In this document: in pieces, positions 1 to 64,000 of the stretch
How positions within the stretch are numbered: position 1 is the first letter of the stretch
Layout of the letters: the number at the start of each line of letters is the position of its first letter
Source of the DNA: Kibdelosporangium persicum
GTDB taxonomy: Bacteria; Actinomycetota; Actinomycetes; Mycobacteriales; Pseudonocardiaceae
DNA: 64,000 nt
Reading direction: 5' to 3'
NCBI RefSeq assembly: GCF_013280595.1
Contig: NZ_JAAATY010000013.1
Span: 62,001 to 126,000, forward strand
Translations under genes and position numbers: made by a program
The notes under the pieces: model-generated
Databases searched by the model: none
Seen by the model: only the letters and a program-made list of their open reading frames with translations
What the model was told of the DNA's origin: nothing

Positions 1-360
1 CAGCGCGAGACCGGCGTACTGCGGGTTCGCCGCGGTCAGCCTGCCTTGGAAGTTCGCGCCGGAGAAGCCGATCTGGTCGTACATCCAGAGCTGGAACCCG
101 AGTTCGGCGGCGTCCGAGCAGGCCCCGTCCAGCAGTCCGATCCACTCCGGACTCAGGAACGGCGGATCGTCCGCCACCGAGCCGAACATCGGCCCGGTGG
201 GTGCGAGGCACATCACCACCGCCTGCCGGACACCTTGGGACACCAGCTGTTCCATCTGCCGGCGCACCCGGTCGCGGGTGACCCTGGCCCCGCTCCACCA
301 CCAGATCGGCAGCGGACTGTACCCGGGGCCAGGGCCGGTGAAGCGTTCGAGCAGACTCAT
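1..360 (-). CDS. GH106-like glycoside hydrolase, N-terminal fragment
   Basis: Only the first 120 residues are in the window; the gene runs off the left edge. The ATG at 360 overlaps the stop of the MFS transporter gene (ATGA), so the two are translationally coupled. There is no signal peptide. The motif PLPIWWWSG near residues 18-26, followed by a helix of the type RRQMEQLVSQGVRQAVVM, resembles the first beta/alpha unit of GH106-type alpha-L-rhamnosidases and related glycosidases (family recall, not a search). A cytoplasmic enzyme paired with a sugar importer would cleave imported oligosaccharides. LacI-type operators upstream of the operon match those of the rhamnose locus at 26-27 kb, which favours a rhamnoside substrate. 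The exact family is uncertain because most of the protein is missing. Confidence 0.65.
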   Translation of the reverse strand, partial: MSLLERFTGPGPGYSPLPIWWWSGARVTRDRVRRQMEQLVSQGVRQAVVMCLAPTGPMFGSVADDPPFLSPEWIGLLDGACSDAAELGFQLWMYDQIGFSGANFQGRLTAANPQYAGLAL

Positions 361-1634
361 GCCTGAGTGCGCTCCTGTTCGATCTGCTCGAGCGACTTGC
401 CGGACGTGTCCGGCATGAAGAAGAACCCGACCGCACCGCTGATGACCAGGCATGCCGACAGCAGCGCGGCGACCGGGCCGATCCCCGCGCCGGCCAGGAC
501 GGGCACGAAGAAGCTCCAGATGCCCAGGAACGTCCGTGCGACACCGAAGGTGAAGCCCTGTGCCGTGCCGCGCAGCATGGTCGGGAACAGTTCCTGGCTG
601 AAGGTCTTGTACATCGCCTCACCGGCGAAGGCGGCGCCGACGGCGAACAGCACGATGTTGGCGATCACGACCGGGATGGTGAACGGGAACAGCAGGAACA
701 GCACGTATGCGGCGATCTGGAGCACCGCGCCGAGGCCCCACAACAACTTCCGGGTGGCGTGTGACTGGTCGACCAGCCGCATGAAGATGACCGTCATCAC
801 GATGCCGATCACGAAGCCCGCACAGGACAGGGCGACACCCGCGGCCTGGCTGCCCGCGTCGAGCGTCTCGACGATGTACGGGGTGAAGATCCCGGCCGTG
901 CCCGCGGCGATGTTCCAGAACAGGTAGATCGTGCCGGTCCAGAGCAGCGCCTGCAGGTTCGCGCCGCTGAACAGCGCACGCAGCCGGTGTTTGGTGGCCA
1001 CCGCACTGCCGGCGGCCGTCTCCCAGCGTGCGGACTCCGACAGGCCACGGCGCAGTGCCCAGGTCACCAGGGCGGCGACGAACAGGTGCAGGAACACGAT
1101 CCGGACGCCGAGCAGGTCCAGTGAGGACAGTGCCAGAGCCAGCAGGAGCACGACCACCGGGCCGAGGTTCCAGGCGATCTGGGTGAACGACAGCAGCTTG
1201 CCGCGGGCCTTCGCCGGCGCGAACTCGCCGACCAGCGCCAGTGACGTCGGCACGTCCGCACCGACCGCGACGCCGACGACGAAGGTCCCGATGAACAGCA
1301 TGGGGGAGTTGACCGCCAGCGCGATGCATAAGATGCCCGCGGCGTACACCAGCAGGTCGTACTTGTAGATCCGCTTGCGGCCCAGCTTGTCGCCCAGCCT
1401 GCCGCCGATGAACGCGCCGATCGCGCAGCCGATCGCGTTCGGGCCGATCGCCGCGAGCAGGCCGACCGCGCCGCTGGACAGTCCCAGGTACGACTGGAAA
1501 AGGGTGAGACCGGCGCCGAGCGCGACGATCGATCCGGCGTCCAAGTAGGACGCCATGCCGGCCAGGACCGACCACTTCCACTGCTGGCGGGTGATGGTGT
1601 TCTCGGCGGTGACCGCGCCACGGGCTGCTGTCAT
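357..1634 (-). CDS. MFS sugar transporter
   Basis: A 425-residue inner-membrane transporter of the major facilitator superfamily, sugar-porter style. About twelve hydrophobic segments are visible. GGRLGDKLGRKRIYKYD lies in the loop after the second segment and is the usual MFS signature; the C-terminus PDTSGKSLEQIEQE is also typical of sugar porters. The ATG at 1634 has a good ribosome site (GAGGAGC). The gene is first in a minus-strand operon and overlaps the glycoside hydrolase start by 4 nt. Two LacI-type operators precede it. Substrate is inferred, not seen: a rhamnose-containing sugar or oligosaccharide, from the shared operators and the adjacent hydrolase. Confidence 0.85.
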   Translation of the reverse strand: MTAARGAVTAENTITRQQWKWSVLAGMASYLDAGSIVALGAGLTLFQSYLGLSSGAVGLLAAIGPNAIGCAIGAFIGGRLGDKLGRKRIYKYDLLVYAAGILCIALAVNSPMLFIGTFVVGVAVGADVPTSLALVGEFAPAKARGKLLSFTQIAWNLGPVVVLLLALALSSLDLLGVRIVFLHLFVAALVTWALRRGLSESARWETAAGSAVATKHRLRALFSGANLQALLWTGTIYLFWNIAAGTAGIFTPYIVETLDAGSQAAGVALSCAGFVIGIVMTVIFMRLVDQSHATRKLLWGLGAVLQIAAYVLFLLFPFTIPVVIANIVLFAVGAAFAGEAMYKTFSQELFPTMLRGTAQGFTFGVARTFLGIWSFFVPVLAGAGIGPVAALLSACLVISGAVGFFFMPDTSGKSLEQIEQERTQA

Positions 1635-1667
1635 GTTCCTGCTCCTCGTCGACGGTGACGGGACGGG

Positions 1668-1681
1668 TTGAAACGTATCAA
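1668..1681. promoter_or_regulatory. LacI-type operator upstream of the MFS/GH operon
   Basis: TTGAAACGTATCAA is a near-perfect palindrome 34 bp before the MFS start codon. It has the central CG of LacI-family operators and the same core as the sites at 25973, 26989 and 27069, all around the LacI gene of the rhamnose locus. Confidence 0.75.
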
Positions 1682-1746
1682 TGTCCTAGGGTAAACAGAA
1701 CCGTAGCGCTCGCACAAGAACCTTGGTACAACAGGGAAACTGAACA

Positions 1747-1758
1747 TAAATCGTTTCA
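1747..1758. promoter_or_regulatory. second LacI-type operator, imperfect
   Basis: TAAATCGTTTCA differs from TGAATCGTTTCA at one base. It lies 78 bp from the first site, between the divergent MFS operon and phoD. The pair at the rhamnose promoter is 80 bp apart, so spacing as well as sequence is kept. Confidence 0.5.
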
Positions 1759-1831
1759 GTCGGTTGTAGGTTTCTTGTATCGGCATGAGTGATGCTGCCC
1801 TGCGTGTCCCACCACCACTGGAGGTCTTGAC

Positions 1832-3424
1832 GTGACGCGTACCGGACGGGTTTCCCGTCGGCAACTGCTGGGTTTCGGCGGCGCGAGTGCCGCGGCCGTG
1901 CTGCTGGGCAACGGGGTTTGGGACGCGGCGAGTGCCTATGCCGCGCCGGCCGGGACCGGCAACCCGTTCACCCTGGGGGTCGCTTCCGGTGATCCGTCGG
2001 CGGACGGTGTCGTTCTGTGGACCCGGCTGGCCCCGGATCCGTTCGCTGTGGACGGTGCGGGTGGGATGCCCGCGACACCGGTGCGGGTGGAGTACGAGGT
2101 CGCCGTGGACGAGCGGTTCCGGGGCGTGGTGCGCCGCGGCAGTGTGATCGCCATGCCGGAGCTCGGGCACTCGGTGCACCCGGAGATCCACGACCTGGCA
2201 CCGGGACGTGAGTACCACTACCGGTTCCGGGTGAACGGGGAGATCTCGCCGGCCGGGCGGACCAGGACCATGCCCGCCCTGTGGTCCGAACCACGGGAGC
2301 TGAACTTCGCCTTCGCGTCCTGCCAGGCGTGGCAGGACGGGTACTTCACCGCGTACGACCACATGGCCGCCGAGGACCTGGATTTCGTGGTGCACCTCGG
2401 CGACTATATCTACGAGTACGGTGTGCGCACGAACAAGCGCGGCGTCACGACCGATTCCCGGTTCCACACCGAGACCTTCGACCTGGCCCGTTACCGGCTG
2501 CAGTATGCGCTCTACAAGGCGGAAGCACCGTTGCAGGCCGCACACGCCAGGTTCCCGTGGATCATGACGTTCGACGACCACGAGGTGGAGAACAACTGGG
2601 CGAGCGACCTCTCCCAGGCGGACACCGAGCCCGATCAGGACCCGGCGGTGTTCCGGCAGCGCAGGGCCGCGGCTTTCCAGGCCATGTACGAGAACGCTCC
2701 GCTGCGGCGCGCGCAGATGCCGTCCGGCCCGGACGTCCGCATGCACCGCAGGCTGAACTACGGGCGGCTCGCGGACCTCACCATGATCGACACGCGGCAG
2801 TACCGCGACGACCAGCCGTGCGGCGACGGCATGGGCACCGGCTGCGCCGACCGGCTCGACACCGAGCGCACGATTCTCGGTGCCGAGCAACGGAAGTGGC
2901 TGCTCGACGGGTTCAGCTCGTCGCGGGCCCGCTGGCAGATCCTGGGCAACCAGGCGCCGATCGGGCAGACCGACCACGATCCCGGCCCGGGCGTCACGGT
3001 CTGGTACGACCCGTGGGACGGTTACGTGGCCGACCGCAACCGGGTGCTGGCCGCCGCGCAGGACCGCAACGTCCGCAACCTCGTGGTGATCACGGGTGAC
3101 CGGCACCAGAACTACGCGTGGGACCTCAAGCGTGACTTCGAGGACCCGGATTCGCCCACTGTGGCCAGTGAGTTCGTCGGCACGTCCATCAGCAGCGGTG
3201 CCGACGGCGCGGACATGAACGACGACGGTGTCAAGTTCCTCGCCGCCAACCCGCACATGAAGTTCTTCAACGCCCAGGGCGGATACGTCCGGGTGAACGT
3301 CGACCGGCGGCGCTGGCGCAGCGACTTCCGGGTCCTGCCGTACGTGACCAGGCCGGGTGCGCCGATCTCCACGAGGGCGAGCTATGTCGTGGAGGACCGG
3401 CGTCCCGGCGTGCAGGAGGCCTGA
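1832..3424 (+). CDS. phoD: PhoD-family alkaline phosphatase, Tat-exported
   Basis: A 530-residue secreted phosphodiesterase/phosphomonoesterase. The GTG at 1832 follows a GGAGG ribosome site. The N-terminus carries a twin-arginine signal (VSRRQLLGFGG) ending near ASAYA, as expected for a folded metalloenzyme using Ca2+ and Fe3+. A PhoD N-terminal beta-domain (GVASGDPSADGVVLWTRLAP) is followed by the metallophosphatase domain with HLGDYIYEYG, MTFDDHEVENNW and VITGDRHQNYAWDL as metal ligands. Length is normal for the family. The gene stands alone between two minus-strand operons. It probably scavenges phosphate from organic phosphates outside the cell. I cannot identify a Pho box upstream. Confidence 0.93.
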   Translation: MTRTGRVSRRQLLGFGGASAAAVLLGNGVWDAASAYAAPAGTGNPFTLGVASGDPSADGVVLWTRLAPDPFAVDGAGGMPATPVRVEYEVAVDERFRGVVRRGSVIAMPELGHSVHPEIHDLAPGREYHYRFRVNGEISPAGRTRTMPALWSEPRELNFAFASCQAWQDGYFTAYDHMAAEDLDFVVHLGDYIYEYGVRTNKRGVTTDSRFHTETFDLARYRLQYALYKAEAPLQAAHARFPWIMTFDDHEVENNWASDLSQADTEPDQDPAVFRQRRAAAFQAMYENAPLRRAQMPSGPDVRMHRRLNYGRLADLTMIDTRQYRDDQPCGDGMGTGCADRLDTERTILGAEQRKWLLDGFSSSRARWQILGNQAPIGQTDHDPGPGVTVWYDPWDGYVADRNRVLAAAQDRNVRNLVVITGDRHQNYAWDLKRDFEDPDSPTVASEFVGTSISSGADGADMNDDGVKFLAANPHMKFFNAQGGYVRVNVDRRRWRSDFRVLPYVTRPGAPISTRASYVVEDRRPGVQEA

Positions 3425-3435
3425 CATCGTCAGGC
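3419..3435. terminator. short hairpin across two convergent stop codons
   Basis: GCCTGAC, ATC, GTCAGGC forms a 7-bp stem with a 3-nt loop. It contains the TGA of phoD (3422-3424) and the TGA of the opposing permease gene (3430-3432). There is no U-tract; it may act as a weak bidirectional terminator. Confidence 0.5.
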
Positions 3436-4656
3436 GCGGCCGTGCGCCGCTCGGGATCGGCGTGCCACCGAATCCAGTGAGACCGCCAGGGCGAGGACCA
3501 GACCGGTCACCATGAACCGGAAGGACGAGTTGAGGTCCAGCAACGTGAGCCCACTGGAGATGGACTGGATCACCACGATCCCGAGCAGCGCGGAGAAGGC
3601 GCTGCCGCGCCCGCCGAACAGGCTCGTGCCGCCGATCACCGCGGCCGCGATGGCGTTGAGGTTGACGTCACCGGCACCGGTCGCCTGGTTCGCCGCCGCC
3701 AGCCGCGCGGCGGCGAGCAGGCCACCGAGCGCCGCGAGCGTCGAGCACAGCATGAACACCGAGGTGTACATGCGCTTCACGTTGATCCCGGCGCGGCGTG
3801 CCGCTTCCACATTGCCGCCGATGGCGAAAACCGAACGGCCCCAGCCGGTTCGGGTGAGGACGTAGTTCATCACCAGCACCAGCGCCACGAAGCTGACGAC
3901 CATCCAGCCGACGCCCCTGGCCTCGTTGAGGTACCAGACCGCGAAGCCGAGTCCGATCAGGACCGCCAGGCTTCGGACCACCAGGACCTTGGTCGAACGC
4001 GCCGAAAGCCCCGCGGCACGGCGGGCCCGGGCCAGCGAGTACCCGGTGATGAAGATCCAGACCGCGGCGACGGCGACGAGCACGTACGACAACCACGCCG
4101 GCACGAACGCCAGTTGCGCGAAGTGCACGAGGTCGGAGTCGAACGGCAGGTTGACCGCGCCCTTGCTGCCGAGCAGCCACAGTTGCAGGCCAAGGAATCC
4201 GAGCAGACCGGCGAGCGTGGCGACAAAACTCGGCACACCGAGCCGGTTGACCATCTGCGCGTAGATCCAGCCGATCACCGCGCCGGAGCCGATGGCCGCG
4301 GCCATCGAGAGCCACAGCGACCAGCCCGCGTTGACGTAGGTGATCGCGGTGATGGCCGCCGAGAGCCCGCTGACCGAACCGACCGACAGGTCGATTTGGC
4401 CGACCAGCAGGACACCCACGATGCCCAGCGCGATGACACCCACCGACACGCTTTCCATCAGCAGGTTCACCAGGTTGGCGCTGGAGAGGAAAACCGGGTT
4501 CAGCGCCTGGAAGACCGACCAGATGACCGCGAGCCCGACGACGATCGGGAGGACCCCCAGGTCTCCCGAGCGGATCCGGTCGAGCACAGCGGTCGGCCGG
4601 AGGCGTTCGTCCCGCATGTCCAGAGCCCGCTCAGGAAGCACTGTTGTGTCAGACAT
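3430..4656 (-). CDS. sugar ABC transporter permease (XylH-like)
   Basis: A 408-residue inner-membrane permease of the BPD_transp_2 (CUT2) type with roughly ten to twelve hydrophobic segments. The motif LLVGQIDLSVGSVSGLSAA near residues 85-103 is the conserved GxxDLSVGS loop of ribose/xylose permeases. The extra central segment before SLARARRAAG makes it longer than RbsC-type proteins, as in XylH. The start overlaps the end of the ATPase gene by 8 nt. It forms the channel of an importer with the two genes upstream. The substrate is a monosaccharide or polyol, not necessarily xylose. Confidence 0.85.
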   Translation of the reverse strand: MSDTTVLPERALDMRDERLRPTAVLDRIRSGDLGVLPIVVGLAVIWSVFQALNPVFLSSANLVNLLMESVSVGVIALGIVGVLLVGQIDLSVGSVSGLSAAITAITYVNAGWSLWLSMAAAIGSGAVIGWIYAQMVNRLGVPSFVATLAGLLGFLGLQLWLLGSKGAVNLPFDSDLVHFAQLAFVPAWLSYVLVAVAAVWIFITGYSLARARRAAGLSARSTKVLVVRSLAVLIGLGFAVWYLNEARGVGWMVVSFVALVLVMNYVLTRTGWGRSVFAIGGNVEAARRAGINVKRMYTSVFMLCSTLAALGGLLAAARLAAANQATGAGDVNLNAIAAAVIGGTSLFGGRGSAFSALLGIVVIQSISSGLTLLDLNSSFRFMVTGLVLALAVSLDSVARRSRAAHGRA

Positions 4657-5422
4657 CGGCCTTGCTTTCCCTTCGGCTCGCGCGCCTCGTCACCACGTTG
4701 TCCGTCGCGCCGGTGATCGCGGCGATCAGCGTTTCGTTGGACACCTCGGCCGCGTCGAAGACGCCGTTGTCGCGGCCCAGCCGCAGCACGGCGATCCGGT
4801 CCGCGACCGCCCGGACGTCCTCCATGTTGTGGCTGATCATGATCACGCCGAGACCACGGTCCCGCAGGCGTTCGATGAGGTTGAGCACCTCGGCCGTCTG
4901 CTCGACGCCGAGTGCCGCGGTCGGCTCGTCCAGGATGATCACCTTGGGATCGCCCAGCAGCGACCGGGCGATCGCCACCGTCTGCCGTTGCCCGCCCGAC
5001 AGTGACGCCACCGGAATGCGAACCGTCGGGATCTTCGCCGACAGTTCCCGCAGCAGCTCCCACGACCGCGTCTCCATGGCGACCTCGTCGAGCCTGCCGC
5101 GGCGCAGTTCCCTGCCGAGGAACAGGTTCTCCACCACGTCCAGGTTCTCGCACAGCGCGAGGTCCTGGAACACGGTCGCGATGCCCAGGGTGTGCGCCTC
5201 GGCCGGGCTGCCGATCGTGACTTCCGCACCCGCGAACGTGATCGTCCCGGCGGACGGGCTGTGCACGCCCGACAGCACCTTGACCAGAGTGGACTTCCCG
5301 GCTCCGTTGTCGCCGACGACGGCGACCACCTGACCTGCCGCCACGTCCAGGGAGACGTCCGTCAACGCGGCGACCGCGCCGAAGTTCTTGCTGATGCCCC
5401 GCAGTGAGAGGATGGCTGACAT
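4649..5422 (-). CDS. sugar ABC transporter ATP-binding protein (XylG-like, single domain)
   Basis: A 257-residue ATPase that energises the adjacent permease. It has Walker A GDNGAGKST, the signature LSGGQRQTVAIAR and Walker B KVIILDEPTAALG followed by the switch His (MISHNM). CUT2 ATPases usually carry two ABC domains in about 500 residues; this one has a single domain and so must work as a homodimer, as in several actinobacterial XylG/FrcA-like systems. I chose the ATG at 5422 because it overlaps the binding-protein stop (TGATG); a longer reading frame to 5470 would run into that gene. Confidence 0.88.
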   Translation of the reverse strand: MSAILSLRGISKNFGAVAALTDVSLDVAAGQVVAVVGDNGAGKSTLVKVLSGVHSPSAGTITFAGAEVTIGSPAEAHTLGIATVFQDLALCENLDVVENLFLGRELRRGRLDEVAMETRSWELLRELSAKIPTVRIPVASLSGGQRQTVAIARSLLGDPKVIILDEPTAALGVEQTAEVLNLIERLRDRGLGVIMISHNMEDVRAVADRIAVLRLGRDNGVFDAAEVSNETLIAAITGATDNVVTRRASRRESKADV

Positions 5423-6468
5423 CAGGCGACACCGTGCTTGCCGCACGCGGCGGCGTACTCGGGCGTGCACACGTCGGCCGGCTTGATCTGCTCGGACTTC
5501 TTCAGCACGTCGGCGATGTTGTCCAGGGTGACCACGGTCGGGTCGAACAGTTGCGACGGCGTGTCGAACAGGGTCGTCCTGCCGGCGGGCTTCTCGCCCT
5601 TGACGAACTGGTACGCCACTTCGGCCGCGGCCTCGGCGACGATCTTGATCGGCTTGGAGATGGTGTTGTACTGGTCACCCGCGACGATCCGCTGTGCCGC
5701 GGCGACCTCGAAGTCGTTGCCGGTGATCGGCGGGACCGTGACCCCGGCCGCCTTGAACGCGGCGATCGCGCCGCCGCCCGTGCCGTCGTTGGCGGCCACC
5801 ACACCGGCGATCTGGGTGCCGAAGCGGGTGATCTGACCGCTCACCCAGTCCTGTGCCTTGGCCGGGGCCCAGTCCGGGGTGTCGAACTCGGCCAGCAACG
5901 GGAAACCGCTCGAGTCGATGGCGGTGTGGATGCCCTTCTTGATCAGACCGGCGGCCGCGTCCGTGGGGGAGCCGTTGACCTGCAGCAGGCCGCCGGTGGC
6001 GCCGGACTTCCTCAGCCTGTCCACCAGGGACTGGCCGATGCTCTGGCCGATCTTCTCGTTGTCGAAGGAGATGTAGTAGTCCGCCGGGGTGGCGGGGATC
6101 GGCCGGTCGTACGCGATCACGGGCACGCCCTGCGACCGTGCGGTGTTGACGATGCCCGCGGCGGCGGCCGAGTCCACCGGGTCGATCACGATCGCCTTGA
6201 CGCCCTGGGCCAGCGCCGAGTTCGCTTGCTGCTGCTGGCGGGACGCGTCGGCGTTGGCGTTCTGGTAGATCACTTCACAGTCCGCGCACAGCTGCTTCAT
6301 CTTGGCCTTGAACAGCGGACTGTCGTACAACTCGTAGCGGGTCGACGCGATGTCCGGCATCAGGAAGGCGATCTTGGCGCCTTGCGCGCCGCCGCCGCTG
6401 TCGTTCGGCGAGGAACAGGCGGGCACGGCGAGGGCGAGCGCGGTGACGAGAACGGCGAGTCGGCGCAT
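5422..6468 (-). CDS. sugar-binding lipoprotein (XylF-like)
   Basis: A 348-residue periplasmic-binding-protein type 1 lipoprotein. The signal peptide ends in a lipobox-like AVPAC at residues 15-19, so the protein is anchored outside the membrane. The stretch VIAYDRPIP followed by YYISFDNEKIGQ is strongly XylF-like, as is VVAANDGTGGGAIAA. The ATG at 6468 follows AAGGAAA; the frame extends further upstream but without signal-like sequence. It gives the ABC transporter its specificity. Likely ligand: an aldopentose or another small sugar; no xylose isomerase is in the window. Confidence 0.87.
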   Translation of the reverse strand: MRRLAVLVTALALAVPACSSPNDSGGGAQGAKIAFLMPDIASTRYELYDSPLFKAKMKQLCADCEVIYQNANADASRQQQQANSALAQGVKAIVIDPVDSAAAAGIVNTARSQGVPVIAYDRPIPATPADYYISFDNEKIGQSIGQSLVDRLRKSGATGGLLQVNGSPTDAAAGLIKKGIHTAIDSSGFPLLAEFDTPDWAPAKAQDWVSGQITRFGTQIAGVVAANDGTGGGAIAAFKAAGVTVPPITGNDFEVAAAQRIVAGDQYNTISKPIKIVAEAAAEVAYQFVKGEKPAGRTTLFDTPSQLFDPTVVTLDNIADVLKKSEQIKPADVCTPEYAAACGKHGVA

Positions 6469-6479
6469 GGGATTTCCTT

Positions 6480-7094
6480 TCAAGGCACGATCACGCGGTT
6501 GAGCGAGAGCAGGGCGGCGGGTTCGGCAGGATCGGCGGGCAGCTTGATCTCGGTGACCTGGACGTTCTCCAGGCGCGGGAAGACACGCCGGTACGAGGAC
6601 AACGGCAGGCCGAGCAACGAGCACAGCGCGAGCCGCAACAACGTGCTGTGCGCCACGACCAGGACCGTGTGGCCGTCGTGTTCGGCGTTCAGCTCACGCA
6701 ATGCCGCGACAGCACGAGCGGCGGCCTCGGCGGGCGGCTCGGCTTCTGGAAACACGTTCGCCACGGGATCGGCCCGGAACTGCCGCACCAGCTCCGGGTC
6801 CATCTCGGCGATCGTGCGACCTTCCAGTTCGCCGAAGTCGGCCTCGTGCAGCGAGGGGACCACCTGAACGGTCAGGCCGAGCGCTTCGGCGGCCGGGGTG
6901 GCGGTGCGCAGTGCCCGCTCCATCGGGGAACTGGCGACGACCTCCACACCCTCGGAGGCGACACCTTTGGCGAGCGACTCGACCTGGCGCAGTCCGTTCG
7001 CCGACAGGCCGGGGTTGCTGCGCGCACCGGCGTACCGGTTGTCCTGGTGCCACAGGGTTTCCGCGTGCCGGACCAGCAACAGCCGTGCGCTCAT
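6480..7094 (-). CDS. histidine phosphatase (phosphoglycerate mutase superfamily)
   Basis: A 204-residue soluble enzyme. LLVRHAETLWH near residues 6-16 supplies the phospho-accepting His, and VLVVAHSTLLR supplies the second His of branch-1 phosphatases. ERALRTATPAAEALG and EADFGELEGRT are further family motifs. These proteins mostly remove phosphate from small sugar phosphates. The gene overlaps the upstream dehydrogenase by 4 nt and precedes the binding protein by 11 nt, so it belongs to the kinase/transporter operon. It may recycle a phosphorylated intermediate or a misphosphorylated sugar; the substrate is unknown. Confidence 0.85.
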   Translation of the reverse strand: MSARLLLVRHAETLWHQDNRYAGARSNPGLSANGLRQVESLAKGVASEGVEVVASSPMERALRTATPAAEALGLTVQVVPSLHEADFGELEGRTIAEMDPELVRQFRADPVANVFPEAEPPAEAAARAVAALRELNAEHDGHTVLVVAHSTLLRLALCSLLGLPLSSYRRVFPRLENVQVTEIKLPADPAEPAALLSLNRVIVP

Positions 7095-8110
7095 CGCAGC
7101 ACCTCCGGGTTGGCGCAGTTGGCCGGTGGTTCGCCACGCAGCCAGCGCGCCGCCTCGGCGGTGACCATGCGTGCCGCATTGGCCGCCACAGCACGGCTCG
7201 CGCCGGCGAGATGAGGTGTCATGACGACGTTCGGCGCGCTGCGCAGCGGATGATCAGCGGGCAGTGGTTCGACGTCGTACACGTCAAGTCCCGCGGCGAA
7301 CAGATGCCCACTGTTCAGGGCCTCAGCGAGCGCGGTGTAGTCGAGAAGACCGCCACGGGCGCAGTTGACCAGAACCGAGCCAGGCGGCATCGCAGCCAGT
7401 TCGTCCGCACCGATGATCCCCTCGGTCTCCGGTGTCAGCCGCGCGTGCAGCGAGACCACTGTGGACGAAGCGAGCAGCTCCTTCAGCGGCACCACCCGTA
7501 CACCCTCAGGCAACTGCTTGGCATATGGGTCCGCCACGAGCACCTTGGCGCCCATCGCCGTCAGCGCCGCTGCCACCCTGCCGCCGATGGCACCCGCGCC
7601 GATCAGGCCGACGGTGCTGCCGGAGATCTCCAGCCCGGTCTCCTCGTACGCGAACAGACTGCTCTCCCAACGGCCGGCCGCCAGGCCGTTGTGTGCCTGC
7701 GGGATGCGGCGCATGGCCGCGAGCATCAGTCCGATCGTGTGCTCGGCGGTCGACTCGGCGTTGCGGCCCGGCGCGAACGTCACCGCGACGCCGTGTTCGG
7801 TCGCCGCGGCGAGATTGGCGTTCACCGGCCCGCCACGGGACACCGCGAACAGCTCCAGATCCGGGCACGCCTTGAGGACACGTTCGGTCAACGGAGCCAT
7901 CTGTGTCAGGCAGACCTTGACGCCTTGCAACGCCTCGATGAGCTCGTCCTCCGAGCCGGACGCCTCGTCTACTTCGGACACGCGGCCGAACGGCACGTGC
8001 GGCCACGGCAGCTCCAGCTCGCGGATCGCCCACTCCGCCGGGTCGAGCCGCGCACGCAGCAGCCGGTTCAGCACGAAGTGGTCACCGGCCAGCAGGATCG
8101 GTCGTGTCAC
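7091..8110 (-). CDS. D-2-hydroxyacid dehydrogenase, NAD(P)-dependent
   Basis: A 339-residue cytoplasmic oxidoreductase. The Rossmann domain shows VGLIGAGAIGGRVA. The catalytic set is complete: Arg in NCARGGLLD, Glu in VYDVEPLP and His in MTPHLAGAS. It resembles phosphoglycerate/hydroxypyruvate reductases but has no ACT domain, so serine biosynthesis is unlikely. It interconverts a 2-hydroxyacid and a 2-oxoacid, probably in the route fed by the two sugar kinases upstream. It sits 3 nt after the first-listed kinase and overlaps the phosphatase by 4 nt. The actual acid (sugar acid or phospho-sugar acid) cannot be read from sequence. Confidence 0.86.
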   Translation of the reverse strand: MTRPILLAGDHFVLNRLLRARLDPAEWAIRELELPWPHVPFGRVSEVDEASGSEDELIEALQGVKVCLTQMAPLTERVLKACPDLELFAVSRGGPVNANLAAATEHGVAVTFAPGRNAESTAEHTIGLMLAAMRRIPQAHNGLAAGRWESSLFAYEETGLEISGSTVGLIGAGAIGGRVAAALTAMGAKVLVADPYAKQLPEGVRVVPLKELLASSTVVSLHARLTPETEGIIGADELAAMPPGSVLVNCARGGLLDYTALAEALNSGHLFAAGLDVYDVEPLPADHPLRSAPNVVMTPHLAGASRAVAANAARMVTAEAARWLRGEPPANCANPEVLR

Positions 8111-8113
8111 TGC

Positions 8114-9580
8114 TCATCCCTCCCGCACGACGATTCGGTGGTCGAGCCAGCCACGTTCGGCCAGCTCGGCGACAAAGGCCCGATACGCGGGCGTGAGCGC
8201 CTCATGCCTGGTGAGATCCGGTTCCAGGGTGCGGCGCAGCCGGACGAGGTCGCGTGCGGCGCCTGGTATGTCGCCGGAATGCGCCCCCGCGGCCAGCACA
8301 GCCATGCCCAAAGCCGGTTCCGGGTTCTCCGGCAGCCGCACGGGAACCCCGAGCACGTCACAGCGCAACTGGTTCCACCACTCGTTGCGCGCGGCGCCGC
8401 CGGTCAGCGTCACAGGCCCACCGACGTCCGCTCCCGCCTCGGCGAGCAGGGCGAACGACAGTCGCTCGATGTGCGCCACGCCGGTGCACACCGCCGCGAA
8501 AAGCTCAGCGGGATCTCCGGTCGCCACAAGCGGTCCGGCGCGGTAGAAACCCCGCGCTTCCGTTGCCACGAAGGGAAACCGCTCGCCCTGACCGACTAAC
8601 GGATAGCACAACGGCACGTCCCGCACCTTCGCCGCCGCGGCCGTCAACGCATCGAGGTCCGCGTCGGGGAACAGCGCACGAATCGCGCCCGCGCCGGTGC
8701 TCGAAGCGCCGCCAGGCAGCCAGTAGTCGCCGTGCGGAGCCCGATGCGAGTACACAGCTCCCGTAGGATCGTGCGGCAGCGACTTGCTGACGCCCTTGAG
8801 CGCCAACGTCGTACCGAGCACGGAGTTCCATTCGCCGACGCCCAGAGCGCCCGCCGCGAGTTGCGCGGCGCACCCGTCGGTCATCCCGGCATACACAGGC
8901 GTGCCGACTGGCAGTCCGGTACGGGCCGACGCCTCGGCGCACACCTCGCCCAGCACGGTTCCCGGCCGCACGACATCAGGCAGGACCGCCGGATCGATCC
9001 CGACGCGGTCGAGGATTCCGGCCGGCCACCGGTCGTCGATCAGGTCGTACCCGGTCTTCAGCGCATGGCTGGAATCGCTGGCGACCGGATGACCGACGAG
9101 TCCCGCGGTCACCACATCGGGCTGGTGCGCCAGTCGCGCGCCGCCGCCGAGTTCGCCTTCCTGGAGCCACCACAGCAACTTCGGCAACGCCCACGCGGGC
9201 TGCATGCGGTAACCGAGACGGCTCCACAGGTCGCTGCCCGCGTCCTGGGCGATCGCGGCCAGCGGGCCGGCGCGTGAGTCGTCGTACATCAGACCGGGCG
9301 AACGGTAGCTTCCGTCAGGTCCTGTCAGCAGCACGGTTCCGGACGTGGCGCATGTCGCTATCCCGCCGATCTGCTTGCTCCGCAGGGAAACCGTCAACTC
9401 GGCCAGTGCGTCGGCGGTCAGGTTCCACCACGCTGCGGGGTCCTGCTCGTGACGGTTTCCGTCGTGCGAGCCGGTCAGTGGGCGGGACGTGGCCGCGAGC
9501 GTCCGGCCGTGGGCGTCGACAGCCAGTGCCCGGATGCTCTGCGTGCCAAGGTCGACGCCGATCCACACGAGGTCAGACAC
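8114..9580 (-). CDS. FGGY-family carbohydrate kinase (second of two)
   Basis: A 488-residue sugar kinase of the hexokinase/actin fold. The phosphate-1 motif IGVDLGTQSIRALAVD opens the protein and the C-terminal adenosine motif VTLTGGAARNEWWNQL is intact. I chose the GTG at 9580: it overlaps the preceding kinase stop by 8 nt, and sequence further upstream is not kinase-like. It phosphorylates a sugar or polyol using ATP. Having two full-length, clearly different FGGY kinases in tandem is unusual: either two substrates are handled or they act at different steps. Overall it looks like xylulokinase-type FGGY proteins, but FGGY substrate assignment from sequence is unreliable. Confidence 0.86.
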   Translation of the reverse strand: MSDLVWIGVDLGTQSIRALAVDAHGRTLAATSRPLTGSHDGNRHEQDPAAWWNLTADALAELTVSLRSKQIGGIATCATSGTVLLTGPDGSYRSPGLMYDDSRAGPLAAIAQDAGSDLWSRLGYRMQPAWALPKLLWWLQEGELGGGARLAHQPDVVTAGLVGHPVASDSSHALKTGYDLIDDRWPAGILDRVGIDPAVLPDVVRPGTVLGEVCAEASARTGLPVGTPVYAGMTDGCAAQLAAGALGVGEWNSVLGTTLALKGVSKSLPHDPTGAVYSHRAPHGDYWLPGGASSTGAGAIRALFPDADLDALTAAAAKVRDVPLCYPLVGQGERFPFVATEARGFYRAGPLVATGDPAELFAAVCTGVAHIERLSFALLAEAGADVGGPVTLTGGAARNEWWNQLRCDVLGVPVRLPENPEPALGMAVLAAGAHSGDIPGAARDLVRLRRTLEPDLTRHEALTPAYRAFVAELAERGWLDHRIVVREG

Positions 9581-11036
9581 CTGAGGACCGCCAGTCTGCC
9601 CAGCGTGTGGCGGCAAGCTCCCGGGTGGCGAGGAACTCGGCGTGCTCACGGTCGTGGAACTCGCGGACGGTCTCGTCCGGCAGGAACCGGTGCCGTTCCC
9701 GGACCAGCGCGGCGGCGGCCGCACTGAGATCCGGATAGTCGCCCAAAACGGTCGACGCGAACACCATCGCGCCCTTCGCGCCGACCTGAGTGTCCTCAGT
9801 GCACACCGCGGGCACTCCGCAGACGTCCGCGATCAGCTGGCACCACAGGGCACTTGCCGTGCCGCCGCCGCACAACCCGAGTTCGACCGGCCGATGCGGC
9901 GCGGCTTGCAGGCAGTCGCGGATGACGTGCGCGAGTCCTTCGAGGGTCGCCCTGGCCAGGTGTGATCGCCCGTGGCCGAACATCATCCCGGTGACGAGCC
10001 CGCTGGCCGCCGGATCGAGGAACGGCGCTCGTTCACCCGCGGGCGACAGGTACGGCAGAACCCTTAAACCGTCGGCACCCGGCGGTGCTTGCGAGGCCAG
10101 TTCGGACACTTCCGCGTGGCTCGTCAGCCCCAGCAGGCCGACCAGCCAGTCGATCACGCCCGTCCCGGCGAGCGTGGGAAACGACCGCATCAGCAGGCCG
10201 GGCACGCCGAAGTCGAGCGTCAGACCGGACGGCTCGCCTGACGTGTCCGGCGCGTCGACCAGGGTTTCGGTGCACAGCGTCGTGCCGAGGATGCATGTCG
10301 CCTGGCCCGCGACGGTGGTTCCGGTGCCCAGTGCGGTGGTCACGATGTCGTACGGCGCCAGGACAACCGGTGTGCCGAGAGGAAGGCCCAGCTCGGCTGT
10401 GGTGAGCTCGTGTACCTGGCTTTCCAGGATCGGCGGTAACAGACGCCGGGGAAGGCCGTAGAGGTCCATGAGCGCGTCCGAGTACTCGCCGGTCCGGATG
10501 TCGAGCCACGGCGCGGACGCTTCTGACTTCTCGATGCCGAGCGTTCCGGTGAGCCGGAGGAACAGCCAGCTGCCGCACGTCAGTACGGCATGTGTGGACT
10601 CGTCCACCTCGATGGCACGCAGGATCGCGTTCGGCAGACCGGCGTTGGTCAACGAACCGTTGATCCGATAGGCCTCGTCCAACACCCCGTCGGCCCGCCA
10701 CCGGCGCACGACATCCGCGGCACGCCCGTCGTTCCACAACACCGCGGGCCGCACTGGGCGGTGGTCACGGTCGACGAGCCAGGCACCATCTCCCTGTGCC
10801 GTAAGAGCAAGGAGCCGGACGGGTCGCGGAACTCGTCGCACCGCCTCGTTGACAGTGGCCACGACCGCGGCCCACACCTCGTGCATGTCCTGCTCGGCGT
10901 GCTCCCGGCGCGGGTGCCGCACCTCGGTGTCGCGGTGGGTGACCAGAAGTTCCCGGCCGGCCGAGTCGAACACGACCGCCTTGATCACGGTGGTGCCCGC
11001 GTCCACGCACACCACGACCGGCTCGTCCTGCACCAC
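9573..11036 (-). CDS. FGGY-family carbohydrate kinase (first of two)
   Basis: A 487-residue sugar kinase, first gene of the operon. VVVCVDAGTTVIKAVVFDSAG is the N-terminal phosphate-binding motif, and LGLCGGGTASALWCQLIADV the C-terminal one. Gluconokinase/xylulokinase-like features include AEQDMHEVWAAV. Two GTG codons stand in tandem at 11036 and 11033; both are about 8 nt after GGAAGAGG and either may start the protein. A promoter with a good -10 and possible operator palindromes lies just upstream, next to the DeoR gene. Likely role: committing phosphorylation of the imported sugar. Confidence 0.87.
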   Translation of the reverse strand: MVQDEPVVVCVDAGTTVIKAVVFDSAGRELLVTHRDTEVRHPRREHAEQDMHEVWAAVVATVNEAVRRVPRPVRLLALTAQGDGAWLVDRDHRPVRPAVLWNDGRAADVVRRWRADGVLDEAYRINGSLTNAGLPNAILRAIEVDESTHAVLTCGSWLFLRLTGTLGIEKSEASAPWLDIRTGEYSDALMDLYGLPRRLLPPILESQVHELTTAELGLPLGTPVVLAPYDIVTTALGTGTTVAGQATCILGTTLCTETLVDAPDTSGEPSGLTLDFGVPGLLMRSFPTLAGTGVIDWLVGLLGLTSHAEVSELASQAPPGADGLRVLPYLSPAGERAPFLDPAASGLVTGMMFGHGRSHLARATLEGLAHVIRDCLQAAPHRPVELGLCGGGTASALWCQLIADVCGVPAVCTEDTQVGAKGAMVFASTVLGDYPDLSAAAAALVRERHRFLPDETVREFHDREHAEFLATRELAATRWADWRSSGV

Positions 11037-11068
11037 CGCGCACCTCTTCCGCCTCGAAGGGATGCGGT

Positions 11069-11098
11069 ATTACAAGCCGAGCACGCAGAACTTCGCAA
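11069..11098 (-). promoter_or_regulatory. predicted promoter of the kinase/xylFGH-like operon
   Basis: On the minus strand TTGCGA (11098-11093) and TGTAAT (11074-11069) are separated by 18 nt, about 33 nt ahead of the first kinase start. Both boxes match sigma-70-type consensus at most positions. Confidence 0.5.
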
Positions 11099-11107
11099 GT
11101 TTTAACA

Positions 11108-11165
11108 TTGATCTTGATCGTGTCAGTGCGACATCAGCAGGTAGTGGCTGTTATGCCTGGATAAC
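11108..11165. promoter_or_regulatory. candidate DeoR operator region
   Basis: The region contains a direct repeat TTGATCTTGATC (11108-11119), an inverted repeat TGTC-N5-GACA (11121-11133) and the palindrome GTTAT-GCCTGG-ATAAC (11150-11165). All lie upstream of the predicted -35 box of the kinase operon and just after the DeoR gene, so they are good candidates for its binding sites. Which one is used is not known. Confidence 0.45.
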
Positions 11166-11197
11166 AAGGTGGTAGAACTTCACATCACTTCGCAGAC

Positions 11198-11998
11198 CTA
11201 CTCGACAACGTCGACCTGGGCTCCCCGCGCCCGCAACTGCCGGACAGTGGACGGTGAGGTGCCGTTGTCCACCACCACCCGGTCGAGCCGGGTGAGGTCG
11301 ACGAGGCGGTGCAGGGCCCGTCGTTCGAACTTGGTGTGATCGATCATGGCGACGCTGCGTGCGGCCGACGCGATCAGCGCGCGCCGGGTGATCACTGTGT
11401 CGAGGCCCTGGATGTAGCAGACGCCGTCGCTCACCGCGGTGGTCGACAGGAACAGCAGGTCGGTACGCAGTCCCGCGGCCGCGTCCGCCGTGGCCTGTCC
11501 CAGGAACGAGTCGTACGCGGCGTCGTAGTGGCCACCCAGCCCGATCAGGTCGATCCCCGGCTGTGCGGCCAGTGCGCGGATCACCGGCAGGAAGTGCGTC
11601 ACCACCGTCAGCGGAGCCCGTTGGGGCAGCAGGCGAGCGAGCATGAGCGACGTCGTGCTGTCGTCGAGCGCGATGACCTGGCCTGGCTCGACCTCGGTGG
11701 CGAGCACCTCACGGGCGATGGCGAGCTTGGCGTCCACCTGGGCCTGCATGCGGTGGTCGAGGTCGCCGTGGAACGTCTTGGTCGGCGCGCTCGTCGCACC
11801 GCCGCGGACCTTGTGCAGGAAGCCTTGCTTCTCCAGTTCGTCCAGGTCGCGGTGCACGGTCATGATGCTCACGCCGTACTGCTCGGCGAGCGTGTCCACC
11901 CGGACGAACCCCACCTCGGCCACCTGACGGCGCATGGCCGCGCGCCGCAACTCGGGGTTGCGGCGCGCGCCGTCCGCGTCGAAGAGATCACCAACCAC
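11198..11998 (-). CDS. DeoR-family transcriptional regulator
   Basis: A 266-residue sugar-responsive repressor. The N-terminal winged helix-turn-helix is at residues 20-75, with VRVDTLAEQYGVSIMTVHRD as the helix pair and LHKVRGGA as the wing. The C-terminal half is the DeoR effector domain, with ALDDSTTS, a sugar-phosphate-binding signature, near residues 111-118. Start is GTG at 11998, after GGTGG. It lies 161 nt upstream of the first kinase, in the same orientation, and most likely senses a phosphorylated sugar made by those kinases. It follows the oligopeptide transporter operon by only 21 nt and might be partly co-transcribed with it. Confidence 0.88.
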   Translation of the reverse strand: MVGDLFDADGARRNPELRRAAMRRQVAEVGFVRVDTLAEQYGVSIMTVHRDLDELEKQGFLHKVRGGATSAPTKTFHGDLDHRMQAQVDAKLAIAREVLATEVEPGQVIALDDSTTSLMLARLLPQRAPLTVVTHFLPVIRALAAQPGIDLIGLGGHYDAAYDSFLGQATADAAAGLRTDLLFLSTTAVSDGVCYIQGLDTVITRRALIASAARSVAMIDHTKFERRALHRLVDLTRLDRVVVDNGTSPSTVRQLRARGAQVDVVE

Positions 11999-12019
11999 GC
12001 CACCAGCATGACACGCCAG

Positions 12020-13588
12020 TCAGCTGAACACGGTCGCACCGGGAATGGCGTCCAGCAGTTGCCGGGTGTACGGGTCCGCAGGCGAATCGAGCACTTGCCC
12101 GACCGGTCCCTGCTCGACCACGCGACCGCCGCGCATCACCACGACATCGTGCGCGATGGACCGGACGACCGCGAGGTCGTGCGAGATGAACAGGTAACTC
12201 AGGCCGAGTTCCCGCTGGAGGTTCTCCAGCAGCCGCAGAATCTGGTCCTGCACAAGCACGTCCAGCGCCGACACAGCCTCGTCACAGACGACCAGCCGTG
12301 GTTCCGGCGCGAGGGCCCGTGCGATGGCGACTCGTTGCCGTTGCCCGCCGGACAACTCGTTCGGATACCGCTGGGCCATCGCGGGCGAGAGCCCGACCTG
12401 GTCCAGCAGTTGCGAGACACGGGCCCGGCGCGAGGCGCGGTCGCCGATACCGAAGATCCGCAACGGTTCGGTGATCAGACGCTCCACAGTGAACATCGGG
12501 TCGAGCGAACCGTACGGGTCCTGGAAGACCGCCTGCATCGCCCGGCGCCTGCCACGACGCGTGCCGTCCGTGCCGTTCAAGCGGATCGTCCCGGCGGTCG
12601 GCGTGACGAGACCGAGCACCATGTGGGCGGTGGTGGTCTTGCCGGAGCCGGACTCGCCGACGATCGCGGTCGTCTGCCCGCGCTGCACGGTGAAGGAGAC
12701 GTCATCCGCGGCACGCAGCGCGCCACCGCCGCCCCGGATCCGGTACTCCTTCGACACCCCAACGACTTCCAGCACGGGCTCGGCTGTCCTGCGGTCGCGG
12801 GGCGGGGTGGTGGTGAGTGAGGGCGCGGCGGCGACAAGCCGTTTGGTGTAGTCGTGGTCCGGGGCGGTGAGGATCTGACGCGCCGGTCCGGCTTCGACGA
12901 CCTTGCCCTCGGACATCACCACCACGTGGTCGGCGCGGTCGGCCGCGAGGCCGAGGTCGTGGGTGACCAGCAGCAGCGCCGTGCCCAGGTCCTGGGTCAG
13001 TTTCTCCAGGTGGTCGAGGATCTGGCGTTGCACGGTCACGTCCAGCGCCGAGGTCGGTTCGTCGGCGATCAGCAGATCGGGGCGGCACGCCAGGCCGATC
13101 GCGATCAGCACTCGTTGCCGCATGCCGCCGGAGAACTCGTGCGGATACTGCCGGGCGCGCCTGCCGGGATCGGGCAGTCCGGCCTCCGCCAGGATCTCCA
13201 CGGCACGGTCCTTGGCCTCCCTGCGACTGGCCAAACCGTGTGCCACCAGGGTTTCGGCGACCTGACGGCCGATCCGCGCCACCGGGTTCAGGTTCGACAT
13301 CGGGTCCTGCGGGACGAGCCCGATCTGACGTCCCCGTAAGGCACATAACCGTTTCTCCCCGGCGTGGGTGATGTCCTCGCCGCGGAAACTGATCCGCCCG
13401 CCGGTCACCCGGCCGGCTCCCGGCAGCAGCCCCATGACCGCGTGCGCGGTCGTCGACTTGCCTGACCCGGACGCTCCGACGACCGCGACCCGTTCCCCGG
13501 GCATCAGCCGCAGACCGGCACCCCGTACGGCGGGCACGTCGCCGAAGGACACCTGGAGATCGGTGACTTCCAGCAGCGGCTCGGTCAT
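12020..13588 (-). CDS. oligopeptide/nickel-type ABC transporter, fused dual ATPase
   Basis: A 522-residue protein with two complete ABC domains in tandem, equivalent to OppD and OppF fused (as in YejF/GsiA). Domain 1 has Walker A GASGSGKST, signature FSGGMRQRVLIA and Walker B LLIADEPTSALD. Domain 2 has GESGSGKTT, LSGGQRQRVAIA and LVVCDEAVSALD. Note DEAVSALD instead of the usual DEPTSALD in domain 2. Each domain ends in the Opp/Dpp C-terminal extension. It starts 4 nt inside the end of the DppC-like permease gene. It powers import of the peptides or peptide-like ligand bound by the lipoprotein of the same operon. Confidence 0.9.
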   Translation of the reverse strand: MTEPLLEVTDLQVSFGDVPAVRGAGLRLMPGERVAVVGASGSGKSTTAHAVMGLLPGAGRVTGGRISFRGEDITHAGEKRLCALRGRQIGLVPQDPMSNLNPVARIGRQVAETLVAHGLASRREAKDRAVEILAEAGLPDPGRRARQYPHEFSGGMRQRVLIAIGLACRPDLLIADEPTSALDVTVQRQILDHLEKLTQDLGTALLLVTHDLGLAADRADHVVVMSEGKVVEAGPARQILTAPDHDYTKRLVAAAPSLTTTPPRDRRTAEPVLEVVGVSKEYRIRGGGGALRAADDVSFTVQRGQTTAIVGESGSGKTTTAHMVLGLVTPTAGTIRLNGTDGTRRGRRRAMQAVFQDPYGSLDPMFTVERLITEPLRIFGIGDRASRRARVSQLLDQVGLSPAMAQRYPNELSGGQRQRVAIARALAPEPRLVVCDEAVSALDVLVQDQILRLLENLQRELGLSYLFISHDLAVVRSIAHDVVVMRGGRVVEQGPVGQVLDSPADPYTRQLLDAIPGATVFS

Positions 13589-14472
13589 CGGCCCTCCCTG
13601 TGGGACGTCTTCGGATCAAGGGCGTCCCGCAGCGCGTCGCCGAACAGGTTGAACCCCAGGCAGATCAGCGCGATGGCGATGCCCGGGAACACGCCGGGCC
13701 AGACCGTGCGGAACAGGTACTGCTGGGCGTCGGACAACATGATGCCCAGGCTCGGGTCCGGCGGCTGGATGCCCAGGCCGAGGAACGACAGGATGGCCTC
13801 ACCGAGCACCGCGGACGGCATGATCACCGTGGCCTGCACGATGATCGCGGACAACGCGTTGGGCAGGACGTGCCCGCCGAGGATCCGGCCGGCGCCCGCG
13901 TCCATCGTGTGCGCGGCCAGGACGAAGTCGGACTCCTTGAGCCGCAACGTCTCGGCTCGCACGACACGGATCATGGTCGGGATGTTGGCGATCCCGAGCG
14001 CGATGGCCGCGTTGCCGATGCCACCGCCGTTGATCGCGGCCAGGCCCACCGCCACGATGAGGAACGGGAACGCGAGCATCACGTCGGCGAGCCGTGACAC
14101 CACCGCGTCCAGCCACCGCCAGTAGCCCGCCAGCAGTCCCAAGGGGACACCGACGACCACGGCCAGCAGCACCGACAACACGCCGACCTCGAGCGAGGCC
14201 CGCGTTCCGTGCAGCACACGGGACAGCACGTCCCGGCCGAGATCGTCGGTGCCCAGCGCGAACCCGACGGTGAACGGCTGCTGGAACGGCGTGGTGAAGT
14301 GCACCTGGGACGGTGGGTAAGGCGCGAGCCACGGCGCGAACACCCCGGCGACGATCACGATCAGCAGCAGCACGCCGCCGACCACGCCCAGCGGGTTGTG
14401 CCACAGCTTGCGCAGCACGCGGCCGCGAACACGCCCGAGTGCGACGGGTGCCACCGGATCGACGGCCGTCAT
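13585..14472 (-). CDS. ABC transporter permease, DppC/OppC-like
   Basis: A 295-residue inner-membrane permease. It has the OppC_N segment (LWHNPLGVVGGVLLLIVIVAG), LGTDDLGRDVLSRVLHGTR, and an EAA loop VRAETLRLKESDFVLAAHTM. I chose the ATG at 14472, which has GGGAGGA before it and overlaps the DppB-like gene by 4 nt; the open frame continues upstream but only antiparallel to coding sequence. It pairs with the DppB-like protein to form the channel. Confidence 0.9.
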   Translation of the reverse strand: MTAVDPVAPVALGRVRGRVLRKLWHNPLGVVGGVLLLIVIVAGVFAPWLAPYPPSQVHFTTPFQQPFTVGFALGTDDLGRDVLSRVLHGTRASLEVGVLSVLLAVVVGVPLGLLAGYWRWLDAVVSRLADVMLAFPFLIVAVGLAAINGGGIGNAAIALGIANIPTMIRVVRAETLRLKESDFVLAAHTMDAGAGRILGGHVLPNALSAIIVQATVIMPSAVLGEAILSFLGLGIQPPDPSLGIMLSDAQQYLFRTVWPGVFPGIAIALICLGFNLFGDALRDALDPKTSHREGR

Positions 14473-15425
14473 GACGTCCTCCCAGAGACGCGCATCCGCG
14501 GATCGATGACCGTGTAGAGGAAGTCGACCAGCAGGTTGATCACGATGTACGCGGCGGTGATCACCAGCACGACCGCCTGGATCACCGGGTAGTCGCGGGT
14601 GAACACCGAGTCGAGGGTGAGCTTGCCGATGCCCGGCAGACTGAAGATCCGCTCGGTCACGACCGCGCCGGCGATCAGCCCGCCCAGTTGCAGGCCGACG
14701 ATCGTGGTCACCACGATCAGGCTGTTGCGCAGGCCGATCCGGAAGATCACCGCGGCCCGGCCGAGGCCTTTGGCCCGCGCGGTGCGCACGAAGTCGGCGG
14801 TGAGCGTCTCGACCATCGAGGACCTGGTCTGCCGTTGCACCACAGCGGCATGCGTCAGGCCGAGGATCAGCGCGGGCAGCGTGAGGTAGTAGACGCCACG
14901 CAGCGGATGCTCGAAGGGGGAGACGTACCCGGACGCGGGAAACCACCCCAGTTGCACGGAAAGGTACAGCACGGCCAGGATGCCGAGCCAGAACGTGGGC
15001 ACGGACAAGGCGAACAACGAGAACCCGTTGGCCGTCCACTCCGGCCAGCGACCACGGAACACCGCCGCCACCACGCCCGTGGCCAGGCCCAGCAGCAGCG
15101 CGATCAGCATCGCGTAGATCGCGAGCTGGATCGTGACCGGCAACGTGGCCCCGAGCATCTCGCTGACCGGCGTGCCGGTGCGGATCGACTTGCCGAAGTC
15201 ACCGACGACCGCGTTGCCCATGAACTTCAGGTACTGCACCACAATGGACTCGTCCAGGCCCAGTTCGGCGCGGACGGCGGCGACGGTGGCCGGGTCCGCC
15301 TCCTCACCGGCCATGGCCAGCGCGGGATCGCCCGGCAACGCGCGGACACCGATGAACACGATGATCGACGCGAGCACCAGGGTGAGCGCGGACTGCCAGA
15401 GCCGGTGGAACAGGTAGCGCGCCAC
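14469..15425 (-). CDS. ABC transporter permease, DppB/OppB-like
   Basis: A 318-residue inner-membrane permease with about six transmembrane segments. MARYLFHRLWQSALTLVLAS is the standard DppB opening, PGDPALAM follows, and the EAA loop reads DFVRTARAKGLGRAAVI. The GTG start at 15425 shares a base with the stop of the binding-protein gene (TAGTG). Role: channel half of the peptide importer. Confidence 0.9.
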   Translation of the reverse strand: MARYLFHRLWQSALTLVLASIIVFIGVRALPGDPALAMAGEEADPATVAAVRAELGLDESIVVQYLKFMGNAVVGDFGKSIRTGTPVSEMLGATLPVTIQLAIYAMLIALLLGLATGVVAAVFRGRWPEWTANGFSLFALSVPTFWLGILAVLYLSVQLGWFPASGYVSPFEHPLRGVYYLTLPALILGLTHAAVVQRQTRSSMVETLTADFVRTARAKGLGRAAVIFRIGLRNSLIVVTTIVGLQLGGLIAGAVVTERIFSLPGIGKLTLDSVFTRDYPVIQAVVLVITAAYIVINLLVDFLYTVIDPRMRVSGRTS

Positions 15426-17050
15426 TATCCCTCCTGACTTTCGACGAACGCGGCCTTGCCGAGGCGCACCACGCCGTCGGAGTAGACCTCGACACCGGCG
15501 ACCCGCCGGGTGTGCACGGTCAGATTGCGCAGCCGATAGGTGTAGACGATTGGATTCTGGCGCTGGATCACCTCGACGGCCCTGCCGTACAACTCGGCCC
15601 GCTGCTTGACATCCGTGACGCGGGACGCCTGGGCCAGCAGGTCGTCCAGCTCCTTCGAGGAGAAGCCGCCGTAGTTGGCGGCCGCGCCGGTGGTCAGGAA
15701 GCGTGTCATGTTGCCGTCCGGGTCGATCCGGCCGGACCAGCCCAGTTGCAGCAGTTCGAAGTCACCGCGTTTCTGCACGTCCAGCAACGTCGAGTACTCG
15801 ACCGGGGTGATCCGCAGGTCGAACCCGCCCTCCGCGACACTGGCCTGCAGTGCCTGCGCGTACCGCAACTGGTCCTGCGAGTTGGTGACCTGGAGGTTCA
15901 CCGGGTACGGGATCGGCACGCCGGCCTCCGCCAGCAACTGGCGTGACCGCGCCGGATCGAACTTCTGGCACGCGTTGCTCGCGGTCGAGGCGTACGGGCT
16001 CTGCGGTGCGATGGGCGAGCACGCGGCGTCGAACCAGTTGTTGAACACGGTGTTGACGAGGGTCTCGCGGTCCACAGTGAGCACGAACGCCTCCCGCACC
16101 CGGGGATCGCGCGCCAGCGGGGTGTCGATCGGCTTCGGCGGCTTCCCGGCACCGTCCACATTGCCCGTGTTGATCGTGACGCCCTGGTAGCCGAGCGATC
16201 CCGCCTGCAGCACCCGCAACGACTTGTCCTTGGCGAGCGCGTCGACGTCCTGCGGCGAGATGGTGTCGGCGACCTGCACGTCGCCCGAGCGCAGGTTCGC
16301 GGCGCGGCTGTTGGCGTCCTGCATGATCCGGTAGACGATCCGGTCGAGGTGGACCTTGGCCGCGTCGTGGTACAGCGGGTCACGGGTCACCTCGATCGAG
16401 GTCTGCGGAATCCGCCGGACGAACTTGAACGGGCCGACGCACACCGGCGCGTCGCCGAAGTCGTCCCCCTTGGCGGCCAACGCGGCCGGCGACATGATCA
16501 TCCCGGCGCGGTCCGCGAGCGCCGCCGTGATCGGTGCGAACGGCCGCTTGTAGCGGATCACCACGGTGTCCGGGCCGGGCGCCTCGATGCTCTCGATCGG
16601 CCCGATCTCGCTGGCGCGCTGGGATGTCTTCAGGGTGAGGTGCCGGTTCAGGCTCGTCCGCACGGCTGCCGCGTCGAACGGCGCGCCGTCGGCGAACTTG
16701 ATCCCGGTACGGACCGGGATCGTCACCGTGAGGCCGTCCGGGGAGATCGTCGGCAGTGCGCCGGCCAACTGGGGCACGACCTGCCCGCGGGAGTCGAGGT
16801 CGTACAGCTTCTCGCAGATCGAACTCATCACGTAGCGCGTGTAGAGCGAACTGGAAGTGGTCGGGTCGAGCCGGTCGGGTTCGGACGACAGGCCCATCAC
16901 CAGCTCACCGCCCGGCTGGACCCGCTGGTCGCCGAGGGGTGTGCCGAAGTCGTCGGTGTGCTCGCCGCTGGAGGTGACCGCCTGGATCGGGACACAGGCG
17001 GCCAGGGTGGCGGCGGCGGTCGCGATCACGAGCACCCGGGAACGTCGCAT
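15425..17050 (-). CDS. peptide-binding lipoprotein, SBP family 5
   Basis: A 541-residue extracellular solute-binding protein. The signal peptide ends with the lipobox LAAC (about residues 15-18). GGELVMGLSSEPDRLDPTTS is the start of the SBP_bac_5 fold, and the long C-terminal lobe ends near VEVYSDGVVRLGKAAF. I take the ATG at 17050; an in-frame ATG at 17125 would add residues with no signal character. No strong Shine-Dalgarno is visible. The nearby gamma-glutamyltransferase suggests that gamma-glutamyl compounds or the dipeptides released from them are the ligands; that is inference from position. Confidence 0.88.
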   Translation of the reverse strand: MRRSRVLVIATAAATLAACVPIQAVTSSGEHTDDFGTPLGDQRVQPGGELVMGLSSEPDRLDPTTSSSLYTRYVMSSICEKLYDLDSRGQVVPQLAGALPTISPDGLTVTIPVRTGIKFADGAPFDAAAVRTSLNRHLTLKTSQRASEIGPIESIEAPGPDTVVIRYKRPFAPITAALADRAGMIMSPAALAAKGDDFGDAPVCVGPFKFVRRIPQTSIEVTRDPLYHDAAKVHLDRIVYRIMQDANSRAANLRSGDVQVADTISPQDVDALAKDKSLRVLQAGSLGYQGVTINTGNVDGAGKPPKPIDTPLARDPRVREAFVLTVDRETLVNTVFNNWFDAACSPIAPQSPYASTASNACQKFDPARSRQLLAEAGVPIPYPVNLQVTNSQDQLRYAQALQASVAEGGFDLRITPVEYSTLLDVQKRGDFELLQLGWSGRIDPDGNMTRFLTTGAAANYGGFSSKELDDLLAQASRVTDVKQRAELYGRAVEVIQRQNPIVYTYRLRNLTVHTRRVAGVEVYSDGVVRLGKAAFVESQEG

Positions 17051-17125
17051 GGCCAGTAACGTACGACACTGTTTCGCCGTTTTGCATTTCGAAAGAGTTA
17101 AAATATTTCGCCTGGAAAAGGGCAT

Positions 17126-17164
17126 GGAAAATAGCGGTCCGGCGGAGAGGGACCGCTATTTTCC
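17126..17164. terminator. 15-bp perfect hairpin after the ggt gene
   Basis: Arms 17126-17140 and 17150-17164 (GGAAAATAGCGGTCC and its exact complement) enclose a 9-nt loop. It lies 10 nt beyond the stop of the gamma-glutamyltransferase gene and before the peptide transporter, so the two are probably separate transcripts. The AT-rich stem foot partly replaces a U-tract. Confidence 0.8.
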
Positions 17165-17173
17165 AGCGCGGCA

Positions 17174-18949
17174 CTAGCGCCCTGCGGCGTAGCCCTGCAT
17201 ACCGCGCGGGTTCGCGCCCGCGGACAACACGCCGGTTTCCGGATCACGGGCGACGGCGCACAATCTGCCTTCCGACCAGGGCTCGTCAACGGTCACCTGA
17301 TGTCCGCGACGGGTGAGCCCGGCGATCGCCTCGTCGCCGATCCGCGATTCCACCGTGACGCTGCCCGGCACGGTCTCACGCGGGTAGAAAGAGCTCGGGA
17401 AACTGTTGGTGTGCCAGTTCGGTGCGTCGATCGCGCCCTGCAGGTCGAGCCCGCCGCGGACGTTTTCCCGGAGTGCGACCGCGACGAAGAAATTGAGGCT
17501 CCACTGGTCCTGCTGATCGCCGCCCGGCGTGCCGAACGCCAGCACCGGTTCGCCGCCGCGCAGCGCCAGCGAGGGCGTCAGCGTCGTGCGCGGCCGTCGC
17601 CCGGGTACCAGCGAGTTCGGCAGTCCCGGCTCCAGCCACATCATCTGCAGCCTGGTGCCGAGCGGGAAACCGAGGCTCGGCACGACCGGGTTGGACTGCA
17701 GCCAGCCGCCGCTCGGCGTGGCCGCGACCATGTTGCCCCAGCGGTCGGCCACATCGACGTGGCAGGTGTCGCCGCGAGTCTGGCCGTTCTTGGCCACTGT
17801 CGGTTCGCCGACGCCCGCGACCGAAGGCACGTCGATCAGGCTGCCGTCGGTCACGGCCTTGGGCAGCCGCGGCGCGCGTCCGTCCGGGCTGCCCGGCCTC
17901 AGCTCGAACGACGCGGTCTCGCCGATGAGCGCACGGCGGGCGTCGTTGTAGTCCTTGGCCAGCAACGCGTCTGTGGTCACGTCGGCGCTGTCGCCGTACC
18001 ACGCCTCACGGTCGGCCATCGCGAGCTTCGTGCCCTCGATGAGCGTGTGCAGGTAGTCCGGCGTGCCGTATTCCAGGCCGTCGGGCAACAGTGCGAGTTG
18101 CTGGAGGAAGGCCGGGCCCTGGCTCCATAGCCCGGCTTTGGCCACCGTCCACCCGTTCCAGTCGTACGTGACCGGATCTTCGTAGGTCGCCTCGAACCCC
18201 GCGAGGTCGTCGGCGGTGAGGGTGCCGGCGTGCCGTTCGCCCGACGTGTCCAATGTGGGCTGTGCGGCCGCTTCGGCGAGCGCCTCGGCGATGAACCCCT
18301 CGCGCCAGACCTGGCGGGCCTTGTCGATCTGGGCCTCCCGGGTCGGGCCGGTGGCCTCCTTGACCACCCGCCGCCAGGTGTTCGCCATCGCCGGGTTGCG
18401 CAGCAGCGCGCCGGGTGCCGGGGCCTTGCCGTTCGTGAGGTACACCTCGGCCGAGCTGTGCCATTCGGTTTCGAACAGCTCGCGGACCGTTTCGACGGTC
18501 GCGCCGATCCGTTCGACGGCCGGGTGGCCGTTCTCGGCGTAACCGATGGCGTACTTGAGCACGTCGGCCAGCGGTTTGGTGCCGTGGTCACGAAGCAGCA
18601 GCAGCCAGGCGTCGAACGCGCCGGGAACGGCCGCGGCCAGCGGGCCGGTGCCGGGGACCAGGGGCAGTCCGAGCGACGTGTAGTGGTCGATCGTGGCGCC
18701 CGCCGGCGCGCCGCCTTGTCCACAGAGGACCTGCGGGCGGCCGCCCGCGGGGGCGATGATGATCGGGACCTCGCCGCCGGGTCCGTTGAGGTGCGGTTCG
18801 ACCACGTGGAGCACAAAGGCGGCGGCGACCGCCGCGTCGAACGCGTTGCCGTCGTCCTCCAGCACCGCCATGGCCGTGGCCGAGGCGAGCCAGTGGGTGG
18901 AGGACACCATGCCGAAGGTGCCCTGCAGGGTGGGCCGGGTCGTGAACAT
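17174..18949 (-). CDS. gamma-glutamyltransferase family protein
   Basis: A 591-residue N-terminal-nucleophile hydrolase, processed autocatalytically in active members. The likely nucleophile is Thr395 in RGDTCHVDVAD, at the expected junction between large and small subunits, with the downstream PGGDQQDQWSLNFF region of the small subunit. The N-terminus MFTTRPTLQGTFGMVSSTH has no signal peptide, so the enzyme is cytoplasmic or unusually exported. The ATG at 18949 follows AAAGGA. It would hydrolyse or transfer gamma-glutamyl groups of glutathione-like peptides; a related acylase (cephalosporin or capsule type) is possible. A LysR regulator is divergent, 91 nt away; a peptide ABC operon lies downstream behind a terminator. 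Confidence 0.85.
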   Translation of the reverse strand: MFTTRPTLQGTFGMVSSTHWLASATAMAVLEDDGNAFDAAVAAAFVLHVVEPHLNGPGGEVPIIIAPAGGRPQVLCGQGGAPAGATIDHYTSLGLPLVPGTGPLAAAVPGAFDAWLLLLRDHGTKPLADVLKYAIGYAENGHPAVERIGATVETVRELFETEWHSSAEVYLTNGKAPAPGALLRNPAMANTWRRVVKEATGPTREAQIDKARQVWREGFIAEALAEAAAQPTLDTSGERHAGTLTADDLAGFEATYEDPVTYDWNGWTVAKAGLWSQGPAFLQQLALLPDGLEYGTPDYLHTLIEGTKLAMADREAWYGDSADVTTDALLAKDYNDARRALIGETASFELRPGSPDGRAPRLPKAVTDGSLIDVPSVAGVGEPTVAKNGQTRGDTCHVDVADRWGNMVAATPSGGWLQSNPVVPSLGFPLGTRLQMMWLEPGLPNSLVPGRRPRTTLTPSLALRGGEPVLAFGTPGGDQQDQWSLNFFVAVALRENVRGGLDLQGAIDAPNWHTNSFPSSFYPRETVPGSVTVESRIGDEAIAGLTRRGHQVTVDEPWSEGRLCAVARDPETGVLSAGANPRGMQGYAAGR

Positions 18950-19004
18950 CGGGTCCTTTCGCCTTCTTGCCTGGCAGTACACACCCCGGCCCGGTCGTGT
19001 GTCC

Positions 19005-19032
19005 AAGACATCTAAGACACCAGTCCTATAGC
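19005..19032 (+). promoter_or_regulatory. predicted promoter of the LysR gene, leaderless transcript
   Basis: AAGACA (19005-19010) and TATAGC (19027-19032) are 16 nt apart, and the ATG at 19041 falls 8 nt after the -10 box, where transcription would begin. No Shine-Dalgarno precedes the ATG, which fits a leaderless mRNA. Confidence 0.5.
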
Positions 19033-19042
19033 GTCTTGCTAT
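19028..19042. promoter_or_regulatory. inverted repeat over the LysR start codon
   Basis: ATAGC-N5-GCTAT overlaps the -10 box and the first two bases of the start codon. LysR regulators often bind such T-rich dyads and repress their own gene. Candidate autoregulatory site. Confidence 0.4.
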
Positions 19043-19925
19043 GGAACGTCGTCAGCTTGAGTACTTCGTGGCCATCGTGGAGCAGGGCGGGTTCACCCAC
19101 GCCGCTCGTGCGCTGCGCGTCGCCCAGCCGTCGTTGTCCCGGGCGATCACCAAGCTCGAGCACGAACTCGGCGTCGAACTGTTCCACCGGGTGGGCCGCA
19201 ACGTCGTGCTGAGCAGCGCGGGGGAGATGCTCGCCGACCGGGCGCGGCTGGTCCTGCGTGACCTCGACGCCATGCGGGCGGCGGCACGGTCCATCGGTGA
19301 GGGCGCGGTCGGCCGGGTCGACGTCGCGGCGACGTCGTCCTCGGCGCTGGAACCCGTCACGAGCATCATCGCCGAGCTGCGCGAGCACCACCCGGGCGTG
19401 GTCGTCAGCACCTCGTCCGCCTTATCCGCGGCCGAAGTGATCGCCATGGTCGTGCAGGGCCGGTGCGAAGTCGGCGTCTGCGGCAACGCCGAACGCCCGA
19501 CCGGCCGCGGGCTCGTGGCGCACCACCTGCGGGACGAGGAGTTCCTGCTCGTGGTCCCGCCGGGGGCGATCGTCTCGTCCGGGCCCGCGGTGTCGCCGGA
19601 TCAGCTGCGCGGCATGCGGTTCGTGGTGACCAAGCCCGCGACGGCGGTCCGTGCGCTGTTCGACCGGCTCGCCGCGACCATCGGAGACATGGCCATCGCG
19701 GCCGAGGTGGGTGACCGCAGCGTGGTGCTGCCCATGGTGCTCAAGGGCATTGGCGCGGGACTGATGCCCGACGGCTGGGCCGACCTGGCACGGCGGGCTG
19801 GTGCCGAGGTCTACCGGTTCGACCCGGCGGAACGGCTCCCGCAGTGGCTGGTGCACCGGCGCGGCCAGCTGACCGCGGCGACCCAGGCCTTCGTCGACAC
19901 CACGCTGGCGTCCGGGCGGGACTGA
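19041..19925 (+). CDS. LysR-family transcriptional regulator
   Basis: A 294-residue regulator. The N-terminal helix-turn-helix is textbook: RRQLEYFVAIVEQGGFTHAA, then LRVAQPSLSRAITKLEHELG, within residues 1-60. The remaining 200 residues form the LysR substrate-binding fold. It is transcribed away from the gamma-glutamyltransferase gene and probably controls it, and perhaps the peptide transporter further on; the small-molecule signal is unknown. The ATG at 19041 has no ribosome site and appears leaderless. Confidence 0.9.
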   Translation: MERRQLEYFVAIVEQGGFTHAARALRVAQPSLSRAITKLEHELGVELFHRVGRNVVLSSAGEMLADRARLVLRDLDAMRAAARSIGEGAVGRVDVAATSSSALEPVTSIIAELREHHPGVVVSTSSALSAAEVIAMVVQGRCEVGVCGNAERPTGRGLVAHHLRDEEFLLVVPPGAIVSSGPAVSPDQLRGMRFVVTKPATAVRALFDRLAATIGDMAIAAEVGDRSVVLPMVLKGIGAGLMPDGWADLARRAGAEVYRFDPAERLPQWLVHRRGQLTAATQAFVDTTLASGRD

Positions 19926-19940
19926 CCGGCCGGTTCGGCG

Positions 19941-20894
19941 TCAGCCCTTCTGTGCGGCGTCGTACACCGCTTGGGCCTCGGCGCCGAAATAGGGGCCGAA
20001 CATCAGGAAGCTGATGATGCCGTACTTGAAACTGTTCACCGAGTTCACCGCGCCCTTCCCGGTGGCCTCGTCGAACCTGAGGAACCAGGGGCCGCCGCTC
20101 GACCCACCGGTCTGGTTGCAGCGCATGCCGTGGTCCCGGGTGAGCAGGAAGTCGGTGAAAGTCTGCCCGCTGCAGAAGATCAGTCTGGTGCCGTCGTAGG
20201 GCGCGGCCGCGGGATAACCGAAGGCGTGCATATGCTGGTTGCGCGGCTGGTTGAAGGCGATCTCCTGGGCCCCGACCACGTCGGTGAGGTTCTTGCCGTC
20301 CAGCTGGTTGAGCACCGCGGCGCCGACGTCGAAGTTCAGCTCTTCCTTGTCCACCCACTGCGGCGTGGTGTGCAGTTGCCTCGCGGCCCACTTGCCGTGC
20401 GGAGCGTTGCCGTTGTCGTAGGCCGGCACGAACAACCAGTCGGGGTGCCAGGTGCCTTTCATCCGGACACAGTGCCCGGCTGTGATCACCACGCTCTTGT
20501 TCGCGCTGGTGACCGCACTGCCGCTGCACGAGGCCTCTTTGCCCTCGAAGGTGAAGAAGACCCGGCCCGTCGTCTTGACGACCTCACCGCTGCCCGTCCA
20601 CGGTCCACCGTGGTTGGCCGGTGCCTGAGCGGTGCTCGGTGTCGGCCACGTCTGCGGTATCTGCTGTCCCGCAGGCAGGTTCGCCACGACTATCTCCATC
20701 GGCACGGCCTGGCGCATTCGCTCGGGCGTCCAGAAGGCCAGCACCGCGGCGACGGCTTCCGGGGTGTTCGCCGCTTGGTGGCTCACCGCGGACGGATCGT
20801 CGGGGTTTGCGTGGACCGGAACGACCGCCAGGGCCAGCAGGCCCAGACCGGTCGCGGCGGACGTCAGACGCCACCGCCAGTGTGATCGCCGCAT
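19941..20894 (-). CDS. secreted trypsin-like serine peptidase (V8-like)
   Basis: A 317-residue exported peptidase. A Sec signal (residues 1-29, ending VPVHA) is followed by a propeptide-like region and an S1 chymotrypsin-fold domain. The triad is visible: His141 in ITAGHCV, Asp189 in LNFDVGAAVL and Ser266 in TGGSSGGPW. It resembles V8-like glutamyl endopeptidases. The ATG at 20894 follows GAGAGGGGG; a frame extending to 20963 lacks signal features. The gene is convergent with the LysR gene, 15 nt apart. Likely role: extracellular protein breakdown, perhaps feeding the nearby peptide importer. Confidence 0.88.
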   Translation of the reverse strand: MRRSHWRWRLTSAATGLGLLALAVVPVHANPDDPSAVSHQAANTPEAVAAVLAFWTPERMRQAVPMEIVVANLPAGQQIPQTWPTPSTAQAPANHGGPWTGSGEVVKTTGRVFFTFEGKEASCSGSAVTSANKSVVITAGHCVRMKGTWHPDWLFVPAYDNGNAPHGKWAARQLHTTPQWVDKEELNFDVGAAVLNQLDGKNLTDVVGAQEIAFNQPRNQHMHAFGYPAAAPYDGTRLIFCSGQTFTDFLLTRDHGMRCNQTGGSSGGPWFLRFDEATGKGAVNSVNSFKYGIISFLMFGPYFGAEAQAVYDAAQKG

Positions 20895-20991
20895 GGCGAC
20901 CCCCTCTCCAACCGTGTTCACACGTACAGTCAGGACTTGACTACCCCGTGTAGTTCGATCCAAACTCGACGGTCGGCGGCGCCGGTGCGGT

Positions 20992-21263
20992 TCACGCTCG
21001 GCAAGACGCGATGGCGGTCACACCCACCGGCGGTAGACGACAAGCGATCGCGTTGTCGGTGAGCTCGGTGACAAGCGCAGCAAGGGCCGTGTCGTACACG
21101 AGCGCTTGCTGACCGCCCAACGACAGCGCCACTGCCTCGCCGGTCGTCGCGGCTGCCGGGCCATGATCTGTTTGTCCTTGCGCTGGGAAAGGGGCACTTC
21201 GATGTACTCCATGCCCAATGCCAGCAGCATGATCATCAACGGTGTCAGAAGTGCTACCCACAT
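20992..21263 (-). pseudogene. small membrane protein gene with apparent frameshift
   Basis: Reading from the ATG at 21263 (weak AGGA before it) gives a hydrophobic helix, WVALLTPLMIMLLALGMEYI, then a basic segment to about residue 40. After that the frame turns Arg/Trp/Ser-rich, as out-of-frame high-GC DNA does. In another frame of the same strand, sensible sequence continues (EAVALSLGGQQALVYDTALA) with strong GC bias in third positions, and ends at TGA 20992-20994. A single shift near 21150-21170 would join both parts into a protein of about 90 residues. It may be a decayed gene, a sequencing error or a chance frame; function unknown. Confidence 0.35.
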
Positions 21264-21411
21264 GTCCTGTGTGTACCCGGCAAGGGCTGCTGCAACCTTC
21301 TGAACTGCGGTTTTGTCGTTTCCGGGACCGGCGGGCGGCCGGCGGCGCGCGGGAACGCCGCGCCTGCGGAGCGGCTGTCCGCGGGCGCGGCGTCACGTCG
21401 TCAGCGTGGCG

Positions 21412-21699
21412 TCACCTGCCCTCGCCGGGAGGCGGTGGCTCTTCCTCGCCGGCGTCCTCCCGCAGGACCTCCAGATTCCAGACGCCCTTCTCGAAGTGCA
21501 GGCGGCACCGGTAATCGATCCAGGCCTCGCCCACGAGGCCGACGATGCCGTCCACCCGGCAGTCGGCCTGCGTCTCGTACGTGCGGACGAGCTCCCACTT
21601 CTCTTCGTCGGCCCGTTCGGCCGCCGAGGCGACAGCCGGGAACATCGCCATGGCTGCGGCCGCCAGTGTGAGGACGCCCGCGGACAACGTTGTGCGCAT
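21412..21699 (-). CDS. small secreted protein, unknown function
   Basis: A 95-residue protein with a clean Sec signal (MRTTLSAGVLTLAAAAMAMF, cleavage after ASA near residue 26). The mature part of about 70 residues has two cysteines (ADCRVD and DYRCRL), likely one disulfide, and an acidic, proline-rich tail EEEPPPPGEGR. The ATG at 21699 has AAAGG upstream. I do not recognise the family. It diverges from the P450 gene; the 233 bp between them show no further gene. Confidence 0.65.
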   Translation of the reverse strand: MRTTLSAGVLTLAAAAMAMFPAVASAAERADEEKWELVRTYETQADCRVDGIVGLVGEAWIDYRCRLHFEKGVWNLEVLREDAGEEEPPPPGEGR

Positions 21700-21932
21700 C
21701 GAAGGCCTTTCTGTCTGAACAGGACTCAGCTCAGGTGTACCCGGGCGGTACGGCGCTATCGGGGCCCCGCGTGACCCACACAGGTGATTCCGGGTCACTG
21801 TCCGTAGTGGACCGTCTTCGGTGGACAGCTGACGAAAAGTTCACCCTTTCCGGTGGTAGGCCGGTGGACCACATGTCGGCGGCTCGCGGCGGGGCAATCC
21901 ATTCATGCTGCTCGCCGACGGACGGAGTGCTC

Positions 21933-23144
21933 ATGACGACCTTCCCCACGTCCACATGGGAGTGTCCGGTCAGTCAGCCCGCCGGCCTGGAGTTCGACCC
22001 CGTTCTGCGGCGGACGGCCACCGTCGGCCCGGTCGCCCGGGTGCGCTTTCCCTACGGAAAGGGCGTGGCCTGGCTGGCGACCCGGTACGAGGACGTCCGC
22101 ACGGTGGTGACCGACCGGCGGTTCAGCCGGGCCGGCGTGCTGGACCGGGATTTCCCCCGGATGACGCCGCAGCCCGTGGGGCGCAACGAGGAGATGTCCG
22201 TCCTGGACCCGCCTGTCTCCAGCAGGCTGCACCGGTTCGTCGCCAAGGCGTTCCACGTTCGCCATGTGGATCGGGTGCGGCCGAAGACGCAGCTGCTCGC
22301 CGACAAACTCGCCGACCGGATGGCCCGGCACGGCCATCCCGCCGACCTGGTGGAGCACATGCCGTTCCAGTTGCCCCGGTACACCGCCTTCGCGATGTTC
22401 GACATTCCCCGCGAGGACCACTACCGGCTGCGCAGCCGGGTGGCGCACGTGATGTCGACGTCGACAGTCGACCGTGCGCTGGTCGCGGCCGCGAAAGCGG
22501 AGCTACGTGCGTACTTCGGCGAACTCGTCGCCCGGCGCCGCGACGATCCCGGCGAGGATGTGCTCAGCGTGCTGGCCGCGGCGCACGACGAGGGGGATTA
22601 CCTCACCGACCACGAACTGGCGCTGCTCAGCACGGTGCTGCTGACGTCGGGACACCACACCATCACCTATCAGATCTGGAACATCGCCTACACGCTGCTC
22701 ACCCATCCGGTGCAACTCACCTGGCTGCGCCAGAACCCGGAGAAACTGCCGCAGGCCATCGAGGAGCTGCTGCGGTTCGTGCCGTTCCGGCAGGGACTCG
22801 GCATTCCGCGGATCGCCACGGAGAACGTCGAACTGGGCGGGGCGAAGATCCGGGCTGGGGACTTCGTCCACGTGTCCTATGTGGCCGCCAACCGGGATCC
22901 GGCGGTGTTCGGCCGTGCCGACGAACTTGATCTGCACCGGGCGCCAAGCCCGCACATGGCTTTCGGATGGGGAACGCACCACTGCGTCGGCGCGAATCTG
23001 GCCCGTATGCAACTCCAGGTCGCCATCGGCACGCTGCTACAGCGTTTCCCCGCCCTGCATCTGGCCATTCCGGCCGCACGAGTGCAGTGGCACACCGGTG
23101 CCTCCCTGTGGCGCATCCCGGAGGCCTTGCCCGTGAAGTGGTAA
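21933..23144 (+). CDS. cytochrome P450 (bacterial class I type)
   Basis: A 403-residue soluble haem monooxygenase. Landmarks: K-helix ExxR at 278-281 (EELLR), the meander, and the haem loop MAFGWGTHHCVGANLARMQ with ligand Cys351. The I-helix motif is odd: SGHHT (239-243) where AG-x-[D/E]-T is usual, so the acidic proton-relay residue is replaced by His. Overall it resembles CYP105/107-type actinobacterial enzymes. I chose the ATG at 21933, after GGAG; the open frame upstream is not P450-like. No ferredoxin, reductase or biosynthetic core gene adjoins it, so its substrate and partners are unknown. Confidence 0.9.
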   Translation: MTTFPTSTWECPVSQPAGLEFDPVLRRTATVGPVARVRFPYGKGVAWLATRYEDVRTVVTDRRFSRAGVLDRDFPRMTPQPVGRNEEMSVLDPPVSSRLHRFVAKAFHVRHVDRVRPKTQLLADKLADRMARHGHPADLVEHMPFQLPRYTAFAMFDIPREDHYRLRSRVAHVMSTSTVDRALVAAAKAELRAYFGELVARRRDDPGEDVLSVLAAAHDEGDYLTDHELALLSTVLLTSGHHTITYQIWNIAYTLLTHPVQLTWLRQNPEKLPQAIEELLRFVPFRQGLGIPRIATENVELGGAKIRAGDFVHVSYVAANRDPAVFGRADELDLHRAPSPHMAFGWGTHHCVGANLARMQLQVAIGTLLQRFPALHLAIPAARVQWHTGASLWRIPEALPVKW

Positions 23145-23453
23145 GCGTCGGTGTCATCCGGCCGGCGGGCCAGGCAGCCCGCCGGCCGACCCCTGTTCCG
23201 GGAAGGGGAACGGCAACCGGCCTCCGGGACACACTCCAGTGAGGGGATTCCCGGTGCCGGTCCCGCCATTCCCCAAATGACGGCCGGATCGCCCATGTCC
23301 ACCGGGTCGAAGGAAAACGGCTCATTCCCGCCTGTTTTCCGGCTAGGGCCGAGATGAGCGGGAAACCGATGGCCACGCGACCGAATCGGCAAGGCGCACA
23401 GCCTGCGGCCGTTGACAGCGTGCGTCCCGCCGAAGAGGAAAGGAGCATTCACG
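23145..23453. other. 309-bp gap between P450 and CAP genes
   Basis: Apart from the P450 terminator hairpin at 23159-23188 I see no gene here. The last 25 bases hold the ribosome site (AAAGGAG) of the next gene. A promoter must lie in between, but no box stands out. Confidence 0.5.
23159..23188 (+). terminator. 12-bp GC hairpin after the P450 gene
   Basis: CGGCCGGCGGGC (23159-23170) and its exact complement (23177-23188) flank a 6-nt loop, 15 nt after the P450 stop. Strong stem, no U-tract, as is common in high-GC actinobacteria. Confidence 0.8.
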
Positions 23454-24017
23454 GTGAAAGGGAAACGATTCAGCGCCCAGCAGAACAGAGACGCGCCCGA
23501 ATTCGGTGAACGGCGGAAAAAGCAGGCGCCCGCGCGGCTGCCCCGCGTTCTCGCCACCGGTGCACTGATGGTGACCGCGTTGGCTGTGGCGCCGTCGGCA
23601 GACGCCCAGGCCCTCGCCGCCGCGCGAACTGTGTACGACGACGTGGTGAATCTGACCAACGCCGAGCGCCAGAAAGTGGGGTGCCCGCCGCTGACCCCGG
23701 TGGCTGAGCTCGGCCGCGCCGCCCAAGCCCACTCGGAGGACATGGCGGCTCACGACGTCATGAAGCACGAGGGGTCGGACGGCAGCACGATGAGGACGAG
23801 GGTCGAGCGCTCCGGCTACACGGGCTGGCGAGGGCTCGCCGAGAACGTCGCAGCCGGGTACCAGTCGGCGGAGGCTGTCGTCACCGCGTGGATGAGCAGT
23901 TCCAGCCACCGCGCGAACATCGTCAACTGTCAGCTCAAGGACGTCGGTGTCGGTTACGCGACGAATCCCAACAGCGCTTACGGTTCCTTCTGGACGCAGG
24001 ACCTCGGCATCCGATGA
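23454..24017 (+). CDS. secreted CAP/SCP-family protein
   Basis: A 187-residue exported protein of the CAP (SCP/PR-1, YkwD-like) superfamily. A long basic N-region precedes the hydrophobic segment LATGALMVTALAVAPSADAQ. The CAP domain has LTNAERQKVGCPPLTPVAEL, then HSEDMAAHDVMKHEGSDGS, ENVAAGYQSAEAVVTAWMSS and SSHRANIVN, giving the conserved His/Glu/His cavity. Start GTG 23454 has AAAGGAG 8 nt upstream. Bacterial CAP proteins are secreted or wall-associated with largely unknown roles. A strong hairpin separates it from the convergent gene. Confidence 0.88.
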   Translation: MKGKRFSAQQNRDAPEFGERRKKQAPARLPRVLATGALMVTALAVAPSADAQALAAARTVYDDVVNLTNAERQKVGCPPLTPVAELGRAAQAHSEDMAAHDVMKHEGSDGSTMRTRVERSGYTGWRGLAENVAAGYQSAEAVVTAWMSSSSHRANIVNCQLKDVGVGYATNPNSAYGSFWTQDLGIR

Positions 24018-24038
24018 GCCCGTCGTCCGCGCGGCTCG

Positions 24039-24077
24039 TGAGTGCGTAGCCCGCTGTGTGTCCGGGCTACGCACTCA
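24039..24077. terminator. bidirectional 15-bp hairpin
   Basis: TGAGTGCGTAGCCCG (24039-24053) and its exact complement (24063-24077) flank a 9-nt loop between two convergent genes. The outer sequence CTCGTGAGTG is the same 10-mer that begins the palindromic elements at 39.4 and 61.9 kb, but the rest of the stem differs. Confidence 0.85.
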
Positions 24078-24092
24078 GCGGCGGTGGGCAGG

Positions 24093-24611
24093 TCACTGCT
24101 CGGGCCGGGTCTCGCGGTACTTGACGTACTCGTTCACCCAGTGGCGGGCCCATTCCCGGGACTTGTCCGTGATGGCCGGATCCGCCAGCGCGGCCTCGAA
24201 CTCCTTGCAGAGCGCGGGCAACTCCGGAACGTACTCGGGGAAGACCTCCGTCAGCAGACCTCGTTTGACACACGCGACGAACTCGGTCAGGTCCGGTTTG
24301 GCGGTGCCCTGCCCGGCCTGGTAGCAGTCGTCCGCCAGTCGGACCAGATCGGGCTTGGCCTGTGTGGCGATGCGTTTCGTGTTCGGCAGCCAGTCGGGCA
24401 CCATCTTCTCGACGTTGTCCTTGACCCACGTCAGGTCCCGGCTGTCCGCACCGGCCTTGTAGGGCGCCAGGGCGGCCAGTTCCTCGCTGACCGCGGCCCG
24501 CGCCGGAGCAAGGTTCTCCACCTGCGGGTCGCAGGTCGCGTAGGCGTAGGTCGGGGCCACCGCGAGAACCGCGGCGACCCCGGCGACGGCCAGCACTGAT
24601 CTGGTTTTCAT
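24093..24611 (-). CDS. secreted protein of unknown function
   Basis: A 172-residue protein with a Sec signal (MKTRSVLAVAGVAAVLAVAP, cleavage after AYA near residue 25). The mature part is alpha-helical, charged, and has four cysteines (TCDPQ, DDCYQ, ACVKR, LCKEF) that could form two disulfides. The ATG at 24611 has GGAGGA directly upstream. I do not recognise the family. It is the last gene before the rhamnose locus and has its own promoter region of about 110 bp. Confidence 0.7.
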   Translation of the reverse strand: MKTRSVLAVAGVAAVLAVAPTYAYATCDPQVENLAPARAAVSEELAALAPYKAGADSRDLTWVKDNVEKMVPDWLPNTKRIATQAKPDLVRLADDCYQAGQGTAKPDLTEFVACVKRGLLTEVFPEYVPELPALCKEFEAALADPAITDKSREWARHWVNEYVKYRETRPEQ

Positions 24612-24755
24612 GGAGGTCCTCCAGGCGAATCCGGAAACCAAACGCCTCCCGTGTACCCCTGGCCGGATGTCCGGACGTCCCTTTTGGAGGAAATCACTCA
24701 GTAGTGTCAGCAGGGACGACCGTGAGTGACTGTCGTGATGGCGCGTGACGCGTCG

Positions 24756-25904
24756 TCACGAGCACACATTCATGGTGCTGTTGTTCAGCTGGATGTTGCG
24801 GAAAGTGGTGTTGGTGCCGCACGGGCTTTCCCGGACGGCGGAGTTGGTCACCGTCAGGTTCTGGACGGTGATGTCGGAGTTGTTCGGGAACTCGGACCGT
24901 GCGGCCAGCCGGATCTCGCCGCCGCCCGACACGGTGCCGCTCTGCGCCGCGACGGTGACGTTGTGGCAGTTCTCGATCAGGATCGAGTTGTTGCCGGTGT
25001 TCGCGATGTCGATCCGGTCGATCGTCAGCCCGCCGCTCTCCGACACGCAGAAGACGCCCCGCCCGCCGCCGCGGGCCCGCACCGTGCCGACCCGGACGTT
25101 GGTGGGATAACCGCTGCCGACGCGGCCGTTGCGGTTGGCCACCCGGAAAGCCGCGTACCCGGTGCCCGCGCCCGCGTTCTCGGCGTCCACAGTGGTCACT
25201 GTGGCGTTGATGGTGTCGTTGAGCAGCAACCCGGAATGCCCGACGTTCCGGGCCGTGACCGTGCCGATCGTGATGCCGTCCACACCGTACGTCTCGACCG
25301 CGTGGCTGCCCGCGCCGGAGACGAACACGTTGTCGATCCTGATGTTGCGGCTGCGGACGCTCGTGTTGCCGCGGTTGTCGATGCGGACGCCGAGACCGCC
25401 GGACAGCCGCATGTCGATCTGCCCGAGGACGACGTTCTCGACGTTGCGCATGAACACGCCGTACAGCGGGCTGCCGGAAACGTTGAGGTAGCGCACTTCC
25501 ACGTCACGGGTGCCGCGGGAGTAGATCGGCGCCTGGTCGCCGGAACCGGAGCCGGTCACGGTGATCGTTCCGCAGACGTCGATCCCGGTGTAACTGGGCA
25601 ACGAGATCCGCGCGCCGGCGCTCATCGAACCGGAGCCGCGCACCAGAACCCACTGCTTGGACGTACGGCCCGAGGAGAGGCTGTTGATCGCGGCCTGCAC
25701 GGCGGCCCGCATGTCACCACCGGTGTACACCGTCGTGCCGCCGTTGCGGGAAGTCCATGTGCTGCCACTGAGCACGGCTTCCGCGTTGAACGAACGATCG
25801 CCGCACGCCAGGATCCGCGGCTCGGCCGAAGCCTGGGACACACCGCCGGCGATCGTGGTCAGCGCGGCGGCGGCCACGGCCATCCGCCATCTGGATGAGA
25901 GCAT
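24756..25904 (-). CDS. secreted right-handed beta-helix protein (pectate-lyase-like fold)
   Basis: A 382-residue exported protein. The signal peptide covers residues 1-27 (cleavage after SQASA). The rest shows repeated beta-helix coils (NVENVVLGQIDM, SRNIRIDNVFV, GITIGTVTARN, GLTIDRIDIAN, NVTVAAQSG), the Pfam Beta_helix/PbH1 pattern found in polysaccharide lyases and GH28-like enzymes. No classical pectate-lyase Ca2+ site or GH28 Asp triad is obvious, so the activity is open. The promoter contains the rhamnose-type LacI operator exactly between its -35 and -10 boxes, plus a second palindrome near the start of transcription. This suggests a role on a rhamnose-containing polymer such as rhamnogalacturonan. 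ATG 25904 has AAGGGGG before it. Confidence 0.8.
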   Translation of the reverse strand: MLSSRWRMAVAAAALTTIAGGVSQASAEPRILACGDRSFNAEAVLSGSTWTSRNGGTTVYTGGDMRAAVQAAINSLSSGRTSKQWVLVRGSGSMSAGARISLPSYTGIDVCGTITVTGSGSGDQAPIYSRGTRDVEVRYLNVSGSPLYGVFMRNVENVVLGQIDMRLSGGLGVRIDNRGNTSVRSRNIRIDNVFVSGAGSHAVETYGVDGITIGTVTARNVGHSGLLLNDTINATVTTVDAENAGAGTGYAAFRVANRNGRVGSGYPTNVRVGTVRARGGGRGVFCVSESGGLTIDRIDIANTGNNSILIENCHNVTVAAQSGTVSGGGEIRLAARSEFPNNSDITVQNLTVTNSAVRESPCGTNTTFRNIQLNNSTMNVCS

Positions 25905-25942
25905 GACAAATCCCCCTTGGGAAGGGAATGCAGGGTAAAGGT

Positions 25943-25956
25943 GGAAAGCGCTTTCC
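25943..25956. promoter_or_regulatory. perfect palindrome GGAAAGCGCTTTCC
   Basis: A 14-bp perfect palindrome with a central CG, just downstream of the predicted transcription start of the beta-helix gene. It looks like an operator of a different LacI-family or carbon-catabolite regulator, since its arms differ from the TGAWWCG sites. Confidence 0.65.
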
Positions 25957-25964
25957 GCGCACCC

Positions 25965-25994
25965 ACGGTAGTTGATACGTTTCAGTCGTGTCAA
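25965..25994 (-). promoter_or_regulatory. predicted promoter of the beta-helix gene
   Basis: On the minus strand a perfect TTGACA (25994-25989) and TACCGT (25970-25965) are 18 nt apart. The LacI-type operator occupies most of the spacer. Confidence 0.65.
25973..25984. promoter_or_regulatory. LacI-type operator in the beta-helix promoter
   Basis: TGATACGTTTCA, one of the five TGAWWCGTWTCA-like sites, lies between the -35 and -10 boxes of the beta-helix gene. A protein bound here would block RNA polymerase directly. Confidence 0.8.
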
Positions 25995-25997
25995 CAG

Positions 25998-26984
25998 TCA
26001 GTGACGGGTCGACTCCCGGACGACCAGCTCCGGCTTGAACACCACCTGCTGGTGCGCGTGATCGGCGGGGGAGTCGCACTCCTCGAACAGCAACTGGGCC
26101 GCTGTCCGTCCGATGTGGATTCTCGGTTGCCTGATCGACGTCAGCGGCACGGCGGCGTCCGCGGCGAACTCGATGTCGTCGTAACCGATCAGGGCGACGT
26201 CGTCAGGGACGCGCCGGCCGGTGCTGATGGCGGCCCGCAGGACACCAAGGGCGAGCAGGTCGTTGGCGCAGAACACCGCGTCCACGTCCGTGGTCTCGAA
26301 CAACCGGAGCGCGGCCTGGTAACCGAGACCGGCTTTGAGGGCGGCCGTTTCCGCCACTTCGACGGTCCGGCCTTGGGTGGCACGCCGCAGGCCGGTCAAC
26401 CGGTCGGCGCACTGTGGCAACGTCAGCGGCCCGGTGATGTACGCGATACGCTTGCGGCCCAACGACATCAGATGGGCTCCGGCCAGTTCGCCGCCCGCGA
26501 CGTCGTCGACCGCGACGGAACAGCAGTCCGCGCCGGGGATGGTTCGGTCGACCAGCACGGCCGGGGTTCCGCGCTCGCGCAGCGCCGTCAATCGCTCCGA
26601 GCCGCCCGCGACCGGTGTGATGAGCAAGCCGCGGACGCGCTGCTCCTCCAGTACCTGTAGGTACCAGTTCTCCCGGGATGCCTGCTCGTCGGAGTTGCAC
26701 AGCAGCACGGCATAGCCCTGTTGGACGGCGACGTCCTCGACGCCCTTGGCGACGTCCTGGAAGAACGGGTTCGCCATGTCCAGGACGAGCAGGCCGAGTG
26801 AGCGGCTGGCGCCCGCGCGCAGCTGCGCGGCTGACGAGTTGCGGACGAAGCCCAGTTCCGCGATCGCGGCCAGCACGAGTGCCCTGGTCGCGGGCGAGAC
26901 CTTCGCCGGCCGGTTGAGCACGTTGGACACCGTGCCGACCGACACGCCCGCCCGTACGGCGACATCCTTGATACTCGCGGCCAT
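25998..26984 (-). CDS. LacI-family repressor, probable rhamnose regulator
   Basis: A 328-residue regulator. The N-terminal helix-turn-helix (SIKDVAVRAGVSVGTVSNVL, residues 4-23) and hinge helix (SSAAQLRAG) are standard, followed by a type-1 periplasmic-binding fold that senses a sugar. It diverges from the rhamnose operon, and operators lie 5 bp before its own ATG, in front of the operon, in the beta-helix promoter and before the MFS/GH operon. Predicted action: repress these genes until L-rhamnose or a derivative is present, and repress itself. Most known bacterial rhamnose regulators are AraC-, DeoR- or LacI-type; this fits the LacI-type RhaR predicted in some bacteria. Confidence 0.88.
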   Translation of the reverse strand: MAASIKDVAVRAGVSVGTVSNVLNRPAKVSPATRALVLAAIAELGFVRNSSAAQLRAGASRSLGLLVLDMANPFFQDVAKGVEDVAVQQGYAVLLCNSDEQASRENWYLQVLEEQRVRGLLITPVAGGSERLTALRERGTPAVLVDRTIPGADCCSVAVDDVAGGELAGAHLMSLGRKRIAYITGPLTLPQCADRLTGLRRATQGRTVEVAETAALKAGLGYQAALRLFETTDVDAVFCANDLLALGVLRAAISTGRRVPDDVALIGYDDIEFAADAAVPLTSIRQPRIHIGRTAAQLLFEECDSPADHAHQQVVFKPELVVRESTRH

Positions 26985-26988
26985 GGAC

Positions 26989-27000
26989 TGAATCGTATCA
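26989..27000. promoter_or_regulatory. LacI-type operator at the LacI gene
   Basis: TGAATCGTATCA lies 4 bp upstream of the LacI start codon, consistent with autoregulation. It is exactly 80 bp from the operator of the rhamnose operon. Confidence 0.7.
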
Positions 27001-27024
27001 ATTACGCAACCCGCTGGTGGGGCC

Positions 27025-27054
27025 TTGACCCGTGCGGCCGTCCCGGCCTAGGTT
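27025..27054 (+). promoter_or_regulatory. predicted promoter of the rhamnose operon
   Basis: TTGACC (27025-27030) and TAGGTT (27049-27054) are 18 nt apart; transcription would start near 27061, directly before the operator at 27069. Confidence 0.6.
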
Positions 27055-27068
27055 GGGCGCAACCGCCG

Positions 27069-27080
27069 TGAAACGTTTCA
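27069..27080. promoter_or_regulatory. LacI-type operator of the rhamnose operon
   Basis: TGAAACGTTTCA is a perfect 12-bp palindrome just downstream of the predicted transcription start and 13 bp before the rhaT start codon. It is the best match of the five related sites. Confidence 0.85.
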
Positions 27081-27093
27081 TCGAGGAGGCGTC

Positions 27094-28584
27094 GTGGCAC
27101 CGTCGCTCGAGCTGATCGGGGTGAGCAAGGCCTTCGGCGCGGTCCAGGCTCTCCGCGGCGTGTCGCTGGCCCTGCACGCGGGCGAGATCCATGCCCTGGC
27201 CGGTGAGAACGGGGCCGGGAAGTCCACAGTGGTCCGGATCATCGGCGGCGAGCACCAGCCGGACGAGGGTGAGGTCCGGCTGGACGGCGAGCCGGTCCGG
27301 TTCGGTGGTCCGCGCGACGCCCAGCACCGTGGCGTCGCGGTGATCCACCAGGAGCCGACCCGGTTCCCCGACCTCAACGTGGCCGAGAACGTCTTCATGG
27401 GCCGTCAGCCGCTGCGGAAAGGGCGACGGGTCGACCGCAGGGCGATGTACCGGCGGACGGCCGAGCTGTTCGAAACCCTGGGCGTACCGCTCGATCCGGC
27501 CCTGCCGACCCGTGGGTTGTCGATCGCGGACCAGCAGATCATCGAGATCGCCAAGGCGCTGGCCACCGAGGCCCGGATCATCGTGATGGACGAGCCGACG
27601 GCGGCATTGTCCAATGTGGAGGCCGAACGGCTGTTCCGCGTGGCCCGCACGCTCGCGGCGAACGGCGCGGCGCTGCTGTTCATCTCGCACCGGCTGGAGG
27701 AGATGTACTCGTTGTGCCAACGAGTCACCGTACTCCGGGACGGTTCACCGGTCACCAGTGAACGGATGACCGACATCGACCACGACACGCTGGTGCGCAG
27801 CATGGTCGGCCGGTCGGTCGAGCAGCTGTTCCCGAAGCGGGAGACCAAGGCCGGCGCCGAGGTGCTGACAGTGCGGGGACTGACCCAGCCGGGCGTGTTC
27901 CGCGATGTGTCCTTCGCTGTGCGGCAGGGCGAGATCGTGGGCCTGGCCGGTTTGGTGGGGTCGGGCCGTTCCGAGGTGGCACGGGCGATCTTCGGCATCG
28001 ACGACCGCGAGTCCGGGACGGTGACCGTCGCGGGACGCGTGCTGCCCAAGTCGAACCCGCGGGCGGCGATCGCGGCGGGCCTGGCGATGGTGCCGGAGGA
28101 CCGGCGGGAACAGGGCCTGATCCTCGAGTTGCCCATCGACCGCAACACGAGCCTGGCCCAGCTGGGCGCGGTCTCCCGGTGGGGCCTGGTCCGGTCCGGC
28201 CGGGAACGGTCGGTCGCCGCGGAGTGGGCCCGGCGGCTCGGCCTGCGGTTCGGCGGGCTGGGCGACCCGGCGGGCACCCTGTCCGGCGGGAACCAGCAGA
28301 AAGTGGTTCTCGGCAAGTGGCTGGCGACCAAGCCGGAGGTGCTGATCGTGGACGAGCCGACGCGGGGCATCGACATCGGCGCGAAGGTGGAGGTGCACGC
28401 GCTGTTGTCGGATCTCGCGGCCTCGGGGATGGCGGTGTTGATGATCTCGTCGGAGCTGCCGGAAGTGCTCGGCATGGCCGACCGGGTCCTGGTGATGCAC
28501 GAGGGCCGGATCGCCGCGGAGTTGTCGCGGACCGAGGCGAACGAGGAGGCCGTGATGCGAGCGGCGACGGGGAGTGCGGCATGA
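27094..28584 (+). CDS. rhaT: rhamnose ABC transporter ATPase
   Basis: A 496-residue tandem ABC ATPase of the CUT2 family. Domain 1 is canonical: Walker A GENGAGKST, Walker B IIVMDEPTAALS. Domain 2 has a degenerate Walker A (GLVGSGRSEVAR, no Lys) but an intact signature LSGGNQQKVVLGKW and Walker B LIVDEPTRGID; this asymmetry is normal for CUT2. The GTG at 27094 follows GAGGAGG. It is first in the rhamnose operon and energises RhaP/RhaQ. Symbol use follows the rhizobial rha ABC operon, where rhaT names the ATPase; it is unrelated to the E. coli rhamnose-proton symporter RhaT. Confidence 0.88.
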   Translation: MAPSLELIGVSKAFGAVQALRGVSLALHAGEIHALAGENGAGKSTVVRIIGGEHQPDEGEVRLDGEPVRFGGPRDAQHRGVAVIHQEPTRFPDLNVAENVFMGRQPLRKGRRVDRRAMYRRTAELFETLGVPLDPALPTRGLSIADQQIIEIAKALATEARIIVMDEPTAALSNVEAERLFRVARTLAANGAALLFISHRLEEMYSLCQRVTVLRDGSPVTSERMTDIDHDTLVRSMVGRSVEQLFPKRETKAGAEVLTVRGLTQPGVFRDVSFAVRQGEIVGLAGLVGSGRSEVARAIFGIDDRESGTVTVAGRVLPKSNPRAAIAAGLAMVPEDRREQGLILELPIDRNTSLAQLGAVSRWGLVRSGRERSVAAEWARRLGLRFGGLGDPAGTLSGGNQQKVVLGKWLATKPEVLIVDEPTRGIDIGAKVEVHALLSDLAASGMAVLMISSELPEVLGMADRVLVMHEGRIAAELSRTEANEEAVMRAATGSAA

Positions 28585-28724
28585 CGGCAGATGTCCACAA
28601 TGGAGTTAATGGAATGGCTACCGCATCGCCGGACGTGTTCGGCTGCGGCGTCGAGGCAGCGGATACCCGTGGTGAGCGCGGGTGCCGGGCTGTCGGCGAG
28701 GCGGCGAGGGGGCGTGCGGCGTGA
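28581..28724 (+). CDS. 47-codon ORF bridging rhaT and rhaP
   Basis: An open frame starts with the ATG of the ATGA that ends rhaT and finishes with the TGA of the GTGA that starts rhaP, so it is overlapped on both sides. The peptide begins MTADVHNGVNGMATASPDVF and has no recognisable domain. It may be a remnant of the original rhaP N-terminus cut off by a frameshift, a coupling ORF that carries ribosomes from rhaT to rhaP, or a real small protein. The otherwise tight operon has no other gap of this size (136 nt). Confidence 0.35.
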   Translation: MTADVHNGVNGMATASPDVFGCGVEAADTRGERGCRAVGEAARGRAA

Positions 28725-29713
28725 CGTCCTTACTCCGGAGCCGTGAGAGCGGAATCGTCATCGCGTTGGTGGCCGTCGTCGCCGTCACCGCCATCGTCAA
28801 CCCGGGCTTCCTGTCCGGCCAAGGCGTCCACGACCTCTTCCTGAACGCCTCGATCATCGCGCTCCTGGCCGCAGGTCAGTGCCTGCTCGTCATCACCCGC
28901 AACATCGACCTGTCGGTCGGGTCGGTGATGGGGCTGACCGCCTACATGAGCGGCCAGATGTTCCTGGGCAACCAGGGCATGCCGATGATCGTCGTGATCC
29001 TGGCCGGGATCGTGCTCGGTGCCGTGTGCGGCGCGATCAACGGCGCACTCGTGGCCATCGCGAAAGTCCCGGCCTTGGTCGTCACCCTGGGGACGCTGTA
29101 CGTCTTCCGCGGCCTGGACTACGCGTGGGCGTCGGCCACCGGCGTCCAGCAGGTCAACGCCTACCAGATGTCGCCGAGTTTCCTGGAGTTCGGCAGCGGG
29201 TCGGTCCTGGGCGTCCCGAACCTCACGCTGATCGCCGTCATCGTCGTCGCCGTGATCGCGTACTTACTGAAGAACTTCAGGTCGGGCCGAGAGCTCTACG
29301 CGATCGGCTCGAACCCGGACGCGGCCCGGCTGGCCGGTATCCCCACGGGCCGAAGGGTGTTCACCACCTTTGTCATCTCGGGTGGCCTGGTCGGCCTGGC
29401 CGGAGTCCTGCACGCCGCCTACTTCGGCACGATCAACGCCGCGGTCGGATCGGGCAAGGAACTCGCCGTGGTGGCCGCGGTCGTGGTCGGCGGCGTGGCG
29501 ATCTTCGGCGGGAGCGGGACGGTGCTCGGTGCCGCACTCGGTGCGTTGCTGCTCACCACGATCACCAGCGCGCTGCCGATCCTCGGCGTCCCGGCGTTCT
29601 GGCAGCGGGCGGTCGACGGCGCCGCGTTGCTGGTGGCGATCTCGTTGGACCGCACGGTGATGGTGCGGCTTGCCGCCCGGCTGCAACGGGAAAGGAACCG
29701 GGCCCGTGCGTGA
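28721..29713 (+). CDS. rhaP: rhamnose ABC transporter permease 1
   Basis: A 330-residue CUT2 permease with roughly eight to ten membrane segments. The signature loop is VITRNIDLSVGSVMGLTAYM. The GTG at 28721 has GAGGGGG upstream and is the first start that leaves only permease-like sequence. It overlaps rhaQ by 8 nt. With RhaQ it forms a heterodimeric channel, as in the rhizobial rhamnose transporter. Confidence 0.87.
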   Translation: MTSLLRSRESGIVIALVAVVAVTAIVNPGFLSGQGVHDLFLNASIIALLAAGQCLLVITRNIDLSVGSVMGLTAYMSGQMFLGNQGMPMIVVILAGIVLGAVCGAINGALVAIAKVPALVVTLGTLYVFRGLDYAWASATGVQQVNAYQMSPSFLEFGSGSVLGVPNLTLIAVIVVAVIAYLLKNFRSGRELYAIGSNPDAARLAGIPTGRRVFTTFVISGGLVGLAGVLHAAYFGTINAAVGSGKELAVVAAVVVGGVAIFGGSGTVLGAALGALLLTTITSALPILGVPAFWQRAVDGAALLVAISLDRTVMVRLAARLQRERNRARA

Positions 29714-30725
29714 CCGACTTCTCCGTTGGGAGACCATCCTTCTGGTGCTGTGCGTGCTCGTGCTGGCCTACGGCGCGATCAGCACGGACGGGTTCGCCGA
29801 AGCGGACAACATCAGCTTCCTGCTGCTGGACTACAGCGAAGTCGCCCTGCTGGCGTTCGCGTTGCTGCCGATCGTGCTCACCGGCGAGATCGACCTGTCG
29901 GTGGCGTCCGTGCTCGGCTTCTGCTCGGCGCTCACCGGCGCGTTGTGGAACGGCGGCATGCCGTTCGAGACGATCGTGCCGCTCGTCCTGGTCGCGGGCG
30001 TGGTCCTGGGTTTCATCAACGCCGTGCTCATCGTCCGGTTCGGACTGCCGTCGCTCGCGGTCACCATTGGCACGCTGGGCTTGTACCGGGGGCTGGCGTA
30101 CGTCGTCCTCGGCGACGGCGCGGTGACCGGCTTCCCGTCGACCTACCGGCCACTGGCCACGGCATCGATCGGATTCCTGCCGTACGTGACGATTCTGGTG
30201 ATCGTCATCGGAATCATCGCCATGGTGGTCGTGCACTACACGCCAGTCGGCAGGGCGCTGTACGCCATCGGGCTGGGCGAGCAGACGGCGCGGTTCTCCG
30301 GCATCCGGGTCGACCGGATCAAGATGTCGCTGTACCTCGTGTCCGGCGGGCTCGCCGCGTTGGCCTCGCTGGTCTTCACACTGCGCTACAACAGTGCTCG
30401 GGCCGACAACGGCAACGGCCTTGAGCTCGCCGTGGTGGCCGCGGTCCTGCTGGGCGGTGTCTCGATCTTCGGTGGCCGCGGCACGGTCTTCGGTGTCGCC
30501 ACCGCGGTCCTGCTGATGGCGGGCCTGCGCAACGTGTTGTTCCTGGGGGACGTCAGCAACGAGATCCAGAACGTGATCACCGGACTGCTGCTGATCGTCT
30601 CCGTGCTCGTCCCGGCCTCGGTGCGACTGCTCGCCCGCCGCCGCAGAGAGCGCCCCGCCGCTGAACCCACCCTCGACGAGGAGGAACCATGTCCCACACC
30701 AACCGTGTCCTCACAGCGCTCTTAG
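29706..30725 (+). CDS. rhaQ: rhamnose ABC transporter permease 2
   Basis: A 339-residue CUT2 permease, paralogous to RhaP. Its loop reads VLTGEIDLSVASVLGFCSAL. The start GTG 29706 overlaps rhaP by 8 nt. The C-terminus is an Arg/Glu-rich tail (ARRRRERPAAEP) encoded over the first 37 nt of rhaS, an unusually long overlap for this operon; the tail may exist mainly because the rhaS start lies inside it. Confidence 0.87.
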   Translation: MRDRLLRWETILLVLCVLVLAYGAISTDGFAEADNISFLLLDYSEVALLAFALLPIVLTGEIDLSVASVLGFCSALTGALWNGGMPFETIVPLVLVAGVVLGFINAVLIVRFGLPSLAVTIGTLGLYRGLAYVVLGDGAVTGFPSTYRPLATASIGFLPYVTILVIVIGIIAMVVVHYTPVGRALYAIGLGEQTARFSGIRVDRIKMSLYLVSGGLAALASLVFTLRYNSARADNGNGLELAVVAAVLLGGVSIFGGRGTVFGVATAVLLMAGLRNVLFLGDVSNEIQNVITGLLLIVSVLVPASVRLLARRRRERPAAEPTLDEEEPCPTPTVSSQRS

Positions 30726-31753
30726 CGGTCGCGCTCGTCGCCGGGTGCGGCAGCACGACCAAGGGCTCGGACCCCGGCGCCGCCGGCGGCGGCACCGGCA
30801 CCAGCCGCGCCGCGGACCCGAACGCGCCGATCAAACAGGGCCTGAAGATCGCGTTCCTGCCCAAGGAGATCGACAACCCCTACGAGGTGATCGTCGACAA
30901 CGGCGGGATCGCCGCGGTCAAGGAGCTCGGTGGTGAGGGCAAGGAGGTCGGGCCGTCCGACGCGTCGGCGTCCTCGCAGGTCTCCTACATCAACACGCTG
31001 ATCCAGCAGCGGCAGGACGCGATCGTGATCGCCGCCAACGACCCGAACGCGGTGGCGCCCGCGCTGAAGGACGCCATGGGCAAGGGCATCCCGGTGGTGA
31101 CCTACGACTCCGACGCCGCGCCCGACGCCCGGCAGGTCTTCGTCAACCAGGCCGACTCCGAGGAGATCGGCCGGTCCCAGGTCAGGCTGATCTCGCAGCA
31201 GATCGGCGGCAGCGGCAAGATCGCCATCCTGTCGGCCACGCCGAACGCCACCAACCAGAACACCTGGATCCAGTTCATGAAGGACGAGCTGACCAAGCCG
31301 GAGTACAAGGGCATCGAGCTGGTCAAGATCGCCTACGGCGACGACGACGACCAGAAGTCCTTCCAGGAGGCGCAGGCACTGCTGCAGTCCATTCCGGACC
31401 TGAAGGGCATCATCTCGCCGACCACCGTCGGCATCTCCGCGGCGGCCCGGTACATGTCCACGTCGCCGTACAAGGGCAAGGTCAAGCTGACCGGTCTCGG
31501 CACGCCGAACCAGATGCGGCAGTTCGTCAAGGACGGCACGGTCACCGAGTTCGCGCTGTGGGACCCGGCGGAGCTGGGCTACCTGGCGGGCTACGCCGCC
31601 GCGGCGCTGGCGTCCGGCCAGATCAGCGGCGCCGAGGGCGAGACGCTCAAGGCCGGCAAGCTGGGTGAGCGCAGGATCGGCAAGAACGGCGAGATCATCC
31701 TCGGCCCGCCGACCGTGTTCAACGCCGGCAATATCGACAAGTACAACTTCTGA
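30689..31753 (+). CDS. rhaS: rhamnose-binding lipoprotein
   Basis: A 354-residue periplasmic-binding-protein type 1 lipoprotein with signal and lipobox LVAGCGS (Cys at about residue 20). The core KIAFLPKEIDNPYEVIVDNG and FVNQADSEEIGRSQVRLISQ match rhamnose-specific CUT2 binding proteins. The ATG at 30689 follows GAGGAGGAACC. Its TGA overlaps the rhaM start (TGATG), tying transporter and mutarotase together. Confidence 0.88.
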   Translation: MSHTNRVLTALLAVALVAGCGSTTKGSDPGAAGGGTGTSRAADPNAPIKQGLKIAFLPKEIDNPYEVIVDNGGIAAVKELGGEGKEVGPSDASASSQVSYINTLIQQRQDAIVIAANDPNAVAPALKDAMGKGIPVVTYDSDAAPDARQVFVNQADSEEIGRSQVRLISQQIGGSGKIAILSATPNATNQNTWIQFMKDELTKPEYKGIELVKIAYGDDDDQKSFQEAQALLQSIPDLKGIISPTTVGISAAARYMSTSPYKGKVKLTGLGTPNQMRQFVKDGTVTEFALWDPAELGYLAGYAAAALASGQISGAEGETLKAGKLGERRIGKNGEIILGPPTVFNAGNIDKYNF

Positions 31754-32070
31754 TGCGGCGGATCTGCTTCCTGTTGAAGGTCCGGCCCGGCAGGCTGGAG
31801 GAGTACCGGCGGCGGCACGCGGCGGTGTGGCCGGAGATGCTCGCCGCCCTGCGGGAGACGGGCTGGCACAACTACTCGTTGTTCCTGCGCCCGGACGGCC
31901 TGCTGGTCGGCTACTTCGAGACCGACGACCTGGAGGCCGCACTGGCCGGAATGGCCGCCACCGGCGTCAACCGCCGGTGGCAGGCCGAGATGGCGCCCTT
32001 CTTCGAAGGCCTGGACGGACAGCCGGATGAAGGGATCATCCCGCTCGAAGAGGTGTTCCACCTTGACTGA
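31753..32070 (+). CDS. rhaM: L-rhamnose mutarotase
   Basis: A 105-residue enzyme of the normal RhaM length. It interconverts alpha- and beta-L-rhamnopyranose after uptake. Motifs: RPGRLEEYRRRHAAVWPEML at the N-terminus with the catalytic His, WHNYSLFLRPDGLLVGYFE, and the family hallmark NRRWQAEMAPFFE. Its position between the binding protein and the isomerase is typical of rhamnose operons and anchors the assignment of the whole locus. Confidence 0.95.
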   Translation: MRRICFLLKVRPGRLEEYRRRHAAVWPEMLAALRETGWHNYSLFLRPDGLLVGYFETDDLEAALAGMAATGVNRRWQAEMAPFFEGLDGQPDEGIIPLEEVFHLD

Positions 32071-32080
32071 GGAGGACAGC

Positions 32081-33247
32081 ATGCCTGACCGTTCGGCGGT
32101 CCTGGCGGCATTGCGTGCCCAGCACATCGAGACCCCGTCGTGGGCGTACGGCAACTCGGGCACCAGGTTCAAGGTCTTCGCGCAGGAAGGCGTTCCGCGC
32201 GACGCGTACGAGAAGATCGACGACGCGGCGACCGTGCACCGGTTCACCGGCGTGGCGCCCACAGTCGCGCTGCACATCCCGTGGGACATGGTCGACGACT
32301 ACGCGGATCTGGCGGCGCACGCGCGTAACCAGGGCATCGGGATCGGCGCGATCAACCCGAACGTCTTCCAGGAGGACGACTACCGGCTGGGCAGCGTGTG
32401 CAACCCGGACCCGGCCGTCCGCCGCAAGGCCCTCGACCACCTGCTCGAATGCGTGGACATCATGGATGCCACGGGTTCCCAGGACCTGTCGTTGTGGTTC
32501 GCCGACGGCACCAACTACCCCGGGCAGGACTCGATCGCGGGCCGGCAGGAGCGCCTGGCCGAGGCGTTGCGCGCGGTCTACGACCGGCTCGGCGCGGACC
32601 AGCGGATGTTGCTGGAGTACAAGCTCTTCGAGCCCGCCTTCTACACGATGGACCTGCCGGACTGGGGAACCAGTTACGCGCACTGCGTGGATCTCGGCCG
32701 GCGGGCCAAGGTCCTGGTCGACACCGGGCACCACGCGCCCGGCACCAACATCGAGTTCATCGTGGCGTTCCTGCTGCACCGGGCCAAGCTCGGCGGGTTC
32801 CACTTCAACTCCCGGTTCTACGCCGACGACGACCTCATGGTCGGCGCGGCCGATCCGTTCCAGCTGTTCCGGATCATGGCCGAGATCGTGCTGGGCGGCG
32901 GCCTGGACAAGGCGTCCGGGGTGGCGTTCATGCTCGACCAGTGCCACAACATCGAGCCCAAGGTCCAGGCCCTGATCCGCTCGGTGCTCAACGTCCAGGA
33001 GGCCACGGCCAAGGCGCTGCTCGTGGACGCGGAGGCGTTGCGCAAGGCCCAGGCCGAAGGCGATGTGCTCGGCGCGAACGCCGTGCTGATGGACGCGTAC
33101 AACACCGATGTGCGGCCGATGCTCGCCGAGTTGAGGGAGGACATGGGCATCGACCCGGATCCCGTCGGGGCGTACCGCCGGTCCGGGCACTTCGACAAGA
33201 TCCGTGCGGAACGGGCGGATGGTGCCGCGGCAGGGTGGGGAGCGTGA
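32081..33247 (+). CDS. rhaI: L-rhamnose isomerase (RhaI type)
   Basis: A 388-residue cytoplasmic TIM-barrel isomerase converting L-rhamnose to L-rhamnulose. It belongs to the Pseudomonas stutzeri-like RhaI class rather than E. coli RhaA. Metal-ligand regions are visible: LLEYKLFEPAFY (Glu), LVDTGHHAPGTN (Asp, His), KLGGFHFNSRFYADDDL (His, Asp). The ATG at 32081 has GAGGAGGA upstream. It is followed by the secreted propeller gene after 1 nt. Confidence 0.93.
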   Translation: MPDRSAVLAALRAQHIETPSWAYGNSGTRFKVFAQEGVPRDAYEKIDDAATVHRFTGVAPTVALHIPWDMVDDYADLAAHARNQGIGIGAINPNVFQEDDYRLGSVCNPDPAVRRKALDHLLECVDIMDATGSQDLSLWFADGTNYPGQDSIAGRQERLAEALRAVYDRLGADQRMLLEYKLFEPAFYTMDLPDWGTSYAHCVDLGRRAKVLVDTGHHAPGTNIEFIVAFLLHRAKLGGFHFNSRFYADDDLMVGAADPFQLFRIMAEIVLGGGLDKASGVAFMLDQCHNIEPKVQALIRSVLNVQEATAKALLVDAEALRKAQAEGDVLGANAVLMDAYNTDVRPMLAELREDMGIDPDPVGAYRRSGHFDKIRAERADGAAAGWGA

Positions 33248-33248
33248 C

Positions 33249-34619
33249 ATGCGCTTACGAGCCCTGCTTGTCGCCTGCCTCGTCCTGTTCAGCACACCAG
33301 CCGCCGCGGTCGCCGCACCGACGGTTTCGCTGTTGCGGGACACGGAACTCGATCCCACGGCGCTGTACTTCGTCTCGTACGACGGCCTGGTGAACAACGA
33401 GTCCTACCAACAGGACGCGATCCTCAGCTATGCGGGATACCAGTACGCGACTTGGTACACCGCAGACCGCAGTGCCGTCATCGCGCGGCGGGCGCTGCCG
33501 AGTGGCGCCTGGCAAAAGATCGTACTGCCGCACAAGCTGAGCGCGAACGACTCGCACAACGTGATCTCGCTGGGCATCTCGCCGACCGACGGGCGCCTGC
33601 ACGTCGCCATGGACACGCACAACACGCCGGTGTTCTACGTCAAGTCCGAGCCCGGCCTGGTGACGTCGCCGATGTGGTCCGCGGCCAGGTTCGGTCCGGT
33701 GCAGCGAACGCTGGACGGCGTGGACCTCGGCGCGATCACGTACCCGCAGTTCGTGGTCACGCCGGAACGACGCCTCCAGCTGAGCTACCGGACGGGCGGC
33801 TCCGGCAACGGAACCAACGAACTCGCCGAGTACGACGGAACGGAGTGGCGCAAGCTGGGCAAGTGGTCGTCCGCGACCGGGTCGTGGACCGCACCCAACG
33901 GTGTCACGAGCACGACACGCAACATGTACCTGCACGGGCTCACGTATGATCACAAAGGACGGTTGCACGCCGCGTTCACGTGGCGCGAAGGCAACACCGG
34001 CGTGCTGTGCAACTCAGGCGGCCTGACCAACCACGACACCGGGTACGTCTACAGCGACGACCGTGGCCGGACGTGGCGCAACAACACCGGAAACGCCGTC
34101 GCCACACCCGTGGCCGTGTCCCCGAACCTGGTGGTGGATCCGCTCGGTCCCAACCACGGCTTGATGAACCAGGAAAGCCAGGCGGTCGACTCCACCGGCA
34201 CCCCGCACGTGATCATCAGCTACGTGCCGGGCCGGTTCACCCAGTGCGTCACCAGCTACGCGGCGGACCGCAACCGCTGGGCCCGTTCGTTCCACCTGAC
34301 GCGCAAGGCCGACGGCTCGTGGACCAAGCGTGAGATCCCGATCCCGCCGAACGCCACCGGCCGGACCCGGATCGTCTTCGACCGCAACGACAACGCGTAC
34401 CTCGTGATGCCGTACGGACGGATCGTCACGGCGTCGAAGGCCAGCGGCTGGACCGACTGGACGCTGGTGTTCGACCGGCCGGGCATGAACGTCTTCGGCG
34501 AGGTGACCGTCGACTACTCCAGAGTCGCCAGTGAAGGCGTGCTGTCCATGTTCTACCAACAGCGATCCGGCGGAACCACGCCGTCGCCGATCCGGGTCGC
34601 CGACTTCCGTCTGGGATAA
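33249..34619 (+). CDS. secreted BNR_4 beta-propeller, candidate rhamnose-releasing polysaccharide lyase
   Basis: A 456-residue exported protein with a Sec signal (residues 1-22, ending AVAA). The rest looks like a seven-bladed BNR_4 propeller, the fold of lyase families PL24, PL25 and probably PL27. The motif DSHNVISLGI...DGRLHVAMDTHN gives His103 and His124, and ITYPQF...LSYRTGGSGNG gives Tyr165 and Arg181. From memory, PL24/PL25 ulvan lyases use a His pair about 20 apart and a Tyr-Arg pair 16 apart, the same layout. Ulvan (rhamnose/uronate) and Rha-GlcA ends of arabinogalactan are known substrates of these folds. Being inside a rhamnose catabolic operon points to release of rhamnose or rhamnosyl units outside the cell. 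Substrate and lyase activity are inference. Confidence 0.8.
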   Translation: MRLRALLVACLVLFSTPAAAVAAPTVSLLRDTELDPTALYFVSYDGLVNNESYQQDAILSYAGYQYATWYTADRSAVIARRALPSGAWQKIVLPHKLSANDSHNVISLGISPTDGRLHVAMDTHNTPVFYVKSEPGLVTSPMWSAARFGPVQRTLDGVDLGAITYPQFVVTPERRLQLSYRTGGSGNGTNELAEYDGTEWRKLGKWSSATGSWTAPNGVTSTTRNMYLHGLTYDHKGRLHAAFTWREGNTGVLCNSGGLTNHDTGYVYSDDRGRTWRNNTGNAVATPVAVSPNLVVDPLGPNHGLMNQESQAVDSTGTPHVIISYVPGRFTQCVTSYAADRNRWARSFHLTRKADGSWTKREIPIPPNATGRTRIVFDRNDNAYLVMPYGRIVTASKASGWTDWTLVFDRPGMNVFGEVTVDYSRVASEGVLSMFYQQRSGGTTPSPIRVADFRLG

Positions 34620-34628
34620 GGAGAAATC

Positions 34629-36650
34629 GTGACCACACCGGTGACCGACCTGCTCAATCGGGCGCACGAGCTCGGGGCGGACCGGCGCAACACCAACTAC
34701 GCGGGCGGCAACGCGTCGGCGAAGGGACTCGCGCCCGACCCGGTGAGCGGCAAGGACGTCGAACTGATGTGGGTGAAGGGGTCCGGCGGTGACCTCGGCA
34801 CGCTCACCGAGGCCGGGCTGGCGGTGCTGCGGCTGGACCGGCTGCGCTCGCTGGTGGACGTCTATCCCGGTGAGGACCGGGAAGACGAGATGGTCGCCGC
34901 GTTCGACTACTGCCTGCACGGCAAAGGCGGCGCCGCGCCCAGCATCGACACCGCGATGCACGGCCTGCTCGACGCGTCCCATGTGGACCATCTGCACCCG
35001 GACTCCGGGATCGCGCTGGCCACGGCGGTCGACGGCGAGGAGCTGACCGCCAAGGTCTTCGGCGGCAGGGTCGGCTGGGTGCCGTGGCGGCGCCCGGGAT
35101 TCCAGCTCGGGCTGGACATCGCCGAGCTCAAGCGGGCCAACCCGGACATGATCGGCTGCGTCCTGGGTGGCCACGGCATCACGGCGTGGGGCGACACGAG
35201 CGAGCAGTGCCAGGCCAACTCGCTGGAGATCATCCGGACGGCCGAGCGGTACCTGGCCGAGCACGGCAAATCCGACCCGTTCGGTGCCGAACTGCCCGGT
35301 TACGGCGCCTTGCCGCAGGACGAGCGGAGGGCCAAGGCCGCCCGGCTGTTCCCGGTGCTGCGCGGGCTCGCGTCCACCGACGTCCGGCAGGTCGGTCACT
35401 TCACCGACAGCCCCGAGGTGCTGGAGTTCCTGTCCCGCGCCGAACACCCGCGGCTGGCCGCGCTGGGCACGTCCTGCCCGGATCACTTCCTGCGCACGAA
35501 AGTCGCGCCACTGGTGGTCGACCTGCCCGGCACGGCGTCGGTCGACGAGATCATCGCGCGGGTCACCGAGTTGCACGCGTCCTATCGCGACGACTACGCG
35601 GCCTACTACCAGCGCCACGTGACACCGGACTCGCCGCCGATGCGCGGCGCGGACCCGGCGATCGTGCTCGTGCCGGGCGTGGGCATGTTCAGCTTCGGCC
35701 GTGACCCGCGGACAGCGCGGGTGGCGGGGGAGTTCTACGTCAACGCGATCAACGTGATGCGCGGGGCCGAGTCGGTCTCCCGCTACGAACCCATCCCGGA
35801 GTCGGAGAAGTTCCGGATCGAGTACTGGGAGCTGGAAGAGGCCAAGCTGCGCCGGATGCCGGAACCCAAGCCGCTGGCGACCCGGATCGCCCTGGTCACC
35901 GGCGGTGGCTCGGGGATCGGCAGGGCGATCGCGCACCGGCTCGCCGCCGAGGGAGCCGCGGTGGTCGTCGCCGACGTCAACGCCGAGGCGGCGTCCACAG
36001 TTGCCGGTGAGATCGGGGGCGTCGCGGTCACCGCGAACGTGACCGACGAGGACGCGATCGCCGAAGCGGTGAGCGCCGCGTGCCTCGCGTACGGCGGGCT
36101 CGACCTGGTGGTCAACAACGCCGGGCTCTCGGTCTCGAAACCGTTGCTGGACACGACGATCGAGGACTGGGACCGTCAGCACGACGTGATGGCCCGCGGC
36201 TCCTTCCTGATCTCACGCGAGGCCGCACGCGTGATGATCGCGCAGAAGATGGGCGGCGACATCGTCTACATCGCCAGCAAGAACGCGATCTTCGCGGGTC
36301 CGAACAACGTGGCGTACGGCTCGGCGAAGGCCGACCAGGCGCACCAGGTCCGGCTGCTGGCGGCCGAGCTCGGCGAGCACGGAATCCGCGTCAACGGCGT
36401 CAATCCGGACGGTGTCGTACGCGGTTCGGGCATCTTCGCGTCCGGCTGGGGCGCCCAGCGGGCTGCCGTGTACGGCGTGCCCGAGGAGAAGCTCGGCGAG
36501 TTCTACGCCCAGCGGACGCTGCTCAAGCGGGAGGTGCTGCCCGAACACGTCGCCAACGCGGTGTTCGTGCTGACCACCGCCGAACTCTCGCACACCACCG
36601 GCCTCTTGGTCCCGGTCGACGCCGGCGTGGCCGCGGCGTTCCTGCGCTGA
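34629..36650 (+). CDS. rhaEW: bifunctional rhamnulose-1-phosphate aldolase / L-lactaldehyde dehydrogenase
   Basis: A 673-residue fusion. Residues 1-410 form a class II zinc aldolase: the metal site is around SHVDHLHPDSGIALA (near 117-131) and LGGHGITAWG. It splits L-rhamnulose 1-phosphate into DHAP and L-lactaldehyde. Residues from about 418 form an SDR: TRIALVTGGGSGIGRAIAHR binds NAD+, NNAGLS is the structural motif, and YGSAKA carries the Tyr-x3-Lys pair. It oxidises lactaldehyde to lactate. This matches the RhaD/alcohol dehydrogenase (RhaEW, YuxG) family in length and order. GTG start with AAGGAGA. Confidence 0.93.
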   Translation: MTTPVTDLLNRAHELGADRRNTNYAGGNASAKGLAPDPVSGKDVELMWVKGSGGDLGTLTEAGLAVLRLDRLRSLVDVYPGEDREDEMVAAFDYCLHGKGGAAPSIDTAMHGLLDASHVDHLHPDSGIALATAVDGEELTAKVFGGRVGWVPWRRPGFQLGLDIAELKRANPDMIGCVLGGHGITAWGDTSEQCQANSLEIIRTAERYLAEHGKSDPFGAELPGYGALPQDERRAKAARLFPVLRGLASTDVRQVGHFTDSPEVLEFLSRAEHPRLAALGTSCPDHFLRTKVAPLVVDLPGTASVDEIIARVTELHASYRDDYAAYYQRHVTPDSPPMRGADPAIVLVPGVGMFSFGRDPRTARVAGEFYVNAINVMRGAESVSRYEPIPESEKFRIEYWELEEAKLRRMPEPKPLATRIALVTGGGSGIGRAIAHRLAAEGAAVVVADVNAEAASTVAGEIGGVAVTANVTDEDAIAEAVSAACLAYGGLDLVVNNAGLSVSKPLLDTTIEDWDRQHDVMARGSFLISREAARVMIAQKMGGDIVYIASKNAIFAGPNNVAYGSAKADQAHQVRLLAAELGEHGIRVNGVNPDGVVRGSGIFASGWGAQRAAVYGVPEEKLGEFYAQRTLLKREVLPEHVANAVFVLTTAELSHTTGLLVPVDAGVAAAFLR

Positions 36651-36662
36651 CGGGAGGGAATC

Positions 36663-38063
36663 ATGGACCGCACACCGAAGATCGGACTGGTCGCGGGCGG
36701 GCTGGGCGCCTACTGGCCCCAGTTTCCCGGCCTGCTGCCCACTTTGCGGCAGTCCGCCGGGTATGTGAGCGAACGCATCTCCGGCTACGACGCCGAAATC
36801 GTCGACGTCGGGTTCATCTCCAACGCCCAGGAAGGCGCCGCTGCCGCGGAAAAGCTCAGGGCGGCCGGATGCGACCTGATCGTCGGGTTCCTCACGACGT
36901 ACATGACGGCGACCATGCTCATGCCGATCGCGCAGCGGTCCGGCGCGCCCGTGCTGCTGATCAACCTGCAACCGACCGAGTCGATGGACCACGCCAGTGT
37001 CGACACTGGACAGTGGCTGGCGTACTGCGGTGCCTGTCCGTTGCCCGAGATGGCCAACGCGTTCACCCGGGCCGGCGTCGAGTTCCGCAGCGTTTCCGGC
37101 TATCTGCGGGATGAGCGGGCGTGGGCCAGGATCGGCAACTGGATCAAGGCCGCCGGCGTCCGCAAGGTCCTGCGCTCCGGGCGGCACGGGCTGATGGGCC
37201 ACCTCTATCCCGGCATGTACGACGTCTCCACGGACCTCACCATGGTCAGCGCCCAGTTCGGCGGCCACGTCGAGGTGCTGGAGTACGACGACCTGCGGGT
37301 GCGGGTGGAGAAGGTGACCGACGCCGAGGTGGCCGCGAAGATCGCCGAGGCCGAGTCGGTCTTCGAGGTGACCGAGTCGGTGAACGCCGACGACTTCGCC
37401 TGGGGTGCCCGCGTGGCGGTCGGGCTGGACCGCCTGGTCGCGGACTTCGACCTGGACAGCCTGGCGTACTACCACCGAGGCCTGGACGGCGAGCAGCACG
37501 AACGGCTCGCCGCCGGGATGATCCTCGGCGCGAGCCTGCTGACCGCGCGGGGCGTCCCGGCGGCAGGCGAGTTCGAGCTGCGCACCAGCATGGCCATGCT
37601 GATCATGGACGTGCTGGGCGCGGGCGGCTCGTTCACCGAGTTCCAGGCCTTGGACTTCGACCGGGGACACGTCGAGATGGGCCACGACGGTCCCGGGCAC
37701 CTCGCGATCAGCGCGGGGAAACCGTTGCTGCGCGGGCTGGGCGTGTTCCACGGCAAGCGTGGCTGGGGAGTGTCGGTGGAGTTCGACGTCGCGCACGGGC
37801 CGGTGACCCTGCTCGGGGTCGGGCAGACCCGCGACGGCCGGTACACCCTGGTGACCGCCGAGGGAACCGTGGTCGACGGCCCGCACATGAAGATCGGCAA
37901 CACCACGAGCCGCGTGGACTTCGGCCGTGATCCCGGCGAATGGACCGACGACTGGTCGGCCAGCGGGGTCGGGCACCACTGGGCGCTGGGGACCGGCCAC
38001 CAGGTCGCCGCGCTGCGGGCGGTGGCGAGCCTGATGGACCTGCCGCTGGTCGAGGTCGCTTGA
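36663..38063 (+). CDS. L-fucose/L-arabinose isomerase-like protein
   Basis: A 466-residue cytoplasmic protein with the FucI/AraA-type N-terminal domain (IGLVAGGLGAYWPQFPGLL, then CDLIVGFLTTYMTATMLMPI) and a C-terminal beta-domain (VLLGVGQTRDGRY). Mid-protein ASLLTARGVPAAGEFELRTS, LDFDRGHVEMGHDGPGHLAI and HGKRGWGVSVEFD resemble metal-binding segments of this superfamily. It sits between the aldolase and kinase genes, ending in a TGATG overlap with rhaB. The operon already has an L-rhamnose isomerase, so this one either isomerises a second deoxy-sugar or pentose released from the same polysaccharide, or has another role. The assignment to a specific sugar is open. Confidence 0.75.
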   Translation: MDRTPKIGLVAGGLGAYWPQFPGLLPTLRQSAGYVSERISGYDAEIVDVGFISNAQEGAAAAEKLRAAGCDLIVGFLTTYMTATMLMPIAQRSGAPVLLINLQPTESMDHASVDTGQWLAYCGACPLPEMANAFTRAGVEFRSVSGYLRDERAWARIGNWIKAAGVRKVLRSGRHGLMGHLYPGMYDVSTDLTMVSAQFGGHVEVLEYDDLRVRVEKVTDAEVAAKIAEAESVFEVTESVNADDFAWGARVAVGLDRLVADFDLDSLAYYHRGLDGEQHERLAAGMILGASLLTARGVPAAGEFELRTSMAMLIMDVLGAGGSFTEFQALDFDRGHVEMGHDGPGHLAISAGKPLLRGLGVFHGKRGWGVSVEFDVAHGPVTLLGVGQTRDGRYTLVTAEGTVVDGPHMKIGNTTSRVDFGRDPGEWTDDWSASGVGHHWALGTGHQVAALRAVASLMDLPLVEVA

Positions 38064-39433
38064 TGCGTTCGTTCGTCGCGGTCGATCTCGGGGCGAGCAG
38101 TGGCCGGGTCATGCTCGGCCACGCCGGCTCCGGGCCGATCGAACTCGAGGAGCTGCACCGGTTCGCCATCGGCCCGCAGTCCCGGCCCGGCGGCGGGCTG
38201 CGCTGGGACATCGCGAAGATCCACGCGGAGGCCGTCCACGGCATCCGGGCGGCCGCGCCCGCCGATCCGGTGTCGATCGGCCTGGACTCGTGGGCGGTGG
38301 ACTACGGGCTGGTCGACGCGGACGGCAAGCTTGACGGTGACGTGCGCTGTTACCGTGATCCCCGGACACAGGGAGTTCGCTCCGGCATCGACGACCGGAC
38401 CCTGTACGGCATCAACGGCCTGCAGCACCTGCCGTTCAACACGATCTACCAGTTGCTCACCGAGCCGCCGGAACGGCTCGCCGATCACACCATGCTGCTC
38501 GTCCCGGACCTGCTCGGCTACCTGCTGACCGGCGTGATGGGCGCGGAGGTCACCAACGCGTCCACGACCGGCCTGCTCTCCGCGTCCACCCGGTCGTGGT
38601 CCACGGAATTGCTTGCCCGCAGCGGCATCCCCGCGAGCCTCCTGCCGCCGCTGCGGCAACCCGGCGAGCACATCGGCCTGTACGAGTCGACACCTGTGGT
38701 GGCGGTCGCCTCACACGACACAGCGTCGGCGGTGGCGGCCATTCCCGCCACCACCTCGAAGTTCGGCTACATCTCGTGCGGCACGTGGTCGCTCGCCGGG
38801 TTGCGCCTCGACGCGCCGGTGCTCACCGAGCAGGCCAGGCTCGCCAACTTCACCAACGAGTCCGGTGTGGACGGAACAACCCGGTTCCTGCGCAACACCA
38901 TGGGACTGTGGCTGCTCAGCGAATCACTGCGGGTCTGGAACGCCGAGCTGGCCCCGCTGCTGTCGGCCGCCGCCGCGCAGCCCGCGTTCGCCGCCGTGAT
39001 CGACCCGAACGACGACGCCTTCCTGGCACCGGGCGACATTCCCGCTCGTATCGCCGGCCAGTGCCGCCGGACCGGGCAACCGCCACCGGCCACCCCGGCC
39101 GCGTTCGTCCGGACGATCCTGGAATCCCTGGCCCTGGCCCACGCCGCGACCCTGCAGACGGCGGCCGCCTTGGCCGGCCGGGACCTGGACGTGGTCCATC
39201 TGGTCGGCGGCGGTGCGCGTAACGAACTGCTGTGCCAGTTCACCGCGGACGCGTGCGGCCTGCCCGTGCTGGCCGGGCCGGTGGAGGCCAGCGCGACCGG
39301 CAACGTGCTGGTCCAGGCCCGGGCAGCCGGAGTGCACGCGGAGCCCCCGCCGCCCTTCAGCCGTTATGAGCCGAGCGGCGACCGCACCCGATGGCTGGCA
39401 GCGGCCCGCCGAATCGCCCTGCCCCTCTCGTGA
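38063..39433 (+). CDS. rhaB: L-rhamnulokinase
   Basis: A 456-residue FGGY kinase that phosphorylates L-rhamnulose at O1 for the RhaEW aldolase. The N-terminus SFVAVDLGASSGRVMLGHAG and IGLDSWAVDYGLVDADG are diagnostic for RhaB, as is LPFNTIYQLL. SCGTWSLAGLRLDAPVLTE and VHLVGGGARNELLCQFTADA complete the ATP site. The start ATG overlaps the previous stop (TGATG). The stop codon lies in the left arm of the terminator hairpin, so the final codons (LPLS) are part of that repeat element. Confidence 0.93.
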   Translation: MRSFVAVDLGASSGRVMLGHAGSGPIELEELHRFAIGPQSRPGGGLRWDIAKIHAEAVHGIRAAAPADPVSIGLDSWAVDYGLVDADGKLDGDVRCYRDPRTQGVRSGIDDRTLYGINGLQHLPFNTIYQLLTEPPERLADHTMLLVPDLLGYLLTGVMGAEVTNASTTGLLSASTRSWSTELLARSGIPASLLPPLRQPGEHIGLYESTPVVAVASHDTASAVAAIPATTSKFGYISCGTWSLAGLRLDAPVLTEQARLANFTNESGVDGTTRFLRNTMGLWLLSESLRVWNAELAPLLSAAAAQPAFAAVIDPNDDAFLAPGDIPARIAGQCRRTGQPPPATPAAFVRTILESLALAHAATLQTAAALAGRDLDVVHLVGGGARNELLCQFTADACGLPVLAGPVEASATGNVLVQARAAGVHAEPPPPFSRYEPSGDRTRWLAAARRIALPLS

Positions 39434-39476
39434 GTGTTTATCAGTGTTCTAACCCTGATAAACACTCACGAGGGGG
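39423..39476. terminator. bidirectional terminator, palindromic repeat copy 1
   Basis: Arms 39427-39444 (begins CTCGTGAGTGTTTATC) and 39455-39472 are exact complements of 18 nt; three more G-C pairs and one G-U extend the stem to 22 bp. The loop is 10 nt. It lies between convergent rhaB and a kinase gene, and contains the TGA of rhaB. The same arms recur at 61888-61937. Confidence 0.88.
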
Positions 39477-39477
39477 T

Positions 39478-40929
39478 TTACAGGGTTCGGCTGCTGAGGA
39501 CTGCGGATTCGTCGATCTTCCAGCTGCCGTTCTGGCGGACCACGGTGTACCGGTGCCGTTCGCGCATCACCTTGCCGTCCTTGAAGTGGTACTCCACGGT
39601 GGCCTCGAAGTTGTTGCCCGCCACAGGGCTCACGCCGGACACCTGGACTCGCGCGATCCTGTTCCAGAAGCGTTGGTAGCCGCTCCGGCCGCCCGCGGGG
39701 TGCTGCTGGTACTTCGGCGTCAGCCGGGTCCACGCCTGGTCCAGGTTGCCGGGCATCAGCGCGTAGTACGCCGTGATCACGTCCGGCGTCGCGGTCAGGG
39801 CGTCGACGGGCGGAGGCTGGCTGGCGGCTGGAGGCTGGCCGGCGGGCGGGGGAGTGGCCGGCGCGGCGCCGGTGCTCCCGGTCGACGGTGCCGCGGGCGG
39901 GGAAGCGGTCGCGCTTGACGAAGACGGCGGAGCGGCTGTCTGCTCTGTCTGGTTTGACGGGATCATCAGGAAAGCCAGTACGCCTCCGGCGACCAGCAGC
40001 ACCGCGGCGGCGATGAGCGCCGCGAGCCGTCGTCGCCGGGGTGGCTTGTCCTGCTCCTTCGGCTTTTCCTGCGGTGTGACGGGTTTGAGTTCGGTCGTGG
40101 GCTGCTCGGTGAGCACGGGTAACGCGGCGAGGGCGTCGCGGACTTCGCTCATGGTCGGCCGCATGGCCGGATCGGTGTGCAGCATCCGTTGCAGGACTTC
40201 GGTCAGCGGACCCGAGTTGGACGGTGGCGTGATCTCCCCGGACGCGGCCCGGTACAGCAAGGCGATGGTGTTGCCGCTCTGCCCGACCGGGGGCGTGCCC
40301 TCGGTGGCCATGTAGAGGCTCGCGCCGAGCGAGTACACGTCGGAGGCGAACGTCGCCCGCTCGCCTTTGGCCACCTCAGGAGGCATGTACGCGGGCGTGC
40401 CGAGAACCGTGCCGCTCGATCCGGTGGTGGCGTCCTCGACCGCGCGCGAGATGCCGAAGTCGGTGATCTTCGCCGTGCCGTCGTAGCCGAGCAGGATGTT
40501 GCTGGGTTTGACGTCGCGGTGCACGATCCCGGCGGCGTGCGCGGCGTCCAGTGCGTCCGCGAGTTGCGTACCGATCCTGCGCACGGCATCCGGCGGCAAC
40601 GTGCCCTGGTCCTGAAGCACCTGCGACAGGCTGTGCGACCGTAAGTACTCCATGATCAGGTACGCCGTGCCGTCGTGCTCGATCACGTCGAACACCGAAA
40701 CGACGTTTTTGTGCTGTAGCCGGGCGGCGATCTGGCCCTCCCGGACGGTCTGCCGCACCACCTGGTCGGTCCGCTCCCCGTCCAGGTGCGCGGGCACGAA
40801 CAGCTGTTTCACCGCCACCTTGCGGTGCAGCCGCTCGTCGTACGCCTGCCATACGTCGCCCATGCCGCCGCGTCCCAGCTGTTCGGCCAACCGGTATCGC
40901 CCGGCGATGAGCTGGTCAACCTCGCCCAT
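39478..40929 (-). CDS. membrane Ser/Thr protein kinase (PknB-like) with extracellular NTF2-like tail
   Basis: A 483-residue receptor-type kinase. Kinase domain 11-270: GRGGMG loop (19-24), Lys41, HRDVKPSN (138-145), ITDFG (155-159), YMPPEV. After a basic linker comes one transmembrane helix (302-323), a Pro/Ser/Thr/Ala-rich spacer, and an outside domain of about 110 residues starting DVITAYYALMPGNLDQAW, which looks SnoaL/NTF2-like. The start ATG 40929 follows AGGA; the frame extends to 41094 without kinase features. Its target is unknown. The gene diverges from the EF-G paralogue, with an inverted repeat in between. Confidence 0.9.
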   Translation of the reverse strand: MGEVDQLIAGRYRLAEQLGRGGMGDVWQAYDERLHRKVAVKQLFVPAHLDGERTDQVVRQTVREGQIAARLQHKNVVSVFDVIEHDGTAYLIMEYLRSHSLSQVLQDQGTLPPDAVRRIGTQLADALDAAHAAGIVHRDVKPSNILLGYDGTAKITDFGISRAVEDATTGSSGTVLGTPAYMPPEVAKGERATFASDVYSLGASLYMATEGTPPVGQSGNTIALLYRAASGEITPPSNSGPLTEVLQRMLHTDPAMRPTMSEVRDALAALPVLTEQPTTELKPVTPQEKPKEQDKPPRRRRLAALIAAAVLLVAGGVLAFLMIPSNQTEQTAAPPSSSSATASPPAAPSTGSTGAAPATPPPAGQPPAASQPPPVDALTATPDVITAYYALMPGNLDQAWTRLTPKYQQHPAGGRSGYQRFWNRIARVQVSGVSPVAGNNFEATVEYHFKDGKVMRERHRYTVVRQNGSWKIDESAVLSSRTL

Positions 40930-40998
40930 TTCCTGGGGGTTGCACTCGAAGGCGGCGCTGAAACGGGCCCGTTCGGCCCAATGCCCTGCCACCCGGGT

Positions 40999-41035
40999 AG
41001 TGGACGGTCGCGGAAAAACCGGTTCACCGTCCACT
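40999..41035. promoter_or_regulatory. 10-bp inverted repeat at the divergent promoter
   Basis: AGTGGACGGT (40999-41008) and ACCGTCCACT (41026-41035) are exact complements, 17 nt apart. The right half overlaps the -35 box of the leader/EF-G promoter. Candidate operator for a dimeric regulator acting on the EF-G gene, the kinase gene, or both. Confidence 0.55.
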
Positions 41036-41051
41036 CGGGATCCCCTACACT
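41023..41051 (+). promoter_or_regulatory. predicted promoter of leader peptide and EF-G paralogue
   Basis: TTCACC (41023-41028) and TACACT (41046-41051) are 17 nt apart. Transcription would start near 41058, about 35 nt before the leader start codon and 240 nt before the EF-G gene. Confidence 0.6.
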
Positions 41052-41092
41052 CCTGCCGGACCACGCGCCGCGACGAGTGAAGGGAGCCGGCC

Positions 41093-41167
41093 ATGCGTAC
41101 TCAGCTGGTCGTTCTTGCTCCTCGGTCGCGCTACGAGGTGATCCTGATGTCTTCGGGCCGCCGGTGA
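41093..41167 (+). CDS. 24-residue leader peptide upstream of the EF-G paralogue
   Basis: ATG 41093 has a good ribosome site (AAGGGAG, 6 nt before). The peptide starts MRTQLVVLAPRSRYEVILM and ends SSGRR. The first codons echo those of the EF-G gene (MRTDL). The stop codon lies in the GTGA loop of a 7-bp hairpin. A further pair of hairpins and a possible cover of the EF-G ribosome site follow. The layout resembles leader peptides that let ribosome stalling control a downstream ribosome-acting gene. No experimental support; the peptide could also be an accidental ORF. Confidence 0.55.
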   Translation: MRTQLVVLAPRSRYEVILMSSGRR

Positions 41168-41174
41168 CGGCGGC
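41157..41174 (+). promoter_or_regulatory. hairpin over the leader stop codon
   Basis: GCCGCCG, loop GTGA, CGGCGGC: a 7-bp all-GC stem whose tetraloop contains the leader's TGA. A ribosome ending or stalling on the leader would melt it. Confidence 0.5.
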
Positions 41175-41214
41175 GCGGCCGTCCCCGGACTCCGTGACGA
41201 AATCCTGACCTCCG

Positions 41215-41283
41215 CCCGCGCTCGCGCGGGTGCGGGCCGGTTTCGCCCGGTGAATCGCGCCGCCAGAGATCACTTCCCCGAAA
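41215..41283 (+). promoter_or_regulatory. possible attenuator structures before the EF-G gene
   Basis: CCCGCG-CTCG-CGCGGG (41215-41230) forms a tight hairpin, and CGGGC/GCCCG (41233-41249) a second one. The two share similar G-rich arms, so alternative pairings are possible. TTTCG (41241-41245) is complementary to CGAAA (41279-41283), which overlaps the AAAGGG ribosome site of the EF-G gene and could mask it. Confidence 0.4.
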
Positions 41284-41295
41284 GGGCTTTGTGCC

Positions 41296-43329
<2,034 letters not shown>

Positions 43330-43334
43330 AAGCG

Positions 43335-43367
43335 CTGCCGGTTGCCGCACTGCGCGGCAACCGGCAG
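43335..43367. terminator. bidirectional 14-bp hairpin
   Basis: CTGCCGGTTGCCGC (43335-43348) and its exact complement (43354-43367) with a 5-nt loop fill the gap between the convergent EF-G and STAND-like genes. Confidence 0.88.
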
Positions 43368-45605
43368 TCAGCCGTGGTCAGGCAGCTCGGCCCGGACGTC
43401 GGTGACCAGCCAATGGTCGTCGCCGAGCAGGGGCGCACCGTCGGCGAGGACCTCTTCGTAGAGCGCGACTGCCGCGGCCTCGTCGCCGCAGGCTCTGGTC
43501 CAGTCGGCCAGAAAGGCCTTGGCCTGCAGTGTCGTCAGGTGCGTCGGGCCCAACGTCCGGCTGGAGTCCACGACCAACTCGCCGGCCAGTTCCCTTGCCC
43601 TGCTGTGGTCTCCGGCGACGCCCACCGCCCGCATGTGGGTGAGCCGGTACGGCAGCGTCTGAGCGTGACTGTGGCCGTATGCTTCGTCGTTGAGAGCTAT
43701 GAGTTGTTCCAGCACGGAGACCGCTTCGGCGGCGTCACCCGAATCAAGCAATGATCCGCCGAGGTTCCAGGCTGTGTCCGCGACGAAGGACCACGGAACG
43801 GCATCGATCGATTGCACCTGCTCCAGCAGGTCGCCGAACGCGGTCACACCGGCCGAAGACCCGTGCAGGTGCCGGGTCCACACCGCTTGTTCGAACCGGG
43901 CGTTCAGCGTCAGCAGATCGTCGGGACCAGTGCTCTCAGTGCTCCGGGCGACTACGTCGGTGGCGATACCCAGTGCCTCCTCGGCACTGCCACAGGCACC
44001 CAGTTCACGAGCCAGCGTCAGCCGCGAACCGAGTACCTGGGGATGATCGGGTCCCAGCAGGCGCTCGGCCTCGCCGGCGACTTGCCGGATCAGGTCCAAC
44101 GCCCGTTCCGGATCGCCGTGCCCGCCGATCCGCTCGCCGATCATCCACGCCAGTTTGTGCCGCAACGCCACCATGTCCTCGGCAGGCACGCCGTCCTGGC
44201 CGTCAGCCAGACTGATCGTCCGCTCCAGCAACGGCAACGCGTCGGGGTGTCCGGCTTCGTCCAGGCTCTCGATCAGGGCCGCGGCGGCGGAGAACGATCC
44301 GGCGTCGATCGCTCTGCCGACGGCGGGAACGACGTGGTGTGCGTACCCGGCGTCCGCGGCGCGCCAGCCGATGTCGGCCAACTCGTCAGGGGCCAACCGC
44401 TCCAGCAGCGTCCGCCATGTCGCTTCCGGGATGACCGGGGCCGTCGGGTCGTTCGAGGTCTCGTTGACGAGGTAGTCGAACGCCTGGTGGGTTTCCGGGT
44501 CGATCAGGCTGCTGGTGGCGTGCAACGGTGTCGTCGCCCAGTCGTAGGCGTTCTCCCATGTGCCGGGCCGCAACACCGTGCCGCCGCGGTCGGCGAGGTA
44601 CACCTCATGCAGGTCACGGAGCAAATCCAGATCCACGGGGCCATGACAGCCCGCCCGGCGGACATCCACTGCCGCTGACACCAACGCCGCTCCGCGTGGA
44701 TCGGCGTGCGTCCGGCCCACCGGACGAGCCGACGCGGACCACGCGTCGTGCCAGTCCCGCAACAACGCGGGGCCGGCAGCCATCGTCTCGGCCACGCCAT
44801 GGCGATCCGCGATCTCGACGGCCAGCGCGATCCGGGGATCGCCCGATTCGCGCGCCGCGGCCAACTCGGTTGACGACCACATGCGTTCGAGCCGGATCTC
44901 GGTGGTGATCGCGTCGAACACTTCGCGCGCGGCGCGCGCCGTGAGGCGTTCGGTCGTGCCCCTCCCGGAGTCGTAGCGGGAACTGAACTCGTCACGCAGA
45001 TGCGCGCGCATTGTCGCCAGTACGACCACCCGATCACCCAAGTCACGGAGTGCGGCCCGGCTCAAGCCGCCGCCCGCGAGGTATTCGTCCAGATCGTCCA
45101 GCCACAGCACACTGGGCCGCTTCTGCCTGGCGGCGGCGATCCCCGCCGCGAGCGCGACCGAGTCCGCCGGCCGGACGCAGACGTGTCTCGGCAGACAGGC
45201 ACGCATCGCCTCGAACGCCAGCCTGGTCTTGCCGGCGGTGGAGTCACCGACCACGAGCACAAAACCGCCGGTTCGTAACGCCGCTTCGAGTTCCGGCATG
45301 CGATCCCGCCGGACGAACGGGGGAACCTGGTCCGAGCCGTTGATCCGGGCCGCCGGGTGGACGCCGAGCCGGATCGGATCGGTGATCCTGTTGACCCGGG
45401 ACACGTACAGCGAGCCCGGTTTCCGGTTCGCCCGTTCGGCGATGTGCGCACGTCCGCGCTCGGCGATCACGGCGACGATCGCGCCACCCGCGGCGACCGC
45501 TCCGGCAACCACGGCGCCGGTGTAGATCTTGCCGAGCCAGGTGAGGACCGCCGTGATCAGCGCGGCCCCGGCCACCAGCCACCAGCCCCGGACGATCCGC
45601 CGCAT
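43368..45605 (-). CDS. membrane-anchored STAND-like ATPase with TPR-like repeats
   Basis: A 745-residue protein. Two hydrophobic segments (about 8-23 and 29-48) place it in the membrane. An NTPase domain follows: Walker A GDSTAGKT (120-127), Walker B VLWLDD (166-171), and VVVLATMRAHLRDEF as a sensor-like segment. The C-terminal half (from about residue 430) is helical with TPR-like units such as AERLLGPDHPQVLGSRLTLA and ARELAGELVVDSSRTLGPTH. This is the build of actinobacterial STAND/ATPase-TPR signalling proteins that switch on after sensing a signal through the repeats. No effector domain is seen. ATG 45605 has AGGAGG. Partners and signal unknown. Confidence 0.75.
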   Translation of the reverse strand: MRRIVRGWWLVAGAALITAVLTWLGKIYTGAVVAGAVAAGGAIVAVIAERGRAHIAERANRKPGSLYVSRVNRITDPIRLGVHPAARINGSDQVPPFVRRDRMPELEAALRTGGFVLVVGDSTAGKTRLAFEAMRACLPRHVCVRPADSVALAAGIAAARQKRPSVLWLDDLDEYLAGGGLSRAALRDLGDRVVVLATMRAHLRDEFSSRYDSGRGTTERLTARAAREVFDAITTEIRLERMWSSTELAAARESGDPRIALAVEIADRHGVAETMAAGPALLRDWHDAWSASARPVGRTHADPRGAALVSAAVDVRRAGCHGPVDLDLLRDLHEVYLADRGGTVLRPGTWENAYDWATTPLHATSSLIDPETHQAFDYLVNETSNDPTAPVIPEATWRTLLERLAPDELADIGWRAADAGYAHHVVPAVGRAIDAGSFSAAAALIESLDEAGHPDALPLLERTISLADGQDGVPAEDMVALRHKLAWMIGERIGGHGDPERALDLIRQVAGEAERLLGPDHPQVLGSRLTLARELGACGSAEEALGIATDVVARSTESTGPDDLLTLNARFEQAVWTRHLHGSSAGVTAFGDLLEQVQSIDAVPWSFVADTAWNLGGSLLDSGDAAEAVSVLEQLIALNDEAYGHSHAQTLPYRLTHMRAVGVAGDHSRARELAGELVVDSSRTLGPTHLTTLQAKAFLADWTRACGDEAAAVALYEEVLADGAPLLGDDHWLVTDVRAELPDHG

Positions 45606-45748
45606 CGGCGCCTCCTGCCACGTGCCCGATCCGTCACCTTACTGACCCCGGCACAGACCGGGCGGCGAAGGTGCACAACCGTGTTGCAGATTCGCCGACG
45701 GGCTTGGTTCGGGACCACTCCCGGGCACGCGCGGTAACGTGTCACCCC

Positions 45749-47560
45749 GTGTTGGAGCGCAGCCGGCCGTTCGCGTTGATCGTCGTTCTCGTCGCCGGAG
45801 TCGTGGTCGCGGTGCTCACGGGGACCGCCAAGCCGGTGCCTGCCGGGCAGTTCGCCCTGACCGGGCACTGGGTCTTCAACTCGTTGCTGCAGACGGTCTT
45901 CCACATCGACGGCGCCACCAGCGGTATCGACGCGCACGCCGAGGTCCCCGGTGAGCCGGGCAGCCAGGTCGTGCAGGGCGACACCAGCGGTTATGTCGTC
46001 GGCCGGACCGGCATCACCGAGTTCGACAAGGCGACGCTGTCGGTGCAGCAGACCATCAGCCCGCCCGCGGTCGAGGTGCCGGTGAGCATCGAGGTCGTCG
46101 GCGGGCCGTATGTCGTGTACCGCAACGCGGGCAAGATCGTGCGGCTGGGCGACCCGCCCGTGGTCGTGTCAGTCGGTGGCGCGGTCGGCACTCCCGTTGT
46201 CACCACCGATGGCACGATGTGGGTGCACCGCCAGGACGCCGGCCAGATCTGCACCCTCGCCAAGGACGCCGCCGAGATCTCCGGCTGCCCGGTCGCCGCT
46301 CCGCCCGGCCACCCGGGCGCTTTGACCATTGTGGACGAGCGGGTCGCGTTCGTCGACACGTTCAGCGGGGCGGTGCACATGGTCGAAGGCGACAAGCTCG
46401 GCGCCGCGGTCCCGATCGGGGTGCCGGTCTCGCCCAACGCCCGCCCGGCCACGCACGACCTCGGCGGCCGGGTGGCCATCCTCGATCCACAGCGGCAAAG
46501 CATGCTGCTGGCCGACACCAGGAACCCGCCAGGCAAGCCGGTCACGGTCGCGCTGCCCACCGGCGACTACGACGGCCCGGTGTCGACCGGTGACGTGGTC
46601 GTGTTGGTGGACAGGCAAAGCGGCACAGTGCTGACGTACGGTGCCGACGGGGTGCGTAAGGACTCCAAGCCGGTCAAGCAAGGATCATCCGGCGGGCAGC
46701 CTCGCCTCAGCCGGGGCGAGGACAGCCGGGTGTACGTCGAAGACGGCGACGGCACGCAGGTCGTGGTGGTCGGCAAGGAGGGCACCGTCCGGGACGTGGC
46801 CACCGCCGAACGCCCGACTGCCACGCCCTCACCGCCGCCGCCCCCGCCCACTGCTCAAACGTCGACGCCTGACGTCCGTATCGCCGCACCGCCACCGGCT
46901 CAGCCGCAAACCCCACGGACGCCCCCACGGCGGCAAGAGCCGACCAAGGCGCGTCCCCCGACTCCGACCACACCGTCCGCGGTGCCTGCCGGCCGGCCAG
47001 GCGCCCCGCCTTCAGTCGCCGCCCAGCCAGGCGACGGCATGGCGACCGTGACCTGGGGCGCGGCGCCGGACAACCGTGCGCCCATCACTTCCTATGTGAT
47101 CACGTGGCAAGGAAACAACGGCCGGACAGGCTCGTTGACGGTCGGCGGAGCACTGCGCCGGGCGACGGTCACCGGCCTGACCAACGGCGTCCGGTATGTC
47201 TTCACGGTCGCTGCGACCAACCGCGTCGGCACAGGCCCCGGGGCGTCCTCCAACCCTGTGCAGCAGCCGACCCGGACCGTCACAGTGACCCGTGGCACGA
47301 CCGAGACCTACAACGACACGTGTGAGGCCCCCGCGTGCGGGAAGATGCGCGTCACGTTGCGCGGCTTCGAACCGAACACGCGGTACAAGATCGTGCCGCA
47401 CGCCAACGTCAACTACTCCAACGAGGGCTCGACCCAGACCACTGACCGCAACGGCAACCGCACGTTCGAAGCGTTCCACTTCGGCAAGCCGGGCGCCGTG
47501 GTGTGGGTCATCGTCGACGGCGAGTACCAGTCGAACAGGTACACGTGGGTGTCGGGCTGA
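45749..47560 (+). CDS. membrane-anchored extracellular protein with propeller-like region and FN3 domain
   Basis: A 603-residue protein. An N-terminal uncleaved helix (ALIVVLVAGVVVAVLTG) anchors it; residues 60-360 form repeating beta units (GYVVGRTGITEFD, PYVVYRNAGKIVRLG, RVAFVDTFSGAVHMVEG) that suggest a propeller. A long Pro/Thr-rich linker leads to a fibronectin type III domain (APPSVAAQPGDGMATVTWGA...) and a C-terminal beta domain with a Cys pair (DTCEAPACGKM). The GTG at 45749 lies 8 nt after TAACGT and has no ribosome site, so it may be leaderless. Such proteins are common in actinobacteria beside regulatory or secretion genes; function unknown. Confidence 0.75.
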   Translation: MLERSRPFALIVVLVAGVVVAVLTGTAKPVPAGQFALTGHWVFNSLLQTVFHIDGATSGIDAHAEVPGEPGSQVVQGDTSGYVVGRTGITEFDKATLSVQQTISPPAVEVPVSIEVVGGPYVVYRNAGKIVRLGDPPVVVSVGGAVGTPVVTTDGTMWVHRQDAGQICTLAKDAAEISGCPVAAPPGHPGALTIVDERVAFVDTFSGAVHMVEGDKLGAAVPIGVPVSPNARPATHDLGGRVAILDPQRQSMLLADTRNPPGKPVTVALPTGDYDGPVSTGDVVVLVDRQSGTVLTYGADGVRKDSKPVKQGSSGGQPRLSRGEDSRVYVEDGDGTQVVVVGKEGTVRDVATAERPTATPSPPPPPPTAQTSTPDVRIAAPPPAQPQTPRTPPRRQEPTKARPPTPTTPSAVPAGRPGAPPSVAAQPGDGMATVTWGAAPDNRAPITSYVITWQGNNGRTGSLTVGGALRRATVTGLTNGVRYVFTVAATNRVGTGPGASSNPVQQPTRTVTVTRGTTETYNDTCEAPACGKMRVTLRGFEPNTRYKIVPHANVNYSNEGSTQTTDRNGNRTFEAFHFGKPGAVVWVIVDGEYQSNRYTWVSG

Positions 47561-47579
47561 TCTGTCCGCCTGGCACCGG

Positions 47580-48872
47580 TCAGTGGCTGCCCAGTTTGTC
47601 GAACGGGGTCGTGACACCGTCCTTGAACGTGCGGCCGGTGTCACGGTAGCGCACGGCGATCTGGCCCAGGGCGAGGACGATGTAGACGCCCGACAGCACG
47701 ATGGCCACCCAGCGGTTCGCCGTGGCGGACAGCACGATGCTGGCGGCGAACTGGAGGCCGAACAGTCCGAAGAGGACCCCCGCGCCCAGCCCGGTGAGCC
47801 TGCGGTCGAGCATGATGCTGACCGCGAACAGCGACTGGGCCGCGGTGAGCAGCAACTCGACGCGCTGGTGGCCGTCGAGGGGCAGTCCGCTGAAGGTGCC
47901 CGCCGACAGCGCGAACACGATGGGGATCGTGCCGACGAGCAGCGTCCACTGGTTGACCTTGCTGGACAACAGCGTGCCCAGGGACTGTGAGGCCTTGAGC
48001 CGGGCCGCGTACAGGCAGGCCACGATGAGCTCCGGCGATTCGCTGGCCAGCGGGGCCACCCACTGCACCAGCAGGAACTTGTCGACGCCCAGATGTTCCC
48101 CGGTCGCCACGAGGTTCTCGGCGAAGTGCTCGGCGCAGGCCAGGATGACCAGGCCGGCGACGACGAACAGCGTGATCACCGACCATCGGCGGCGGGTGGC
48201 CGGTTTTGCGCCGACCCAGTCGGCCACCCCGATCAGGTCCGGCTTCTCCGCCGGTGCCTGAGCCAGGCGCCAGGCGTAACACGCGAAGATCGCGACGAAC
48301 ACCGCGGCGTCGACAAGCGTCAGCGACGTCCGCAGGGGCAGGGTGAGCGAGTAGACGGTGGCGATGCCCAGGAACGCGAGCTCGACCGACACCGCGGGCT
48401 TGAAGTCGACCGTGCCGGGTCGCGGGGCACGTGCGCCCGCACGCGCCGCGGCGATGCCCGCGACCAGGACCACCAACGGCCAGCCGAAGCCGACCAGGAT
48501 GCGGTTCGCCCCGGTCATGTTGGCCAACGCCAGCGAACACGGGCTGGCCCCCTCGGTCACGCAGTGTCCCTGCTCGGCGAAGACCTGGCCGGCCTGGTAC
48601 GTGAAGACCAGGTCGACAGCGTATTCCGGGAGCACCGCGACGACCGCCAGCAGGGCGATGGCCAGCCCGGCGGAAATGTCCATCTGCGCCGCCTCCGCGG
48701 CCCACGACAGCAGGAACGCGGCCCCGACGATGGCCGCGCCGAAGATCACGGCGGCCAGTGGCGCGGGCAGTCCGGGATGGGCCAGGCCCAGGTAGTCCGC
48801 GGCGCCGAGATACGTCCCCACCAGCGTGACGCCGACGGCGAGGGGGAGTTGAACGGGAAGTTTCGCGGACAA
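47580..48872 (-). CDS. CaCA-superfamily cation exchanger (Na+/Ca2+ exchanger-like)
   Basis: A 430-residue inner-membrane protein with 10-11 hydrophobic helices. The two inverted alpha-repeats are visible: ALLAVVAVLPEYAVDLVFTY near residues 75-95 and WVAPLASESPELIVACLYAA near 270-290, each with the acidic ion-binding residue. It probably expels Ca2+ or another divalent cation in exchange for Na+ or H+. The start is a TTG at 48872 with GGAAGAGG 6 nt upstream; I see no better ATG in frame. The gene is convergent with the FN3 gene, 19 nt apart, without a clear terminator. Confidence 0.85.
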   Translation of the reverse strand: MSAKLPVQLPLAVGVTLVGTYLGAADYLGLAHPGLPAPLAAVIFGAAIVGAAFLLSWAAEAAQMDISAGLAIALLAVVAVLPEYAVDLVFTYQAGQVFAEQGHCVTEGASPCSLALANMTGANRILVGFGWPLVVLVAGIAAARAGARAPRPGTVDFKPAVSVELAFLGIATVYSLTLPLRTSLTLVDAAVFVAIFACYAWRLAQAPAEKPDLIGVADWVGAKPATRRRWSVITLFVVAGLVILACAEHFAENLVATGEHLGVDKFLLVQWVAPLASESPELIVACLYAARLKASQSLGTLLSSKVNQWTLLVGTIPIVFALSAGTFSGLPLDGHQRVELLLTAAQSLFAVSIMLDRRLTGLGAGVLFGLFGLQFAASIVLSATANRWVAIVLSGVYIVLALGQIAVRYRDTGRTFKDGVTTPFDKLGSH

Positions 48873-48938
48873 CCCTTACCTCTTCCGGGACATGGTCAAG
48901 TCCTTGGTGGTGTTGCCGGAACGCCGGCAGGCGAAACG

Positions 48939-51011
48939 TCAGCGCCGGGCGTCGGCCAGGAACTTGTCAGCGGTCAATGGCAGGTCACGGACCCGGATGC
49001 CGGTGGCGTGGTGCGCGGCGTTGGCGATCGCGGCCGCGGTGCCGACGATCCCGATCTCACCGATTCCTTTGGTGCCCAGCGGGTTGACGTGCGGATCGGT
49101 CTCGTCCACCCAGTGTGCCTCGATGCCGGCGACGTCCGCGTTGGCGGCGATGTGGTACTCGGCGAGATCGTGGTTCACCACGTGACCGAACCGCTCGTCG
49201 AGCACGCTCTGCTCGTGCAGTGCCATGGACATGCCCATGGTCATCCCACCGAGGAACTGTGATCGCGCGGTACGGGGGTTGATGATCCTGCCCACGGCGA
49301 ACACCCCGAGCAGCCGGGGCACGCGGATTTCGCCGGTGGCGGCGTGCACACGCACCTCGGCGAACTGGGCACCGAAGGCACGCATGGCGAAGCGTTCACC
49401 GGCGGAGTTGCCGGGCGTGGTGCCCTGGGCCTCGTCGCCGGGGTTCGGTCCGGTGCCGAACTTGTCCCGGAACGCCCGCGCGGCGTCCACAACGGCCGAA
49501 CCCCACGAGTTGATGCCGGACGAGCCGCCCGCGACGGTGGCCGGGGGCAGATCGGTGTCGCCGATGCGCAGGTCGATGGCGTCGACCCGGACGGACAAGG
49601 CGTCCGCGGCGATCTGCGTGAGCGCGGTCCACGTGCCGGTGCCGATGTCCGTGGCGCCGATCTCGATCCGGTAGCGCCCGTCCGGCTGGAACCGGACCGT
49701 CGCCGACGAGCCGGGCTTGACGTGGACCGGATAGGTCGACGCGGCGACGCCGGTGCCGACCCACCAGCCGTGCTCCCGCCGGGTTCTGGGCGCGTGCTCG
49801 CGGTCGGCCCAGCCGAACCGGGCCGCGCCTTCGCGCAGGCACGCGACGAGGTTGCGGCTGGAGAAGGGTTTCCCGGACTCCGGGTCGACGTCCGGTTCGT
49901 TGAGCACCCGCAGGTCGACCGGATCCATCCCGCACGCGTTCGCCAGCTCGTCCATCGCCACCTCGGGACCGAACATGCCGGGGCACTCGCCCGGCGCACG
50001 CATCCACGACGGCACCGGGACGTCCAGCGCCGCCAGCCGGTGCGTGGTGCGGCGGTTCGGCGCCGCGTACATGTGCCGGGCGGGGATCGCGGTCTGCTCG
50101 GCGAACTCCTTGATCCGCGAGGTCTGTTCGACCACGTCCATGCTGATCGCGGTGAGGCGGCCGTCGGGTCCGGCGCCGAGCCGGACGTGCTGGACGGTCG
50201 GCGTCCGGTAACCGACGAGGCTGAACATCTGCTGACGGGTCAGTGCCAGCTTCACCGCCCGGCCGGGCATTGCCTGTGCGGCCATCGCGGCCAGCACGAG
50301 ATGGGCGTGTGCCTGTCCTTTCGAGCCGAATCCGCCGCCGACGTGCGGCGCGATCACCCTGATCCGTTCGGGAGCGAGGCCCAGTGCCTTCGCCAGCGAC
50401 TGACGCGTCGAGTGCACGCCTTGCGTCGAGTCGTAGAGGGTCAACTGGTCGTCGTGCCAACAGGCCACCGTCGTGTGCGGTTCCAGGGGATTGTTGTGCG
50501 TCATCGGTGTCGTGTAGACGTGATCGACGACCACTGGGGACTGTTTCAACGCGGATTCCACGTCACCCTGGGAGGTGTCGGTGGGGAAGGACGGGTTGAC
50601 GGTGTCCGGGGTGTAGAGATCGTCGCGGTCCGGTGTGAACACGGCGTCGTGGGGCGATGGGTCGTACGAGACCTCGACAAGGCCCGCGGCATGCCGCGCG
50701 GTCTCCGAGGTGTCCGCGACGACCGCTCCGATGACCTGTCCACGGAAGGCGATTTCGGTGGACTGCAGCACGGCCAGCTCGGCGTCCTCCGTGGACGCGA
50801 GATGCGGCGCGTTCTCGTGCGTGATCACGGCGAGCACACCGTCGACGGCTTGTGCCGCCGAGGTGTTGATCGCGGTGATGTGTCCCCGTGCGACGGTCGC
50901 CTGAAGCGGGTACGCGTACGCCGGATCGGCGACCCGGTGTTCGAAGGCGTACCTGGCCGTACCGGTGACTTTGGCCGTTCCGTCCAGGCGGGGGAGTGGT
51001 GAGCCGATCAT
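48939..51011 (-). CDS. aldehyde/xanthine dehydrogenase, molybdenum-cofactor subunit (PaoC-like)
   Basis: A 690-residue large subunit of a molybdenum hydroxylase. PLPRLDGTAKVTGTARYA opens the protein, PHVGGGFGSKG binds the molybdopterin, and GTKGIGEIGIVGTAAAIANA carries the catalytic Glu. It belongs to the xanthine oxidase family; overall subunit order and size match periplasmic/cytoplasmic PaoABC aldehyde oxidoreductases. ATG 51011 overlaps the FAD-subunit stop by 4 nt. Likely role: oxidation of aromatic or other aldehydes, or N-heterocycles. No cofactor-insertion chaperone (XdhC/PaoD) is next to it. Confidence 0.9.
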   Translation of the reverse strand: MIGSPLPRLDGTAKVTGTARYAFEHRVADPAYAYPLQATVARGHITAINTSAAQAVDGVLAVITHENAPHLASTEDAELAVLQSTEIAFRGQVIGAVVADTSETARHAAGLVEVSYDPSPHDAVFTPDRDDLYTPDTVNPSFPTDTSQGDVESALKQSPVVVDHVYTTPMTHNNPLEPHTTVACWHDDQLTLYDSTQGVHSTRQSLAKALGLAPERIRVIAPHVGGGFGSKGQAHAHLVLAAMAAQAMPGRAVKLALTRQQMFSLVGYRTPTVQHVRLGAGPDGRLTAISMDVVEQTSRIKEFAEQTAIPARHMYAAPNRRTTHRLAALDVPVPSWMRAPGECPGMFGPEVAMDELANACGMDPVDLRVLNEPDVDPESGKPFSSRNLVACLREGAARFGWADREHAPRTRREHGWWVGTGVAASTYPVHVKPGSSATVRFQPDGRYRIEIGATDIGTGTWTALTQIAADALSVRVDAIDLRIGDTDLPPATVAGGSSGINSWGSAVVDAARAFRDKFGTGPNPGDEAQGTTPGNSAGERFAMRAFGAQFAEVRVHAATGEIRVPRLLGVFAVGRIINPRTARSQFLGGMTMGMSMALHEQSVLDERFGHVVNHDLAEYHIAANADVAGIEAHWVDETDPHVNPLGTKGIGEIGIVGTAAAIANAAHHATGIRVRDLPLTADKFLADARR

Positions 51012-52000
51012 CGGTCCGCTCCGGTCAGGTGCTGAAGGGCCGCGACCAGTGCGCCACGTGCCATCCGCAGCTTGAAGACGTTGTCCCGCAAGGGCCGGGC
51101 GTCCCGCAGTTCGGCGTTCGCGGCGTCGTCGAAGGCTTCCGCGGTGGTGGGCCGGCCGCGCAGGGCGTCCTCGGCCCGATACGCACGCCAAGGCTTGTGT
51201 GCCACACCGCCGAAAGCGATCCGGACGTCCCGGATCGTGCCGTTGTCGAAGAGATCGACCGCGGCGGCGACGGACACCAAGGCGAAAGCGTACGACGCAC
51301 GATCACGGACCTTGCGATAGCCCGACCGCGCGGCCATGGGCAACACGGGCAGGTCGATAGCCGTGATCAGTTCGCCGCGTTCCAGGACAGTGTCCCGTTC
51401 GGGCGCGTCACCCGGCAGGCGGTACAGATCGGTGACGGGCACAGCACGGTCGCCGTCCGGCCCGGACACCTGGACCACGGCATCGAGAGCGACCAGCGCG
51501 ACCGCGAGGTCCGACGGATGGACGGCGACGCAGTGTTCGGACGCGCCCAGGATGGCGTGATACCGGTGGTAGCCCCGCAAAGCCGAGCAGCCCGAGCCGG
51601 GAACCCGTTTGTTGCACGGCGTGGTGACGTCCTGGAAGTACACACACCTGGTGCGCTGCAACAGATTGCCGCCCATGGTGGCCAGATTGCGCACCTGTGC
51701 GGACGCCCCGGACAACAGTGCCTCAGCGAGCATCGGGTAGTCACGGCGGATACGCGGATCAGCCGCGGCATCGCTGTTGCGGACCGCCGCGCCGATCCGG
51801 AGACCGCCGTCAGGCAACGATTCGACGCGGTCCAACGGCAGTCCGCTGACGTCGACCAGCAGGTTCGGCGTGGCCACCCCGAGCTTGAGGTGATCGACCA
51901 GGTTCGTCCCGCCGCCGAGGAACGCTGCGTTCTCGTTGCCACTGACGGTCGCGACGGCCGTGGCCACATCCTCCGCGCGCTGGTACTCGAAGGGATTCAT
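51008..52000 (-). CDS. FAD-binding subunit with 4Fe-4S motif (PaoB-like)
   Basis: A 330-residue flavoprotein subunit of the same enzyme. FLGGGTNLVDHLKLGVATPN and LATMGGNLLQRTRC are the FAD-binding motifs of the CO dehydrogenase/PaoB family. The insert CVYFQDVTTPCNKRVPGSGC contains three spaced cysteines after the preceding region, characteristic of the extra 4Fe-4S cluster of PaoB-type (and 4-hydroxybenzoyl-CoA reductase-like) subunits. It passes electrons between FeS centres and acceptor. It overlaps both neighbours by 4 nt. ATG 52000 chosen by that overlap. Confidence 0.9.
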   Translation of the reverse strand: MNPFEYQRAEDVATAVATVSGNENAAFLGGGTNLVDHLKLGVATPNLLVDVSGLPLDRVESLPDGGLRIGAAVRNSDAAADPRIRRDYPMLAEALLSGASAQVRNLATMGGNLLQRTRCVYFQDVTTPCNKRVPGSGCSALRGYHRYHAILGASEHCVAVHPSDLAVALVALDAVVQVSGPDGDRAVPVTDLYRLPGDAPERDTVLERGELITAIDLPVLPMAARSGYRKVRDRASYAFALVSVAAAVDLFDNGTIRDVRIAFGGVAHKPWRAYRAEDALRGRPTTAEAFDDAANAELRDARPLRDNVFKLRMARGALVAALQHLTGADR

Positions 52001-52500
52001 CGCGCGGCCTGCTGGATCGCGGCGACGATGCCCGCGTAGGCACCACATCGGCACAGGTTGCCGCTCATCCGTTCGCGGATCTCGGCCGGGCTCAGCCGCA
52101 CCTCGGCGGCGGCGAGATCACTGACCGCACTCGGCCAGCCCGCCTCGGCCTCCTTGAGCATGCCGACGGCCGAACAGATCTGTCCTGGCGTGCAGTACCC
52201 GCACTGGAAGCCGTCGTGGTCGATGAAGGCCTGCTGGACCGGGTGCAGGTGGTCGTCCTGAGCGAGGCCTTCGGCGGTCACGATCCGCGCACCGTCGTGG
52301 GCCACCGCCAGCACGAGGCAGGTGATCACCCGGCGGTCGTTCAGCAGGACCGTGCACGACCCGCATTGCCCGTGGTCGCAGCCCTTCTTCGGCGCCATCA
52401 CGCCGAGCCGTTCCCGCAACGCGTCCAGCAGGGTGGTGCGAGCGTCCACCGTGACGTGCCGCGCCGTGCCGTCCACGTGCAGCGTGATCTCCGCGTCCAT
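51997..52500 (-). CDS. 2Fe-2S subunit (PaoA-like)
   Basis: A 167-residue electron-transfer subunit with two 2Fe-2S clusters. Cluster II ligands: KKGCDHGQCGSCTVLLNDRR plus TCLVL; cluster I: GFQCGYCTPGQICSA and GNLCRCGAYAGI. The ATG at 52500 follows GGAAGG. Unlike E. coli PaoA it has no twin-arginine signal, so the complex is cytoplasmic. First gene of the three-gene operon; its promoter must lie in the 269-bp gap shared with the mannanase gene. Confidence 0.92.
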   Translation of the reverse strand: MDAEITLHVDGTARHVTVDARTTLLDALRERLGVMAPKKGCDHGQCGSCTVLLNDRRVITCLVLAVAHDGARIVTAEGLAQDDHLHPVQQAFIDHDGFQCGYCTPGQICSAVGMLKEAEAGWPSAVSDLAAAEVRLSPAEIRERMSGNLCRCGAYAGIVAAIQQAAR

Positions 52501-52657
52501 GTCCGCCTTCCACCACCCGGGGCTTTGCTGACGGCTTCCCGTTCCCGGCGGGGATAAACGATCATCCCGCGTTCTTGCCCCTGACGTGCGACGCCGGCTT
52601 GTCCGGTGGACAGGCTGAAACTTTCGTATTGACTTCCGGCAGATCACGTGGCCAGAC

Positions 52658-52671
52658 TGGGAGCGCTCCCA
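52658..52671. promoter_or_regulatory. CebR/CelR-type operator
   Basis: TGGGAGCGCTCCCA is a perfect 14-bp palindrome identical to the box bound by CelR of Thermobifida and CebR of Streptomyces, LacI-family repressors that respond to cello-oligosaccharides. It lies 99 bp upstream of the mannanase start. The regulator itself is not in this window. Confidence 0.9.
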
Positions 52672-52769
52672 GAAGGCTTCTCGTCGTAACCCGAGCGTCA
52701 CACCAAGGCGACACCTCACCGGCGAACGAGGTGCACGCCGTCGTGCGTACCCACGACGGAGGTGGATTT

Positions 52770-54401
52770 GTGAGGAAGAGACTCGCACTGTCAACCCTGC
52801 TGGCGGTGCTGGCGACGATGCTGGTTCTCGTGCAGCCCGCCCAGGCGGCGGTGGGACTGAGAGTGAGCGGGACCCGCGTCGTCGAGGCGAACGGAACCCC
52901 GTTCGTCATGCGTGGGGTCAACCACGCGCACGTCTGGTACCCGAGCCAGACCAGTTCGTTCGCCGCGATCAAGTCCTATGGCGCCAACACGGTTCGTGTG
53001 GTCCTGGGCAGCGGGCAGCGGTGGGGACCGACGTCGGCCGGCGAGGTCGCCAACGTCATCTCGTTGTGCAAGCAGTCGCGTCTGATCTGTGTGCTGGAAG
53101 TCCATGACACGACCGGTTTCGGCGAGGAGGCCGCGGCCGCCAGCCTGGACCAGGCCGCCGGCTACTGGATCAGCGTGGCAAGCGCGCTCGCCGGCCAGGA
53201 GAACCACGTCGTGATCAACCTCGGCAACGAGCCGTTCGGCAACAACCAGCAGGTGAGCGCCACGTGGGCGACGGCGACGTCGAACGCGATCGTCCGGCTG
53301 CGCAACGCCGGACTGGACCACCTGATCATGGCCGACGCGCCGATGTGGGGCCAGGACTGGCAGAACATCATGCGGGACAACGCATCCACGGTGTTCAACG
53401 CCGACCCGGACCGCAACACGGTGTTCTCCGTGCACATGTACGGCGTCTACGACACCGCGGCCGAGATCAACGCCTACTTCGACGCCTTCCGCACGGCCGG
53501 GCTGCCGCTGGTGGTCGGCGAGTTCGGGCACAACCACTCCGACGGAAACCCGGACGAGGACACCATCATGGCCCAGGCGCAGGCCCGCGGCCTCGGCTAC
53601 ATCGGCTGGTCGTGGAGCGGCAACAGCGGTGGTGTCGAGTACCTGGACATGGTCACCGGGTTCAACCCGAACAGCCTGACCCCATGGGGTGAACGAATCC
53701 TCAACGGTGCCAACGGGATTCGGCAGACCTCACGGGAGGCGACCATCTACGGCGGCGGTGGCGGGGACACGGAACCGCCGACCACGCCGGGCACGCCGGT
53801 CGCCTCGAACGTGACCGCCACCAGTGTGACGCTGAACTGGGCGGCGTCGACCGACAACACCGGGGTCGCCGGTTATGACGTCTACCGGGCAACCGGGGCC
53901 AGCGGCGGAACGTTCGCGCTGGTCGGCTCCCCGACCACGAACACCTTCACCGCCACCGGCCTGGCGGCGGCCACCACTTACCGGTTCTCCGTGCGGGCAC
54001 GTGACGCCGTGCCGAACGTGTCGGCCAGCTCCGGCGCCCTCACGGTCACGACGGCGTCCGGCGGCGGTGGCGGTGCCTGCCGGGTGACGTACTCCGCGAC
54101 CAACTGGGGTGGTTCCAACGGATTCACCGCCAACGTCACCGTCACCAACACCGGTTCCAGCGCTCTCGACGGCTGGACCCTCGATTTCGCCTACGCGGCA
54201 GGGCAGCGGGTGATCCCGCCCGGCTGGGGCGCTGTCTGGTCCCAGTCCGCCGGCGGCGACGTCAGCGCGGTCAATTTGGACTGGAACGCTCGCCTGGCAC
54301 CGAACGCCTCCACAGGCATCGGTTTCACCGGAACGTACAACGGGTCGAATCCTGCGCCGACCTCGTTCACCATCAACGGGAACGCTTGTACGACCGGCTG
54401 A
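52770..54401 (+). CDS. secreted beta-mannanase, GH5_8 with FN3 and CBM2
   Basis: A 543-residue extracellular enzyme. Signal peptide 1-26 (ending AQA). The GH5 TIM barrel spans about 28-330, with acid/base Glu154 in NLGNEPFG and nucleophile Glu251 in VVGEFGHNH; VLEVHDTTGFGEEAAAASLD and GWSWSGNSGGVEYLDMV fit the subfamily 8 mannanases. After a Gly linker comes a fibronectin III domain (about 335-430) and a C-terminal CBM2 (CRVTYSATNWGGSNGFTANV to NACTTG) that binds cellulose. GTG 52770 follows GGAGG. The CebR box suggests induction with the cellulase genes, so mannan is attacked while the enzyme clings to cellulose. Confidence 0.92.
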   Translation: MRKRLALSTLLAVLATMLVLVQPAQAAVGLRVSGTRVVEANGTPFVMRGVNHAHVWYPSQTSSFAAIKSYGANTVRVVLGSGQRWGPTSAGEVANVISLCKQSRLICVLEVHDTTGFGEEAAAASLDQAAGYWISVASALAGQENHVVINLGNEPFGNNQQVSATWATATSNAIVRLRNAGLDHLIMADAPMWGQDWQNIMRDNASTVFNADPDRNTVFSVHMYGVYDTAAEINAYFDAFRTAGLPLVVGEFGHNHSDGNPDEDTIMAQAQARGLGYIGWSWSGNSGGVEYLDMVTGFNPNSLTPWGERILNGANGIRQTSREATIYGGGGGDTEPPTTPGTPVASNVTATSVTLNWAASTDNTGVAGYDVYRATGASGGTFALVGSPTTNTFTATGLAAATTYRFSVRARDAVPNVSASSGALTVTTASGGGGGACRVTYSATNWGGSNGFTANVTVTNTGSSALDGWTLDFAYAAGQRVIPPGWGAVWSQSAGGDVSAVNLDWNARLAPNASTGIGFTGTYNGSNPAPTSFTINGNACTTG

Positions 54402-54411
54402 AACCCTCATG

Positions 54412-54464
54412 GTCCTCAGGCGGCGGACCGTGCCTCTCCCGGCACGGATCCACCGCCTGAGGAC
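54412..54464 (+). terminator. large hairpin after the mannanase gene
   Basis: Outer arms GTCCTCAGGCGG (54412-54423) and CCGCCTGAGGAC (54453-54464), small internal loop, inner arms CCGTGCC (54428-54434) and GGCACGG (54441-54447), 6-nt loop. Starts 11 nt after the stop codon. Confidence 0.88.
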
Positions 54465-54494
54465 GCGTTCGGTCCTCCCGTCATACTGGCTGGC

Positions 54495-54788
54495 GTGACC
54501 ACGCGACAGCCCCGCCTTGAGATCGAGTACTGCACCCAGTGCCGGTGGCTGCTGCGTGCCGGGTGGACCGCGCAGGAACTGTTGACCACGTTCACGGTCG
54601 AGCTCGGCGAGGTGGCTCTGATTCCCGGCACCGGTGGCGTCTTCGACGTCCGGCTCGACGGCGAGACAGTGTGGTCACGGGCGGAGCAGGGCGGTTTTCC
54701 CGACCTGGCCGAGCTCAAGCGGGCGGTGCGGGACCGGGTCGCGCCCGGCCGGGACCTCGGCCACACCGACCGGCGCAGGCCTTCATGA
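54495..54788 (+). CDS. SelT/SelW/SelH-like (Rdx family) protein
   Basis: A 97-residue thioredoxin-like protein. LEIEYCTQCRWLLRAGWTAQ near residues 8-27 holds the redox motif C13-T-Q-C16, the position of CxxU in selenoproteins W and T; here Cys replaces selenocysteine. The rest (FDVRLDGETVWSR, GGFPDLAELKRAVRD) matches the short bacterial Rdx form, with a basic tail. The GTG at 54495 lies 7 nt after CATACT and lacks a ribosome site, suggesting a leaderless mRNA. Probable redox role; substrate unknown. The kynureninase gene follows after 25 nt. Confidence 0.82.
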   Translation: MTTRQPRLEIEYCTQCRWLLRAGWTAQELLTTFTVELGEVALIPGTGGVFDVRLDGETVWSRAEQGGFPDLAELKRAVRDRVAPGRDLGHTDRRRPS

Positions 54789-54801
54789 TCGCCGTCGCGA
54801 C

Positions 54802-54807
54802 GATAAT
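54802..54807 (+). promoter_or_regulatory. -10 box of a leaderless kynureninase transcript
   Basis: GATAAT lies 6 nt before the kynureninase ATG, so transcription would begin at or next to the start codon. No usable ribosome site is present. Confidence 0.5.
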
Positions 54808-54813
54808 GGCGGA

Positions 54814-56067
54814 ATGAATCCCACCCTCGATCAGGCCGAACGCCTCGACGCCGACGACGAACTCGCCGTGTACCGGGATCGGTTCGTCCCCATCGAAGAT
54901 CCGGGTGTCGTGGCCTACCTGGACGGCAACTCGCTCGGCCGTCCGCTGCTCGCCGCGGCCGAGCGGCTCCAGGATCTCGTGCGGCACGACTGGGGCTCCC
55001 GGCTGATCCGGTCGTGGGAGGAGGGCTGGCTCACGCTGCCCGAGCGCATCGGGGACGAACTCGGCCGGGTCGCCCTCGGTGCCGCGCCCGGCCAGGTGAT
55101 CGTCGCCGACTCCACGTCAGTGTGTCTGTACAAGACGGTCAGGGCCGCGCTGGCGCTGCGGGCGGGCCGGACGGAGATCGTCACGGACACGGCCAACTTC
55201 CCGACCGACCGCTTCATCGTCGACGGTATCGCCGAGCAGACCGGCCACACGGTCAAGTGGATCGCGTCCGACCCGTGGTCCGGTGTGCGCACGGAGGAAG
55301 TCGCGGCAGCCGTCAGCGAGCGCACCGCCGTGGTCGTGCTGTCCCATGTGGACTACCGGTCCGCGGCGATCGCGGACATGACGGCCGTCAGCCGGATCGT
55401 GCACGACAACGGCGGGCTTGTGGTGTGGGATCTGTGCCACAGCGTCGGCGTGCTTCCGGTCGAGCTGGACGCCGCCGGTGCCGACTTCGCCGTCGGCTGC
55501 ACCTACAAGTTCCTCAACGGCGGCCCGGGTTCTCCCGCGTTCCTCTACGTCAACGCCCGGCACCACAACGACTTCCGGCAGCCGATCACCGGCTGGATCG
55601 GCGCAGCCGACATCTTCGGCATGACCGACCGGTTCCAGCCCGCGCCCGGTATCCGGAGCGCCTTGTCCGGCACGCCGACGATCCTCGGGATGGCCGGCCT
55701 CGAAGCGAGCGTCGCGCTGCTGGCCGAAGCGGGCATCCCCCGAATCCGGGCCAAGGCGCGGGCCCTCGGCCGGTGGGTGATCGAACTGGCGGACGCGTGG
55801 CTCGTCCCGTTGGGCTTCACGGTCGCCTCACCGCGATCGGACGAGAAGCGGGGTGCCCACGTCACGCTCAGGCACCCCGCCGCCGAAAGCCTGTCCCGGA
55901 CTCTGATCGACCACGGCGTGATCATCGATTTCCGCAACCCGGACGGGATCCGGATCGGCCTGAGTCCGTTGACCACCGGCTACGCCGAGGTCTGGCACGC
56001 CATGAGCGTCATCCGGGAATCAGCACGGACACGTCCGGCTGCCGCAGGGTCGGGAACGTCCCGGTGA
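54814..56067 (+). CDS. kynU: kynureninase
   Basis: A 417-residue PLP enzyme that cleaves kynurenine or 3-hydroxykynurenine to (hydroxy)anthranilate and alanine. VAYLDGNSLGRP at the N-terminus, VADSTSVCLYKTVRAAL and VVWDLCHSVGVLPVELDAAG (Asp of the PLP ring) are diagnostic; the Schiff-base Lys is Lys232 in GCTYKFLNGGPGSPAF. No tryptophan dioxygenase or formamidase gene adjoins it, so it is a solitary member of the pathway here. Its last 59 nt overlap the tail of the opposing propeller gene. Confidence 0.93.
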   Translation: MNPTLDQAERLDADDELAVYRDRFVPIEDPGVVAYLDGNSLGRPLLAAAERLQDLVRHDWGSRLIRSWEEGWLTLPERIGDELGRVALGAAPGQVIVADSTSVCLYKTVRAALALRAGRTEIVTDTANFPTDRFIVDGIAEQTGHTVKWIASDPWSGVRTEEVAAAVSERTAVVVLSHVDYRSAAIADMTAVSRIVHDNGGLVVWDLCHSVGVLPVELDAAGADFAVGCTYKFLNGGPGSPAFLYVNARHHNDFRQPITGWIGAADIFGMTDRFQPAPGIRSALSGTPTILGMAGLEASVALLAEAGIPRIRAKARALGRWVIELADAWLVPLGFTVASPRSDEKRGAHVTLRHPAAESLSRTLIDHGVIIDFRNPDGIRIGLSPLTTGYAEVWHAMSVIRESARTRPAAAGSGTSR

Positions 56068-57022
56068 TCTGCCTGCGGCTCAGGTCCACCACGGCCACCT
56101 GCTGGGTGTCCAACAGCGACACATAGGCGACCGGCTTGCTCGGGTGGAACGAGACCGCGGACGGCTGACCCGGCACCGGCATCGTCCAGATCGGCTGCAA
56201 TCTCGTACTGATCAAGGAGATCGCCTTGTTCGCCAGGTCGGTCACCAGCAGTTGGTCCTGCGACACGGTGTAGACGCGCAGCGGGTCTCCGGCGACCTTG
56301 AGCTGGCCACGGACAGACATGGTGTTCGCGTCGATGGCCACGACAGCGGGAGTGCGGCGCGCTCCGACGAAGAGCGTCTGTTCGTCGGTGCTGAGGCACG
56401 CGCTTTCCGGTAATTGGCCGGGAGTCATCATGACAGGCGCGGCGGCCGCGTCGTACGGTCGCACCAGACTCACGGTGTGTGAGAGCAGACCGGTGACGTA
56501 AGCACGTTCTCCGTTGCGGGTGATGGCGAACATGTGCGTCTTGATGCCGCCGGTGTTGACCGCCCGTGACGGACCGTTCCCGATCGAGGCGTCGAAGCCG
56601 AGCAGGACTGCTTTCTCTTCGCTCAGTGCGTAAAGCCGGTTCGTACTGTCCATTCCCACACCGTGGATCCGGTTGAACGGAGCGAGTTCGATGGTCCGGA
56701 CGAGAGTGCGGGCGCGCAGATCGACGACCCACAACGCGGATCCGCCGGGACCGACCACAGAGGAGAACTCCACACCGTAGTGACCGATGTAGGCGAACCG
56801 GCGCTCACGGTCGGCGACGAGCTCGTGCGGATAGTCACCCAACACGATTTCCGACAGCCGCTTGCCGGTGCCGGCTTCGAAGAACGCCAGCCGCCGGTCG
56901 CCTTTCTCCACCACGGCCAGCACGTCGCCGAAAGCAGTCTCCTGCTGCATCGCCGGAAGCGGCAGGCCGGCCATGCCGGCGAACTTCAGCGCGGTGCGCC
57001 TGCTGATCGCATGGTCTTTCAT
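56009..57022 (-). CDS. Tat-exported YVTN-type beta-propeller protein
   Basis: A 337-residue secreted protein. The N-terminus carries a twin-arginine signal (ISRRTALKFAGMAG). The remainder is a seven-bladed propeller of YVTN/lactonase-like units: HELVADRERRFAYIGHYG, GERAYVTGLLSHTVSLVRPY, ESACLSTDEQTLFVGARR, SAVSFHPSKPVAYVSLLDTQ. Such proteins are usually binding scaffolds; no catalytic motif is clear. ATG 57022 overlaps the upstream metallo-beta-lactamase-fold gene by 4 nt, and the two probably act together. Its 3' end runs 59 nt into the convergent kynU gene. Confidence 0.82.
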   Translation of the reverse strand: MKDHAISRRTALKFAGMAGLPLPAMQQETAFGDVLAVVEKGDRRLAFFEAGTGKRLSEIVLGDYPHELVADRERRFAYIGHYGVEFSSVVGPGGSALWVVDLRARTLVRTIELAPFNRIHGVGMDSTNRLYALSEEKAVLLGFDASIGNGPSRAVNTGGIKTHMFAITRNGERAYVTGLLSHTVSLVRPYDAAAAPVMMTPGQLPESACLSTDEQTLFVGARRTPAVVAIDANTMSVRGQLKVAGDPLRVYTVSQDQLLVTDLANKAISLISTRLQPIWTMPVPGQPSAVSFHPSKPVAYVSLLDTQQVAVVDLSRRQITGTFPTLRQPDVSVLIPG

Positions 57023-57636
57023 CCACGGGCTCCTTCGGAGAGTTCGATGGTCATGTCGTCGTGTGCGGTCTCGAACACGGCGTGCTCCAGGTTCGCGAGC
57101 AGACCGGCCGGCATGGGGGTCACCACGATCCGCTCACAGTCCACTTCGTTCCGATGATCATTCAAGGTGTCCAAGATGTACGCCTCGGCCACGAGCAGGT
57201 CCGCGCCTGCCGCGGCGCGCGGGATCGCCTCCGTCCACGCAGTGTCACCGGTGTGAGCGACGACAACGCCATTGATGTTCAGGCGCAACGCCGATGCCGG
57301 TGCGCCCCTGGGATGATCGACTTTCCAGGCCCGAACGTCAATATCCGTCACCCGGATCGGCCTATCAGGACACAGTTCGGCAACGTCTACATCGAACTTC
57401 CGCCGAACACCGGTGGAACCGGGGTAGAACACCTCCATCGCGCCGGTCAGCCGCTGCCGCGGTCCCCGCGGTCCGGCGACCACCAGCGGCCCGGTCCGCC
57501 GGGCGAACTGGTCGTCGAGGATCAGGAACGGCGGCCCTGGGCCGCGCTCGATGTGCAGGCACGCCTGGAAGCGCCCGCCGCTGCCGGAAGCGTCACCGGA
57601 GCCCGCGAACGTGACACGTACCCGGACATCCGACAT
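57019..57636 (-). CDS. metallo-beta-lactamase-fold protein lacking the HxHxDH motif
   Basis: A 205-residue protein. RVTFAGSGDASGSGGRFQAC is the start of an RNase Z/arylsulfatase-like MBL fold and VVVAHTGDTAWTEAIPRAAA the second metal Asp region. Between HIERGPG and PPFLILDDQFARRTGPLVV the usual 30-40 residues containing HxHxDH are missing, in frame; the text jumps to what normally follows the motif (GLPF-like). Without them a dinuclear zinc site cannot form, so it is likely inactive or repurposed. The usual family length is about 240. First gene of a two-gene operon with the propeller protein. Confidence 0.75.
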   Translation of the reverse strand: MSDVRVRVTFAGSGDASGSGGRFQACLHIERGPGPPFLILDDQFARRTGPLVVAGPRGPRQRLTGAMEVFYPGSTGVRRKFDVDVAELCPDRPIRVTDIDVRAWKVDHPRGAPASALRLNINGVVVAHTGDTAWTEAIPRAAAGADLLVAEAYILDTLNDHRNEVDCERIVVTPMPAGLLANLEHAVFETAHDDMTIELSEGARG

Positions 57637-57687
57637 TGCCCCACACTGTCACACCGGGGTCGGCGTCGCCCATACCCGATCTGGTCG

Positions 57688-59142
57688 TCAGCCGCAGCTG
57701 ACGGCTCGGTCGACAGGTGAGGTGTTGTCAAGCCGGCGGACGAAGGAATCGCCACCCACAGCGGCCTTCTTGGCGCACGCGGATTCCTTGTCCGTGTACG
57801 GGCCATAGTAGACGGAGTAGATCTCCACGCCGTTGAGGTGTGTCCGCAGCGAGTCGCACCCGGTCGACGGGGCGTGCAGGTACTTGGCGCCTGGGTTGGC
57901 GGCCAGGAACTGCTGGATGTCCGAGGTGTAGTTCTGCTCGTTCACCGCCGAGCCGACGATCACGATGTACGAGTCGTCGCACGGCGGGTTGACCAGGCCG
58001 CCGGCCGTGGCCGTGGACGTGGCCGTGGACCTGGGTGTGCTGGTCGCGGTGACGGGGGACGTGGGCTGTGTGTTGTGGGTGGTGGAGCCCTTCGGCCAGA
58101 ACCACACGGCGGCGGTCGTGATCCCGGCCGCCACGATCACCGCGGCCACCGCGGCCACGATCCGGAATCCGTACGGCGTCGCCGGTCGCTTCCTCTCCGG
58201 CGGTCGCTGCGCCTGTGCCTGTGGTAACGGCTGGGGCGGGGGCTGAGGCAATGGCGGTGGCTGTGCCTGTGGCGGGCGCTGGGGCTGGGGCTGGGGCAAC
58301 ACCGGGACCGTGGACAGGCGCTGGGTAGCCTGCCCCTTCAGCGCCTGGCGAGCCGCGGCCGCGAGTTCACCGGCTGTGGCGAACCGGTCCGCGGGGGTCT
58401 TGGCCATGCCCGTGGCGACGACCTGGTCGAGGCCGACCGGCACGCCCGGGCGTCGTTCGCTGGGCTTGGGCGGGTCCTCGTTGGCGTGCGCGAAGATCAC
58501 CGCGAGGGCGTTCTCCGAGGTGTACGGCTTCTCGCCGGTCAGGCACTGGAACAACAGGCAGGCCAGCGCGTAGATGTCCACCCGGTGGTCGGTCGGGCCC
58601 CGCCCGAACCGCTCCGGCGCCATGTAGGCGACCGTCCCGACGGCCTCACCAGTGCCGGTGATGTCGGTGTTCGAGGTGAGCGGCCGCGCGATGCCGAAGT
58701 CGACCAGGTAGGCGAAGTCTCCCTGCAGGATGACGTTCGACGGTTTGACGTCCCGGTGGACCAGGCCTTCGGCGTGCGCCGCGTCGAGCGCGCCCGCCAC
58801 CTGGCTGACGATGTCGACGGCGGCGGACGGGCTCAGCGGCCCGCGGGCGGTCAGCGTCCTGCGCAGGTCCTCGCCTTCGACGAGACGCATGTCGAGGTAC
58901 AACCGGCCGTCTATCTCGCCGTAGGCGTGGATCGGGATCACGTGCGGTTCGCGCAGCCGCGCGGCGGCGTGCGCCTCACGCTTGAACCGCTTGCGGAACT
59001 CCTCGTCGTTGGCGGCGTGATCGGTGAGCAACTTCAGCGCGACCACGCGGTCGTGCCGGGTGTCGTACGCGCGGTGGACCTCACCCATGCCGCCGCGCGC
59101 GAGCAATCCCTCCACCCGGTACGGGCCGAACTGCCACGCCAC
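57688..59142 (-). CDS. membrane Ser/Thr protein kinase with extracellular tail
   Basis: A 484-residue PknB-type kinase. Kinase domain 8-270: ARGGMGEV loop (15-22), Lys37, [10 protein letters not shown] (128-137), LVDFGIAR (147-154), YMAPERFG. A long Pro/Gln-rich linker precedes one membrane helix ([20 protein letters not shown]). The outside part of about 110 residues has paired cysteines and resembles a SPOR-like fold ([37 protein letters not shown]). I prefer GTG 59142, which has GGGGAG 9 nt upstream, over ATG 59184, which has none. Signal and targets unknown. Confidence 0.88.
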
Positions 59143-59400
59143 GTGTTCCCGCTCCCCTGCTCGTCCGGTCGGCATCATAGCCATGACCAGGCAAGCTCAG
59201 TGGGAGCCTCACCCCCGCGGCGCGGGCACCGCAGGCCACTGCTCGCACGCGTCCCCGGGACACGAGTGGTCCTTGACGAGCGAAGACACCCGCAGGGACC
59301 CTCGGATGGCACGATTTTGCCAGAAGCAACTCGATGCCCGCCCCGCACCCAGCCGTTGTCCGACGTGAACACGGCGGCGGTGAGCGTCGACGTCTGCTGG

Positions 59401-60141
59401 TCAGTCTCGGGGCGAACGGGTACCGCGAACGGGAGAGTTGTGGTTGGGATTTCCCATACCCGCCAGGACACCGGCGACGATGGCCATGGCGTGAGCACGC
59501 CCGGGACACTGGTGTGGGCCTGCGCCAAAGGGAATCCCGTTCGCCGCGAGGTCGACCTCGATGACCGGGTCAGCACCGGCCGCCACACGGCGGGTGGCTC
59601 GGACCGGCGGGTCGTTCCGCAATGTCTCAGCGAGGACAGCGTCGATCGTTTCGTCGCCGTCCCGCATCGCCCGTGCGGCGTTGCGGATGAGGCCCGCGGT
59701 CGCGGCATAAGCCTGCACCAGCACGGAGATCTTCGCCGCGGTCAGTTCGTCCGGCACGCCTCCGAAAACCTCGACAAGCCAGGCGACGGCCTCGTCGGCC
59801 GGTTCTTCGCGACCTGTGCCGGGTTGGTACGCCGCCGCCGTCACGGCGACCGCCTCGACCGGGACCGGCGGGAAATCCAGGACCTGGCCGAGGACCTCCA
59901 CCGGAACGATGCGCGCGACCAGGTCGGGGGAACGTCCTGTCAGGACACGGGTCCGTTCGGCCGCCAGGTCGCGAAGCGCGCGGACATCGACCGTGGCCAG
60001 CATCTCGGTGATCAGCCGCCGTCGGCGGGTGTGGTCCGGCCCGTCGGTGAAACGGGCGATGGTCCTTCGTAGCCAGCGAATTCCCACTGCCGGGCCACCG
60101 GCGGGCACGGGCGGGATGGTGTACGTCGGATCGGTGAGCAT
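59401..60141 (-). CDS. very short cytochrome P450-like protein
   Basis: A 246-residue protein with P450 hallmarks compressed into about 60% of the usual length. ETLR (172-175) is the K-helix ExxR, RATRRVAAGADPVIEVDLAA the following strand region, and IPFGAGPHQCPGRAHAMAIV the haem loop with Cys212. DHTRRRRLITEMLA resembles the C-helix haem-propionate contact. The B-C region, much of F-G and a canonical AGxxT I-helix are absent. It may be a degenerate or repurposed haem protein. It diverges from an ArsR regulator across a perfect inverted repeat, which suggests regulated expression and thus function. The following 258 bp hold no clear gene. Confidence 0.75.
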   Translation of the reverse strand: MLTDPTYTIPPVPAGGPAVGIRWLRRTIARFTDGPDHTRRRRLITEMLATVDVRALRDLAAERTRVLTGRSPDLVARIVPVEVLGQVLDFPPVPVEAVAVTAAAYQPGTGREEPADEAVAWLVEVFGGVPDELTAAKISVLVQAYAATAGLIRNAARAMRDGDETIDAVLAETLRNDPPVRATRRVAAGADPVIEVDLAANGIPFGAGPHQCPGRAHAMAIVAGVLAGMGNPNHNSPVRGTRSPRD

Positions 60142-60161
60142 GGCGGCCACCCTAAGGCCGT

Positions 60162-60187
60162 GTCGGTTCGGCGTGCGCCGAACCGAC
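60162..60187. promoter_or_regulatory. perfect inverted repeat between P450-like and ArsR genes
   Basis: GTCGGTTCGGCG (60162-60173) and its exact complement (60176-60187), centre TG. A 12-bp dyad in a 65-bp divergent gap is the expected site of the ArsR-family protein and would control both genes. Confidence 0.8.
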
Positions 60188-60206
60188 GACGGCCCAGAAT
60201 GGTGGG

Positions 60207-60923
60207 GTGACACCGATGGCGCGCGGAGCCGATCTCGCGAAGCTGGCCGCCCTGCTGGCCGACGAGACCAGGGCGGAGTTCTGCCTGGCCTTGCTGGACG
60301 GCCGGGCGTGGACCGGCCGGGAACTGGCCCGGCACGCCGGGGTCGCGCCGTCCACGACGACCGAGCACCTCAACCGGCTGGTCGCGGGTGGACTGCTGAC
60401 GGAACGGCGCCAAGGACGCCACCGCTACGTGCAGCTCGCCGGTCCGCACACCGCTGAACTGCTGGAACACCTCATCGGCCACATCCAGCCGGGACCGGGC
60501 CGGCCCAGGACCCTCCGGTCGGCGGCGACCTCGGCCGCGCTGGCCCGTGGCCGCACGTGCTACGACCACCTCGCGGGCCGGCTCGGCGTGGCGATCACGG
60601 ACGCGATGCTCGGCAACGGCCTGCTCGACCACGCCGCGGAGCTGGCGCTGACCAGCACGGGCCGGACATGGCTGACCACCGCGCTCGGCGTCGACCCAGC
60701 CGATCTGCGGCCCGGGCGACGGCCGCTGACGCGGGCCTGCCTGGACTGGACCGAGCGACGGTCGCATCTCGCCGGGCTGTCCGGCGCGCACATCTGCCGC
60801 CGTCTGCACGAGAACGAGTGGATCAAACGAATCGGCACCAGCAGGGCCGTACGCCTCACTCCGGCCGGGGAGCAGGCCCTGCACCGGCTCCTGGGTTTAG
60901 AGTCGCTGAATGACGACCAGTGA
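60207..60923 (+). CDS. ArsR-family transcriptional regulator
   Basis: A 238-residue regulator. The winged helix-turn-helix occupies residues 8-75: KLAALLADETRAEFCLALLD, then ELARHAGVAPSTTTEHLNRL and the wing ERRQGRHRYVQL. No metal-binding Cys cluster of the classic arsenic sensors is present, and the protein has a C-terminal extension of about 150 residues, so it senses something else. GTG 60207 follows GGTGG; ATG 60216 is an alternative. It overlaps the next gene by 14 nt. Confidence 0.87.
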   Translation: MTPMARGADLAKLAALLADETRAEFCLALLDGRAWTGRELARHAGVAPSTTTEHLNRLVAGGLLTERRQGRHRYVQLAGPHTAELLEHLIGHIQPGPGRPRTLRSAATSAALARGRTCYDHLAGRLGVAITDAMLGNGLLDHAAELALTSTGRTWLTTALGVDPADLRPGRRPLTRACLDWTERRSHLAGLSGAHICRRLHENEWIKRIGTSRAVRLTPAGEQALHRLLGLESLNDDQ

Positions 60924-61896
60924 CCTGACAGGCTGGCTGCGTGACTCCGATCCGGCGTTGCGGTGGCAGGTCGAGCGCGATCTGATCGGCGAACCGTCCG
61001 AGGTGTGGCAGGCGACGCGGACACACATCGCGACCGAGGGCTTCGGCGCCCGCCTCCTCGCCTTGCAGGATTCCGACGGGCAATGGGCGGGTGGCGCGTT
61101 CTTCCCCGCGGGCTTCCGCTCGGAGCAAGGCGCCGGACAGCCGTGGACGGCGACGACCTGGACGCTGAACCTGTTGCGGGAGTGGGGTCTTGACGCGGGC
61201 GTCCTGCGCGAACGCCGCACGGCCGAGCTTCTCGGCCGGAACAGTCGCTGGGAGTACGACGATCTGCCGTACTGGGGCGGCGAAGTCGACTGCTGCATCA
61301 ACGCCTGGACCGTCGCGAACGGACTGTGGCTCGGCGCCGATGTCACCGGCATCGTCGACTGGCTGCTGGCGCACCGGTTGCCGGACGGTGGCTGGAACTG
61401 CGACTGGGTCGAGGGGTCGACGCGGTCGTCGTTCCACTCGACGCTGAACGTGCTGAAAGGCCTACTGGCCCATGACATCGCGACCGGAGGCACGGAGGCG
61501 ACACGCGCCGCCCGGCGTTCCGGCGAGGAATACCTCCTGGAGCGTGGGCTTTTCCGTCGGCTGTCCACGGGAGAACCAGTGGCACCATGGGTGAACCACT
61601 TCGGCTACCCGTTCTTCTGGCGCTACAGCGTCCTCAACGCGGCCGACTACTTCCGCCAAGCCGCACGGTTCGACGGCACGAAGCCCGACCCGCGGATGGC
61701 TGAGGCGATCGAAATGGTCCGTGCCGCACGGCAACCGGACGGCACCTGGCTGCAAGGCGGCCGGCCAACCGGCCAGATGTGGTTCGAGGTGGACGTGCCC
61801 GCGGGAGAGCCGTCGAAGTGGCTGACTCTGGTCGGCACACGTGTGCTCACGTGGTGGAACTCCTGGTCACCGGCCACTGCGGCGCGACCCTCGTGA
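60910..61896 (+). CDS. squalene-cyclase/prenyltransferase-like alpha-barrel protein
   Basis: A 328-residue cytoplasmic protein with alternating helices typical of terpenoid cyclase-like alpha/alpha barrels; QDSDGQWAGGAFFPAG, HRLPDGGWNCDWVEGS and RQPDGTWLQGGRPTG are QW-like repeats. It lacks the DxDD motif of squalene-hopene cyclase and is half its size, so cyclase activity is unlikely. It overlaps the ArsR gene and is probably expressed with it. Its stop codon is part of the left arm of the palindromic element that follows. Function unknown. Confidence 0.7.
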   Translation: MTTSDLTGWLRDSDPALRWQVERDLIGEPSEVWQATRTHIATEGFGARLLALQDSDGQWAGGAFFPAGFRSEQGAGQPWTATTWTLNLLREWGLDAGVLRERRTAELLGRNSRWEYDDLPYWGGEVDCCINAWTVANGLWLGADVTGIVDWLLAHRLPDGGWNCDWVEGSTRSSFHSTLNVLKGLLAHDIATGGTEATRAARRSGEEYLLERGLFRRLSTGEPVAPWVNHFGYPFFWRYSVLNAADYFRQAARFDGTKPDPRMAEAIEMVRAARQPDGTWLQGGRPTGQMWFEVDVPAGEPSKWLTLVGTRVLTWWNSWSPATAARPS

Positions 61897-61937
61897 GTGT
61901 TTATCAGTGTTAGAACACGGATAAACACTCACGAGGG
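61888..61937. terminator. bidirectional terminator, palindromic repeat copy 2
   Basis: Arms 61888-61905 and 61920-61937 are exact complements of 18 nt, with an inner GTGTT/AACAC dyad. It shares the arms CTCGTGAGTGTTTATC with the element at 39427-39472; only a few central bases differ. It lies between convergent genes and includes the TGA of the upstream one. Confidence 0.88.
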
Positions 61938-61950
61938 CTGGCCTGCGCGC

Positions 61951-62862
61951 CTACTTCGGCAGTCCGTCGGCGATCGGCTCGATGAGCTTGGGCCACTGAC
62001 TTTCGTCGTCACGGACGCTCCGGCTCAGCTCCAGGTGGACGAAGTCGGCCTCGTGCTCCGCGGCCACCTTGCCTTGTTCGTTGCGAGTGCCTTCCAACCG
62101 GCCGCATTCGCGCTCCCACGAGCGGCAGGTCGCCAGGCCTTCGTCGGCCATGCCACCGGCGATCCGGCGGATCATGGCTCCGGCCTTTCCGGCGCCGGGC
62201 GAGATCACCACGTCGGTGTCCGGCAGGCTGTCGTCGTGGAACCCGTGCACCTGCACCTGCGGGATGTCCCGTTCGGCCAGATCGGTGGCCACGGCGTGGA
62301 ACGCGGAGTCGGTGCGGTGCGCGACGTCGCCGCGTTCGACCCGGCGGTGGGTGCCCGCGACCAACAACGCCGCGCCAGGCATCGCGCGGAACAGCGCCAG
62401 CCCGATCCGTTCCGTGCCCAGGTCGGAGTTCGGGTGCGGTACTTCGACGGCCACCCGCACCGGTTCGGAGAGATCGACCAGGTACAGGCCCCATGCCCGA
62501 TCGTCGGCGACCAGTGCGTACTCCCGGCCGGTCGCGGGATCTCGGCCCACGGTCAGCGTGAAGCCCAGTGGGCGTAGGGAATCGGCCAGCCGGGGCCGGT
62601 CGATGCCCCGGCCGTCCTCGATCAACGGGCGCAGCGCGGCGACGATCTCCTTGCGCTCGTCCGCGCTCGGCGGCTCATACCGCGCGTCCGGCCGCAGCGT
62701 CTCGGCGAAGCCCGCGAGCACGTCGTCGAGATCCGAAGGCGGCCGGACGACCGCCGCCGGGGCTTCGTCGTCGCCACTGATTCCCACCAGCACCCCCACT
62801 CCTGCCAGGAGCGCGACGGTGATGGCCACCAGCGGTATCCACTTGCGCGCACTGAACGTCAT
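61951..62862 (-). CDS. membrane-anchored extracellular protein, unknown function
   Basis: A 303-residue protein with a short basic start and one hydrophobic helix (WIPLVAITVALLAGVGVLVG), either an anchor or signal. The outside part contains DPATGREYALVADDRAWGLYLVD, VLLVAGTHRRVERGDVAH-like segments and a C-terminal two-cysteine stretch (ATCRSWERECGRLE). DVVISPGAGKAGAMIRRIAG resembles a Ser-based loop but no catalytic triad is clear. The ATG at 62862 is 8 nt after TAAACT and has no ribosome site, so it looks leaderless. It diverges from the sensor gene at the right edge. I do not recognise the family. Confidence 0.65.
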   Translation of the reverse strand: MTFSARKWIPLVAITVALLAGVGVLVGISGDDEAPAAVVRPPSDLDDVLAGFAETLRPDARYEPPSADERKEIVAALRPLIEDGRGIDRPRLADSLRPLGFTLTVGRDPATGREYALVADDRAWGLYLVDLSEPVRVAVEVPHPNSDLGTERIGLALFRAMPGAALLVAGTHRRVERGDVAHRTDSAFHAVATDLAERDIPQVQVHGFHDDSLPDTDVVISPGAGKAGAMIRRIAGGMADEGLATCRSWERECGRLEGTRNEQGKVAAEHEADFVHLELSRSVRDDESQWPKLIEPIADGLPK

Positions 62863-62974
62863 CGCCGCGCAGTTTAGGGGCACCAAGTGATTTCGCCGCC
62901 TTATGAACCACCGTGCGCATGAATCCGTATGCGAGGTGTGCCACCGCAGCCGACATATCGGAGTGGCGTTGAGG

Positions 62975-64000
62975 ATGTTCGACAGAAGGCGCAGGCGGAC
63001 GGATCTGGAGGGCCAGCTGGCGGAAGGCGGGTTCCCCGCCGGCGTCGGTGTGCCCTCGGCCGTGCTCGTGGGCCTGTTGGTACTGCTCGCCGGGTTCTGC
63101 GTACTGCACCTACGCGAGCCGGAGGTGTCCGCACCCCGGGCTGTCGTGGAGTCGCAGCAGGCGTTGGTGGACAGCCTGGCGAGATCCCTCGCCGCCACGG
63201 CCGCCCAGAACGTCGCGGACCTGCGCACCGCCGTCACGGTGTCCGATCCCGGGCGGGCGCCCGCGGACCTGCTCGCCGACGTGAACCAGAGCCAGCCGAA
63301 ATGGCGTGGCATGGCGGTGCTGGAGCGATCCACCCGCAAGCAGGTCGTGACCCGGGGCGAGCCGATCCCGGTCCCGGCGTCGATCACCGACTCGGCGGTC
63401 GTTCCGGTGGCCAGGCCGGACGGCACCCTCTGGATGCTCGTCACCGTGCCGATGCCCGGCGACTCGCAACGTGTGGTCATGGCGGCCACCGCGGCGGGCA
63501 TCCCCGCTGTGCCGCTTGACGCCGACCTGCGGCAAGGGCTGGTGCTGGCCAACCAGGAGGACAAGATCGTCGACTCCCGGGGCACGGTGCCGAAGGTCGA
63601 GGACACGGCCGCCCAGTCGCTGCTCGGCAGCGCGGCCGCGGCGGCGAGCACCGGGCAGACCGGCGCTTACGTGGGCGAACCCGGGCTGGAGCCCGGTGGG
63701 CCGGATTCGGCGCGGGAACGTGCCGTGGTCGTGGCCTACGCCCCCGTGGGGACCGGCGAGCTCGGCCTGTCCCTGCTGTCGGTGGCCCGTGCGCCCGTGG
63801 CCGAGGCCGGGCCCGCCCAGCAGGGAATCCGGCCGGCGCTCGCCTTGGTCGTGGTCGCGCTGCTCGGGTTCGGCCTGATCCGCGCGACGCTCGTCGGTCC
63901 GGTACGGCGACTGCGGTCGGACGCGTTGCAGGTCGCGAGCGGCGATCTGAAGCACCCGGTCCGGCTCCCGCATTCGGCGGAGACCCGCCGGATCGCCGCG
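62975..64000 (+). CDS. membrane sensor protein with HAMP domain, N-terminal part
   Basis: The frame is open to the right edge (342 residues seen). A first membrane helix (AVLVGLLVLLAGFCVL, about 28-45) is followed by an extracellular domain of about 230 residues of Cache-like sensor type, a second helix (PALALVVVALLGFGLI, near 290-306), and a HAMP linker (GPVRRLRSDALQVASGDLKH). A histidine kinase, diguanylate cyclase or chemoreceptor output would follow outside the window. Start: ATG 62975; GTG 62963 in frame is possible. The extracellular part starts with a helix (VESQQALVDSLARSLAATAA) usual in such sensors. Confidence 0.82.
   Translation, partial: MFDRRRRRTDLEGQLAEGGFPAGVGVPSAVLVGLLVLLAGFCVLHLREPEVSAPRAVVESQQALVDSLARSLAATAAQNVADLRTAVTVSDPGRAPADLLADVNQSQPKWRGMAVLERSTRKQVVTRGEPIPVPASITDSAVVPVARPDGTLWMLVTVPMPGDSQRVVMAATAAGIPAVPLDADLRQGLVLANQEDKIVDSRGTVPKVEDTAAQSLLGSAAAAASTGQTGAYVGEPGLEPGGPDSARERAVVVAYAPVGTGELGLSLLSVARAPVAEAGPAQQGIRPALALVVVALLGFGLIRATLVGPVRRLRSDALQVASGDLKHPVRLPHSAETRRIAA

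What the first reader, a model, noticed from the sequence alone, without database searches (positions are those of the whole stretch)
33249..34619. Secreted BNR_4 propeller with a lyase-like His/His/Tyr/Arg set inside a rhamnose catabolic operon
Seen: signal peptide, BNR_4-like repeats, His103/His124 (21 apart) and Tyr165/Arg181 (16 apart), and a 1-nt gap after rhaI. Known: PL24/PL25 ulvan lyases and the PL27 Rha-GlcA lyase are propellers acting on rhamnose/uronate linkages; the residue spacing agrees with my memory of PL24/PL25. Inference: this enzyme cuts Rha-uronate bonds outside the cell and the operon consumes the rhamnose. A lyase translated within the core rha operon, rather than in a polysaccharide locus, is unusual and could define a new subfamily.
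Basis: partly seen in the sequence, partly recalled or inferred. Interest (0 to 1): 0.8.

Follow-up and report, generated by a model that had tools for sequence, protein, structure and literature searches.

The report
Rhamnose-freeing lyase inside rhamnose operon
This soil bacterium probably secretes an enzyme that snips rhamnose caps off plant arabinogalactan sugars, and it keeps that gene in the same operon that imports and burns the rhamnose, a pairing that recurs in several groups of actinomycetes.

Summary
In detail: 456 aa, signal-peptide-like N-terminus, BNR_4 at 2e-87, His103/His124, Tyr165/Arg181, 1-nt gap after rhaI. The nearest solved relative, by sequence and by fold, is FoRham1, founder of PL42 (L-rhamnose-alpha-1,4-D-glucuronate lyase). 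PL24/PL25 are more distant, and PL27 is not a propeller. All 13 active-site side chains taken from the FoRham1 papers are present; over 81 sequences ten are invariant, two are 80/81, one is variable. The posterior GH145 hydrolase histidine is Tyr61, as in FoRham1.

Placement in a rha locus is no one-off: 24 of 80 named loci. Rha-linked genes are not one clade (p-AU 7e-5), so this is no new subfamily. The rha-operon palindrome TGAAACGTTTCA (27069-27080) also precedes 8 of 56 genes outside rha loci, against at most 1 for 119 permuted palindromes. Nineteen of those 56 sit beside a relative of endo-beta-1,6-galactanase.

Best reading: an exo-lyase freeing rhamnose from arabinogalactan Rha-GlcA caps, under rhamnose control. 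A new member of a known kind, with a regulon link not seen in the papers searched. Activity is untested.

The parts
33249..34619 (+). PL42-type L-rhamnose-alpha-1,4-D-glucuronate lyase gene (456 aa, probably secreted, beta-propeller)
   Evidence: Pfam BNR_4 2.2e-87; best PDB sequence match FoRham1 8e-36; AF2 mean pLDDT 88.5, best Foldseek hit 7esk TM 0.79/0.85
33249..33317 (+). signal-peptide-like segment, residues 1-23 (cleavage near AVAA|P)
   Evidence: direct reading and hydrophobicity/AxA heuristic; not run through SignalP
33429..33431 (+). Tyr61 codon: position of the posterior GH145 catalytic His48 (His in 20 of 81 sequences)
   Evidence: phmmer alignment to BT3686 5muk and FoRham1, counts
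33549..33557 (+). Asp101-Ser-His103: equivalents of FoRham1 Asp83 and His85 (base/acid)
   Evidence: alignments; both invariant in 81 of 81
33618..33620 (+). His124 = FoRham1 His105
   Evidence: invariant in 81 of 81
33741..33743 (+). Tyr165 = FoRham1 Tyr150
   Evidence: invariant in 81 of 81
33789..33791 (+). Arg181 = FoRham1 Arg166 (neutraliser of the glucuronate carboxylate)
   Evidence: invariant in 81 of 81
33927..33929 (+). Tyr227 = FoRham1 Tyr202
   Evidence: invariant in 81 of 81
33984..33986 (+). Arg246 = FoRham1 Arg220 (GlcA O3)
   Evidence: invariant in 81 of 81
34167..34172 (+). Asn307-Gln308 = FoRham1 Asn275/Gln276 (rhamnose subsite)
   Evidence: 81 and 80 of 81
34362..34364 (+). 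Arg372 = FoRham1 Arg331 (rhamnose O2/O3)
   Evidence: invariant in 81 of 81
34500..34502 (+). Glu418 = FoRham1 Glu381 (holds Arg331)
   Evidence: invariant in 81 of 81
27069..27080 (.). palindrome TGAAACGTTTCA, probable operator of the LacI-type regulator
   Evidence: one exact site in the window; two exact places in the 10.35-Mb genome against one for the reversed control pattern; the core AAACGTTT is in 19 of 19 lacI-rhaT regions compared
25998..26984 (-). LacI-family regulator, divergent (probable RhaR)
   Evidence: LacI-family NCBIfam models match, none above its cut-off; conserved next to rhaT in relatives
27094..28584 (+). rhamnose ABC transporter ATP-binding protein (RhaT)
   Evidence: reading of the translation and conserved operon position; no family scan run on it
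28682..30725 (+). two rhamnose ABC permease genes (overlapping ORFs 28682-29713 and 29670-30725)
   Evidence: reading of the translations and conserved position; no family scan run on them
30689..31753 (+). rhamnose-binding protein RhaS
   Evidence: TIGR02637 above cut-off
31753..32070 (+). L-rhamnose mutarotase RhaM
   Evidence: PF05336 above cut-off; TIGR02625 below cut-off
32072..33247 (+). L-rhamnose isomerase RhaI
   Evidence: TIGR02635 above cut-off
34629..36650 (+). bifunctional rhamnulose-1-P aldolase / short-chain dehydrogenase (RhaD, called RhaEW in PMC3870299)
   Evidence: TIGR02632 above cut-off
36663..38063 (+). fucose/arabinose-isomerase-like protein of unknown role, found in rha operons with and without PL42
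   Evidence: no family above cut-off
38060..39433 (+). rhamnulokinase RhaB
   Evidence: TIGR02627, 408 bits, below cut-off 528, best hit

Best explanation
The gene encodes a secreted, exo-acting PL42 lyase. On the anterior face of the propeller, Arg181 (helped by His124 and Tyr165) neutralises the carboxylate of a glucuronate that carries L-rhamnose on O4. His103, tuned by Asp101 and His124, takes H5 and passes the proton to the glycosidic oxygen. The products are free L-rhamnose and a 4,5-unsaturated glucuronyl end. [quoted passage not shown] RhaS and its ABC permease import the rhamnose, and RhaM, RhaI, RhaB and RhaD degrade it. A LacI-type repressor at TGAAACGTTTCA probably controls the whole operon, so a little released rhamnose would raise both the harvesting enzyme and its pathway. 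Shown here: homology, predicted fold, residues, operon, operator pattern. Inferred: activity, substrate, secretion, regulation.
For: Best PDB sequence matches are the FoRham1 entries (E 8e-36), then ex-GH145 Bacteroides enzymes (4e-23), then PL24 (4e-9). AF2 model mean pLDDT 88.5; Foldseek ranks FoRham1 first (E 1.6e-29, TM 0.79/0.85), then GH145 and PL24 entries, then PL25. 13 of 13 FoRham1 active-site residues are present. Rhamnose-binding protein, mutarotase, isomerase and aldolase pass curated cut-offs. PL42 in rha loci: 24 of 80 named loci, 9 of 55 family regions plus the window, 6 of 6 PL42 genomes among 296. The operator is also upstream of PL42 genes outside rha loci, 8 of 56. A relative of endo-beta-1,6-galactanase lies within 600 bp of PL42 in 19 of 56 non-rha loci; the one tested against the PDB matches 24td at 4e-39, and the window's genome has a 52%-identical homologue.
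Against: Identity to FoRham1 is only 26%, and at their lyase site the Bacteroides PL42 enzymes cleave wine AGP but not gum arabic (PMC8406133), so the exact substrate may differ. No GH88/GH105 was found in the genome, so the unsaturated cap may stay on. Of 7 other same-genus genomes in the family sample, 4 have no PL42 match, and three of these have rhaI-rhaD-rhaB. 56 of 80 homologous loci are not linked to rha genes within the DNA held. The operator is a generic LacI-type palindrome, and its second place in the genome is not at a PL42 or rha gene that I recognised. No activity, expression or secretion data.
Confidence: 0.8

Rival explanations
1. An endo-acting ulvan lyase of PL24/PL25 type cutting Rha3S-GlcA chains.
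For: The His/His and Tyr/Arg spacing is shared: LOR_107 His146/His167, PLSV_3936 His123/His143 and Tyr188/Arg204 (PMC8377490). PL24 and PL25 are found by fold, and PL24 by sequence.
Against: FoRham1 scores far better by sequence and fold. The FoRham1 rhamnose subsite (Asn307, Gln308, Arg372, Glu418) is conserved; whether ulvan lyases also keep it was not tested. The operon uses free rhamnose, which an endo-lyase would not give.
Confidence: 0.06
2. A retaining alpha-L-rhamnosidase working at the posterior GH145 site.
For: BT3686 has such a second site with His48 (PMC8406133), and the only NCBIfam match is AlphRhmnaseBT3686 (119.6 bits).
Against: The His48 position is Tyr61 here, as in FoRham1; enzymes lacking that His showed no rhamnosidase activity on gum arabic AGP (PMC8406133). 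The NCBIfam score is far below its cut-off of 700.
Confidence: 0.04
3. A PL42 lyase with the same chemistry but a different natural substrate (microbial or algal Rha-GlcA exopolysaccharide, or sulfated AGP), not plant AGP caps.
For: The lyase sites of Bacteroides PL42 enzymes reject gum arabic and accept wine AGP (PMC8406133). Tyr53 (FoRham1 Tyr26) is Phe in 71 of 81 sequences, though not in this one.
Against: Relatives of endo-beta-1,6-galactanase sit beside PL42 in 19 of 56 non-rha loci, one is in this genome, and all 13 FoRham1 residues are kept here.
Confidence: 0.08
4. A non-catalytic sugar-binding propeller (lectin or sialidase-like).
For: BNR propellers include lectins and sialidases, which appear lower in the fold list.
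Against: Catalytic residues invariant in 81 of 81 sequences; the lectins and sialidases listed align with TM below 0.5 by query length.
Confidence: 0.02

Closest known systems
PL42, FoRham1 of Fusarium oxysporum (PDB 7ESK-7ESN; PMC8377490, PMC10951650)
   Same: BNR_4 propeller, anterior site with all 13 residues compared, posterior Tyr
   Different: 26% identity over the structural alignment; fungal
ex-GH145, now PL42, Bacteroides enzymes such as BT3686 and BACCELL_00856 (PMC8406133)
   Same: fold and anterior His/His/Tyr/Arg; BACCELL_00856 also lacks posterior His48
   Different: about 21% identity; BT3686 has a second, posterior hydrolase site
PL24 (LOR_107, Uly1) and PL25 (PLSV_3936) ulvan lyases
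   Same: propeller fold, related catalytic residues and spacing
   Different: LOR_107 and PLSV_3936 are reported as endo-acting (PMC8377490); weaker sequence and fold match
PL27 (BT0263)
   Same: same reaction, Rha-GlcA elimination
   Different: unrelated fold, beta-sandwich plus (alpha/alpha)6 barrel (PMC8377490)
Actinomycetales RhaR (LacI-type) regulons (PMC3870299)
   Same: LacI-type regulator, rhamnose ABC transporter and RhaEW; putative alpha-rhamnosidases ramA/rhmA in several
   Different: the main text holds no 'BNR' and in the parts read names no such lyase; figures and supplements were not seen

Membership tests
PL42 | BNR_4 seven-bladed propeller | tested here: met
   PF15892 2.2e-87; model best matches FoRham1; the blades were not counted
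PL42 | closest, among characterised families with solved structures, to FoRham1/ex-GH145 | tested here: met
PL42 | anterior Asp/His/His/Tyr/Arg plus Tyr202 and Arg220 equivalents | tested here: met
   all present, invariant in 81 of 81 sequences
PL42 | rhamnose subsite Tyr26, Asn275, Gln276, Arg331 (with Glu381) | tested here: met
   Y53, N307, Q308, R372, E418; Y53 is Phe in 71 of 81 sequences
PL42 | release of Rha and unsaturated GlcA from Rha-alpha-1,4-GlcA | not testable with these tools
   needs an assay
PL42 | CAZy/dbCAN family assignment | not testable with these tools
   no dbCAN library on hand
GH145-type posterior alpha-rhamnosidase | posterior His48 | tested here: not met
   Tyr61
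PL24/PL25 | nearest to ulvan lyases by sequence or fold | tested here: not met
   PL24 E 4e-9, PL25 not in the sequence list up to E 10; behind FoRham1 by fold
PL27 | beta-sandwich plus (alpha/alpha)6 barrel | tested here: not met
   a beta-rich model matching propellers is predicted
new rha-operon subfamily | rha-linked sequences form one clade | tested here: not met
   p-AU 7.3e-5, at least 4 changes forced by starred branches

The most novel reading that the evidence does not exclude
Actinomycete PL42 enzymes form a natural series in which a second, posterior hydrolase site is switched on and off. The residue at the GH145 nucleophile position is Tyr in 57, His in 20, Phe in 3 and Glu in 1 of 81 sequences, with 16 changes of His/not-His on the tree, at least 12 forced. 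That ties for second among 62 comparable columns, while ten lyase residues never change. The window enzyme (Tyr) is the lyase-only form, and its 80-84% identical K. banguiense counterpart (His, also just after rhaI) would be a two-site enzyme. Neutral drift at an unused surface position is the simpler reading and is not excluded.
Probability: 0.15. Interest if true: 0.65.

Novelty: new member of a known kind. Interest (0 to 1): 0.42.

Why it matters
In the papers read, PL42 is characterised from one fungus and a few Bacteroidota. A recurrent tie to rhamnose loci in actinomycetes is independent support for its physiological product (free rhamnose) and names bacterial candidates for gum arabic and AGP tools. 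It also suggests, as a guess, a cap-skimming habit in which soil bacteria take the rhamnose cap and leave the rest of the chain.

Tried and rejected
PL27 as a propeller relative: rejected from PMC8377490. Ulvan lyase: outranked. The isomerase-like gene at 36663-38063 as an enzyme for the unsaturated uronate product: rejected, since it is present in rha operons without PL42 (L173-L176, L178, L184) and missing in some with it (L043, L074). A rha-specific subfamily: rejected. Downstream GH88/GH105: none found in the genome; the control rang in 3 of 14 genomes. GH79 (PF16862): none found, but no control rang, so it says nothing. The second BNR_4 protein of the genome (L002) aligns with Asp/His/His/Tyr/Arg/Tyr and the Arg372 position, but not with Asn307, Gln308, Arg246 or Ser185, and its PDB matches are a lectin and PL25, not PL42: not a second copy. 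The secreted beta-helix protein beside lacI has no match at 1e-8 in 154 other regions.

Dropped or reassigned rows: the script flagged 25 of 80 loci; L113 has only transporter genes more than 6 kb away, so I moved it to 'not linked' (24 of 80) before building the trees. In one search, L071 (transporter genes only) was not counted. Of the matches I did not fetch five short fragments (in G005, G158, G187 and two in G088), and some fetched ones are partial (L085, L087). Several contigs are short, so 'not linked' is a lower bound on linkage. L033-L087 and L089-L168 partly cover the same genomes and are not independent. Searches list only part of their genomes without a match, and only part of its matches. 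A quicker tree (with FoRham1) gave 5 changes of rha linkage, 3 forced, against 7 and 4 in the careful one; I had seen the quick tree before the one-clade test, but the groups came from gene context. Only A1 (the window and 49 of 80 loci) was used for the fold.

Full report
What is there. It lies inside an all-plus-strand run from rhaT (27094) to rhaB (39433), divergent from a LacI-type regulator. RhaS, RhaI and the bifunctional aldolase/dehydrogenase pass their NCBIfam cut-offs, RhaM passes its Pfam cut-off, and RhaB and the LacI protein have good matches below cut-off. The ATPase and permeases were named from reading and position, without a family scan. Third-position GC is 0.89 against 0.93 for rhaI and rhaD, and dN/dS against three near relatives is 0.10-0.12, so this looks like a working gene.

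What family. BNR_4 is the Pfam family (2.2e-87). Against PDB sequences the best matches are the FoRham1 entries (8e-36), then ex-GH145 Bacteroides enzymes (4e-23), then PL24 ulvan lyases (4e-9); PL25 is not among the 13 sequences listed up to E 10. An AlphaFold2 model on 50 sequences (mean pLDDT 88.5) gives much the same order by fold: FoRham1 (TM 0.79/0.85), three GH145 entries, PL24 entries with BT3686 among them, PL25, and far below them lectins and sialidases. Parts 1-4 of 7 of PMC8377490 say that FoRham1 founded PL42 by renaming GH145, and that PL27 has another fold.

Active site. From PMC8377490 and passages of PMC10951650, FoRham1 uses Asp83, His85 (base/acid), His105, Tyr150, Arg166 (neutraliser), Ser170, Tyr202 and Arg220 around GlcA, and Tyr26, Asn275, Gln276, Arg331 and Glu381 around Rha. 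Read off the phmmer alignment and a MAFFT alignment, the window protein has D101, H103, H124, Y165, R181, S185, Y227, R246, Y53, N307, Q308, R372 and E418: 13 of 13. Over 81 sequences (window plus the 80 loci), ten are invariant, S185 and Q308 are in 80, and Y53 is Tyr in 10 and Phe in 71. The GH145 posterior nucleophile His48 falls on Tyr61; FoRham1 has Tyr34 there. Passages of PMC8406133 report that the anterior site of Bacteroides members is a lyase and that members without His48 lack rhamnosidase activity on gum arabic AGP. The abstract of PMC13169297 supports the histidine mechanism by simulation.

Context elsewhere. In 80 named loci (298 relatives were found and the best 80 kept), PL42 is in a rha locus in 24: Kibdelosporangium (2), a record labelled Rhodococcus (1), Actinophytocola (2), Prauserella (1), Saccharomonospora (1), Actinomadura (3), a Thermomonosporaceae MAG (1) and Streptomyces (13) (names). 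The slot is after rhaI in all but Streptomyces, where it is after rhaM; one further Streptomyces locus (L120) is not linked. In the family sample, 53 of 249 genomes have a match; of 55 regions fetched, 9 plus the window have the gene next to rhaI. Full rha operons without it exist (L173-L176, L178). Of 7 other same-genus genomes, 3 have PL42 and 4 do not; three of the four were fetched and have a rhaI-rhaD-rhaB set. In a phylum sample, 6 of 296 genomes have PL42; all six are among the 25 of 296 with RhaI at E 1e-100 or better, and by the coordinates in the two calls the genes lie within 6 kb of each other in each. Five of the six are one genus, so these are few independent events. On a tree of 81, rha linkage needs 7 changes, at least 4 forced by starred branches, and one clade is rejected (p-AU 7.3e-5). 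Linkage was therefore gained or lost repeatedly; the count cannot tell which.

Regulation. The core AAACGTTT occurs in all 19 lacI-rhaT regions compared, the window's included. In the window the full TGAAACGTTTCA is at 27069-27080. It is exact at two places in the genome, against one for the reversed control pattern, so it is rare but not enriched; the second place is near genes that I did not recognise as rhamnose-related. In the window from 400 bp before to 60 bp after the start of the 56 non-rha-linked PL42 genes, the motif with up to one mismatch occurs in 8 loci (4 exact, all Saccharothrix, at -69 to -76; 3 Actinopolyspora at -93; 1 Prauserella with two sites), against 0.28 sites expected from the rest of the loci and at most 1 locus for 119 permuted palindromes. 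Close relatives inflate the count. It still suggests that PL42 can belong to the rhamnose regulon when it is not in the operon. Many LacI-family proteins read similar palindromes (recalled), so this is pattern evidence only.

Substrate. Of the 56 loci not linked to rha genes, 19 have a relative of one GH30-type enzyme within 600 bp of PL42: 14 are at least 68% identical to the query from L108 and 5 are about 30%. The L108 protein matches the solved secreted endo-beta-1,6-galactanase 24td at 4e-39; the others were not searched. The window's own genome encodes a 52% identical protein. Beta-1,6-galactan with Rha-GlcA caps is the AGP side chain (PMC8377490), so AGP is the best guess. No GH88/GH105 was found in the genome, so the unsaturated cap left behind may not be used.

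Print. The listings showed no paper that by title or abstract describes PL42 in rha operons; most listed papers were not opened. PMC9120177 (passages) lists PL42 among secreted Lentzea enzymes. PMC3870299 (sections 14 and 16 and passages) describes RhaR regulons of Actinomycetales with putative alpha-rhamnosidases, and its main text does not hold 'BNR'; its figures and supplements were not seen, and subscription papers and databases are not covered.

Verdict. An ordinary and convincing PL42 enzyme in a context that is recurrent and informative. The least ordinary observation is posterior position 61, which changes between His and not-His 16 times in 81 sequences (tied second of 62 comparable columns, mean 8.3; shuffled labels reach as few changes in 55 of 500), while ten lyase residues never change.

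Noticed in passing
residue 61 of the PL42 family, window 33429-33431: Position of the GH145 posterior catalytic His: Tyr 57, His 20, Phe 3, Glu 1 of 81 sequences, with 16 changes on the tree.
   Followed up: partly
L092 (JOAA01000006.1): Record named Rhodococcus rhodnii NRRL B-16535 carries a rha locus with the layout of Kibdelosporangium aridum (L089) and much the same identities to the window; its PL42 is the sister of the K. aridum one. Probably a misnamed strain.
   Followed up: no
L002:1324-2643 (G000:C9): Second BNR_4 protein in the genome with Asp/His/His/Tyr/Arg at the aligned sites but without several PL42 substrate residues; weak PDB matches to lectin PLL2 and a PL25 ulvan lyase.
   Followed up: partly
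24756-25994 (-): Secreted-looking protein with a weak beta-helix match (below cut-off) beside lacI; likely start 25904, with an operator-like site (TGATACGTTTCA, 25973-25984) just upstream; no match in 154 compared regions or the PDB.
   Followed up: partly
36663-38063: Fucose/arabinose-isomerase-like protein in actinomycete rha operons, no assigned role; weak similarity to a sulfoquinovose isomerase model.
   Followed up: partly
41296-43329: A 677-aa EF-G-like GTPase, above the TIGR00484 EF-G cut-off; whether it is a second EF-G copy was not checked.
   Followed up: no
L102, L107, L108 and other Lentzea loci: PL42 lies beside GH30-type, GH2 and PL11 genes, a candidate locus for AGP and rhamnogalacturonan.
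   Followed up: partly
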